From Planctomycetota bacterium (lineage in GTDB: Bacteria; Planctomycetota; Planctomycetia; Planctomycetales; Planctomycetaceae): DNA of 39,307 nucleotides. The translations under genes were made by a program, and so were the position numbers. The first letter of the stretch is position 1. Every line of letters begins with the position of its first letter. The notes beneath the pieces are model-generated. The model saw only the letters and a program-made list of their open reading frames with translations. It did no database searches and had not been told where the DNA came from. Below are positions 1 through 39,307 of this stretch, in pieces. The stretch covers positions 1 to 39,307 of the forward strand of contig QWQG01000158.1 in assembly GCA_003670925.1 (NCBI GenBank), given 5' to 3'.

Positions 1-297
1 AGTCCTGAGCCCATCTCTGCCGATGAACGCCGTCGACTCGGAAGCGATGCGAATCGTGCCGATTGGTCATGATGACGGCATACGAGTGATCCCGTCATTT
101 GATAAGCGTTGTCGCACCCGAGATGAATCGCGAATCGCTCAAGGCCTTTTCCCGGTCCGCCAGAGAAGCTGGCAAAACGCATTCGATCCAAAATTGGTAT
201 CAGCGACGAGCAGACTGGACACTAGCGGCAGTTGCCAGCCGTCGCCCGGCAAATAAATCTTAATTCAGAGTATTGAGTACATCAGATTCTAAATGCG
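1..297 (+). other. Left-edge stretch with unresolved end of an upstream gene
   Basis: All following genes run on the plus strand, so an upstream gene of the same block probably ends here. The frame beginning at base 2 is open without interruption to a TAA at 254-256. A second frame is open from 90 to a TAA at 261-263 and reads like a protein tail rich in Arg and Ala (for instance WYQRRADW near 205-228). A third frame stops at 70-72. None of these pieces is recognisable, so I cannot say which is real or whether a frameshift lies between them. Confidence 0.25.
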
Positions 298-1569
298 ATG
301 GAGATTGCTACCGTGTCCAACAATGTGTTAATTCCTGAACTTCGCACACAGAACGCTGCGACGGAGGGACGGATTGACTTCGAAGTCGTGTCTGATCCAG
401 AACGCCTCACGGAATTTGAAGCCCGTTGGCAACAACTTGAGCGTGCGTTTCCAAAAGCGGCAACGTATGACGACTATTGCGAAGCAGTTTTCTCCCTGTC
501 CGCCACAGATCAACTGCAATTGGTCGTGATTCGGAGGAATGACCACATTGTTGGATTTGCTCCGTTCGTATTGCGCAGCATCCTTAAAAAATACACGATC
601 GCTGAGCGTCGCCTCTTTTCACTTCCGGCCCAGACTTCCTCTCTGATTGGCGGCGACATTCTCGGAGATCTAACACCAGAGACTGTGGCCGCCATTCTGC
701 AATGGCTGATGCGTTCAACAGCCTGTCATTTAATTGAACTTTGCGACATTATGAATGCCGGACGCGTTCATGCGGCTTTAACAAATACAGTCACACCAGA
801 CATTATTTGGCGGAACCGGGGCAGGAAACTGGCTGTGCACTGGGTTATCGATCTTCCGTCATCCATGGAACTGTATTACCTGCAGTTGACTTCTAAGACC
901 CGGTCAACGCTGAAACGAAAATACCGGAAATGTTTTGAAGCGTCTCGAGGATCTGTGACTCTCGTTACGGCAGCTGAGCAAGTTGAAGAATTTCTTAGAG
1001 TGGCCCATGAAATTAGTCGGAAGACTTATCAGTGGGATTTGGGCACACAACTCGTAAACGATGAAACGACTCGGCAAAGACTCACAAAATCAGCCGATAA
1101 TCGCAGGCTGCGCTGCTACGTCATAGCGTTGGATGGTGTACCGTGCAGCTTTATTGTTGGCTATTTAGTAAATCATGTCTTTCGATATGAAATAGCGGGA
1201 TATGATCCACAATACGCGAAGGATTCGCCTAGCACAGCGCTGTTACTGTATGTATTCGAGGATCTGATTAGCAATACTTCATGCGACGTCTTTGACTTTG
1301 GAGAGGGAGGCGACACCTCCGGGTACAAATCCGTGTTCGGCAATCGCAGCTATTCATCGTTGACGGTTGATGTGGCTCTCCGCACGAGGATCTACTCACG
1401 TTTTTTGCTCGCACTCCAAGATGGGCTGAATAGACTCAAAAACATCGGCAGTACAGTTCTGGGGAACAATCGCGTCACTATCGCTTTCCGGCGCCGTTTG
1501 AAAAAACAGGCCTCCCCGACAGGATCCTTGGTGCGCACAACTGAGGAAATAGTTACAACCACGAAATGA
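298..1569 (+). CDS. FemAB/BioF2-like GNAT-fold acyltransferase (polysaccharide locus)
   Basis: This 423-residue protein has the architecture of the BioF2-like acetyltransferase group (Acetyltransf_6, FemAB/CelD-related). A poorly conserved N-terminal GNAT-like half ends near residue 180. The conserved second half begins around the basic segment SKTRSTLKRKYRK (about 199-211). It continues through GVPCSFIVGY and the E-I-A-G-Y-D stretch and ends with the core DVFDFGEGGDTSGYKSVFG (about 325-343). In FemAB proteins this fold transfers an acyl or aminoacyl group to a cell-wall or exopolysaccharide precursor; the substrate here is unknown. It is followed after 29 bases by a polysaccharide deacetylase and then a glycosyltransferase, a grouping typical of exopolysaccharide loci. 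No signal peptide or membrane helix is seen, so it is probably cytoplasmic. ATG 298 is the first ATG in frame; no strong ribosome binding site precedes it. Confidence 0.8.
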   Translation: MEIATVSNNVLIPELRTQNAATEGRIDFEVVSDPERLTEFEARWQQLERAFPKAATYDDYCEAVFSLSATDQLQLVVIRRNDHIVGFAPFVLRSILKKYTIAERRLFSLPAQTSSLIGGDILGDLTPETVAAILQWLMRSTACHLIELCDIMNAGRVHAALTNTVTPDIIWRNRGRKLAVHWVIDLPSSMELYYLQLTSKTRSTLKRKYRKCFEASRGSVTLVTAAEQVEEFLRVAHEISRKTYQWDLGTQLVNDETTRQRLTKSADNRRLRCYVIALDGVPCSFIVGYLVNHVFRYEIAGYDPQYAKDSPSTALLLYVFEDLISNTSCDVFDFGEGGDTSGYKSVFGNRSYSSLTVDVALRTRIYSRFLLALQDGLNRLKNIGSTVLGNNRVTIAFRRRLKKQASPTGSLVRTTEEIVTTTK

Positions 1570-1598
1570 ATTGCGGCGCATGACGCTCAGTTAGAATC

Positions 1599-2735
1599 GT
1601 GAAATACCGCCCGGAAAATACACCGCCGGAATCGCTGCGGGCGCGTGACGAAACAGAATTGTGTTCGACGCAACACGCAAGACCCGCTAAGAGTTTTAAC
1701 GATATGCATTGGCTGAAACAATTAGGCGTCCGAACAATCGCGACGACTGGCGTGCAGCGTCTATTTATGACGCCATTTGAAAGCCAAGTCACGTCATTAC
1801 TGTTTCATCGGTTCTTCGGCCCGGGCGAATCAGTCAGTTGCGGCCGCGAACGCATTCGAAAAATGTGCGGTTGGCTTTCACAGAAATTCACAGTCCTCAA
1901 CGCCGATCAATTCGCAGATTGTCTGCCAACACAGGAATTTCCCGAGAGGACGCTGCTGATCACCATCGATGACGCCCATAAGGAGGTTCTGGATGTCATT
2001 GATGTCTTTCAGCAATTTGGCATCTCACCCGTCGTTTTTGTGCCGTTGGGTTGGATTGACAGTGCCAGTTCACAGCAACCTGAGCCCACTCTTGCCGCAA
2101 TGGTGACGCTCTTGGAACACTCCGACGATTGTCACTGGAAACTGGAATTTAGCAACGGGGTTTGTGTTGACCTGAAATCACAGGGTCGATTGAGCGGAAT
2201 TGACACCATTGTAGAACTCTGTGCCAATTCGGAAGGATTCACAGCCGAGCTCCGCAATCAGCTGACTGAGTTCGACGCTAAATCCCGTGATCTGACGAGT
2301 GAATTTTGTACATGGCACGAACTTCAGAGCTTGCATCAAATGGGCGTTTCGATGGGATCTCATTCCGTCAGCCATTGTCGAATGGCCGGCCACAGTGCAG
2401 GACGACTGCGGTATGAGTTTGAGGAATCCCGGCGAGTGCTGATCCAGCGTTTTGGCACTTGTCGCCTGTTTGCCTACCCGTATGGAACTAGGGACGTACA
2501 CGATGCGCACACGGAGAAGTTGCTGCATGCGGCTGGATACGACAACGCGTTCTTGGTCCATGCCGGTTTCGGATTGAACGGGAAGCGATTCGCGCTGCCA
2601 CGCGTCGACATTCCTGATCTTGAATTGAACGACCGTCTGTTTCGAGCGCTGTCTGTTGGTGCCCAAATTCCGCTGATTCACAGCAAGAATGTCTTTCGCA
2701 AAGAACATCGTCGCCACCCCAAATCAGATCAGTAA
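1599..2735 (+). CDS. Polysaccharide deacetylase (NodB-like, CE4) family protein
   Basis: The NodB-type motifs appear in order. ITIDDAHKEV (about residues 124-133) stands for the TFDDG metal/catalytic motif, with the second Asp kept. MGSHSVSH (about 253-260) is the H-x-S-x-H metal-binding motif. RLFAYPYGTRD (about 288-298) is the third motif. CE4 enzymes remove N- or O-acetyl groups from polysaccharides or peptidoglycan using a divalent metal. Family comparison suggests a divergent exopolysaccharide deacetylase, because Gly of TFDDG is replaced by Ala. The reading frame starts at GTG 1599, 29 bases after the acyltransferase gene. ATG 1704 (MHWLKQLG) is a credible alternative start that would shorten the protein by 35 residues, with AAGAG upstream. 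There is no obvious signal peptide, so it may act on a cytoplasmic precursor. It sits between an acyltransferase and a GT2 gene. Confidence 0.83.
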   Translation: MKYRPENTPPESLRARDETELCSTQHARPAKSFNDMHWLKQLGVRTIATTGVQRLFMTPFESQVTSLLFHRFFGPGESVSCGRERIRKMCGWLSQKFTVLNADQFADCLPTQEFPERTLLITIDDAHKEVLDVIDVFQQFGISPVVFVPLGWIDSASSQQPEPTLAAMVTLLEHSDDCHWKLEFSNGVCVDLKSQGRLSGIDTIVELCANSEGFTAELRNQLTEFDAKSRDLTSEFCTWHELQSLHQMGVSMGSHSVSHCRMAGHSAGRLRYEFEESRRVLIQRFGTCRLFAYPYGTRDVHDAHTEKLLHAAGYDNAFLVHAGFGLNGKRFALPRVDIPDLELNDRLFRALSVGAQIPLIHSKNVFRKEHRRHPKSDQ

Positions 2736-2868
2736 TCAACGGCATTCACACGAATCCTTGGATTGCCGCAGAAGATAAAAATAAGGCACCTTCGCCAACT
2801 CACCGTCACGCCTTCATGCTTCCAATTGCGATGTCCACTGCACTCGTTATAGAACGGTTTAAATAGAA

Positions 2869-3837
2869 ATGTCAGATCGCTACGTCATCATCACTCCCTG
2901 CCGAAATGAGGCAAAGTTTGCTCGAAAAACTTTGGATTCGGTCGTCAATCAAGCCATCCAACCTGCGTTATGGGTAATTGTCGATGACGGATCAACTGAC
3001 GAAACGCCCGCCATTCTGGATGAGTATGCCGCAAAACATGATTTTATCCGCGTGGTTCATCGTACGGATCGTGGAACACGATCTGTCGGAGGCGGGGTCG
3101 TTGAGGCCTTTAATGCGGGATTGGAAACTGTAGATCTGAATCAATTCGATTTTCTATGCAAACTGGACCTAGATCTTATTTTGCCGCCACGGTACTTCCC
3201 GATGCTGATTGCACGAATGCACCAGAATCCACGATTGGGTAGCTGTTCCGGCAAGCCCTACTATGTGCACCCAACAACCGGAATCCTGACCAGTGAAGGA
3301 TGTGGGGATGAGACCAGTATTGGTGCTTCCAAGTTTTACCGGGTGACATGTTTTCGCCAGATTGGCGGATTCGTGCCGGAAGTCATGTGGGACGGAATTG
3401 ACTGCCACCGCTGTCGCATGCTAGGTTGGATTGCCTGTTCTTGGGATGAACCGGAACTGCGTTTTGTACATCTGCGACCGATGGGCTCGAGTGTGACTAA
3501 TATTTTCACGGGCCGCTTGCGATGGGGCTTTGGTCAGTACTTTATGGGAACAGGTCTGACATACATGCTGGTGAGCGCATTATTTCGGATGAGTAAACGT
3601 CCTTACCTTGTCGGCGGGCTGTGCATGTTGTGGGGATATGTACGCGCATGGCGGCAACGGACACCGCGCTATGCCGATCAGAAATTTAGGACATTTATCC
3701 ATCGATACCAACGCCGATGTTTAATTTATGGAAAACGGCGAGCGACAGAAATTACAAATTCCGAACAGGCTACGCAATTTAAACAGCCAACCGTGGACTC
3801 CGGTAAAGCGCGACGTCTTTCCGCGATCTGTGAGTGA
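2869..3837 (+). CDS. Glycosyltransferase family 2 protein
   Basis: A 322-residue GT-A fold glycosyltransferase. The N-terminus YVIITPCRNEAKF is the usual first beta strand and nucleotide-binding turn. VIVDDGSTDETPAIL (about 36-50) is the GT2 signature. CKLDLDLILPPRYF (about 97-110) carries the D-x-D metal/sugar-nucleotide motif. WDGIDCHRCRMLGW (about 178-191) resembles the catalytic-base and acceptor region. A helix near residues 225-245 may associate with the membrane, and the C-terminal 60 residues are basic. The enzyme would transfer a sugar from a nucleotide donor to a lipid- or polysaccharide-linked acceptor; donor and acceptor cannot be told. ATG 2869 is used; no strong Shine-Dalgarno is visible. 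It lies downstream of the deacetylase gene in the same block. Confidence 0.9.
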   Translation: MSDRYVIITPCRNEAKFARKTLDSVVNQAIQPALWVIVDDGSTDETPAILDEYAAKHDFIRVVHRTDRGTRSVGGGVVEAFNAGLETVDLNQFDFLCKLDLDLILPPRYFPMLIARMHQNPRLGSCSGKPYYVHPTTGILTSEGCGDETSIGASKFYRVTCFRQIGGFVPEVMWDGIDCHRCRMLGWIACSWDEPELRFVHLRPMGSSVTNIFTGRLRWGFGQYFMGTGLTYMLVSALFRMSKRPYLVGGLCMLWGYVRAWRQRTPRYADQKFRTFIHRYQRRCLIYGKRRATEITNSEQATQFKQPTVDSGKARRLSAICE

Positions 3838-3889
3838 AAACATGTGACGGTAGCGGCATTTGTGATGATTCTTCAGTAGGCAGTCCGCA

Positions 3890-4528
3890 GTGTTCGATCA
3901 GTCAGCAATCCTTTTCCGTCTCCCATTTGCTGCAGTGCGTGGTGGACGTTGGTATTGGGAATTGGGGGATCCAGATCTGGGGGCTGTCTTGGTCACCGGC
4001 CTTTATTTTTTGGTGGCTGTTGCCTGCCTTCTAACAGCTCGCCGCGTCGCGCGAATTCCCCGCCCGCCAGAAACTAGCGACCGATTGCGATCCGAAGCTG
4101 CCGTCTGGTGGATTCTGACGATGCTCATGTTTTGCCTCGGGATTAATAAACAGGCTGATCTTCAGTCATTGCTGACGCTCTATGGTCGTGACGCCGTACG
4201 GCAAGCCGGTTTGTATGATGTGCGGCGAATCATTCAGGGAGCGTTTATTCTGGGTATTGCTCTGGCTGCATTTTTCAGCGTCGCCCTAAGTCTATGGTTT
4301 GTGAGGGAGCTGTCATGGCCAAGTCGTGCAGCGACCGCAGGGCTGGGAGTGCAGGTGGCTTTCGTTGTCATCAGAGCCGCCTCATTTCATCATATCGATC
4401 GTCTCTTGGGCATTCGCATCGCGGATCTAAAAGTAAACTTGCTCTTGGAGTCGATCGGCCTCGTTGTCATTCTCTTGGCGGCGATGGCTGCCTTGCCCAA
4501 AGGAAGAAATGGAAGCGTAACGCGATGA
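3890..4528 (+). CDS. Small multi-pass membrane protein of the polysaccharide block (unknown function)
   Basis: A 212-residue hydrophobic protein with about five predicted helices: near residues 28-48, 70-88, 110-135, 142-160 and 180-203. A conserved-looking polar patch, GINKQADLQSLLT, follows the second helix. I do not recognise a characterised family. Its position 52 bases after the GT2 gene and before the terminator at 4580 suggests a membrane partner of glycan assembly or export, which is inference. GTG 3890 is the first usable start after an in-frame stop just upstream; the next Met lies inside the second helix, so the GTG is preferred. The last residues are basic. Confidence 0.65.
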   Translation: MFDQSAILFRLPFAAVRGGRWYWELGDPDLGAVLVTGLYFLVAVACLLTARRVARIPRPPETSDRLRSEAAVWWILTMLMFCLGINKQADLQSLLTLYGRDAVRQAGLYDVRRIIQGAFILGIALAAFFSVALSLWFVRELSWPSRAATAGLGVQVAFVVIRAASFHHIDRLLGIRIADLKVNLLLESIGLVVILLAAMAALPKGRNGSVTR

Positions 4529-4579
4529 CGTGAAGCATACTTATCGCGATTTGACACATTTAACAGTTCATCATTCTTC

Positions 4580-4628
4580 AAACAGGTTTTTGTAGACGCC
4601 TTCCGTCTCCAGAAACCTGTTTTTTTGT
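4580..4628 (+). terminator. Intrinsic terminator of the polysaccharide block
   Basis: Perfect 10-base arms AAACAGGTTT (4580-4589) and AAACCTGTTT (4613-4622) enclose an inner stem AGACG/CGTCT, and a T run follows directly to 4626. It lies 51 bases after the stop of the membrane protein gene. This is a classic Rho-independent terminator on the plus strand. Confidence 0.85.
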
Positions 4629-5063
4629 TTTGATCATATGTGCCATTTGACCTCGTGCAAATGACGACATTCACTCGTCCAACCACGTTCTGTGGTGGTA
4701 AGCGTCCGGGCAAACCATGCTTGTAACGGCGGCGCGAAACCGGGATGCATACCGCATCTTCCAGTCTCCGGAGAGGCGCCAGGAAGATTGGCCTTCGCCC
4801 CTCGCAAACTGTCAACAAATCAGACTTGATGAACACCCTGACGTAACTCTCGGTTTACTGTTGCCTCGGCACTTGCCTTGTCCATCGCGATAGGATGGAA
4901 TAATGTATCATCAGAATGGGCAGTGGCATGGTCGATATTAACGGACATCTCAAGTCGCACACATCCGGGCGGAAAGTCAACCGCAAGGCTGACTATTGTC
5001 GTGATGCTGCTACCCATGGTCGACTGAGCGCTTTGAGTCGAAACTCGTTTCGAGGTCACCTTG
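4629..5063 (+). other. Gene-free stretch before the amide locus
   Basis: About 435 bases between the terminator and the amidase gene. The reading frames that cross it on either strand look like chance frames, with no motif and unnatural composition. A short inverted repeat CGAAA-CTCG-TTTCG lies at 5039-5052, just before the amidase start. The promoter of the downstream locus should be here, but I cannot point to convincing -35/-10 boxes. Confidence 0.4.
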
Positions 5064-5957
5064 ATGCAGAACGTACCCGCCCTGCCTTTAATCTATGAAT
5101 TCAGCCGGACGGTTGCACCTCGATGTCGCATCGTTTCTGGAGAGACGATTCGGGTAGAGTCGGAAGACGCTTTGTCGGGCCAGATCCGCCGATTGGGTGA
5201 TCGGCGCGACAAGACAGCAATCCCGTTTAGTAATCCTGTGGCTGGGCCCATTATTGTGGATGGGGCTGAACCCGGAGATGAACTGGCGGTCACAATTGAG
5301 CAGATCGATTCCCGAGACGGCCAGTGTGCGACCTACACGGGTGCTCCTAAGCAACTCGCCGAATGGCTGGGAAGTGATGTCCCGCACGGGGCACATGTCT
5401 GTCCCATTCGCGAAGGTCAGATCTTCTGGAAGAATGACATCTGTATCCCTTATCAGCCGATGCTGGGCTGTATCGGCACGGCTCCCGACTGGGGTGTTCC
5501 GAGTACCGGACCCGCTGGCCCGCATGGCGGCAATCTTGATCTTGTCGAAGTCTGCCCGGGGAGCACGATTTTTCTGCCCGTCAAAGTGCCAGGAGGATAT
5601 CTGTACCTTGGAGACGCTCACGCGGCAATGGGCCATGGTGAGTTGTCGGCGACCGGTTTGGAGATGGCGGCGTATTCGACAGTGACTGTCAGAAGGATTC
5701 CTCGCTCTGGCCTCACGGGACTCCGCATCTCCCATGCAGAATATCTGATGTGCATCGCCACGCACGGCACGCTGGAAAGAGCCATCGCCGAGGCGTACGC
5801 GCAACTGATTCTCTGGATGGAAACAGATTATGCGTGGAACCGTTGGGATGCGTACGACTTGCTGACGCATGTGGGGCGGTTGTCAATTGGCTATTACGGC
5901 AGCGGGACGGTGGGAGCAAAAATTGAACGGCGGTATGTGGAGCGAAACAGTCGCTGA
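5064..5957 (+). CDS. Acetamidase/formamidase family protein (FmdA/AmdA)
   Basis: A 297-residue protein of the FmdA_AmdA family (PF03069), which hydrolyses formamide, acetamide or related short amides to ammonia and the acid. Characteristic segments are NPVAGPIIVDGAEPGD near residues 56-71 (the P-x-x-G-P-I-x-V-x-G-A motif), GPHGGNLD (about 151-158), and GDAHAAMGHGELSATGLEM (about 177-195), which is nearly diagnostic. An SIGYYGSGTVGAKIE segment lies close to the C-terminus. No signal peptide is present, so it is cytoplasmic. A TTG codon directly before the chosen ATG (TTGATG at 5061-5066) could also serve; the ATG is preferred. It is the first gene of a run with an amidohydrolase and a dimethylformamidase homologue, which supports an amide-degrading role. 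Confidence 0.88.
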   Translation: MQNVPALPLIYEFSRTVAPRCRIVSGETIRVESEDALSGQIRRLGDRRDKTAIPFSNPVAGPIIVDGAEPGDELAVTIEQIDSRDGQCATYTGAPKQLAEWLGSDVPHGAHVCPIREGQIFWKNDICIPYQPMLGCIGTAPDWGVPSTGPAGPHGGNLDLVEVCPGSTIFLPVKVPGGYLYLGDAHAAMGHGELSATGLEMAAYSTVTVRRIPRSGLTGLRISHAEYLMCIATHGTLERAIAEAYAQLILWMETDYAWNRWDAYDLLTHVGRLSIGYYGSGTVGAKIERRYVERNSR

Positions 5958-6034
5958 ACTTCTCGCCGACGGCCCAACCGCTTTTGCCTGCCAGTCGATC
6001 CGGACCGGTCTTTCGATTCCTCAGGGAGCAGCCG

Positions 6035-6946
6035 ATGCTGTTTGATACACACACCAACCTCATGTGGTACCCGGATCATCTTTCCGACGAATTCGTTGAG
6101 TTCGCGTGGGAGGCCAAGCGTGCCAAGATGAAGCTCTCGCCGGATGTCTATTTCGCGGGCAGCGACAGTCCGCAGGCCAACGCTTTTGATTCTCGCCCGG
6201 AACAGCTTCTGCAGGCCACTGCCGACGCGGATAAGGTGATCGTGTTTGGTATCAAAGCCCCGTTCTGCGGCATCAACGCCGACCAGGAACTGATCGCCAC
6301 GTTTGTCAAAGAACACTCAGACCGCTTCATTGGCTGGTGCTCGGTCGATCCGAACGATGCAGACTGTGTCGATCAACTGGAACACTATGTCAACAATCTG
6401 GGACTGCGCGGATTGAAGTGTTCGCCGATCTATCAGAACTGGGATCCGCAGGATCCCAAACACCTGCCGCTGTTCAGAAAAGCCGAGTCTCTCGGCATCC
6501 CTGTCAACATTCATCAGGGGACATCGTTTGTCCGACCAGGACCGCTCAAGTACGCCAATCCGATTCATCTGGAGGATATCGCATTGGCGTGTCCGGATTT
6601 GAGGATCGTCATCGCTCACATGGGACACCCCTGGGAAACCGAATGTGTCGTATTGATCCGCAAGCACCCGAACCTGTACGCGAACATTTCTGCTTTGCAC
6701 TACCGTCCGCTGCGACACTACCAGGCATTCATGACGGCCATGGAATACGGAGTGGAGCACAAACTCATCTTTGGTTCCGATTTCCCCTCAGCCACTCCTG
6801 CTCAGGTGATCGCCGGTCAGCACAAAGTGAACGACATCATCCGTGGAACCAATTTTCCGAAGATCCCGGACGAAATGATTCACAATATTATCTCCGAAAA
6901 CTGGAAACGGTTCCTGCCGGAGTATGCAGACGGACAGTGCCCTTGA
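6035..6946 (+). CDS. Amidohydrolase 2 family metal-dependent hydrolase
   Basis: A 303-residue TIM-barrel protein of the amidohydrolase-related group (PF04909; relatives include ACMSD-type decarboxylases and lactone hydrolases). The N-terminus reads LFDTHTN, a D-x-H-x-N form of the usual D-x-H-x-H metal motif, so one ligand position is altered. IPVNIHQG (about 167-174) supplies the mid-barrel His, RIVIAHMGHPW (about 198-208) the next His pair, and LIFGSDFPSATP (about 251-262) the Asp that polarises water. ATG 6035 is chosen because AGGGAG (6023-6028) is well placed upstream; the frame also extends back to a TTG at 5984. It follows the FmdA-type gene by 77 bases. The substrate is unknown; hydrolysis of an intermediate of the amide locus is plausible. 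Confidence 0.85.
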   Translation: MLFDTHTNLMWYPDHLSDEFVEFAWEAKRAKMKLSPDVYFAGSDSPQANAFDSRPEQLLQATADADKVIVFGIKAPFCGINADQELIATFVKEHSDRFIGWCSVDPNDADCVDQLEHYVNNLGLRGLKCSPIYQNWDPQDPKHLPLFRKAESLGIPVNIHQGTSFVRPGPLKYANPIHLEDIALACPDLRIVIAHMGHPWETECVVLIRKHPNLYANISALHYRPLRHYQAFMTAMEYGVEHKLIFGSDFPSATPAQVIAGQHKVNDIIRGTNFPKIPDEMIHNIISENWKRFLPEYADGQCP

Positions 6947-7117
6947 CGCGATTTCGACTGACTGCTGAGAGGATCAAATTCGCTCTCATTGTTTGCTTCC
7001 TGTGAGATGTGTGTGCTGCGCTAAGATGCGACGAAGTTTGATTCCGGTTGCCCTGCGTCGCGTACCGTGTACGATGCTGCGGAAATCACTCTTCCGTGCT
7101 TATCATAAGGGAAGAAC

Positions 7118-7672
7118 ATGCCCACAATTTTTCGCAGTCTGCTGGGATTGGCCGTATGTCTGCTTTTACCGACGGCATTTGCAATCGACACTCGGGCTGC
7201 AGAGATTCCGGACTACGAGTGGCAGCAGATTACCCCCCGGGAACAATGCTGGTCCGCGCGCGGCATGATTGGCGGAAGCGCCGTCATGAACGGTCGCATC
7301 TGGATCCTCGGTGGCGGGACTTACGATCCTCCGACGACACGACCCCGCAAATTTTATAATGATGTCTGGAGTTCAGCCGACGGAATCGACTGGCCCCGGC
7401 ACACCGCAGAGGCTCCTTGGTTTCCGCGAAAATCCTATGATGTGCCCATCTGGGACAATCCGCTCTGGGTGATAGAGGGATATCATGAGAAAGGCGGCAA
7501 GCGCAGCGATGTGTGGGACGCGCCCGACGGCATCCAGTGGACCGAACTCTCCGACACACCATGGAAGCCAAGACATGCGGCCAGCCTGGTGGTCCACAAC
7601 GGTTCGTTGTGGATGATCGCAGGAAACAATATGCAACCCGATGTGGGGCGCTTGACGCGGAAGTCGCGCTAG
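7118..7672 (+). CDS. Short secreted kelch-repeat protein
   Basis: A 184-residue protein with a signal peptide (hydrophobic LLGLAVCLLLPTAFA at about 6-20, cleavage near Ala-28). About three kelch-like modules follow: GRIWILGGGTYDPP, NDVWSSADGIDW (about 87-98) and LWVIEGYHEKGGKRSDVWDAPDGIQW. The tail SLWMIAGNNMQPDV resembles the end of planctomycete galactose-oxidase-like propellers. A closed propeller normally needs six or seven blades, so the protein is short. It either oligomerises, adopts a partial fold or has lost an internal segment. It lies between the amidohydrolase and the dimethylformamidase homologue on the same strand. AAGGGAAGA stands just upstream of ATG 7118. Function unknown. 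Confidence 0.7.
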   Translation: MPTIFRSLLGLAVCLLLPTAFAIDTRAAEIPDYEWQQITPREQCWSARGMIGGSAVMNGRIWILGGGTYDPPTTRPRKFYNDVWSSADGIDWPRHTAEAPWFPRKSYDVPIWDNPLWVIEGYHEKGGKRSDVWDAPDGIQWTELSDTPWKPRHAASLVVHNGSLWMIAGNNMQPDVGRLTRKSR

Positions 7673-7698
7673 CGCCTTGTTAAGACTTGATTTTTTGA

Positions 7699-7774
7699 GT
7701 AGGCCGGACCAAGCGGAGCGCGGTTCCGGCAGGTAGGCCAAGTGCCGAAACAACGCCCCGCTTGGTCCGGGCGA
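7699..7774. repeat. Nested hairpin element between the kelch and dimethylformamidase-like genes
   Basis: Perfect 13-base inverted arms CCGGACCAAGCGG (7704-7716) and CCGCTTGGTCCGG (7758-7770) enclose a second imperfect pair, GTTCCGGCA and TGCCGAAAC. The whole folds into one long nested hairpin. No T run follows, so it is not a normal terminator. It looks like a dispersed REP- or MITE-like intergenic repeat, although no second full copy is present in this window. Confidence 0.65.
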
Positions 7775-7799
7775 CAGATCTAGCTGAAAGGATATTGAA

Positions 7800-9440
7800 A
7801 TGCTGATTGGTTATGTGAGTGACGAACGTTACGTGGCGCTGGCTGACGTCCTGATTGAATTTCGGTCGGAGGGGCAGATGCGTGCGATCGTGCGTTCAAC
7901 GCCGCGAGGTGCGGTCGAGGCTGACTTAGATGCCGGTAAGTATGAAGTCACACTCGTCAAACAGGGCTATGGATCGAAACACTCACAGATGACGGTTCAT
8001 GCCGATCGTCCGCATCAGTTTCGTCTGCTGACCGATGGACTGCTTGGATATGTCTGGCCACGATCCGTGAAATCCGGCGAGCGTTCCGAGTTTCGCGTCC
8101 ACGCGACAGAACCGTATCGATTGAGTCTCTGGCGTTACGGGTGGAAACGGGAATTCGTGAAACTGCTGGGTTGGTTTGACGAACACGGCCCGCGTGCCGT
8201 GATGCAGATTCTTCCGGATGGAGATTTTACTCAGACCGGTGTCGGCTGGAACAAAGTGGGTTACGGCAATAGTCCGCATCACACGCAGTTTGTTGTCGGA
8301 CCGGAACGATCGGGGCTGTATTACCTGCATGCCAAGAGTGAGCAGACGGGGACATTTTTTTCGTTTCCTTGGGTTGTTGCGCCCGCGAAACCTCAGGCGA
8401 AGATCGCCGTCCTCGCCTCGACCAATACGTGGCTGGCCTATAACAACTTTGGTGGTCGCAGTAACTACATCAATGCGAATTGCCTCCCAGATACGCCCAT
8501 TGTAAATGCGCGCCAGGATCTCATTCGCTACACGGGAGCAGGAGCGTTCAATGCGTGGGGATTTCAGGACGAGGAGTATCTGCCGCTTTCATTCGAGCGA
8601 CCGGAACCGGGAAATGTCGTGCGGGAGCATGAGGAAGTGACCGATCCGATCGCCGGGCGACTGCCCTGCGGCATGGCCCCGGCCGAGTGGCGGCTGCTCG
8701 GCTGGCTCGAACGTGAAGATTTTCAATACGACTATTACTCCGAATTGCATCTCCACAATGGCGCGCTTGATCTGGATCAGTACACCATCCTGATGATCAG
8801 CGTACATCCTGAATACTGGTCCCGTGAAATGTATCTGCGTGTCAAGGAGTGGGTCTGGCAGCGCGGCGGAAAACTGATCTATCTCGGTGGAAACGGCCTG
8901 AATTGCGAAGTCGAGTTTCTAGGTGAAGATGCACTGAGTTTTAAGACGCATCTTGCTCCGGTGAACGGCAGCGAACTAGGGATGCCTGATCCGAAGAACC
9001 CGGACTTCTACTGCGATAGTCGGATGGCGCGCACGCTGGAGTCTGAGGCGAATCTGCTGGGTGTCGTCTGTACGGATTCCGGAATTATGACGGCTGCACC
9101 GTATAAAGTGCTCAACGCCGATCACTGGGTCTTTGCGGGCACTGGTTTAAACAACGGTGATCTGTTTGGCGAAAAGAGTCTGCAGGAACGAATTCCGGGA
9201 GGTGCGTCTGGGCATGAGACCGACAAACGCAGCCCGCATTCTCCACCGGGTACAGAACTGCTCGCTAAAGGCACAAACCCCGACGACGGCGGTGCAGAAA
9301 TCGTGTGTTACGAGACACCGAGTGGCGGGGCCGTGTTCTCAGTAGGATCGATCACTTGGGTCCCGTGTGTTCTCATCGACGATGCTGTCTCACGAATCAC
9401 CGCGAATGTTATCGCTCGCTACCTGATGAAGGAGCAGTAA
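7800..9440 (+). CDS. N,N-dimethylformamidase large (beta) subunit-like protein
   Basis: A 546-residue protein. An N-terminal beta-sandwich of about 80 residues resembles carboxypeptidase-regulatory-like domains (AGKYEVTLVKQGY). It is followed by a region resembling the large subunit of N,N-dimethylformamidase (DmfA2 type), the iron enzyme that cleaves dimethylformamide to dimethylamine and formate. Recognisable stretches are NTWLAYNNFGGRSNY (about 219-233), YDYYSELHLHNG (about 304-315), ISVHPEYWSREM (about 326-337) and KLIYLGGNGLNCE (about 351-363). His and Glu of HPEYW, with conserved Tyr residues, fit what I recall of the iron site; the exact ligand assignment is inference. No small (alpha) subunit gene is adjacent. 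No signal peptide is seen. GAAAGGA precedes ATG 7800. Confidence 0.8.
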   Translation: MLIGYVSDERYVALADVLIEFRSEGQMRAIVRSTPRGAVEADLDAGKYEVTLVKQGYGSKHSQMTVHADRPHQFRLLTDGLLGYVWPRSVKSGERSEFRVHATEPYRLSLWRYGWKREFVKLLGWFDEHGPRAVMQILPDGDFTQTGVGWNKVGYGNSPHHTQFVVGPERSGLYYLHAKSEQTGTFFSFPWVVAPAKPQAKIAVLASTNTWLAYNNFGGRSNYINANCLPDTPIVNARQDLIRYTGAGAFNAWGFQDEEYLPLSFERPEPGNVVREHEEVTDPIAGRLPCGMAPAEWRLLGWLEREDFQYDYYSELHLHNGALDLDQYTILMISVHPEYWSREMYLRVKEWVWQRGGKLIYLGGNGLNCEVEFLGEDALSFKTHLAPVNGSELGMPDPKNPDFYCDSRMARTLESEANLLGVVCTDSGIMTAAPYKVLNADHWVFAGTGLNNGDLFGEKSLQERIPGGASGHETDKRSPHSPPGTELLAKGTNPDDGGAEIVCYETPSGGAVFSVGSITWVPCVLIDDAVSRITANVIARYLMKEQ

Positions 9441-9460
9441 TGAGGTACGTCGATCTGTAG

Positions 9461-9480
9461 CCGGATTCGCAAGAATCCGG
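9461..9480. repeat. Perfect short hairpin after the dimethylformamidase-like gene
   Basis: CCGGATTC (9461-9468), loop GCAA, GAATCCGG (9473-9480): an 8-base perfect stem with a GNRA-type tetraloop, 20 bases after the stop codon. There is no T tract, so it may protect mRNA ends or be a REP-like unit. Confidence 0.6.
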
Positions 9481-9575
9481 ATCTGTTAATTCCTGAGAAC
9501 TTCCACCCGACTGATCCCGCAGATATGTTTATCCCGTTTTGTGTGAATCAATTTTAATGGAATCACAACAGCATC

Positions 9576-10694
9576 ATGAAAATCACTCAGATCGAAGCCA
9601 TTCCGGTATGTGTTCCGCTCAAAACGGGAATGACGGCAAAGACGGCGCACGGCGAGCATGCGACGTCGCCTTTTGTGATTGTGCGCGTGCACACCGATCA
9701 AGGACTGACGGGCCTCGGTGAAGCCACGGTGACGGCCTTATGGAGCGGCGAGACTCAGGCCACGGCGATGGCTGTGCTTCGCGACTGCATCGAACCCGTA
9801 CTGCTGGGGCGAGATCCGCGTGACATCACCGCGATTCGCCGTGCGATGGAGTTCGCGGTCAAGCTCAATCCGTTCACTCGTGCCGCGGTTGAAATGGCAA
9901 TGTGGGATATCGCCGGGAAGGCAGTCGGGCTTCCGGTCTATCAGTTGTTGGGCGGAAAAGTTCGTGATCGAGTCCGCATCAAGCTGGTCGTATGGGCTCG
10001 CGATATCGCAGGATCTCGCCGCATGGCAGAACAGCATTTGGCCCTCGGAGTGACCTGCGTCAAAGTTAAAACGGGACTGGATCCTGTCACTGACATTGCG
10101 CGCGTCAGGGCCGTGCGGGAAGTCTGCGGTCCCGACATTCCCGTGACAATTGACGCAAACTGTGGATGGACCATTCAACAGGCGCACTACTGTCTGCGCG
10201 AACTTCAAGATGTGAATTTGTTGCTCGCAGAGCAACCGATTCCGCCCGGTGATCATGCGGCTATGGCGGAACTTCGGCGCGCGACATCGACGCCTCTGAT
10301 GGCAGACGAAAGCATTTTCACGCTGCAGGATGCATGGCTCCTCGCAAATCACCGCGCGGTGGATGTGTTCAGCATTTATCCCGGGAAGCATGGAGGGATC
10401 GCTGCCACGGGCGATATCGTGGCCATCGCGCGAGCCGCCGGACTTCGCTGCACCATTGGCAGTAATCTGGAACTGGGAGTGGGCACCGCCGCGATGCTGC
10501 ATGTGGCCGCAGCATTTCCGGAAGTAGACGTCGATGCATTTCCGGCTGACACAATCGGGCCGTTGTATCATGACACAGATCTGCTCACTCAGCCGTTGAA
10601 TCTGGGACCTCCGTCGGCGATCGTGCCTGATGGTCCGGGACTCGGAGTTGAACTGGATGAAAAGCTGCTGCAGCGATACCGGGTCGACCGCTGA
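9576..10694 (+). CDS. Mandelate racemase/muconate lactonizing enzyme family protein (enolase superfamily)
   Basis: A 372-residue enolase-superfamily enzyme. The N-terminal capping domain (about 1-120) includes ITQIEAIPVCVPLK and GLTGLGEATVT. The barrel carries the MLE-type active site: CVKVKTG with Lys163 and Lys165, metal ligands Asp193 (TIDANCGW), Glu219 (LLAEQP) and Asp244 (MADES), and Lys271 (YPGKHGG) at the end of the sixth strand. The KxK plus opposite Lys pattern is that of the muconate-cycloisomerase and dipeptide-epimerase subgroups rather than mandelate racemase, which uses a His-Asp dyad. These enzymes abstract an alpha proton of a carboxylate and catalyse cycloisomerisation, epimerisation or dehydration; the substrate is not predictable. 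It is flanked by the dimethylformamidase homologue and an MFS transporter. Confidence 0.92.
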   Translation: MKITQIEAIPVCVPLKTGMTAKTAHGEHATSPFVIVRVHTDQGLTGLGEATVTALWSGETQATAMAVLRDCIEPVLLGRDPRDITAIRRAMEFAVKLNPFTRAAVEMAMWDIAGKAVGLPVYQLLGGKVRDRVRIKLVVWARDIAGSRRMAEQHLALGVTCVKVKTGLDPVTDIARVRAVREVCGPDIPVTIDANCGWTIQQAHYCLRELQDVNLLLAEQPIPPGDHAAMAELRRATSTPLMADESIFTLQDAWLLANHRAVDVFSIYPGKHGGIAATGDIVAIARAAGLRCTIGSNLELGVGTAAMLHVAAAFPEVDVDAFPADTIGPLYHDTDLLTQPLNLGPPSAIVPDGPGLGVELDEKLLQRYRVDR

Positions 10695-10751
10695 ATCAGG
10701 TTCGACACTTCCATTTCAGAGTTTTATACTCCACGCGGGCAAGATGGAGAG

Positions 10752-10840
10752 AATTGGCGAGCGGCATCCGTCACCTTGCCGTTACAAAAACGAGGTACCA
10801 GAGGGCTGACGCCGCTCCGCTCGCCGGAATCATTTCTGGC
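10752..10840 (+). repeat. Dispersed 89-base repeat, copy A
   Basis: This copy aligns without gaps to the reverse complement of 19784-19872, with about 15 mismatches over 89 positions (about 83% identical). The unit is built of nested inverted repeats. The outer pair is of the type GGCGAGCGG ... CCGCTCGCC and the inner pair centres on the G-G-T-A-C core. It lies between the enolase-superfamily gene and the transporter gene. Confidence 0.8.
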
Positions 10841-10905
10841 CGCGCGAACTATATATTCACTGCCAACAATATTCACTGCCAACATCTTCAGCGAAGGATC
10901 ATGTT

Positions 10906-12303
10906 ATGCCGCAGCCGCCGGACAGCGACGCATCCGACAATCCTTCGACAGCACACGACCAGCAGGAATTCAACCCCTATGCCGCTCAATGGCCTGTCGA
11001 TGATGATGGGATGGCTGCCTCCTCGACGATGACCAGAGCTCGTTTCAAAGTGCTTGGCATGCTCTGCTTGTTGTCCGGCGTTCTCTATCTAGATCGCATC
11101 TGTATTTCAGCTGCTGTCGATTCTATCCAGACTGATCTGAAGATCTCAAACACGCAGACCAGCTATGTGCTGATGGCGTTTACGCTGGCATACGGACTGT
11201 TTGAAATTCCCACCGGTCGCTGGGGAGATCGATTGGGAGCTCGACGAGTGCTCACGAGAATTTCTCTGTGGTGGTCAGCGTTTACGGCGTTAACAGGGGC
11301 CTGCACGGGGTTCTGGATGCTCGTGGGAGTCCGATTCATGTTCGGGGCTGGCGAAGCAGGTGCGTTCCCCAATGTGGCCCGCGTCATGTCACGCTGGTTT
11401 CCCGACCACGAACGCGGGCGTGCTCAGGGAGTGCTCCTCGCGGCGTCCCAAGTTGGAGGTGCATTGGCGCCGTTTCTGGCGGCGATGCTGATTCAGGAAA
11501 TCGGATGGCGCTGGACGTTTGTGGCGTTCGGAAGTGTTGGGGCCGTTTGGGCTGCAGGATTCTACGTCTGGTTTCGTGATGACCCGGCAGATCATGAAGC
11601 GGCGAACGCGGCGGAAGTCGCATACATCGGACGTGGTGCTTCGGCTTCCAATGTGCATGCGCAAATTCCCTGGGCTCTTGTGGCGGGAAATCCGAGTATC
11701 TGGTTTCTGAGCTTGATCATGGCCTGCGGTTCCTTCAACAGCTACATCTACTTCTCTTGGTTCCCCAAGTATCTGAAGTCAGGGCGAGGCGTTGAAGTGA
11801 CGGAAGCCGGGCTGATGGCGTCGATGGTCTTGGCCTTTTCGGCAGCGGGAACTCTGGCGGGAGGTTACCTCCTGGACTGGTTTGCCTCGCGCGGCGGGAT
11901 CGGCAGAAAACGTCTGCTAGGAGCCTGCTCATTCTTTCTCGCGTCCGCCATGCTAGGGTGTGGTCTGCTTTCCGGCAATCCGTGGCTTGCGGCCTTTTTC
12001 GCAGCCCTATCCTGTTTTGCCACTCAGGCCACCCAACCGCTGTGGTGGACGTGCTCGATCGGCATCAGCGGAAAACACATCGGCGCACTGTTTGGATTGA
12101 TGAACTCGGTCGGTGTCTTTGGTGCATTAAGCTCGCAATACTTGGTCGGAAAACTCGCCGACCTGCTGGGCGCAAGAGGATTCACTGGACGGGCTCAGTG
12201 GGATCCTATTTTCTACATCAACATGGGTGTTCTGATTGTCGCCGGACTTCTCTGGTCTTCGTTCGTATTCAAAACCGTCGAGGAACGCGATGCCGATCAT
12301 TGA
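10906..12303 (+). CDS. MFS transporter, probably anion:cation symporter (ACS) type
   Basis: A 465-residue major facilitator with about 12 helices. A cytoplasmic N-terminal extension of about 45 residues contains FNPYAAQW, an NPY-type motif often seen near the N-terminus of planctomycete membrane proteins. Family features are LYLDRICISAA at the end of helix 1, GRWGDRLGARRVL (MFS motif A, between helices 2 and 3), FGAGEAGAFPNVARVMSRWFPDHERGRA (helix 4 and loop, typical of organic-anion and sugar-acid ACS transporters) and GFYVWFRDDPADH after helix 6. Family knowledge suggests proton- or sodium-linked uptake of a carboxylate or sugar acid. Placement after a catabolic gene run fits uptake of its substrate. 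Its last 14 bases overlap a second start codon at 12290. An alternative start is Met37 (11014). Confidence 0.9.
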   Translation: MPQPPDSDASDNPSTAHDQQEFNPYAAQWPVDDDGMAASSTMTRARFKVLGMLCLLSGVLYLDRICISAAVDSIQTDLKISNTQTSYVLMAFTLAYGLFEIPTGRWGDRLGARRVLTRISLWWSAFTALTGACTGFWMLVGVRFMFGAGEAGAFPNVARVMSRWFPDHERGRAQGVLLAASQVGGALAPFLAAMLIQEIGWRWTFVAFGSVGAVWAAGFYVWFRDDPADHEAANAAEVAYIGRGASASNVHAQIPWALVAGNPSIWFLSLIMACGSFNSYIYFSWFPKYLKSGRGVEVTEAGLMASMVLAFSAAGTLAGGYLLDWFASRGGIGRKRLLGACSFFLASAMLGCGLLSGNPWLAAFFAALSCFATQATQPLWWTCSIGISGKHIGALFGLMNSVGVFGALSSQYLVGKLADLLGARGFTGRAQWDPIFYINMGVLIVAGLLWSSFVFKTVEERDADH

Positions 12304-12616
12304 TGTCCACAGCCGTTCCAGTGCCCTGTCTCTAACGCTGATTGACGATCCGATGTACAACGCACATCGAATGCGGCTACTGCCAGACTCCACAGACTGG
12401 TCCATCTATTCTCCGAATGTTCCGATCTTCCGTTCCGACGATGGTACTAAACTTTCTGAGTCTTGGCAGTTGAGCTTTATCACATGCGCTGCTCCGTATG
12501 CTCCCGAAATCGGCCAACCTGCGTCCGGTGAACTTCTGCAAGTTCGCATTCATCGGGTACTGGCGATCGCACGAGCGTCCGGTTCATGCAAGATTACGCC
12601 GAAAACCGGGTGCTAG
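12290..12616 (+). pseudogene. Chimeric remnant: start of a lost gene fused to a microbial poly(ADP-ribose) glycohydrolase fragment
   Basis: The frame begins at ATG 12290, overlapping the transporter end by 14 bases as in a coupled operon gene. The first residues MPIIDVHS are the typical beginning of an amidohydrolase (D-x-H metal motif). From about 12312 the text changes to RSSALSLTL, then IYSPNVPIFRSDDG, LSFITCAAP and RVLAIARA. These are successive conserved segments of the bacterial-type PARG family (TIGR02452). The N-terminal macro-domain part with the catalytic Gly-Gly-Gly and Gln-Glu-Glu loop is absent, and the C-terminal part is lost after about 12582. At 108 residues it is a non-functional remnant. 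The amidohydrolase reading of the first eight codons is an inference from a short match. Confidence 0.65.
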
Positions 12617-13815
12617 CGCACAATGCCACACACTTTGGTTTCTCAGGTTGGGTTTGTTGTGGTTTCTGTTCTTGTTTTTGATTTTCGAGCTTCATGAACT
12701 TGGTGGATTTTTGTCGTCGCGGGTGAGCCTTGCGTTTGTAGCTTGGATCGGGGCGGTTTGGTAGTTCGCCTTTCGCTGCGATTTGAAGAGCATCGTTGTA
12801 GCGGGTCTGCCATTCTGACAACGAACACGGTGGCTGGTTCAGAAGGAAACTTCGAAATGTGTACCACACCTCTTTGAAGCTCAGACGACGCGGAGCCAGC
12901 TTCGCGACTTCTGCCGCCTGACGACGAAACTGGATCACAAGGTTGTAAGCCACCACCGACGTCAGCAACTCTTTCTTCATCATGTCCACACTGCGACACC
13001 TCAGATTCTCAAGAGACAGACTCACTTTCAGATCGCGAATATCATGTTCCACATCATAACGTCGTGACAAAACTCAGCCGCATGTTCGGCACTGATTCCC
13101 AACGTTGTCACAAGGTACAGCGTCTCGCCGTTATCGAGTTCGACCTCATGCAGAAACACGTCCACGCTGGCATCAGTCGGAAGATCACCGACTTCGGCGG
13201 TATGCGTTTGGCAAGGCTGCGAGCCAGTCTTGCTTCGGACGTATTGCCGTCGCCGTACATCGCGCCCACTTCAGGAGGCAGCGCGGCACCGCTCTGAAGT
13301 TCATGCGCGACCAGCATCAGCATTACTGGCCAGACTGTTTCTCCGTGCTGATTGACGGCCGGCGGAAAGACTTTTCGCAGCTCGCTGGTCGGGCTGAGCG
13401 TCATCGGAGTGCCGTCAATGTTGAAGGCTCGCAGATCGCCGAACCAAGACGGTGTCTGCTGAACGAAGGATTCGCAGACACGGCTGGCAAAAAGTTCGAC
13501 GACTTCCAGTGGCAAGCCTTGTCTCGCCCCGCTGTAGGCTCCGGACTTTTGGGAGAGCGTCATTTCCCGCACACGTTTGTTATCAGGCAGCAGTTGCCGA
13601 CTGTTGCTCAGCACATCTTTGACAACTTCGATATTTGTTTTGCCTTTTCCAAGTCTCTGCAGAATGAGCATCCAGATGGTGATGCTTGCCGTGTAAACCG
13701 TGGCAGGTCCGGTAGGTGCCAGCAGTTCCAGCTCTTCGTCCGGGATGATGGCTCTGAGCATTTCGATGGCCGCCGTCAGCTCAGAGTCCGAGAACATGCA
13801 TTCCTTTTCAGCCAT
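12594..13815 (-). pseudogene. IS4-type transposase, frameshifted and internally deleted
   Basis: The coding start is ATG at 13815 (MAEKECMFSDSEL). The frame runs through FNIDGTPMTLSP, which holds the first catalytic Asp, to about 13180. There KSV joins directly to DLPTDASVDVFLHEVELDNG in another frame, suggesting loss of the segment that should hold the second catalytic Asp. A second frame change near 13065-13075 leads to SRRYDVEHDIRDLK, which matches the IS4 Y-R-E-K signature with the catalytic Glu retained and the initial Tyr changed to Leu. The rest (KELLTSVVAYNLVIQFRRQAAE) is typical of planctomycete IS4 transposases. The last residues are Lys/Gln-rich and the stop is at 12594. It cannot make an active enzyme. 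Confidence 0.8.
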
Positions 13816-13925
13816 GATTTGACACCTGACATTAAGGCAGCTGGTCCACGTTTTTCTCGCGGCCGGCGCAAATGTCCCGCCAAAAATCGCCTTTCTGAAA
13901 TCTATTTCCAAAGTGAGTACGATTG
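12594..13925 (-). mobile_element. Decayed IS4-family insertion sequence
   Basis: The element contains the broken transposase gene. Candidate terminal inverted repeats are CAATGCCACACACTTTGG (12621-12638) and the reverse complement of 13908-13925, matching at about 14 of 18 positions with the strongest identity in CACTTTGG. If these are the true ends, the last codons of the transposase frame run into flanking DNA. No convincing target duplication is visible. The right end directly abuts a truncated copy of the dispersed repeat and the left end abuts the PARG remnant, so the region has been rearranged. Confidence 0.7.
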
Positions 13926-13950
13926 GGCTGACGTCACTCCGCTCGCCGGA
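13925..13950 (+). repeat. Truncated copy of the dispersed repeat at the IS right end
   Basis: These bases match the 3' half of copy A (10804-10829 region) with two or three differences, ending in CCGCTCGCCGGA-type sequence. The 5' half of the unit is missing exactly where the IS remnant begins. Confidence 0.6.
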
Positions 13951-14054
13951 TTGAAGATCGGGATTTTGGATGGCTGGATTCGCTGGTCTTGTTATCCTTC
14001 ACGGCGTAAAAATCGCAGCATCGCTTGGCAATGATTCCGCACAATCGAGAGTTT

Positions 14055-14621
14055 ATGATGAGCACTGGACGAAAAATCGACTTCATCTCCGTAGAAGATT
14101 ATCTTACTGGCGAGCAGCAATCTTTGGTGAAACGTGAATACATGCTGGAGATGCTTGAAGCGAGGAATGCGCACAATATTGTTGCTAGCAATGCGCTGCG
14201 GTTACTTTTCAGTCAACATCAAGGCAAGCCGTGTCATGGGTTCAATTCGGATACGAAGATGCGAGTGCGAATGTCGAATGAGACGCGTTTCTCTTATTCC
14301 GATGTCTCGGTGTTCTGCCGCCCGAATCCTCAGAGCGATGTGTTTCAGGATCTGCCGAGCGTGATTGTTGAAATGTTTCCTGAGAGTCCCCGACGAAGCG
14401 ATGATGGCGAAAAACGTGAAACGTATCTGACCATGCCAAGTCTGACACACTACATTCTTCTGGCACAGTCGGCGGTTGGAGCTGTCGTGTACGAACGCGG
14501 GTCGGCTGGCTTGGAACGTCGTGTGCTGACAGAGCTGACGGACAGTATTCCACTGCTGGAATTGAACATCAGTTTGTCCTTGGCCGCTGTTTACGACGGC
14601 ATCGAATTCAGTGACGAGTGA
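14055..14621 (+). CDS. Uma2 family protein (PD-(D/E)XK-like fold, DUF820)
   Basis: A 188-residue protein with the Uma2/DUF820 architecture. It has ISVEDYLTGEQ at the N-terminus, REYMLEMLEARNAHNIVASNALRLL (about 27-51) and TKMRVRM. The nuclease-like core follows: FSYSDVSVFC (about 79-88, candidate catalytic Asp) and VIVEMFPES (about 101-109, candidate Glu). The usual V-E-V-L-S-x-S-T is modified, and the Lys position is occupied by EKRETYLTMPSLTHYILL. Uma2 proteins are abundant in planctomycetes and cyanobacteria and are thought to be nuclease-fold proteins; their role is unclear. The tandem ATG at 14055/14058 is preferred over an upstream TTG at 14025. It lies just beyond the IS scar and has no evident operon partner. 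Confidence 0.8.
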   Translation: MMSTGRKIDFISVEDYLTGEQQSLVKREYMLEMLEARNAHNIVASNALRLLFSQHQGKPCHGFNSDTKMRVRMSNETRFSYSDVSVFCRPNPQSDVFQDLPSVIVEMFPESPRRSDDGEKRETYLTMPSLTHYILLAQSAVGAVVYERGSAGLERRVLTELTDSIPLLELNISLSLAAVYDGIEFSDE

Positions 14622-14757
14622 CGTATTTGTTGGAGTCTTGGCGTAAGTCGGTCTTATTTTCGTAGGATCTGCGGCGTTAGCAGAACACACTTTTTCAGAA
14701 GTTTTCCTAGGGTGCGTTGCACGCCGCTGGATACAACGTACGACGAAATCCTTCCCG

Positions 14758-15483
14758 ATGAAAATCTCTGACGAACAGTTGGAACGAAAGCGACTGCAGG
14801 CCGAAAACACGGAACTGGCAACTCTGGCTGGCGGTTTGGCGCATGAGATTCGTAATCCGTTATCGACGATTGGAATGAATCTGGAGTTGCTGGCAGAGGA
14901 AATGGAAGGCGATGAGTCGCAGCGCGCGCGGCGCATGCTGCGGCGAATTTCCAGCCTTCAGGGGGAATGCCGGAACCTCGAAGAAATCCTGAATGCCTTC
15001 CTGCAATTCGCCCGTGCGGGTGAATTGAATCTGGAAGAAGGCAATCTCAACACGATCTTAACTGATTATGTAGGTTTTCTTCAGCCGCAGGCGAATAGCA
15101 TGGAGGTCGAGTTGCGTCCCCATCTCGACACAGATCTCCCGATCGTGATGTTGGATCGATCATTGATGCGTCAGGCTTTGGTGAATCTATGCCGGAATGC
15201 GATCGAAGCAATGCCGCACGGGGGCTCCATCGATTTGCTCACCCGAACCCGGGGTGATCAGGTTGTGCTGGAAATTATCGATACGGGGAAGGGCATGGAC
15301 GAGAATACCCGCGCTCAAATGTTTCAGGCGTTTTTTTCGACCCGTTCTGGTGGCAGCGGCCTCGGACTGCCGACGGTTCGTCGCATCGTCGAAGCACACC
15401 ATGGGCAGATCGTCTGTGACAGTGAACCTGGCAAGGGAACTCGTTTCACGATCAGCCTTCCTGTGCAGGGCGCGCCGTGTTGA
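14758..15483 (+). CDS. Soluble histidine kinase without sensor domain
   Basis: A 241-residue NtrB-like kinase core. The dimerisation and phosphoacceptor helix carries GGLAHEIRNPLSTI with His29. The ATPase domain has the N box LVNLCRNAIEAMP (Asn147), the G1 box DTGKGM (175-180), an F-box-like AFFSTRSGG and the G2 box GSGLGLP (199-205). All catalytic motifs are intact. Only a short helical stretch of about 20 residues precedes the His box, so there is no PAS, GAF or membrane sensor. The frame upstream of ATG 14758 is open only to 14644 and offers no start, so the short form is real or the result of a lost 5' part. No response regulator gene follows. Confidence 0.88.
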   Translation: MKISDEQLERKRLQAENTELATLAGGLAHEIRNPLSTIGMNLELLAEEMEGDESQRARRMLRRISSLQGECRNLEEILNAFLQFARAGELNLEEGNLNTILTDYVGFLQPQANSMEVELRPHLDTDLPIVMLDRSLMRQALVNLCRNAIEAMPHGGSIDLLTRTRGDQVVLEIIDTGKGMDENTRAQMFQAFFSTRSGGSGLGLPTVRRIVEAHHGQIVCDSEPGKGTRFTISLPVQGAPC

Positions 15484-15765
15484 AAGTTTGCCAGCGTGGA
15501 AAGGCGTGCAAGAACTTTGCGGACTCGCGTATTTCCAGCTCACAGGCCTCATGTTTCAGTGGCAAACGCCAGTGCCGCAAGCGGCAGATAGCCATCAGGA
15601 GACGTTTGGTTTTTATCGACGCGACGAGCCGATTGAACCGTTACAACTCAACAGTGCGTCTGACGGCATTTGCGGGCTGTTACTTTGAGCGGAATTGGCA
15701 ACCGTGTATGCTCAATGTTCGAGAGACTTGTTAGCGAGTTCTTAAATTACTGAAAGAGGAAAGCA
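15484..15765. other. Intergenic stretch after the histidine kinase
   Basis: About 280 bases with no recognisable gene. A frame here (15477-15734) is Arg/Cys/Ser-rich without motifs. The position where a cognate response regulator would be expected is empty. GAGGAAAGC just before 15766 is the ribosome binding site of the next gene. Confidence 0.4.
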
Positions 15766-16638
15766 ATGCCAATCAAGATTCAGTCGAGCCTTCTGGCGCT
15801 GGTTGTTGCGGTGACGTCGCAGTCTGCCCGAGCCGATGTTACGATCACGCCGGATGTTGTCTACGGCCACAAGTTGGGCCTTGCGATGACGTGTGACGTC
15901 TTCACGCCTACGGAGAACCCGAACGGAGCCGCCGTGTTGTTTATGGTGAGCGGCGGTTGGTACTCAGGCTGGACGCCGCCGGAAGAGTCGCAATTCATGT
16001 TTCAAGCACTCACGGACAAAGGCTTCACGGTATTTGCCGTGCGGCACGGCAGCAGCCCAAAGTTCAGTATTGCCGAAGCCGTTTCGGACGTGCGTCACAG
16101 CGTGCGTTTCATTCGCATGAATGCGGAAAGATTCAAAATCGATCCGCAGCGGATGGGCGTCTATGGAATGAGCGCCGGTGGTCATTTGTCGCTGATGCTG
16201 GGCACGACGGCGGACGACGGTGATCCGAATGCCAAAGATCCTGTGGACAAGGTGAGCGATCGAGTTCACGCAGTGGTCGCGTATGTGGCTCCGACTGATT
16301 TAAGAATCATGGCAAAAGATGCTCCGGATCGCTTGCCGGCCTACGCGCGATTCCCCGCCTTGGACATCGATGCGAATACCGCAAAATCCGATTCCCCGCT
16401 CCTGTACGTCACTTCCGATGATGCTCCCACACTCCTGTTGGCGGGAGACAAAGACGACCTTGTGCCTGTGGAACACAGTCGCAAGATTCAGGCCGCGTTC
16501 GAACAGGCAAATGTGAAGAGTCAGCTCGTCGAATTTAAAGGTGCCGGACATGGATTCAAAGGCGCGGACGCAAAGAAATCAACCGCAGACATGGTGGCTT
16601 GGTTCGTGACCCACTTGGCCGCTGCTACGCCGAAGTGA
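15766..16638 (+). CDS. Secreted alpha/beta hydrolase (esterase/lipase type)
   Basis: A 290-residue protein with an N-terminal signal peptide (about 1-23, ending S-A-R-A). The alpha/beta hydrolase core contains VLFMVSGGWYSGW (about 57-69, oxyanion region), FTVFAVRHGSSPKFSIAEAVSDVRHSVRFI (typical of the BD-FAE/acetyl-esterase branch), and the nucleophile elbow GMSAGG with Ser136. The acid is LLAGDKDDLVP (Asp230 or Asp231) and the His is GAGHGF (His262). The catalytic triad is therefore complete. It probably hydrolyses ester bonds of a carbohydrate or small ester outside the cytoplasm. GAGGAAAGC is ideally placed before ATG 15766. It converges with the TPR peptidase gene on the other strand. Confidence 0.88.
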   Translation: MPIKIQSSLLALVVAVTSQSARADVTITPDVVYGHKLGLAMTCDVFTPTENPNGAAVLFMVSGGWYSGWTPPEESQFMFQALTDKGFTVFAVRHGSSPKFSIAEAVSDVRHSVRFIRMNAERFKIDPQRMGVYGMSAGGHLSLMLGTTADDGDPNAKDPVDKVSDRVHAVVAYVAPTDLRIMAKDAPDRLPAYARFPALDIDANTAKSDSPLLYVTSDDAPTLLLAGDKDDLVPVEHSRKIQAAFEQANVKSQLVEFKGAGHGFKGADAKKSTADMVAWFVTHLAAATPK

Positions 16639-16642
16639 AGAA

Positions 16643-16659
16643 AACGTGCACCGCACGTT
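16643..16659. terminator. Short hairpin between convergent genes
   Basis: AACGTGC (16643-16649), loop ACC, GCACGTT (16653-16659): a perfect 7-base stem 4 bases after the hydrolase stop. No T run follows. It may end transcription with Rho or simply stabilise the transcript. Confidence 0.35.
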
Positions 16660-16789
16660 CCACCGGAATCGTGTTTGTTTCCCAACAAGATTTGGACCAC
16701 CCCATGAGGGCGATTTTCTACGTTGTTTTTAAAAGCACGTTGTGGACTAGAAACGATCGTTTTACTTAACGTACATCCTGTGGCCGAAT

Positions 16790-19384
16790 TCAATTGCAGG
16801 CACCCGGCAATTCTGCGTCGCGGGTATTTTCGGCGGGAGTTTCGGACGAGGTTCTTGGCACAAGTTCCAACAGCAACTTGTGCGCGTCTCGATAGCGCGG
16901 GGCTTGCGCCAATGACAGCAGAACATGGCGCCGAGCAGATTCAGGGGCTGTTGATTTTTGCAATGTGGCGATTCGGAAATGGATGCGAGCGGCATCGTCT
17001 TTTTGAATTTGCAGCAGACTGTTGAGCGCATTTACGGCGGTGACTGTCTGCCCCATGGCTTCGGCTGCGGCTGCCGTGCGATTCAAGGCTGCGGGTTGGA
17101 ATGGATCGATCGCAAAAATTGTCATGCCAAGTTCAACGACGCGGTCCGGTTGGTGCTGTAGTTCGCAGAGTTCCTGAAGTCGCAACGCGGCATCTAGGTC
17201 GTCGGCGGAATACTGGAGGTGTTCGGTTAACGTCTGAATCTCGAGCACTGCCTGACTACGACGTCTGTAGACGTCTGCTAGTAAACGACGCGGACCGTTG
17301 GTGCTGTTGTCTTGGGGCACGAGTGCGATGAGTTTCTGCAATTCAGTTTCCACTTCATCCAGCTGATCTGCCTTGATCAGCATTGACGCAGACAGAAGCC
17401 TGGCGGGAAAATTCTCCGGATGCAGTTCAAGAAACGCCTTGACGGCATTGAGTTCGGTCGGCGCGGCTGCTGCAAGTTCTGTGGTTGTAAATTCAACCCC
17501 GTCAGCATAGGCCATGGCGAGTTCATTTAGGTACGCAGCAAACGATTCTTCGAGCTCATCGAGGCCTTTCGTATGCCGGTCCAAGGCATCATTGATTTGG
17601 ATGCCGTCATTCAGATCTTTGAGAATCGCATTCAACGCAGGTAGGCCATGCACAGTGACAAGATGTTCCACTAGCATCGAGGATTCGTAGTATGCAAAGT
17701 TTAAGTCTTCACCGCTCGTCGCTGTCAGGAACGCACGACTGAGTGCTGCGACGGGCGTGACCTTGCCGGCCAAGATTTGGTCCCGAAATTCGGGATTCAT
17801 GTGTTGTCCCCAACGTGTATTCGTGCGTCGTTCTTCGAAGACGGAGATCCCTTCGCTCAGCCAGCGTGGCATCCTGTTGCTGGTTTTCTGAAGAGTGATC
17901 ACATGGCAAAACTCATGCCACAACACAGATTCCCAGCTGCCGGGGTTTTCTTTGCGTGTGGCAGGGCTGTTAGCTGTGATCACTTTTCCAAAGCAAACTC
18001 CGAGAAATCCTGCGACGTCAGGCACACCGAACGTGCGCACGGCAAAGTCATCGACGCGGGGATAGATTTCAACATACACGGGAACTTCCGGGGTGAATTC
18101 GTACCGGGCAGTGAGCTCTGTCCATGCCTGCTCGAGCATTTCCACGACACGCGAGCCGTAGGTCGCAGCCTCTTGTGTTTCCATGCGAACCTGAAAATGT
18201 TCACTGGTGACGGTCGTAAATCGACCTAGTGAATCCTTTAACTTCAGCAAGTTGAAAAGCGTCGTATTGTAACCGTCGGCCTTATGAGCCTGCTCGGCCT
18301 GCAACCAGCCTTCGGCCTCCTGTCCTAGGCGGAGTAGATCCTGAGCTAACTGAATCCGGGCATCGACAAATTCGATATCAGCTTCAAGCGCCTTTCGTTG
18401 AAATTCGGCACCTTCGGCGAAGCGATACTTCTGCGACAGTTTACGCCCGATGAGATGGTCAACTTCGGGATTGGTGATTGAGTATTTCAAGGCAGCCGTC
18501 CGCGAGGCCTCTGCGGCAGTCGCATCGTTCCGCAAATGCCAGATCACAGCCTGCAGGCTGTGGGCTTCTGGTAGGTTTGGATTGACCGTCAGTACCTGTT
18601 GGATTGTCTTTTCTGCACTCAGATAGTCTTCCCCATCAATTTGCTGTTCGACAATTCGCAGCAGAGCGGGAGCATAGTTAACGTTAAGTTCGAGGGCCTT
18701 CTTTAGCAGGGTTGTGGCTTGTTCGCGATCCGACGTGCGATAGGCTTCGGAAAGGAGGAATGCGATCTCTGCCTGATCGGGCATCGTTTTCTCTGCCACA
18801 GCAAGCAGTTCAGCGGCAAATGCGACATCGCCCTTCTGCAGCGCCAAACGACCAGCAGCTAGAAAACCATCAGGGCGCGTCGCATAATTTCTGCGTGCGC
18901 GGTCAAAGAATCCTTCCTGCACGGATTTTGCATCTGCCCCGAGTACCAACGCCATTTCCCCGAGAGCAACCAGATCATCCGCATCGGTATAACGCCAAGA
19001 CGCGGAGCTTACAAGTTTTTCAGTTGCGACAAGTGCGGCCGCAGCCTGATCAGGTTTTCCGTTGGCTAATGCACATTTGTATTCGAGCAATCTGAGACGG
19101 ACGCTCCACGCATAACGTTCAATCCCCGCCGCAATGGTTTCGAGGGCCTCCGGATATTTGCCAAGTGCAATTTGGCTCTCCGTTTTCAAGATCGGCCAAT
19201 CTTCACCGTAGCTGCGATTGGCAATGGCCTCGGTTGTCGCCTTCAGGCACTCATCATATCGCCCAGAATACAACATTTCTTGACATGCGGCGACAGTTTC
19301 AGCGGCTGGCAGTCTGCCTGAGCCCAAATTCATCGCTAAGAGAATCAGGAATGCAAGGGGCGTGCGAAAGAACGATGGAAGCAT
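16790..19384 (-). CDS. TPR protein with gluzincin (peptidase MA-like) domain
   Basis: An 864-residue secreted or periplasmic protein. A signal peptide (hydrophobic LAFLILLAMNLGSG, about 10-23) is followed by about ten helical TPR-type repeats (about 30-385; for example FLLSEAYRTSDREQATTLLKKALELNVNYAPALL). A metallopeptidase-like domain (about 390-640) contains the zinc motif HEFCH (490-494) and, about 17 residues on, WLSEGISVFEE with the third ligand Glu511, the gluzincin arrangement of the M1/MA clan. More TPR-like helices form the C-terminal 200 residues. Active-site residues are intact, so activity is plausible; the substrate is unknown. It is transcribed against its neighbours and shows no operon partner. 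The start is ATG at 19384; GGTCACC rather than a strong Shine-Dalgarno lies upstream. Confidence 0.85.
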   Translation of the reverse strand: MLPSFFRTPLAFLILLAMNLGSGRLPAAETVAACQEMLYSGRYDECLKATTEAIANRSYGEDWPILKTESQIALGKYPEALETIAAGIERYAWSVRLRLLEYKCALANGKPDQAAAALVATEKLVSSASWRYTDADDLVALGEMALVLGADAKSVQEGFFDRARRNYATRPDGFLAAGRLALQKGDVAFAAELLAVAEKTMPDQAEIAFLLSEAYRTSDREQATTLLKKALELNVNYAPALLRIVEQQIDGEDYLSAEKTIQQVLTVNPNLPEAHSLQAVIWHLRNDATAAEASRTAALKYSITNPEVDHLIGRKLSQKYRFAEGAEFQRKALEADIEFVDARIQLAQDLLRLGQEAEGWLQAEQAHKADGYNTTLFNLLKLKDSLGRFTTVTSEHFQVRMETQEAATYGSRVVEMLEQAWTELTARYEFTPEVPVYVEIYPRVDDFAVRTFGVPDVAGFLGVCFGKVITANSPATRKENPGSWESVLWHEFCHVITLQKTSNRMPRWLSEGISVFEERRTNTRWGQHMNPEFRDQILAGKVTPVAALSRAFLTATSGEDLNFAYYESSMLVEHLVTVHGLPALNAILKDLNDGIQINDALDRHTKGLDELEESFAAYLNELAMAYADGVEFTTTELAAAAPTELNAVKAFLELHPENFPARLLSASMLIKADQLDEVETELQKLIALVPQDNSTNGPRRLLADVYRRRSQAVLEIQTLTEHLQYSADDLDAALRLQELCELQHQPDRVVELGMTIFAIDPFQPAALNRTAAAAEAMGQTVTAVNALNSLLQIQKDDAARIHFRIATLQKSTAPESARRHVLLSLAQAPRYRDAHKLLLELVPRTSSETPAENTRDAELPGACN

Positions 19385-19515
19385 CGAGGTGACCCTGAGG
19401 GATGAGGCATGCTGTTGACTGCCAATCGTATCTCAGATGCTGATGCGAAAACAACTGCATGGCGCAGGAACCCTGAGCAGTTGTTAAAGGCAAAACCGTG
19501 GTGGATCCCGGAAAT

Positions 19516-19564
19516 CTCAGTCGGCGGAGCGACTGAGCTACGATAGGCGACGTCGCTCCGCGAC
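19516..19564. repeat. Hairpin element with alternative pairings
   Basis: CTCAGTCG (19516-19523) and CGACTGAG (19530-19537) form a perfect 8-base stem. The overlapping arm GTCGGCGGAGCGAC (19520-19533) also pairs with GTCGCTCCGCGAC (19552-19564) with one bulged G. The element can therefore adopt two exclusive folds. It is probably a genomic repeat. Confidence 0.55.
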
Positions 19565-19783
19565 TCGCGTTCACGCCAGCGCATGCTCCGAAAACGACGG
19601 CGTGCAGCACATAGCACCAGTTTTCACAGCGCGGGCGTTTCCCGCGCCCCGAAGTCAGGACAGGTCTGGCAGAAAAATGATCGGCAGGAAAATACAGACC
19701 ACGACTTGAGGTCTTTCTGCGATACATTTTTCTGCGGCATGTGTTCCTGCCTGAATGACAACCTAGTTTTTATCCTCCACGCT

Positions 19784-19872
19784 ACCGGAAATGAGTCTGG
19801 TGAGCGGAGCGGTGTGAGCCCTCCGGTACCTTGTTCTTGTACCGGCAAGCTGACGCATGCCGCTCACCAATT
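19784..19872 (-). repeat. Dispersed 89-base repeat, copy B
   Basis: Reverse complement of copy A (10752-10840), about 83% identical over 89 gap-free positions. In this copy the nested palindrome is clearest. GGTGAGCGG at one end faces CCGCTCACC at the other, and inside, CCGGTAC faces GTACCGG across a loop of about 9 bases. Confidence 0.8.
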
Positions 19873-19921
19873 GTCTCACTCATGACCTCGCGGAGTATTT
19901 ACCACACGGTTGAAGTCGACT

Positions 19922-20314
19922 CTAGAGCGAAGCCGTGCTCGACAGGGTCCTGCGGCGAAACCAAGTTGAACGAGCACGACGCCACACATCCGCAATCAGA
20001 TTTGTGGCTATCAGAGTTGCAACAACGAGACCACAGACGATGAGACACCCAACAAGAATTGTTGTTTCGACAAACCAGACGGAAGACATATATGGATCGC
20101 TCGCGGGTAACAACGAAATCGTGTCAGCGAACTGAAATCTTACGTTGCCGTTGGTTACTGTCGGTTTGCCATACACGCAAACTACAACAATGAACACCAA
20201 ACAGATCGCGATCGCTGCCGACGACGCAACCAAAAACGTGGGCTGCAGGTGCGGCTCTGAGTCGATCTTTGCGGTCGTGGTGGATTCGTAGGGATTGTGA
20301 GACGCTTTGTGCAT
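19922..20314 (-). CDS. Small two-helix membrane protein with N-terminal NPYES motif
   Basis: From ATG 20314 the protein has 130 residues beginning MHKASHNPYEST. The NPYES sequence close to the N-terminus recurs in many small planctomycete membrane proteins. Two hydrophobic segments follow, near residues 27-48 (FLVASSAAIAICLVFIVVVCVYG) and 88-112 (TTILVGCLIVCGLVVATLIATNLIA), with about 40 extracytoplasmic residues between them and a basic C-terminal tail (RRARSTWFRRR). The frame extends further upstream, but those residues look non-coding and the NPY position fixes the start. No function is known. It is divergent from the prenyltransferase-like gene. Confidence 0.65.
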   Translation of the reverse strand: MHKASHNPYESTTTAKIDSEPHLQPTFLVASSAAIAICLVFIVVVCVYGKPTVTNGNVRFQFADTISLLPASDPYMSSVWFVETTILVGCLIVCGLVVATLIATNLIADVWRRARSTWFRRRTLSSTASL

Positions 20315-20519
20315 GCAACAATAGTGCCTTGGCCTGAATTCATTGATCGATTGCGTGCCAGTGCTCCCCCCATTTACAGAAAACACTGGCAAAGCCAGTG
20401 GCACACAGCCATACGCAATTGATAGAGCAATAGGAATTGTCAGACAACATTTTCATTGTCCTGCTACAATCCACGGTTAACGGTAACCACGTTTCCTGAT
20501 TGCAGTGTGTCCCGATCCT

Positions 20520-21446
20520 ATGTACCTCATTCAACTTGCTGATCGCGTGGCGCAGGGCCTCAAACAGATTTCGGCTGATCGCCTTGCGCGGCATCGCAAG
20601 TTTCTGCTGTCGCAGCAGACTGAGGGCGGTGGCTTCAAAGGTCGCGAAGGCGACGCTGATCTCTACTATACGGGCTTTGCCGTGCGCGCGTTGGCTGTCA
20701 GCGGAGGGATGGATGCGGATTGCAGTCGCAAGGTTGCCGAGTATCTCCGCACGATCGATCCCGTAACGCTGGGAGTAATTGATTTATTAAGCTGGCTCTA
20801 TAGTGCGCTCGTAGTTCAAGCAGCGAGCGGAACCGACCTGTTGCGGGAGCTTACGCCGGACTTTATCCCGCGTGTGATAGCCAAAATCGAAAACAACCGA
20901 ACGTCAGATGGCGGGTATGCCAAGTCGCATGAAGGCGCGTTGGGAAGCACGTACCAATCGTTTATGGTGGCGCTCACTTATGAATTGTTGGGGCAGAAGT
21001 TACCACGTCGCAATGCGATGGTGCAGTTTCTATTTGATCGTCAACGCGACGATGGTGGATTTGTCGAGATCGCGCCGATGAAACGCAGCGGGACAAATCC
21101 TACGGCAGCGGCTGTGGCGCTGTTGCGCCAACTCAACGCTGTTGAATCAGACATTGCAGACGACGTCTTAGGGTTTCTGACGGACGTCGTGAGTACCGAA
21201 GGTGGTTTCCAAGCGAATACAAGGATCCCGTTTGCGGATGGACTGTCGACATTCACTGGCTTACTCACAGCGCACGATCTTGGACGTCGTGATCTGATGT
21301 CGCCGGACAAGATTCTGGAATGGGTCACAAATTCTTTGGAGTTGCCAACCGGAGGATTTCGCGGTGCCAGCTGGGATCAGCAGGCCGACGTTGAATACTC
21401 ATTCTACGGTCTTGGGATTCTTGGTCTGCTTTTTGCATCGCGGTGA
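20520..21446 (+). CDS. Prenyltransferase/squalene-cyclase repeat protein without zinc ligands
   Basis: A 308-residue alpha-alpha barrel protein related to protein prenyltransferase beta subunits. The repeats are seen as QQTEGGGFKG, NRTSDGGYAKS, RQRDDGGFVEI, STEGGFQAN and LPTGGFRGA, each followed by a helix pair such as YYTGFAVRALAV. In geranylgeranyltransferase II the zinc is held by Asp, Cys and His in the last two repeats. Here the equivalent stretches read FADGLSTFTGL and ADVEYSFYGLG, so the Cys and His are replaced. The protein is therefore unlikely to be a classical prenyltransferase. ATG 20520 is preferred; a GTG at 20505 is in frame. It is similar in length to family members. Confidence 0.8.
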   Translation: MYLIQLADRVAQGLKQISADRLARHRKFLLSQQTEGGGFKGREGDADLYYTGFAVRALAVSGGMDADCSRKVAEYLRTIDPVTLGVIDLLSWLYSALVVQAASGTDLLRELTPDFIPRVIAKIENNRTSDGGYAKSHEGALGSTYQSFMVALTYELLGQKLPRRNAMVQFLFDRQRDDGGFVEIAPMKRSGTNPTAAAVALLRQLNAVESDIADDVLGFLTDVVSTEGGFQANTRIPFADGLSTFTGLLTAHDLGRRDLMSPDKILEWVTNSLELPTGGFRGASWDQQADVEYSFYGLGILGLLFASR

Positions 21447-21899
21447 TCCTCTAATTGAAATCGAGCATTGATTGACGTCTGGCAACTCTTATGGGGGGTG
21501 TTCAGATATGTTGTGGGGAATTAACCACAGAAGATGCCACATCCCATTGGGGGTCGCGCCTGTTGCTGCGGTCTGAAACTGCGGAATAGGCTGAAAAAAC
21601 CTAAAAAAACGGGTTGTGTGGCCCCTCATGTCTTTGCCTTTCGCGACTTCATGCGGCACGCTGATTTTAAGCGGCAGACTCTCTGGCAGAGGTTCGTTGG
21701 ATCATGTTTGCAGAGAGTTGGGCGCATCAAATAGCGAGAATTGATGTAGCGTATGAGCTCGCGTCAAATCGTTTACGTGGCTGTCAAGGGTGTGCAGGGT
21801 CGATTAAACAGGGGGCACCCGAAAAGTCTTCTTTCAAAATTCAAAACTAGAGAATTCACATTCTGACCTGGAAATCGGCCAAACATTTGGGTGAAGGCG

Positions 21900-21929
21900 T
21901 TGACGTAAAGTGGGTCTGAAGCGAATAAT
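21900..21929 (+). promoter_or_regulatory. Sigma-70-like promoter candidate
   Basis: TTGACG (21900-21905), an 18-base gap and AATAAT (21924-21929): each hexamer has five of six consensus bases. Transcription from here would give a leader of about 410 bases before the sigma factor start. This is a sequence match only. Confidence 0.4.
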
Positions 21930-22167
21930 CCGTGACTAGCAAGTGTTTGCGGGGTTTTTAGATGGTTAGAATTTCGTGTGTTGATGGACCAGGATGGTTA
22001 ATTATCAGCAACGTGTTCTGAACCTTGTTTTTTTGGGGGCTGGTTCGGTTGATTTTTCAGATTCATGGGTATGCTGGGCGGTTCGGAAGAACTGACGGTG
22101 AATCGTGTGGATCGATCGAACCGTCTTCAGGTCGCTTCAGTGGTTGACTGCTGCGACGTAATTTGAG

Positions 22168-22219
22168 TGTCAGCGAAGCACTGACAGGATTTTGGATTGT
22201 GTCAGCGGTGTGCTGACAC
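22168..22219. promoter_or_regulatory. Paired palindromes, possible operator
   Basis: Two 19-base palindromes share arms TGTCAG and CTGACA: 22168-22186 and 22200-22218. The second is perfect (TGTCAGC-GGTGT-GCTGACA, extendable by one pair on each side). Their starts are 32 bases apart, about three helical turns, so a protein binding both would sit on one face of DNA. They end 127 bases before the chosen start codon. Confidence 0.5.
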
Positions 22220-22333
22220 GAACGTGTGTCTCGCCACGGAGGCACGGACACTCGACAAGGCAAACCGGGGCGTATTTCGCTCCGCCATCAAGATCAGCAT
22301 TTAGAGAATGCTGTTCTTGGCTGGAACTTTGAC

Positions 22334-22339
22334 AAGGGG
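22334..22339 (+). promoter_or_regulatory. Ribosome binding site that sets the sigma factor start
   Basis: AAGGGG lies 6 bases before GTG 22346. No comparable site precedes the earlier in-frame GTG at 22226. Confidence 0.6.
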
Positions 22340-22345
22340 AAACGC

Positions 22346-24067
22346 GTGTATCGTCTGGACTTGGGATTGAAGGCGATCATCGAGGCAGGGAAGAAGCGAG
22401 GGTTTGTCACGGTACAGCAGGCGCATGCTTGGCTACCGGATGAGGGAGGCGATCCAATCATGGTCGACAACCTCATTATGGCTCTCGACGAGTTCGGGAT
22501 GAGCTTCATTGAAGACCCGGATATTTCGCTTGAACCGGAACCGGTAGGCGAAGAAGTTAAGCAGGCTCAGGCTGAGAAAGCGGCTCGTGCATTGCTGGGA
22601 CCGGAAACGTCAGCATTGTCATCTCGCGACCCGATTCGGATGTACCTCAGTCAGATGGGAAACATCCCGCTACTGACGCGTGATCGGGAAATCTTTCTGG
22701 CAAAGCAGATTGAGATCATGCGGAAGCGGATGCGGCGCCACATGCTTGAGTCTGATTTCGCGCTCAACATCGCTGTCGATACGATTGAAAAAGTCCGACG
22801 TGGAGAATTGCCGTTCGAACGAACTTTGCGAACTTCAGAAACTGAAGAAGTCCGCAAAGAGCAGATCGAAGGTCGGATGGAGATCAATCTGCGGACGCTG
22901 CGCCATCTGATGGAAGTGAACAAGGATGAATTTTTCAAGTGGCGTGACCTACCTGAAGGTACAAAAGAAAAAGTGGCGGTGGCCGAATCACTGCGAATTC
23001 GCCGTCGCAAGATGTGCAGCCTCTGTGAAGAGCTAAGTGTTCGTACACATCGCTTGCAGCCCGTTCTGAAACGCATGCTGCAGATTGGTGAACGCATCGC
23101 GCAGTTGCAGGACGAAATTTCCTGCTTGCGGGGGATGAAAACAGCCGACTCAGAACGCATGGCGTTGGAACGTGAACTCGAAGAGTACGTGCAAATGCTC
23201 ATGGAGACTCCGGATCATTTTCTGCGTCGCTGCCGTGAACTCAAGAAACGGTTAGATGGCTGGACAGACGCCAAGCAGAAACTTTCAGGCGGCAACTTGC
23301 GTCTCGTGGTTTCGATCGCCAAAAAGTATCGTAACCGCGGCTTGAGTTTCTTGGATCTAATCCAAGAAGGCAACGCGGGCTTGATGCGTGGTGTCGAAAA
23401 GTACGAATACCGCCGCGGCTATAAGTTTTCAACTTATGCCACATGGTGGATTCGGCAAGCTATTACACGCGCTGTCGCGGATCATGCTCGTACGATTCGG
23501 ATTCCCGTACACATGTTCCAGAGCATTTCGATGCTCAAGGCTAAGGCTGAAGAGATTCGCCAAAATACTGGTCGCGAACCGAGCAACGAAGAGCTGGCTG
23601 AAGCGGTCGGGATGAGTATCGAAGAGACTGAACGCATCATGAAGACATGGAAGCATCCAATCAGCTTGGATACTCCTGTGGGCGAAAGCGAAGACAGCAG
23701 CTTTGGTGAGTTTCTGGAAGACAGCCACGAAAGTAGCCCCGCAGAATCTGCGGCTAAGCAGATGCTGCGTGACAAGATCGATCATGTCTTGAAGAGTCTG
23801 ACCTATCGCGAACGAGAAATTATTAAACTGCGATACGGTCTGGGTGACGGTTACAGCTACACGCTAGAAGAAACCGGACGGATTTTTAAGGTGACTCGGG
23901 AACGCATTCGTCAGATTGAAAGCAAGGCGTTAAAGAAGCTGCAGCACCATACGCGAGCCATTCACTTGAAAGGCTTTGTCGATATGGCAGACGAGGATAT
24001 GCCAATGCCAATTATTGACGAGGTGAAGGACGACGAGTCCGTGCTGGAAGATGTCGGCGCGGCATAA
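22346..24067 (+). CDS. rpoD: RNA polymerase sigma factor, RpoD/SigA family
   Basis: A 573-residue sigma-70 group protein from GTG 22346. A region 1.1-like N-terminus ([19 protein letters not shown]) is followed by region 1.2 ([21 protein letters not shown], about 91-111). A long, helical, charged non-conserved insertion of about 230 residues comes next. Regions 2.1-2.4 contain [37 protein letters not shown], and [15 protein letters not shown] with the -10-melting aromatics. Region 3 contains [17 protein letters not shown], and region 4 contains [15 protein letters not shown] and [17 protein letters not shown] (helix-turn-helix for -35). Intact regions 1.2 to 4 indicate a primary or primary-like sigma factor. 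An in-frame GTG at 22226 would add 40 residues, but the AAGGGG site favours the shorter form. The gene stands alone between a long upstream region and a strong terminator. Confidence 0.9.
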
Positions 24068-24105
24068 ACTCAAGGCCGAACATGCTGTGTGCTGCGGAAG
24101 AAATT

Positions 24106-24142
24106 AAAAAGCCCGGATGTCTAAAAACATCCGGGCTTTTTT
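24106..24142 (+). terminator. Intrinsic terminator of the sigma factor gene
   Basis: Arms AAAAAGCCCGGATGT (24106-24120) and ACATCCGGGCTTTTT (24127-24141) pair perfectly around a 6-base loop. The T run continues to 24142. The symmetric A and T runs mean it could also serve transcription from the opposite strand. Confidence 0.9.
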
Positions 24143-24225
24143 GAGTGTCGGTCACACCGTATTTAGCATTATCAGGAGCCCTGTGTGGCTACGGGGCCCG
24201 TGCGTTAACATTGACTGGCTACATT

Positions 24226-24327
24226 TCAGCCTTTTTTCACTACTGATGGTATGGCTGGTTTCTTCGCGTCTTTCTTGACCTTTTTGTTTTTCTTGTCATT
24301 TTTCTGACGGTTGTCGCCTTTTCCCAT
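24226..24327 (-). CDS. Lysine-rich small protein (33 residues)
   Basis: From ATG 24327 the protein starts MGKGDNRQKNDKKNKK, continues VKKDAKKPAIPSVV and ends KKG. About 40% of residues are Lys, with no hydrophobic core. Similar short proteins beginning MGKGD or MGRGD occur as conserved hypotheticals in several phyla and also resemble the start of ribosomal protein THX, though the rest does not match THX. It may bind RNA or ribosomes; this is inference. It is convergent with the sigma factor gene and separated by the bidirectional-looking terminator. Confidence 0.55.
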   Translation of the reverse strand: MGKGDNRQKNDKKNKKVKKDAKKPAIPSVVKKG

Positions 24328-24576
24328 AACTTTGACTTCTTCTAAAAGAACCGTGCGTGCTTCGCTGCGAAGCCCGCAAATTTGTTGTCTGGAGACAGAC
24401 GTCTGAACTCCATGAATCGTGGAGACTACCAGATTTCAATTAAAATAGGACAGATCAGGCATGTTTCGTCGAGGCTGCGAATTGGGTTGTTTTTTTCGGT
24501 GAAGGGTTACCGTTTCTGCATCTGAATACGCGGGGTGACCGAGTCCTCCGCTGGGTAGAATTTGAAAGGTCGATTC

Positions 24577-25851
24577 ATGCGACTTCCGTTACGTTGGATG
24601 GCGTTGCTGCTGGGTGTGGTTTGTTTCAGTAATTTACTGCAGGCCGCTGACTGGCCGCAGTGGCGTGGGCCGGGCAGGAACGCGCAGTCAGAAGAGCACT
24701 TAGCTTCTACCGACTGGGAGAAGACCCCCCCGCAACATCTTTGGACAGCATCCGGTTTTGGTGAAGGTTATGCCAGCGTCGCAATCGTGAAAGGCACGCT
24801 GTATACACTTGGAAATACCGAGGGTGGCCAGGCTGTGATCGCCGCAAAGGCCGATGACGGCGGCGTCCTCTGGAAGAAAGTGATCACGGACGCCGATCCT
24901 AAGCATGATCATAAAGGATCGCGTTGTACACCATCCGTGGATGGGGATCGTCTGTACGTCGTCACTTCAAACGGTTCTCTCGCGTGTCTGAAAATCAATA
25001 ACGGTGATGTCCTCTGGCAGCGGCAGTTCAGCGACTGGAGCGGAAAAATGATGTCTGGATGGGGCTATTCAGAATCGCCGCTGGTCGATGGTGAACGAGT
25101 CCTGTGCACCCCCGGTGGCCCGGATGCGTTGGTCGTTTGTCTTGACAAGATGACGGGCAAAGAGATCTGGGCATGCAAGGCTGCTTTCGAAGGCAATGCA
25201 GGCAAGGATGGTGCTGGATATTCCTCGATCGTGGTTTCGGATGCACTCGGCATTCAGCAATATGTGCAACTGACAGGCAAAGGACTGATCGGCATCCGTG
25301 CGCACGATGGTAAACAGTTGTGGATGTATAATCGAGTTGCCAACGGCGTGGCCAATATTCCTACCCCGATTGTCGACGGTAATCGAATTTTTGCCTCAAC
25401 GAGTTACAAGACGGGCACGTGTTTGGTGGAGCTAAAAAAAGACGGTGAGAAGATCGTGCCGGAAGAGAAATACTTCCTTGATTTCAAAGTCTTCAATAAC
25501 CACCACGGCGGCATGATTCTGTTCAACGGCCACATTTACGCGGGGCATCAGCAAAACGAAGGATTTCCAACGTGCGTCAACATGGCGAGCGGTGATGTTG
25601 TGTGGGGAGGCGACCTGCGCGGCCCTGGAAAAGGATCAGCGGCCGTCTTGTACATCGACGGTCACTTGATTTTTCGTTATCAGGATGGCACTGTGGCATT
25701 GATAGAAGCGACTCCAACTGCGTATCACCTGAAAGGCAGTTTCACGCCAGATTTCCAGGCAGGAAATAGTTGGGCGCATCCAGTGGTTGTGCAGGGTCGA
25801 TTGTACCTCCGCGAACAGGACAAGCTGATGTGTTATCAGGTTGGCGAATAG
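24577..25851 (+). CDS. Secreted PQQ-like beta-propeller (BamB-like) protein
   Basis: A 424-residue exported protein. The signal peptide covers about residues 1-24 (LRWMALLLGVVCFSNLLQAA). The mature N-terminus DWPQWRGPGRNAQSEE is typical of planctomycete PQQ-like repeat proteins. Propeller blades are seen as repeats of the W-x-x-x-(L/I)-G/T type: GGQAVIAAKADDGGVLWKK, SLACLKINNGDVLWQR, ALVVCLDKMTGKEIWACK, LIGIRAHDGKQLWMY and CVNMASGDVVWGGD. The family is used as a scaffold or, with PQQ, in dehydrogenases; catalytic PQQ-dehydrogenase residues are not evident. GAAAGG lies before ATG 24577; a TTG at 24562 is in frame. It converges on the kinase gene with only 30 bases between stops. Confidence 0.85.
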   Translation: MRLPLRWMALLLGVVCFSNLLQAADWPQWRGPGRNAQSEEHLASTDWEKTPPQHLWTASGFGEGYASVAIVKGTLYTLGNTEGGQAVIAAKADDGGVLWKKVITDADPKHDHKGSRCTPSVDGDRLYVVTSNGSLACLKINNGDVLWQRQFSDWSGKMMSGWGYSESPLVDGERVLCTPGGPDALVVCLDKMTGKEIWACKAAFEGNAGKDGAGYSSIVVSDALGIQQYVQLTGKGLIGIRAHDGKQLWMYNRVANGVANIPTPIVDGNRIFASTSYKTGTCLVELKKDGEKIVPEEKYFLDFKVFNNHHGGMILFNGHIYAGHQQNEGFPTCVNMASGDVVWGGDLRGPGKGSAAVLYIDGHLIFRYQDGTVALIEATPTAYHLKGSFTPDFQAGNSWAHPVVVQGRLYLREQDKLMCYQVGE

Positions 25852-25881
25852 TTCGGCGGGAATGGTATCAGGCTTAGAAGC

Positions 25882-28017
25882 TTACAAACCACGACTGTAA
25901 GCGCGCCAGACGAACGACCAGATAATTGCCATGAGGGCGATGGCCGTGGTAAGGACCGAAAGCCATGTCTGGCGTTTGGCCCGGGCCGCTACATCTTCCA
26001 CGGGGGAAAGAGCCGCTTGGCGGCGTTCCTGAACGATGACCATCCAGCCGATGTCGCTCACGGGAGCCATCGCCGCGAGCCACTCACCCTGATAGACGGC
26101 TGAGCCAAGATCGGGCAATCTCCCGATCGGGTCGCTGTAAATTTTCAAACGGACTTCCGCAGCACGGTCCTGCACCTGAGCAGCCTGAATGGCTCTTACG
26201 GTGGATTCGTCAATGAAAAGCGTCTCAAACAATTTTGCATCCTTGTTGCTTTCCTCCGCAGCATGGACGACATCTTCCGTCAGATAGGGATGATCGAGCA
26301 ATCGATAGTGCGTATTGTCGCGGGCTTCAACGATGGCAATGACTCGTTCGACGTTGTCTGCATCTGGTTCTCGAATCAGGCGTCCCATACGTTCCTGAAG
26401 ATCGCCAAGATGGACCGAACGTGCAAGGACACCGATGACGACACCCTTGCTATTCATGACTGGTACACTCAGAGCCACGGTCTGTAGTCCGGTGGTAGTG
26501 CTCTTGTATGCATTGCAGACGTTAGGCTTATCCAAAGGTGCGATGTCTTTAGGAATCTTGTCGCGAGAATAGTCTTCCCCGCGTCCGTGAAAATAATCCC
26601 GATAGGAAAAATTCTTGCCCAGTGTCAAATCACTAAATTCCCGCCGCCAAATCTGAGTTCCAAAACGGTCATTGAGGAACCAACTCGTATCAAGCTTTCG
26701 GCCGTGCGCTTTGTTGGAGGCTTTGGAGCGTTCCCATGCCGCATCGAGAAGTTGCAGCCAACGTGGAGGAATCGATTGGGGGGGAGTTGCATGTTGCACA
26801 ACTTCGGACACCAGTTCATTCGAGTTGCGTTCGAGAGCAGTTTCCAGCGTCTCTGCCAGTTCACGATCCGTCAGAATATCTTCCAGTTCCTCGAGACGAT
26901 CTCGCAATTCATGGTCGAGCGCTGCGGCTTGCAGTCGTGCCGACAGGGCGTCGCTTTCCAATGCCCGGTCAGTGATCTGGTCCAAAGCACTCTGCAGATT
27001 GTCATTCATCGCTTTTGTAAAGATTGGAATCATGGCCCCCATGAGCAGGATCGGAGCAAGCACCCCCAGAATCAACAGCGGACGCTGTGATTTGATGCGA
27101 TCACGGCGATCGAGTGCGTCACGAATTCCCTGCGCGTTAGGGAATCGCTCTGCCGGCACGGCATTCAGGCACCGATCGATAATATCGGCCAACCGTCCGT
27201 CTACGCCCTTCACCTTACGGTGGCTGGTCGGCACGCCGCTGCTGCTGATGATTTTCTGATAAACCTTCAGACGTTCATCCAACGTTTCGGCACATTCTAA
27301 TTGCTGCTGTGTGGCTTCGGACCGGTGGGGCGGACTTCCAGTCAGCAAGTGATAAAACAGCGCGCCGACTGCATAGACGTCCCATTTTGCATCCGGCAGG
27401 GCATCAAGATCAGCCTGTTCAGGCGCCATGTAATACAGGGTGCCGAGTGCTGGACTGTGTTCGTGTGACATGCGCGCTTGGCCAAAATCGCAAAGTCGGG
27501 CGTGCATCTGGCGATCCAGCAGAACGTTGTCTGGCTTGAGATCACAATGCAGTACCCCTGCGCCATAAGCATCAATCAGCGCATTGCAAATTTCGCGGAC
27601 AATCCGGACCGCCTCGTCCACGGACAAGTAGCCACGGGTCAGAAAGTTGCCAAGTGATCCGTTTTCGACGTACTCCATCACGAAATACGGAGGCTCGGCA
27701 TTCCACCCCACGTCGAGAAGCCGGACGATATGATGTGAAGTGTAGACTGCCGCTAGTTTTTCGACTTCACGACTCAGCATTGACCAGTTGAGACCGCGCT
27801 GGTGCGGATAAAACTTGACGGCCACCATGCGGCCCGTATGATCTTCCCGGGCGAGCCAGACCGTGCCATACGCTCCTGTCCCCAAACACCGCACAATGGA
27901 ATAGCCTTCGATTTCCGCTGGCGGAGTATTTCCCTGCTGGCTTAAACGCCGCGAACGTTCGCGATCATCGTCGTTTTGAATTTGCGTATCGTGCGAACCA
28001 GTCACAAGGCGGCTCAT
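25882..28017 (-). CDS. Membrane Ser/Thr protein kinase with C-terminal Cache-like sensor
   Basis: A 711-residue protein. The cytoplasmic kinase domain (about 38-305) has the glycine loop GTGAYG (46-51), VAVK with Lys68, Glu84 in the C helix, the catalytic loop HCDLKPDN (157-164; Cys replaces the usual Arg before Asp159), DFG (177-179) and APE (198-200). A transmembrane helix follows at about 314-333. An extracytoplasmic region of about 350 residues starts with a coiled stretch (SDALSARLQAAALDHELRDRL) and contains a Cache-like domain (NFSYRDYFHGRG, TGLQTVALSVPVMNSKGVVIGVLARSV). A second helix lies at about 688-706. The HCD form lacks the RD arginine, so activation-loop control may differ. It lies 75 bases after the RND exporter gene on the same strand and is probably co-transcribed. 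Confidence 0.9.
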   Translation of the reverse strand: MSRLVTGSHDTQIQNDDDRERSRRLSQQGNTPPAEIEGYSIVRCLGTGAYGTVWLAREDHTGRMVAVKFYPHQRGLNWSMLSREVEKLAAVYTSHHIVRLLDVGWNAEPPYFVMEYVENGSLGNFLTRGYLSVDEAVRIVREICNALIDAYGAGVLHCDLKPDNVLLDRQMHARLCDFGQARMSHEHSPALGTLYYMAPEQADLDALPDAKWDVYAVGALFYHLLTGSPPHRSEATQQQLECAETLDERLKVYQKIISSSGVPTSHRKVKGVDGRLADIIDRCLNAVPAERFPNAQGIRDALDRRDRIKSQRPLLILGVLAPILLMGAMIPIFTKAMNDNLQSALDQITDRALESDALSARLQAAALDHELRDRLEELEDILTDRELAETLETALERNSNELVSEVVQHATPPQSIPPRWLQLLDAAWERSKASNKAHGRKLDTSWFLNDRFGTQIWRREFSDLTLGKNFSYRDYFHGRGEDYSRDKIPKDIAPLDKPNVCNAYKSTTTGLQTVALSVPVMNSKGVVIGVLARSVHLGDLQERMGRLIREPDADNVERVIAIVEARDNTHYRLLDHPYLTEDVVHAAEESNKDAKLFETLFIDESTVRAIQAAQVQDRAAEVRLKIYSDPIGRLPDLGSAVYQGEWLAAMAPVSDIGWMVIVQERRQAALSPVEDVAARAKRQTWLSVLTTAIALMAIIWSFVWRAYSRGL

Positions 28018-28092
28018 TCAACAAACTGAGTGAAAGTGAGGACTGAGCAGAATTGTAGGCGCAGTCACTCAGTTTAGAAACCGGACTTATGG

Positions 28093-31000
28093 CTACGCGG
28101 CTTTCTTCTTCTGCGTTGGCGGAGTCTTCACGCCATCAGCGGCGGTCTCATCTATTTTCCGGATGATGCGCACCGGCTCCATTGGTGCTGGTTGATGTTG
28201 GGCCACCAGCGCCAGAATTGGCGGCATCAGAAACAGGGAAACAAGCAGGCTTGAGGCTACCCCCAGAGACAGCAGAATACCAATGCTGAACATGCCGTAA
28301 TGCGATGCAATAGTGAGACTGCCGAAACCAACGATCGAAGTGAGCGAAGTCACCATGACACTACTGAGCGTAGCGCCAGATGGTTCGAAGGTTTTTTTGC
28401 CCGCTGCGATTTGTTGCCGACAATCTGCCACTAGGTAGATTCCGTTGTCAATCCCGATCGCAAACATCAGGGGAAGCGCAATTAGATTAAGTGGATTCAA
28501 CGTCAGTCCCAGCAAGGCCATGATTCCCAGCATCACTACGCTGCCAGCGAACGCGGGAAGTAAAGTCAGAGCCGTGTCTCGCAGATTTCGATAATCCAGC
28601 ACAGCCGCGATAAAGACAACCAGTCCCAAGCAAATCAACACTAGCATTGTCGGATCAACAGCTCCGTTGCGTTTGAACAGGGTGTAACCGATAAATGCGG
28701 CCACAGCCACAGGAGGAATAACCGTCAGAAGCTTCTGACCCGCGCGCAGATAGTTGAACAGCAACAGCATCGAAATCACAGCCAAGGCATACAAACCGAT
28801 GCTGGCATAAGTCGTATGCATGCGACCAGCAGACTCTAAATTTTGGACGGGCACGCCAGTCACATCCCGGTCAACCGTTCGCAATTCCTCCACAAACGCC
28901 GTCAAAGCGGCTCCGTTCCATATATCCTGCTTTGGATAAATTCGCAGCGCCCAGTGCTGTGTATTGTCAGCATCGACTCGTACATAACGTTTTTTGAGTT
29001 CGTGTGGCACATCGCGCAGACCGACTGGTTGAAAGTCATCAGAGCGAGCGATATCCGCGTATTCATCGATCATCCATTTGGCGACCATGTCATTGTACGC
29101 AGTCAGAATATCACTGGATCGGCTTCCCGGTGTTTTTGACAGATCTTCAAGAAACTGATCAAGGGCCGTAGCGGCCCGTTGGGCCGCCGGGTTGATAGAC
29201 TTTTTGACGGCGGCGTACAAGTTGTCGACTTCCTCGCCGACTACTTTATGACTGGCGGGCGCAATCGCTGGGACGCTCTTTGACATGTTAGCAGCACTTT
29301 GCTGCAACTGCCGGATAAATTGCATCGACTGCTCGTTAGGCGTTTCGGGAAGTTTACTGGCACCGTCGCTGACTCGCGCAACGGAAGGCAAATTGAGAAA
29401 CCGTCGTCGCAAAGAAATCGCATCTTCCCACGTGTTAGCAACCGAGATCGCGTATAAGACTGTCTCAGAACCAGAATCGGCAAGCCTCCGTTCGGCCTTT
29501 ACAGCATCCAATTCCTGATCGTGAAGCGCGAGCAGGTTGGAGTCATAATTGATGCGGCAGGTGACGGCACCGTCAGAATACCGAAACGCCTGATAGCCAA
29601 AGAATCCAAGAATCACCGCGGCAACCGTCACGGAAATCACAGGCCGCGCGATTACCACTTTGCGCAACAATGGTATGGAAAATGGTTGCGGTAGATTTTC
29701 GATGTCGATCGCCGCATCTGACAACACAATGAGGGCCGGAAGGAAGATGAAAGTAGCAAGGGCGCAGAGCAAAACACCCATGGCTGAGATAAGTCCAAGT
29801 TCCGCCAGTCCAGGAAATCCTGTCACTAATGCTGTTGAAAACGCGAGGGCCGTAATAATCGCGGAAGTCAAAATCCCCTTGCCAGTGGTTTCGGCAGTCT
29901 CACGTAAAGCTTCGGGCAGTTCGTAGAGTTCATGTCGCAACGCCAAATAACCATTAATGAATGAAACTGAGTAGTCGATGCCCAATCCTATCAGGAAGAT
30001 CGAAAAGCAAACGCTAATGATATTTAAATGACCGATGACGAGCGTCGCAGCTCCAAAAGTCCACGCCAGCGAAACAATTAAAGTTAGCAGTGCCAGCATG
30101 GGGTGTCTGACGCCGCGAAAAGCCAAGAGGAGCGTTCCGCCGACGAAGAAGAACGCAACAATGCCCGCGTTTCGCATATCGACTGACGTGCTATGCATCT
30201 CGTCATGTTCAAGTGCCGGAATCCCAGTGAGTGAAATCTTCAGGCCGGGATACTCAGTTTCGCGTGCAGTCTGCACAATGGCGATATGCTCGCGCAACCG
30301 GTTAATAACTCTGCTGTTGCCATTCTGATCGTCTTTTTGGGGTTGCGCTGCCAGTTGCAGCACGCCGACCGTATTGTCTTTGTTTAAGACGTATGACGTT
30401 GCATCGTCAGTCAGTTTCTGATCTGCGGCAATATCCATCAAGTCAGGTAACGGGGACATAAATGACTGAGTTTCTGGTTTCTTCGCCTCTAGCGAGTGCC
30501 GCATGAACGTTGAAAGACTAGTCGCAAAGAGTTCTACAGAGCGGTATGTCGCATCCGGAACGACTCCCTTTTTTTGTTGGTCAACCAGATTTTTTTGCAA
30601 CAGCCGGGCGAGATACTCGGGCCGGAGCCTGTTCCAGTTCTGATCGCGGATCACCGTGTCGTAACTTTGGGCACGGGCTGCCGTCTTTTGCAGTTCGGAC
30701 GGCGTTAAAATTAGCAACGCCTTTCGCCGCATGGCAGAAAGGTTAACGCTCGACTGCACATTTGCGAACAACTCTGGTTCGCGTTTCAAGCGATCACCCA
30801 AGTCGTCAATCACAGTTTTAATCACGGTGGCATTCGGTCCAGATGTTTCGACGACCACCATCAGATCTTTGTCAGCATCGAAGGTGTCTGCATACTGCTT
30901 CCATCGGGCGGCAAAGCGACTCGAAGGATCCATCAGGTCTGCGCGACTCGTGTGAATCTGGAGTTGCAGCACCGTTACACCGACTGATGCACATGCCAAT

Positions 31001-31113
31001 AGTAGTGAAAACCAGAGCATCAGTCGCGGGCGTACTGCCACCGTCGCCACCATCCAGCCCAAAAATCTGGCTGGAAGTAATCTCGGGGGTGCATTTTCCG
31101 GCGGTCGACTCAT
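28093..31113 (-). CDS. MMPL/RND family transporter
   Basis: A 1006-residue exporter with the two-times-six helix plan of the RND superfamily. There is one helix near residues 34-52, a large extracytoplasmic loop (about 55-315) and five helices to about 475 that include the signature GLGIDYSVSF. A second block follows, with a helix near 490, a loop of about 260 residues and five helices that include FAIGIDNGIYLV. The G-x-D-(Y/N) motifs carry the proton-relay Asp. It resembles MMPL and hopanoid-associated HpnN exporters, which move lipids or hydrophobic compounds to the outer membrane; the substrate here is unknown. The C-terminal tail is charged (KKKAA). ATG 31113 is preferred to ATG 31119, because AGGA is then six bases upstream. 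Confidence 0.88.
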   Translation of the reverse strand: MSRPPENAPPRLLPARFLGWMVATVAVRPRLMLWFSLLLACASVGVTVLQLQIHTSRADLMDPSSRFAARWKQYADTFDADKDLMVVVETSGPNATVIKTVIDDLGDRLKREPELFANVQSSVNLSAMRRKALLILTPSELQKTAARAQSYDTVIRDQNWNRLRPEYLARLLQKNLVDQQKKGVVPDATYRSVELFATSLSTFMRHSLEAKKPETQSFMSPLPDLMDIAADQKLTDDATSYVLNKDNTVGVLQLAAQPQKDDQNGNSRVINRLREHIAIVQTARETEYPGLKISLTGIPALEHDEMHSTSVDMRNAGIVAFFFVGGTLLLAFRGVRHPMLALLTLIVSLAWTFGAATLVIGHLNIISVCFSIFLIGLGIDYSVSFINGYLALRHELYELPEALRETAETTGKGILTSAIITALAFSTALVTGFPGLAELGLISAMGVLLCALATFIFLPALIVLSDAAIDIENLPQPFSIPLLRKVVIARPVISVTVAAVILGFFGYQAFRYSDGAVTCRINYDSNLLALHDQELDAVKAERRLADSGSETVLYAISVANTWEDAISLRRRFLNLPSVARVSDGASKLPETPNEQSMQFIRQLQQSAANMSKSVPAIAPASHKVVGEEVDNLYAAVKKSINPAAQRAATALDQFLEDLSKTPGSRSSDILTAYNDMVAKWMIDEYADIARSDDFQPVGLRDVPHELKKRYVRVDADNTQHWALRIYPKQDIWNGAALTAFVEELRTVDRDVTGVPVQNLESAGRMHTTYASIGLYALAVISMLLLFNYLRAGQKLLTVIPPVAVAAFIGYTLFKRNGAVDPTMLVLICLGLVVFIAAVLDYRNLRDTALTLLPAFAGSVVMLGIMALLGLTLNPLNLIALPLMFAIGIDNGIYLVADCRQQIAAGKKTFEPSGATLSSVMVTSLTSIVGFGSLTIASHYGMFSIGILLSLGVASSLLVSLFLMPPILALVAQHQPAPMEPVRIIRKIDETAADGVKTPPTQKKKAA

Positions 31114-31439
31114 GACCATTCCTGGTCAAAATTTGACGGGGAACAAAAAAATGATTACGGCTCAGCGACAAACGCACGCAGAGCGTGCTCGCGCAGCGTC
31201 GATCGTACTCCGAAGATCGGCACAGGAAGGCCGTAGGCTAGAGCAGAAATCGCCCGTGAATGGTTTCGCAGACTATTCTTGAGACACTTCGTGCGCGGGT
31301 CGGGAAATTTGCCTGCGCTTTGTGCAACAATGCGGGATGTGGTGAACTCCGAATGTGTGGAGTGTCCGGGACACTTGCTTTCAAAGTCACCCGAGTGGCA
31401 ATATTTGCCGAAACGCAGCGATGAAGTCTGGAGATTTAA
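31114..31439. other. Divergent promoter region
   Basis: About 326 bases between the minus-strand exporter gene and the plus-strand GTPase gene. It must hold both promoters. I see no clear boxes, repeat or RNA. GGAG at 31431-31434 serves as ribosome binding site for GTG 31440. Confidence 0.4.
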
Positions 31440-32660
31440 GTGACAGTAGATTTGGATTCATCGGGCAGTTGCCGTTTTCGCGTCCTAACTGCACCGGGAC
31501 CTGGCGCGGTGGCCGTGATTGAACTGACATGCGAGATTTTGGAGACAGCCCCGCATATGCTGCGACGGTTGTCGTTCGTTCGTCCTAACGCACAGAGCGG
31601 GATTTTGGCTTCAGTGCCACCTGACAATGTAGCTCCGCAGAATGCGGCAGTGTCAGTAAAAGGGCTAGATTCCATCATGTCGCTCGGGCGCATCTGTTAT
31701 GGATACTGGAACGCCGAAGATCTGGTTGTAGTGCGCACTTCGGAATTGACGTGGGAGATTCAATGCCACGGTGGGACGATCGCTGTCAATCGAATTTGCC
31801 GTGATCTGTTGAGTGACGGTGTGCTCGAGGGCGATCGAGACACTGAAGCCGTTTCGCTTGCCACGCCCGCCGCTAGCATGGACGCTCTACGCCTGAAAGA
31901 CGTCCAGTTGATCGTGAAGCAAGCGGTTCGGAGTCGAGTTGCGAACGCCCGTAGTCGCAGGACTGCCGGATTGATTTTGGCGCAGGCATCGAATTCGTTG
32001 TGCCAAGATTTGATGACGATTCTGAATTCATTAAGCAAGGATGTAGTCGAGGTGAAAGCCGTTCGACAACGGCTGGCTGGCTGGCTAGACGTGGCCGATC
32101 ATTTGACAGAACCCTGGCGCGTCGTCTTTGCAGGTGCGCCAAATGTCGGCAAGTCTTCGTTGATGAATATGATTGCGGGAATGGAGCGATCGATCGTCTG
32201 TGATCAGCCGGGCACCACCCGCGATATTGTGGAAGTTGATGGTGTCGTCGAAGGCTGGCCGTTTCGGTTTGTTGACACGGCGGGTTTGCGAGAGGGAAGT
32301 GAAGACCAGATCGAAGAACTTGGTATTCAGCAGTCGCATCTCGCCACGTCACAATGTGATGTGCTGTGCCTCGTATCTGATGACGCTGGCGCATGGCATG
32401 ATCAGCTGTCACTCATGAAACTCCCGAAACACACCGTACTTGTGCGGAACAAATGTGACCTAATGGCAGAGCTTGATTTTGTTCAGCCCCTCCGTAACAA
32501 ATCCCCAGCGCTATCTGGTCTGCCTATAATCCACGTGTCGGCCCACACCGGCCATGGGCTACCGGAACTTCTGGAATGGATCAGGCGAGCCGTAGTGCCG
32601 CAGGAGCCCGACAAAAATACGGCGTTGCCGGTGTGTGCACGGCAATTTGAAATCGGGTAG
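31440..32660 (+). CDS. MnmE-like GTPase lacking the C-terminal catalytic segment
   Basis: A 406-residue protein related to the tRNA-modifying GTPase MnmE (TrmE). The N-terminal folate-binding-like part is divergent (LTAPGPGAVAVIEL, about 17-30; EIQCHGG, about 106-112, corresponds to the E-x-H-C-H-G-G motif). A helical segment precedes the G domain. All nucleotide motifs are present: GAPNVGKSSLMN (G1, 232-243), GTTRD (G2, 258-262), DTAGLR (G3, 279-284), NKCDL (G4) and SAHTGHG (G5). True MnmE ends with about 70 more helical residues and a C-x-G-K motif whose Cys is essential for uridine-34 modification. Here the chain stops about 15 residues after the G domain (PVCARQFEIG). It is therefore a paralogue with another role or a truncated gene. 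The GTG start has GGAG upstream. Confidence 0.82.
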   Translation: MTVDLDSSGSCRFRVLTAPGPGAVAVIELTCEILETAPHMLRRLSFVRPNAQSGILASVPPDNVAPQNAAVSVKGLDSIMSLGRICYGYWNAEDLVVVRTSELTWEIQCHGGTIAVNRICRDLLSDGVLEGDRDTEAVSLATPAASMDALRLKDVQLIVKQAVRSRVANARSRRTAGLILAQASNSLCQDLMTILNSLSKDVVEVKAVRQRLAGWLDVADHLTEPWRVVFAGAPNVGKSSLMNMIAGMERSIVCDQPGTTRDIVEVDGVVEGWPFRFVDTAGLREGSEDQIEELGIQQSHLATSQCDVLCLVSDDAGAWHDQLSLMKLPKHTVLVRNKCDLMAELDFVQPLRNKSPALSGLPIIHVSAHTGHGLPELLEWIRRAVVPQEPDKNTALPVCARQFEIG

Positions 32661-32894
32661 GTTGCCAGCTCACCAAGGTCTGCAGAAGATTCATAAACAG
32701 GGCACCTGTGCGGGACATTCAGGTTATTCTTCGCAAACCTGCTTTCGCTTGGTACACTAAGCTGGTGCGTCGTTAAACTTTCATCGGAAAAACTAGCGTT
32801 ACACGCCAACCTAAAACCTGACGAGACGCGTCGTAACTTGCGTTGTTGGCCGCTCGTCATTCGCCTGTTCAATGCTGCGGAATGAGTCCAAGAC

Positions 32895-34013
32895 ATGAAT
32901 TTACCATCACTGCCAATTCACGATTCTGCGGATTCCGAAGTTCGCTGCTGTTGCTGCGGTAAGTGGTTGCCGTTTGCTGTAATTTTATTGTTTGCCAGCA
33001 CCGTTGCCGGACTTCTGGCATCACGTTTGATTGCGAGTGAGGATGATGTAACCCCGAAACTTGGTGCCGCGCAACGGATCGTAGTTGTCGATGACCAGAA
33101 AACAGAGAAGAAGAAAAGCGAAACGCCGGAACCCGAATATGTTCGGATTCGAAAGAACGAGCGTAAGTTGGCGGTGGCACTTGAGACGTCAGTCATTCAT
33201 TTTGCGGATTCACCGAAGTATCCGAATGCAACTGTTGATTTGATCGGTGCAATCCATCTTGGAGAACCCGACTATTACCAGCAGCTTAATAAAATCTTCG
33301 AGACATACGACGTCCTGCTCTTTGAAGCCGTGATGCCGGAAGATGCCGTCAGGCGTGATCTACGACCTGGTGGTGGAGATGGTTCCCGCCGCAAGGGTCT
33401 AGATGATGAAGTCGAATGGACAGAAGCCAAAGTTGGTCTGGCCGCAATCTCTGTGTTGCAACTGGGAATGAAGGATGCTCTAGGCATGGAGTTTCAGCTC
33501 GCAGGCGTGGATTACAGTGCTGCTAATTTTGTCCATGCCGACATGACGGCAGAAGAATTCGAAGCGTCAATGACCGCACGCGGTGAGTCGTTTTCCAGTA
33601 TGTTCTTGAAGGAAATGGGGAAGTCGGTTGCCAGCCAGCAAGAAAGTAACCCACTTGCGATGAATCTTGACGTCATGTTATCGATGCTGACGTCCGATCG
33701 ACTTTATCGGGTGCGACGAATCGCCGCGGTGCAGTTGGCGAAGGCCGGTGACGGCGAGGCGTTTGCTGGCTCTGACGGCACTTCCACCATCATCACTGAA
33801 CGCAACAAGAAATGTTTTGAAGTGATGGTGCGGGAGTTGAAAAAGGGGAGAAAAAAAGTTGGGATTTTTTACGGCGCCGGACATTTTGCCGACATGGAAA
33901 AACGAATGGTGGCTGAATATGGCTTTGCTCGACAGTCCGAGGACTGGCTTGTCGCATGGCACTTGCGGAACCCGGAAGAGAAAGTAAAGGCTGATGCTGC
34001 AGTTCCAAAATAG
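32895..34013 (+). CDS. Membrane-anchored TraB/TIKI-like protein
   Basis: A 372-residue protein with a short Cys-rich N-terminus (CCCCGKW), one membrane helix (about 24-46, LPFAVILLFASTVAGLLASRLIA) and a large domain facing outward. The domain has the features of the TraB/PrgY/TIKI superfamily: GAIHLGEPDYY (about 116-126, the G-x-x-H motif), LLFEAVMP (about 141-148, conserved Glu) and GIFYGAGHFADMEKRM (about 327-342, second G-x-x-H). Eukaryotic TIKI proteins are metalloproteases and bacterial TraB-type proteins act on peptide signals; the role here is inferred only. A charged linker (KKKSETPEPE) joins helix and domain. ATG 32895 lacks a strong ribosome binding site, and the gap to the GTPase gene is 234 bases. 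Confidence 0.75.
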   Translation: MNLPSLPIHDSADSEVRCCCCGKWLPFAVILLFASTVAGLLASRLIASEDDVTPKLGAAQRIVVVDDQKTEKKKSETPEPEYVRIRKNERKLAVALETSVIHFADSPKYPNATVDLIGAIHLGEPDYYQQLNKIFETYDVLLFEAVMPEDAVRRDLRPGGGDGSRRKGLDDEVEWTEAKVGLAAISVLQLGMKDALGMEFQLAGVDYSAANFVHADMTAEEFEASMTARGESFSSMFLKEMGKSVASQQESNPLAMNLDVMLSMLTSDRLYRVRRIAAVQLAKAGDGEAFAGSDGTSTIITERNKKCFEVMVRELKKGRKKVGIFYGAGHFADMEKRMVAEYGFARQSEDWLVAWHLRNPEEKVKADAAVPK

Positions 34014-34190
34014 TGCCCTCACGAGTGCGGCATCAAGATCCTGATTCGTGAATTTCCAGACTGAATTTCGGAGAGGGTGAACTACGCGGCGGCGAGTGTC
34101 TAGATAGAGTGGCCTACCGGACCATGCTTCGCTTGGTGCGGCCTTCTGATTTCATCGTAATCATCGCGATCGAAGGGTAAGGGTGAGAGT

Positions 34191-37100
34191 TTGCGACTCA
34201 TTTGCGTTACCATGAATTTCTGCACGATAATCAGCGCGCTCTTACTTTGTGGCGGTCAGGCTAGCCCCGCAAATGCGAGCGTCCAAGACGATGCGACTTG
34301 GTTTCGCGACAAGGTCGAACCTGTTCTTCGTAAGCGCTGCTTCGCTTGTCATTCTCATGCCGCTGAGTTGATGAAAGGCGGTCTGTCGCTGGATTGGCGG
34401 AGCGGTTGGGAAACAGGGGGCAGTCGCGGACCTGCAATTGTGCCGGGTGATGTTGAAAATAGTCTGCTTATCCGAGCGATCCGGCACGCCGATGCTGATT
34501 TCCAGATGCCGGAAGAGAAATTGCCGGATGATGAGATTGCCACGCTTACGCATTGGGTTCAGACCGGGGCCTTTGATGACCGTCAGACCATTCCGATCGG
34601 TGTGAGTGATGCTCACGCGATGGACTGGTGGTCGCTCAAACCACTCACGCAACCTGCAGTGCCGGGCGACGGTTTGCAGAATCCGATTGATGCGTTCATT
34701 CAAAGTCGGTTGCAGCAAGCAGGTCTAACACCGTCCCCCGAAACTGATCGACGATCTTTGATCCGACGCGTGTACTATGATCTAACCGGCCTGCCTCCGA
34801 CACCACAAGAGGTCGCAGCGTTTGTGGCAGATCTCGATCCGCTCGCGTACGAAAAGATTGTGGACATGTTGCTGGCGACGCCACGTTACGGCGAACGCTG
34901 GGCACGACATTGGTTGGATACGATCCACTTTGCGGATTCACATGGCTACGAACACGATGTTGGGCGCGACAATGCTTGGCCGTTTCGGGATTACGTAATT
35001 GATGCGTTCAACCGGGACACACCATGGACGCGTTTTGTGCGTGAACAACTGGCGACAGATGTTTTCTATCCAGACGAAACGGGTCTCACCCCGGCGCTTG
35101 GGTTTCTGGGCGCTGGCACGTTTGATCTAAGTACCTTTAGCACTGCGCCGGTGACGTTTAGTTATCTTGATCGTGACGATCTCGTGGCTCAAACAATGTC
35201 AGCGTTCACCAGCACCACCGCTAACTGTGCACGTTGTCACGCGCACAAGTTTGATCCGATCACGCAGGAAGATTATTACGCACTGCAGGCCGTATTTGCG
35301 GGTGTGCTGAAAGGTGACATCTCTTATGACCCCGATCCGGACATCGGACGGGAACGGCATCGGCTGCAGTCTTTAATGGCAGCTGCCGAACGACGCGACG
35401 AGAACATCTTGCTTGATCCCGTAAATGCAGAACTGATCGCTTCGTGGGTTACCGAACGTATCGATGATGCGACATGGCAACCGCTGGAGTTGGCGACGTT
35501 TCTGTCGACAGAGGGTGCATCCTTGACCTTGACGCAGGATAACGTGATTTTGGCCAGCGGGACGTTGCCGGATAAGGACATTTATGTCGTCAATGCTGCC
35601 ACAAATCTGAAGCAGATCAACGCATTGCGGCTGGATGTCTTTCCGCACGAATCTTTGCCGTCGAACGGTCCAGGCCGCTGCAGTAACGGCAATCTGCATT
35701 TATCGGAAATTCAACTTCAGATTTTAGCCCCGAGTGCTGACCAAGGAACAATTGCATTATTTAAACGAGCGACAGCCGATTTCAATCAGGTCGACTGGGG
35801 AATCGAACGCGCCATCGATGGCGACCCGGAAACGGCATGGGGAGTTCATCCGGCAGTCGGGACAAGGCATCATGCAGTGTTTGAGCTCACTGAACCGTTA
35901 ATGCTCGCGGCTGACAGTCGGCTGGTTGTCACGTTGAAACAACTGCATGGGCGAGCGCATCTGATTGGCGCCTTTAGTCTGTCGGTGACGTCTAATGCGG
36001 CTGCGCAGGCAACAGTTCAGCCTGTAGATGTCACACAGGCCTTGCAAACGCCCGCTCTCGAACGTACCTCAGCCCAGCAGTTGCTGCTGGCCGCCACAGC
36101 GCTGCGGGCGACGGCAGAAGTGGAACTCCAAAAACTGCCGCCGCCAGCAAAAGTTTATGCAGCAGGTTCAGCAGTGATCATTCCTACGGGAAATGGCGCC
36201 AAGCAGACACAGGCCCTCATGGAACCTAAAGTCGTGCATGTCCTAGAACGCGGCGACTTTGACAAACCGCAAAACGTTGTCGTGCCCGGTGCGTTGTCGG
36301 CTCTCACACATGCAGCCGCACGTTTCAGGATCAAAGATTCACAGCACGAAGCCTCACGCCGCGCGGCACTGGCAGATTGGTTGGTGCACCGCGAAAATGT
36401 ACTCACTTGGCGGAGTATCGTGAATCGCGTCTGGCATTATCATTTTGGACGGGGATTGTGTGATACGCCGAGTGATTTTGGCCGAATGGGCGGCGTGCCA
36501 TCGCATCCGGAATTGCTGAACTGGCTGGCCGTCTGGTTTCGTGACGAGGCAAACGGATCATTGAAGCAGCTGCATCGACTCATCGTTACCAGTGCGACGT
36601 ATCGACAATCATCGCAGCACCTAGACGACGGATCTGAAATCGACGCCGACAATCGATTGCTGTGGCGGCAGAACCGTCACCGTCTGGACGCGGATTCGTA
36701 TCGTGACTTCACGCTGGCAGCCTCTGAGTCGCTGGACCTGACCATGGGCGGTCCCGGCGTTCAGCATTTCAGCCAGAGCAAAGGGCCGCAGTCAACGCCC
36801 GCACTGGACTATACCGCATTCGATTGGAACACTCCCGGCGCATCACGTCGCAGCATCTATCGCTGCGTCTGGCGCGGCATCGCTGATCCGTTTATGGAAG
36901 CACTCGACTTCCCTGATCTTGGATTGCTGTCGCCGACGCGCAGTTTCTCCGCATCGTCACTTCAGGCACTTACGCTCTACAACAATGACTTTGTATTGCA
37001 CTCCGCGGAACGAATGGCTGCAAAAATTCAGCGAGCAAACGACACACTGGAATCTCAGGTAACACGAGTTGTCCGATTGGTCTGGCTTCGCGAACCCACG

Positions 37101-37202
37101 AGTGACGAACTGCAAGCTTTTAGCAAGTTTGCCGATACCAACGGGCTCCCTGCACTATGCCGACTGCTACTCAACAGCAACGAGTTTTTGTTTGTTGACT
37201 GA
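34191..37202 (+). CDS. Planctomycete cytochrome/DUF1549/DUF1553 (PSD1) protein
   Basis: A 1003-residue exported protein. After a signal peptide (about 1-30) comes the PSCyt1 domain with heme motif CFACH (about 49-53). DUF1549 follows, including IDAFIQSRLQQAGLTPS, LTGLPPTPQEVAAF and RYGERWARHWLDTIHFADS. A second C-x-x-C-H (CARCHAHKFDP) lies near residue 345. A discoidin-like insertion spans about 500-600 (WGIERAIDGDPETAWG). DUF1553 occupies the C-terminal third (LVHRENVLTWRSIVNRVWHYHFGRGLCDTPSDFG). The family is abundant in planctomycetes and usually sits next to a DUF1501 gene; none is found here. Function is unproven; links to polysaccharide breakdown and electron transfer are proposed. TTG 34191 is chosen because AGGGTGAG is upstream and it supplies a basic residue before the signal peptide; ATG 34212 is the alternative. 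Confidence 0.9.
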   Translation: MRLICVTMNFCTIISALLLCGGQASPANASVQDDATWFRDKVEPVLRKRCFACHSHAAELMKGGLSLDWRSGWETGGSRGPAIVPGDVENSLLIRAIRHADADFQMPEEKLPDDEIATLTHWVQTGAFDDRQTIPIGVSDAHAMDWWSLKPLTQPAVPGDGLQNPIDAFIQSRLQQAGLTPSPETDRRSLIRRVYYDLTGLPPTPQEVAAFVADLDPLAYEKIVDMLLATPRYGERWARHWLDTIHFADSHGYEHDVGRDNAWPFRDYVIDAFNRDTPWTRFVREQLATDVFYPDETGLTPALGFLGAGTFDLSTFSTAPVTFSYLDRDDLVAQTMSAFTSTTANCARCHAHKFDPITQEDYYALQAVFAGVLKGDISYDPDPDIGRERHRLQSLMAAAERRDENILLDPVNAELIASWVTERIDDATWQPLELATFLSTEGASLTLTQDNVILASGTLPDKDIYVVNAATNLKQINALRLDVFPHESLPSNGPGRCSNGNLHLSEIQLQILAPSADQGTIALFKRATADFNQVDWGIERAIDGDPETAWGVHPAVGTRHHAVFELTEPLMLAADSRLVVTLKQLHGRAHLIGAFSLSVTSNAAAQATVQPVDVTQALQTPALERTSAQQLLLAATALRATAEVELQKLPPPAKVYAAGSAVIIPTGNGAKQTQALMEPKVVHVLERGDFDKPQNVVVPGALSALTHAAARFRIKDSQHEASRRAALADWLVHRENVLTWRSIVNRVWHYHFGRGLCDTPSDFGRMGGVPSHPELLNWLAVWFRDEANGSLKQLHRLIVTSATYRQSSQHLDDGSEIDADNRLLWRQNRHRLDADSYRDFTLAASESLDLTMGGPGVQHFSQSKGPQSTPALDYTAFDWNTPGASRRSIYRCVWRGIADPFMEALDFPDLGLLSPTRSFSASSLQALTLYNNDFVLHSAERMAAKIQRANDTLESQVTRVVRLVWLREPTSDELQAFSKFADTNGLPALCRLLLNSNEFLFVD

Positions 37203-37539
37203 ACAAAACGCATCCGCAAAGCCCAAATCGAAAGTGAGTCACTCAAAAGTCCGTGAAAGGCATCGCAGAATAAGAGCAACGCAATCCCAGTTTGACGATT
37301 GGGAAAGGCTAATCTGTCGACGATTGAGATTTGATCTTGATTCTCCGCAGCTCAAGGAGCGACGTTACCTGCCTAGTCAGTCGCTCTGCAACGGTGATTT
37401 TCGGGAGAAACCGCGGCTTTTGTTGCCACGTTTTGGCAATCTCAAACTTGCCGCATGGTTGCGTTCGAAAGTTGCGGCAATTCCCTCTATTGTTTGGCTG
37501 CTCGCCTTTTCTCCTGAACCTGATTGTTATCGGTTTTTC
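37203..37539 (+). other. Leader region before the ZIP transporter gene
   Basis: About 340 bases. The ZIP reading frame stays open through this stretch and back into the preceding gene, but the translation has no motif and lacks natural composition. I treat it as non-coding. TCCCA and TGGGA at 37288-37307 form a small inverted repeat. No riboswitch or clear promoter is recognised. Confidence 0.4.
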
Positions 37540-38580
37540 ATGTCGTTTCGCATCGTTGTTACCGTTGTTACCTTATTGATGGCCGGAGGTTCTTTGTCTC
37601 AGGGGGCTGATGAGACAGTCGCGCTGGAGGCGTTTGAGAGTGACACGCTGTCGTTATTCAAGCACGACGATGCGGTGACGATTATGGCAGATCGATCGCA
37701 GTCTCTGATTGTACTCATCGGGTATTGTGCTGCAATTATGGCGGCGTCGGTTGGGGGAGGCTGGTTGCCTTCGATCTTTCGACTCACGCATACGCGAATG
37801 CAGACGACGATCAGTTTTGTCGGTGGACTGATGCTGGGAATCGCCGTCTTTCATTTGCTGCCACATTCGGTTCACGGAGACAATTCAATCGACGATTCTG
37901 CTTGGTGGATGATGGCAGGCATCCTCACAATGTTCCTCCTGATTCGTTGTTTTCATTTTCATCACCACGGCCCGCTGGAGATCTCGACCGCGCAGGAAGA
38001 TCCGTGTGCCGGTCATGATAGTCACGACCATGACCATAAACGCAGTTCACAGGCGTTACCCGTGATTGGGCAGCCGTATTGTCATCATGCGCATCAACTC
38101 AGCTGGCTGGGAATCGCAATCGGCCTGTCGCTGCACACGCTGATTGATGGAATCGCTTTGGCCGCAAGTGTTGAGGCCGACGCCAAGTATCCGTCACAAA
38201 TGGTATTTTACGGTCTTGGTACATTTCTGGCGATCATGCTCCACAAACCGCTCGATGCCGTTTCGATCACTTCATTAATGGCTGGCAGCGGCTGGAAGAG
38301 TAGATCGCGATTCCTTGTGAACCTTATCTTTGCCACAATGTGTCCGATCGGAGCCGCGTTATTTGTCCTCGGAATTAGGCAGTTCAGTGGAATGCAGGAC
38401 ACCGTGGTGTGTGCGGTAGTTGCTTTTTCTGCTGGCGTATTTTTATGCATCGCCTTAAGCGATTTGTTGCCAGAAATGGAATTCCATTCGCACAATCGAT
38501 TCCGTCTGACCGTGGCTCTTACGGCCGGGGTCTTACTGGCCTATGGAATCACATTTCTGGAACCACCCCATCTGCATTGA
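37540..38580 (+). CDS. ZIP family metal transporter
   Basis: A 346-residue membrane protein of the ZIP (Zrt/Irt-like) family. A hydrophobic N-terminus (SFRIVVTVVTLLMAGGSLSQGA) may be a signal peptide or first helix. About eight helices follow. The metal-path helices contain GIAIGLSLHTLIDGIALA (H-x-x-x-D motif, helix 4) and AIMLHKPLDAVSI (helix 5, H-K-x-x-D replacing the more common H-E). His-rich loops lie between helices 3 and 4 (HFHHHG; HDSHDHDHK), typical of zinc- or manganese-sensing segments. The C-terminus IALSDLLPEMEFH matches helix 7 and its exit. The predicted role is import or export of a divalent metal such as Zn2+. ATG 37540 is chosen because the family homology begins after it. 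Confidence 0.85.
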   Translation: MSFRIVVTVVTLLMAGGSLSQGADETVALEAFESDTLSLFKHDDAVTIMADRSQSLIVLIGYCAAIMAASVGGGWLPSIFRLTHTRMQTTISFVGGLMLGIAVFHLLPHSVHGDNSIDDSAWWMMAGILTMFLLIRCFHFHHHGPLEISTAQEDPCAGHDSHDHDHKRSSQALPVIGQPYCHHAHQLSWLGIAIGLSLHTLIDGIALAASVEADAKYPSQMVFYGLGTFLAIMLHKPLDAVSITSLMAGSGWKSRSRFLVNLIFATMCPIGAALFVLGIRQFSGMQDTVVCAVVAFSAGVFLCIALSDLLPEMEFHSHNRFRLTVALTAGVLLAYGITFLEPPHLH

Positions 38581-38733
38581 GTGCGTTCCACTGGAAACAA
38601 TGTCGCCGCCTGTATCACAGGCCATCATCGAACTATTCGCCACGAGCGCCAAATACTCGAAGTAACACCCTCGACTGCCAACAAAAAGACACCGCATTTC
38701 GCCGCAGCCGCTCGACTCGCGAGAAAAAAGAAA

Positions 38734-38827
38734 CGGAAGTGGAAGGGAATCGAACCCTCCCGGCGACTTTTCAGCCGCCACAACGGGTTTGAAGCCCGCG
38801 ACGGTCACCAGATCCGCGTACACTCCC
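38734..38827 (-). tRNA. selC: tRNA-Sec (selenocysteine, anticodon UCA)
   Basis: A 94-base tRNA read on the minus strand. The acceptor stem pairs GGGAGTG at the 5' end with the CACTTCC end, with G as discriminator base. The anticodon loop CTTCAAA sits on a GCGGG/CCCGT stem. The long variable arm GGCGGCT-GAAA-AGTCGCC has a 7-base stem and GAAA loop. The T loop is TTCGATT. The D-arm sequence TCTGGTGACC resembles other selC genes. Opal anticodon, long variable arm, G73 and length together define tRNA-Sec. CCA is not encoded. Selenocysteine incorporation also needs SelA, SelB and SelD, which are not in this window. Confidence 0.92.
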
Positions 38828-39180
38828 GGAGTTGGACGAGAGGAGCATAGCAAAATGTCGTCCGCCAAGCATTCCGGCGAGAAGTGCAAACCGTCCTGAC
38901 TTCAGAAATAAATCTCGCCATCGCGGTCTACTTCTTCTTTGCTGAATTCGGAGAAGGTCGCGATGCGGACTTGGTTGTGTTTGTGGAAACCCCCAGTTGC
39001 GAAGGAAGATGAAACAGGAACCGTTGCCAAGTGCCGAAAGCATGAGCACAGCACACAAAAAAGTGCCTGGATGGAACAAATATGCTCACCTGTGAAAAAG
39101 CATCAATTGACGGTTCAAGAATTCTCTTCGATCGAGACGAAAGTTGGGCGATGTCATCGCTCGGCTCAGCAAAACATGTG
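38828..39180. other. Intergenic stretch between selC and the M32 gene
   Basis: About 350 bases containing no gene I can support. Several frames cross it but are Ser/Arg-rich with no motif. The selC promoter should lie near 38828-38880 on the minus strand. Confidence 0.4.
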
Positions 39181-39307
39181 TTAACGGATGGTGCGTTCAA
39201 TGTGTCGGAAGAACGCCCCTGAATCGAGGCCACTGCCTGTGGCTTTTCGAACGATGTCTTCTGCCGGCATGCGATGACCGATCTGATGCACATGACTGTG
39301 CAGCCAT
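39181..39307 (-). CDS. Carboxypeptidase M32 (Taq-type), C-terminal fragment
   Basis: Only the last 41 codons are in the window; the gene continues past the right edge. The translation WLHSHVHQIGHRMPAEDIV and RKATGSGLDSGAFFRHIE ends at a TAA (39181-39183, read on the minus strand). This resembles the end of M32 metallocarboxypeptidases, which close with a W-L-x-x-x-(V/I)-H-x-x-G-x-R-x-x-A-x-x-x-(V/I)-x-x-A-T-G pattern. These zinc enzymes remove C-terminal residues from peptides in the cytoplasm. The active-site HExxH lies outside the window, so the assignment rests on the tail alone. Confidence 0.65.
   Translation of the reverse strand, partial: WLHSHVHQIGHRMPAEDIVRKATGSGLDSGAFFRHIERTIR

Follow-up and report, generated by a model that had tools for sequence, protein, structure and literature searches.

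The closest solved relatives of the central protein of the locus described here are both amide hydrolases: dimethylformamidase (DMFase; DmfA1A2 of Paracoccus, 6lvb) and N-acetyl-(R)-beta-phenylalanine acylase (8huy). In PMC7686228, which describes DMFase, the large subunit is reported to be inactive on its own and to require the small subunit, iron and activity are lost in the Y440 Ala mutant, the iron site is called unique, and for two of the folds the evolutionary origin is given as unknown. The iron of DMFase is held by two Tyr and one Glu (Y399, Y440 and E521), with H519 as the catalytic His. No description of a gene cluster of the kind presented below was found in open-licence papers, and no close relative has, to our knowledge, had its activity measured.

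The window, meaning the whole stretch of DNA analysed (39,307 nt; Planctomycetota bacterium, GCA_003670925.1, contig QWQG01000158.1), contains the locus at approximately 5064–12312 on the forward strand (Table 1). The six same-strand genes named in an earlier sequence-only reading are all present and match FmdA_AmdA, Amidohydro_2, kelch (weakly), DMFA2_C, MR_MLE_N with MR_MLE_C, and MFS_1. They are abbreviated below as DMF (DMFase-like), MLE (enolase superfamily), AHY and AHY2 (Amidohydro_2) and KEL (kelch). If the ATGs at 5064 and 6035 are taken as starts, the gaps are 77, 171, 127, 135 and 211 bases, exactly spanning the 77–211 bases given by that reading, whose caution that the genes may be several transcripts stands. 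Shuffled sequence gave 4.1 promoter-like and 7.2 terminator-like sites and the real sequence 3 of each; neither kind was commoner than in the shuffles. The match to the intact MFS-AHY2 junction of the relatives G109 and G055 stops at the AHY2 stub of the window. Compared with G109, the nearest relative, the five genes other than kelch have dN/dS values of 0.029–0.101 (MLE 0.029, AHY 0.063, amidase 0.087, MFS 0.101) and are under purifying selection. A PARG fragment is also present in the window.

Table 1 Features of the locus, in window coordinates.
Feature	Coordinates	Strand	Remarks
FmdA/AmdA-superfamily short amidase	5064..5957	+	297 aa from ATG 5064; TTG 5061 possible too
Amidohydro_2 metal-dependent hydrolase AHY	6035..6946	+	303 aa, PF04909 122 bits
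Kelch gene remnant, signal-like N-terminus	7118..7672	+	184 aa
DMFase-large-subunit-like hydrolase	7800..9440	+	546 aa, PF20254 186 bits
Enolase-superfamily MLE-subgroup enzyme	9576..10694	+	372 aa, PF02746/PF13378
MFS transporter, galactonate-transporter-like	10906..12303	+	465 aa, PF07690 196 bits
AHY2 start, second Amidohydro_2 gene, cut off after first codons	12291..12312	+	DNA comparison with L148, L149

The model of the DMFase-like protein (pLDDT 89.5) superposes on 6lvb with Z 34.2 and 2.5 Å over 385 residues, in keeping with the large-subunit-like fold previously proposed; Foldseek's own TM-score for the model was only 0.51 of the query. The protein is composed of a carboxypeptidase-regulatory-like domain (residues 1–78), an Ig-like domain (~79–195) and a catalytic domain (~200–546), the last of which is assigned to the DMFA2_C/domain III fold by its PF20254 match and by the superposition. 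The N-terminal beta domain that had been described as an addition is real, with residues 1–79 of the model matching carboxypeptidase-type domains (best Z 9.5, 76 residues). The Ig-like and catalytic folds are those of the DMFase large subunit, whereas the extra N-terminal domain and the gene partners differ. Pentraxin domain II, which is inserted in domain I of DMFase, is absent from the window protein: residues 79–546 of the model span residues 4–758 of the 6lvb chain with 385 aligned.

In an alignment of 60 sequences, the equivalents of Y399, H519 and E521 (Y214, H336 and E338) are invariant (60/60), H336 occupying the place of the catalytic His. E473 (60/60) and N365 (59/60) are the kept equivalents of E657, a residue with a catalytic role in DMFase, and of N547. 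Of the DMFase iron site, the Y399 and E521 equivalents are kept, but the Y440 equivalent of the window protein is not Tyr in any alignment made, and the two-Tyr, one-Glu set is incomplete. The position is occupied by W253 according to HHalign and MAFFT and by F255 according to the A1 profile; column 253 contains W in 44, Y in 10 and F in 6 of the 60 sequences. A nearby Tyr could replace Y440, because the loop is modelled at moderate confidence.

The same residues bear on whether the locus serves true DMF and formamide use as in Paracoccus, where the DMFase-like enzyme would free formate and an amine and FmdA would take formamide. The shared fold, the retention of most active-site residues and the adjoining formamidase-superfamily amidase are all consistent with such use, but the Tyr at the Y440 position and the pentraxin domain are lacking, the amidase scores 66 bits on the formamidase model against a cut-off of 500, and a search of the genome revealed no small subunit. 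None is adjacent, as the sequence-only reading had noted, and the genome-wide search for a DmfA1-like small subunit gave a best E of 0.24 (13 bits, other contig); a very divergent one could still be encoded. The DMFase large subunit is inactive alone in the published work. The formamide and DMF chemistry once proposed for these genes is unsupported, and we regard it as very improbable.

The acylase 8huy is the best profile match to the DMFase-like protein (1.1e-25), and its fold score is on a par with that of 6lvb (Z 34.6 over 383 residues, 28% identity structurally aligned). It is longer (772 vs 546 aa) and has a Tyr (ATYN) around the Y440 region, whereas the window protein has none at the Y440 position. 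By analogy, this likeness suggests that the DMFase-like protein may hydrolyse N-acyl amides.

As judged by sequence, the amidase is a member of the FmdA superfamily, at superfamily level only: it scored 87.4 bits on PF03069 (cut-off 27), its best solved relative is 5ubu (E 4.5e-46), and its score on the formamidase model NF045496 (NCBIfam) lies far under the equivalog cut-off. It shares the PHGGNLD and GDAHAAMGHGE motifs with the FmdA/AmdA family (5ubu, 2ii1, 2wkn) but represents a short branch. Residues H155, N158, D160, D185, H187 and E194 (numbered from TTG 5061) are kept in 20–21 of 21 related ORFs. AHY, which matches 3irs weakly, keeps H6, K128, H160, H195, H198 and D249 and has the N-terminal motif HxN; Amidohydro_2 proteins usually carry HxH.

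The kelch product had been described as a secreted protein. It has a signal-like N-terminus and a weak kelch match, but the gene is a shortened remnant encoding 184 aa rather than the 355 aa of G051 or the 356 aa of G109 (172 residues under the G109 copy), and it matches full-length relatives in two parts. Its dN/dS was 0.233 compared with G109 (dS 0.43), and 0.124 and 0.057 compared with L040 and L149, at near-saturated dS values of 1.6 and 2.7; of three pairs of intact kelch genes, two gave 0.088 and 0.053 at dS 1.7–1.9. Faster kelch evolution is therefore shown by the G109 comparison only.

The MLE subgroup is defined by a KxK motif and a Lys, on strands 2 and 6 respectively, and by three acidic metal ligands. 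In alignment with 1jpm (Ala-Glu epimerase), the window enzyme has K163/K165, D193, E219, D244 and K271 at these positions, and so shares both catalytic lysines and all three metal ligands with 1jpm, 2qde and the muconate cycloisomerases. It nonetheless falls under every NCBIfam cut-off shown, including that of TIGR02534 for muconate/chloromuconate cycloisomerase (238 bits, cut-off 335). No substrate could be assigned to it by way of its best solved relative.

The transporter scored 230 bits on TIGR00893, the D-galactonate transporter model (cut-off 395), which favours a serious though unlikely rival, sugar-acid or cyclitol catabolism in which the amidase-like proteins have other roles. The MFS protein would then import an aldonate-like acid for MLE to dehydrate or cycloisomerise, and the kelch protein would be secreted and resemble a mutarotase or a lectin. 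AHY would open a lactone, with the DHDPS-like enzyme that relatives possess finishing as aldolase or dehydratase. DHDPS-family genes near DMF in L077, L079 and L082 reach 255–266 bits on the 5-dehydro-4-deoxyglucarate dehydratase model (KdgD-like, cut-off 278), the L040 creatininase reaches 67 bits on the model for the inosose hydrolase IolN (cut-off 245), and RraA-like and aldo/keto reductase neighbours occur in other loci. All of these model scores are, however, below their cut-offs, and the window contains no DHDPS gene, KdgD-type or other; a divergent DHDPS-like paralogue is located at G000:C128. Sugar-acid use would also leave the two or three amide-hydrolase families of the cluster in need of another explanation, and several plasmid-borne homologues have peptidases and peptide or amino-acid transporters as neighbours. 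Sets of kelch, DHDPS and MFS genes occur in sialic-acid utilisation, in which amidases and MLE enzymes are not known to take part. Clusters of the relatives contain similar kinds of protein, but on Pfam DHDPS the L040 DHDPS-like gene reaches 19.1 bits, under the cut-off of 22.1, and it has no NCBIfam match at 1e-10.

Co-location was counted within a 10-kb radius in 150 related genomes, using MLE genes of at least 53% identity (39), AHY genes of at least 76% identity with four partial rows (54, in 53 of the 150 genomes), AHY2 genes of 36–42% identity (59) and 110 DMF genes. The expected numbers are rough: they assume uniform placement and 7.2-Mb genomes, ignore relatedness, and score contig ends as misses. 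AHY was found near 20 of the 39 MLE genes (0.08 expected) and DMF near 12 of them (0.15 expected), while 19 of the 54 AHY genes had DMF nearby (0.20 expected). The same count gave 10/39 for MLE-AHY2 and 6/59 for AHY2-DMF. From the DMF side, MLE was near 15/110 and AHY near 22/110, with contig ends adding misses. Thirteen DMFase-like genes of at least 72% identity, the window copy included, were accompanied by FmdA, AHY and kelch (9 each), DHDPS-like (8), MFS (6, or 7 with the neighbouring G052 block), MLE (5) and creatininase (4) genes, and an FmdA gene was present at most 7 kb from DMF in 11 of 19 genomes chosen for carrying DMF. In a survey of 80 named loci, with partners labelled by BLAST at 1e-10, no MLE was labelled in 54 and none of five partner families in 37; these partner counts are lower bounds, since even DMF received a label from the ORF caller in no more than 72 loci. 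Of the labelled MLE genes, 24 of 26 exceeded 100 bits. The 80-locus and G-handle sets are not independent because several of the 80, L059 and L039 among them, are contigs that also occur as G-handle loci.

Subsets of the genes recur in other planctomycete genera, and DMF meets MLE in other phyla. An acidobacterial MAG (L097) has an FmdA-family ORF (32% identical) whose end at 9995 overlaps the DMF start at 9992 by 4 bases. A Rhizobium-titled MAG (L108) has a creatininase gene (8042–8830) overlapping MLE (8827–9942) by 4 bases, followed by DMF (first aligned residue at 10001, end 11602), which overlaps an ABC ATPase gene at 11599; these genes lie inside a dipeptide ABC set. Creatininase genes accompany MLE and DMF elsewhere; the relatives hold creatininase-family and DHDPS-like genes, both absent from the window. 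Conserved co-occurrence of these families, the main check proposed by the earlier reading, is supported by counts far above the rough chance figure and by overlaps of 4 bases in two further groups of bacteria. A fortuitous accretion of catabolic genes that move separately and have no joint function would fit the three contigs over which G109 distributes FmdA-AHY, KEL-DMF and MLE-MFS-AHY2, the shortened kelch, cut AHY2 and PARG fragment of the window, and the many DMF copies (most) without MLE or AHY nearby. It is improbable, however, given that the same families meet repeatedly, in varying order and also in other phyla, far more often than the rough chance figure predicts, and that five genes are under purifying selection. 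A 15-kb stretch of G055 carries AHY-KEL-MLE-MFS-AHY2 without FmdA or DMF.

The claim that the genes form one pathway is supported because subsets recur across genera and phyla with 4-base overlaps. Observation covers the gene families, the fold, the kept catalytic residues, the repeated co-location and the selection on five genes; their running as a single pathway, the order of reactions, the metal and the substrate we infer. The pathway is likely directed at amides, and we give even weight to the specific proposal that the locus is a catabolic island for a carboxylate bearing an amide, modular and often rearranged, which has probably spread horizontally and has partly decayed. The MFS protein would import a small amide-containing organic anion, for which an N-acyl or N-substituted amide of a carboxylic (amino-)acid is the likeliest candidate, and the DMFase-fold protein, as a soluble stand-alone metalloenzyme, would cut this amide. 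The FmdA-superfamily enzyme would cut a second, simpler amide, freeing ammonia; MLE would act at the carbon adjoining the carboxylate by racemisation or elimination, letting further steps proceed; and the Amidohydro_2 enzyme would either decarboxylate or hydrolyse a further bond, in a ring, a lactone or an amide.

The recurring parts of the cluster suggest an undescribed route for amide-containing organic matter. A broader reading is put forward tentatively: the DMFase-like protein may represent a large, unstudied branch of DMFase-fold hydrolases that act as single chains, lack a small subunit and have a metal site rebuilt around one Tyr, one Glu and perhaps the His, the second Tyr being lost. 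A mobile amide-catabolic module may be built around this branch, with MLE, creatininase-type, FmdA-type and Amidohydro_2 partners shared in varying subsets across Planctomycetota, Chloroflexota, Acidobacteriota and Alphaproteobacteria, and may open a pool of amide-bearing organic matter linked to no pathway yet; the protein itself is present on a haloarchaeal plasmid too. With the fold and the catalytic His and Glu retained but the small subunit and second Tyr gone, such a branch tests which of these features the chemistry needs, and the recurrent neighbours are concrete partners for finding the natural substrate, perhaps organic nitrogen in a widely used form.

No amide-hydrolase set was found beside the Streptomyces and Mycobacterium plasmid homologues in the regions examined. 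Plasmid homologues of Microvirga, Rhizobium CB3090 and Haloferax adjoin hydrolases of amides or peptides together with ABC transporters for peptides or amino acids, that of Agrobacterium adjoins such a transporter only, and the Rhodococcus homologue adjoins glutaminase and gamma-glutamyl-GABA hydrolases.

The six gene families assigned by the sequence-only reading, and the gaps of 77–211 bases between the genes, were borne out on this contig (C226 of a 5.78 Mb genome), except that the kelch gene is shortened and the start of a seventh gene, encoding a second amidohydrolase (AHY2), is present. The kelch protein has 184 aa, compared with 355–356 aa in related genomes G051 and G109, and its leader is fused directly onto the second half of the full-length form. 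Its dN/dS against G109 was 0.233, versus 0.029–0.101 for the five other cluster genes, with comparisons at higher dS giving a less clear picture. The end of the transporter gene reaches the first codons of AHY2, which is cut off at ~12312, the point at which DNA similarity to G109 and G055 stops.

Features of the window
Feature	Position	Strand	Description
Six-gene cluster	5064-12303	+	FmdA/AmdA-superfamily short amidase, Amidohydro_2 amidohydrolase (AHY), kelch, dimethylformamidase-large-subunit-like (DMF), MLE-type enolase, MFS transporter
Intergenic stretch	7695-7770		between kelch and DMF; repeat-like; inverted match, 78%, to G109 locus L039 (2804-2879)
PARG fragment	12236-12616		microbial PARG catalytic domain (PF10021, 28 bits), immediately past the cut AHY2 start
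Two ORFs	12594-13911	-	after the PARG fragment; by eye resemble a broken transposase; no Pfam model matched at 1e-5
Two-ORF region	34191-38580		planctomycete cytochrome/DUF1549/DUF1553 protein and ZIP zinc transporter; overlap of 134 bases with ORFs called from the first start codon

Conserved co-occurrence of the families, on which the proposal of a single locus depended, was observed as recurrent linkage in a survey of 150 genomes of the order, at counts above expectation. Within 10 kb, MLE was accompanied by AHY in 20 of 39 MLE matches (0.08 expected) and by DMF in 12 of 39 (0.15 expected), and AHY by DMF in 19 of 54 AHY matches (0.20 expected); these expectations assume uniform placement and ignore relatedness of the genomes. 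Linkage was looser from the DMF side, with MLE within 10 kb of 15 and AHY of 22 of the 110 DMF matches. Among 19 genomes chosen for carrying DMF, 17 had FmdA-family matches, 11 of them at most 7 kb from DMF, and all had MR_MLE_C (8–32 matches each) and creatininase (1–7 each).

DMF homologues were detected in 115/150 genomes (E ≤ 1e-3). Thirteen, the window's included, carry a copy of at least 72% identity, and most other strong matches lie at 53–64%. On the loci of these 13, several of whose contigs stop early, FmdA, AHY and kelch were each found in nine, the MFS transporter in six (seven counting a neighbouring block in G052), MLE in five and creatininase in four; a DHDPS-like gene directly adjoins DMF in eight. 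Loci L040 and L042 show the full order FmdA-MFS-AHY-kelch-DHDPS-like-DMF-creatininase-MLE and other loci show parts. The window cluster has neither the DHDPS-like nor the creatininase gene, and a DHDPS-like paralogue (52%) lies on a different contig of its genome. In region 2490-4389 of that contig (L142, C128), the paralogue adjoins a C1-transfer gene, formylmethanofuran:H4MPT formyltransferase (FTR). The window MLE and MFS genes belong to a second block, MLE-MFS-AHY2, also present in G109 and G055. In G109, the closest genome by DMF identity, FmdA-AHY, KEL-DMF (KEL, kelch) and MLE-MFS-AHY2 are split over three contigs. The gene set is thus modular, and the window shows one of the many ways in which it is arranged. 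In G109 (L148, C227), an E2 acyltransferase and a 2-oxoacid dehydrogenase E1 fusion, at 194-3623, precede the MLE-MFS-AHY2 block by about 4 kb.

A scan of named genomes returned 406 stretches encoding DMF relatives, the best 80 at 59–94% identity. Record titles of these 80 include Planctomycetota, Chloroflexi, Acidobacteria, Latescibacterota, Poribacteria, Actinomycetota and others, although MAG titles may mislead (the first is titled Kuenenia). Labelled partners in the best 80 were MLE (26), creatininase (17), MFS (17), AHY (16), DHDPS (13) and FmdA (9), with MLE and creatininase jointly in 11; at least one of MLE, creatininase, AHY, FmdA and DHDPS occurred in 43 and none in 37. The most telling cases of coupling are gene overlaps, with starts predicted by ORF caller or alignment. 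In L097, from an Acidobacteria MAG, DMF starts at 9992, before the preceding FmdA-family ORF has ended at 9995. In L108, from a MAG titled Rhizobium, creatininase (8042-8830) overlaps MLE (8827-9942), DMF runs from its first aligned residue at 10001 to 11602 and overlaps an ABC ATPase that begins at 11599, and a family-5 binding protein and permeases lie upstream. Three Chloroflexi loci (L085, L086, L091) have a 4-base creatininase/MLE overlap beside DMF.

Full-length homologues were also found on plasmids. The one in Microvirga (50%) has M20, Amidase and an ABC transporter of the Dpp type next to it, and the one in the archaeon Haloferax gibbonsii (47%) adjoins an M81 peptidase and a family-5 ABC binding protein. 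Annotated only "carboxypeptidase-like regulatory domain protein", the Haloferax copy (pHGLR3, L140, 10889-12514) also lies near an aminotransferase, two thiamine-pyrophosphate enzymes and a family-5 ABC transporter. In three of six further plasmid regions (Agrobacterium, Roseomonas, Rhizobium) ABC transport genes lie beside the DMFase-like gene, with two peptidases in the Rhizobium region; the Rhodococcus region has glutaminase and gamma-glutamyl-GABA hydrolases, and the Streptomyces and Mycobacterium regions have no such set, though Mycobacterium does have transporters. Horizontal spread is suggested by plasmid presence and by DMF proteins that share 90% identity between genera, where the remaining copies are at 53–64%.

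Because of this recurrent linkage and the ties to genes of FmdA, creatininase and peptide-transport type, the best reading of the cluster, at about even confidence, is that it would serve amide or N-acyl-amino-acid-type catabolism. A sugar-acid pathway is about half as probable and a serious rival: three loci have KdgD-like DHDPS genes, RraA and aldo/keto reductase genes are scattered among the neighbours, and the type of the MFS transporter points the same way. Dimethylformamide itself was judged an improbable substrate. The amidase, AHY and MLE do not permit a substrate to be assigned. The amidase retains FmdA/AmdA family motifs; it falls outside the formamidase equivalog. AHY retains H6, K128, H160, H195, H198 and D249, and in its N-terminal HxH motif the second His is replaced by Asn in the window; among 39 ORFs, counting the window and duplicate contigs, this residue is Asn in 22 and His in 15, with a gap in two. 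MLE has both lysines and the metal ligands, the strand-6 Lys being kept in 35/47 related ORFs. Enolase-superfamily racemases in SAR202 have been proposed to open chirally complex organic matter (PMC6946804, excerpt), which fits an MLE partner yet is no evidence for the window cluster.

The predicted model of the DMF protein (mean pLDDT 89.5) placed residues 79-546 on N-acetyl-(R)-beta-phenylalanine acylase (8huy; Z 34.6) and DMFase (6lvb; Z 34.2, 2.5 Å, 385 residues, 25% identity), the next-ranked structure scoring Z 16.8. Foldseek again ranked these two top (E 2.8e-18), with TM-scores of only 0.48–0.52 over long, gapped alignments. Residues 1-79 resemble a carboxypeptidase N domain (Z 9.5). 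DMFase carries a pentraxin domain (II), and its large subunit was inactive without the small subunit (PMC7686228, excerpt); the window protein, in contrast, is too short to hold such a domain. The reported lack of an adjacent small subunit holds, and none was found in the window's genome.

DMFase iron is bound by Y399, Y440 and E521, H519 is essential, and Y440A and E521A mutants lose iron and activity (PMC7686228, excerpt). Equivalents of Y399, H519, E521 and E657 are invariant in 60/60 aligned sequences, window included, and that of N547 is kept in 59. The Y440 column, by HHalign and MAFFT, holds Trp in 44 (window W253 among them), Tyr in 10 and Phe in six; the A1 profile instead places Y440 on F255, and by neither alignment is the window residue a Tyr. 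Six of ten further family members (pAMI2, Rhodococcus, Mycobacterium, Agrobacterium, Roseomonas, Microvirga) carry Tyr in this column; the Streptomyces protein has Trp, that of Rhizobium CB3090 Leu and that of Haloferax Val, and a second homologue of the window's genome is gapped there. Loss of this Tyr therefore extends past the window's branch. In the model, whose Y440-region loop has block-mean pLDDT of 72 and 85, Y260 (Tyr in 55/60) could substitute. No description of the cluster or DMF branch was found in the open-licence papers searched; DMFase-fold hydrolases are already known, and what appears undescribed there is the single-chain branch that lacks the second Tyr, together with its module. 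Tandem pairs of DMF-type genes were seen in L037 (G043, C90), G097 (C18) and G115 (C261), the match of the second copies being interrupted at ~377-413 (window protein numbering), as if residues were absent.
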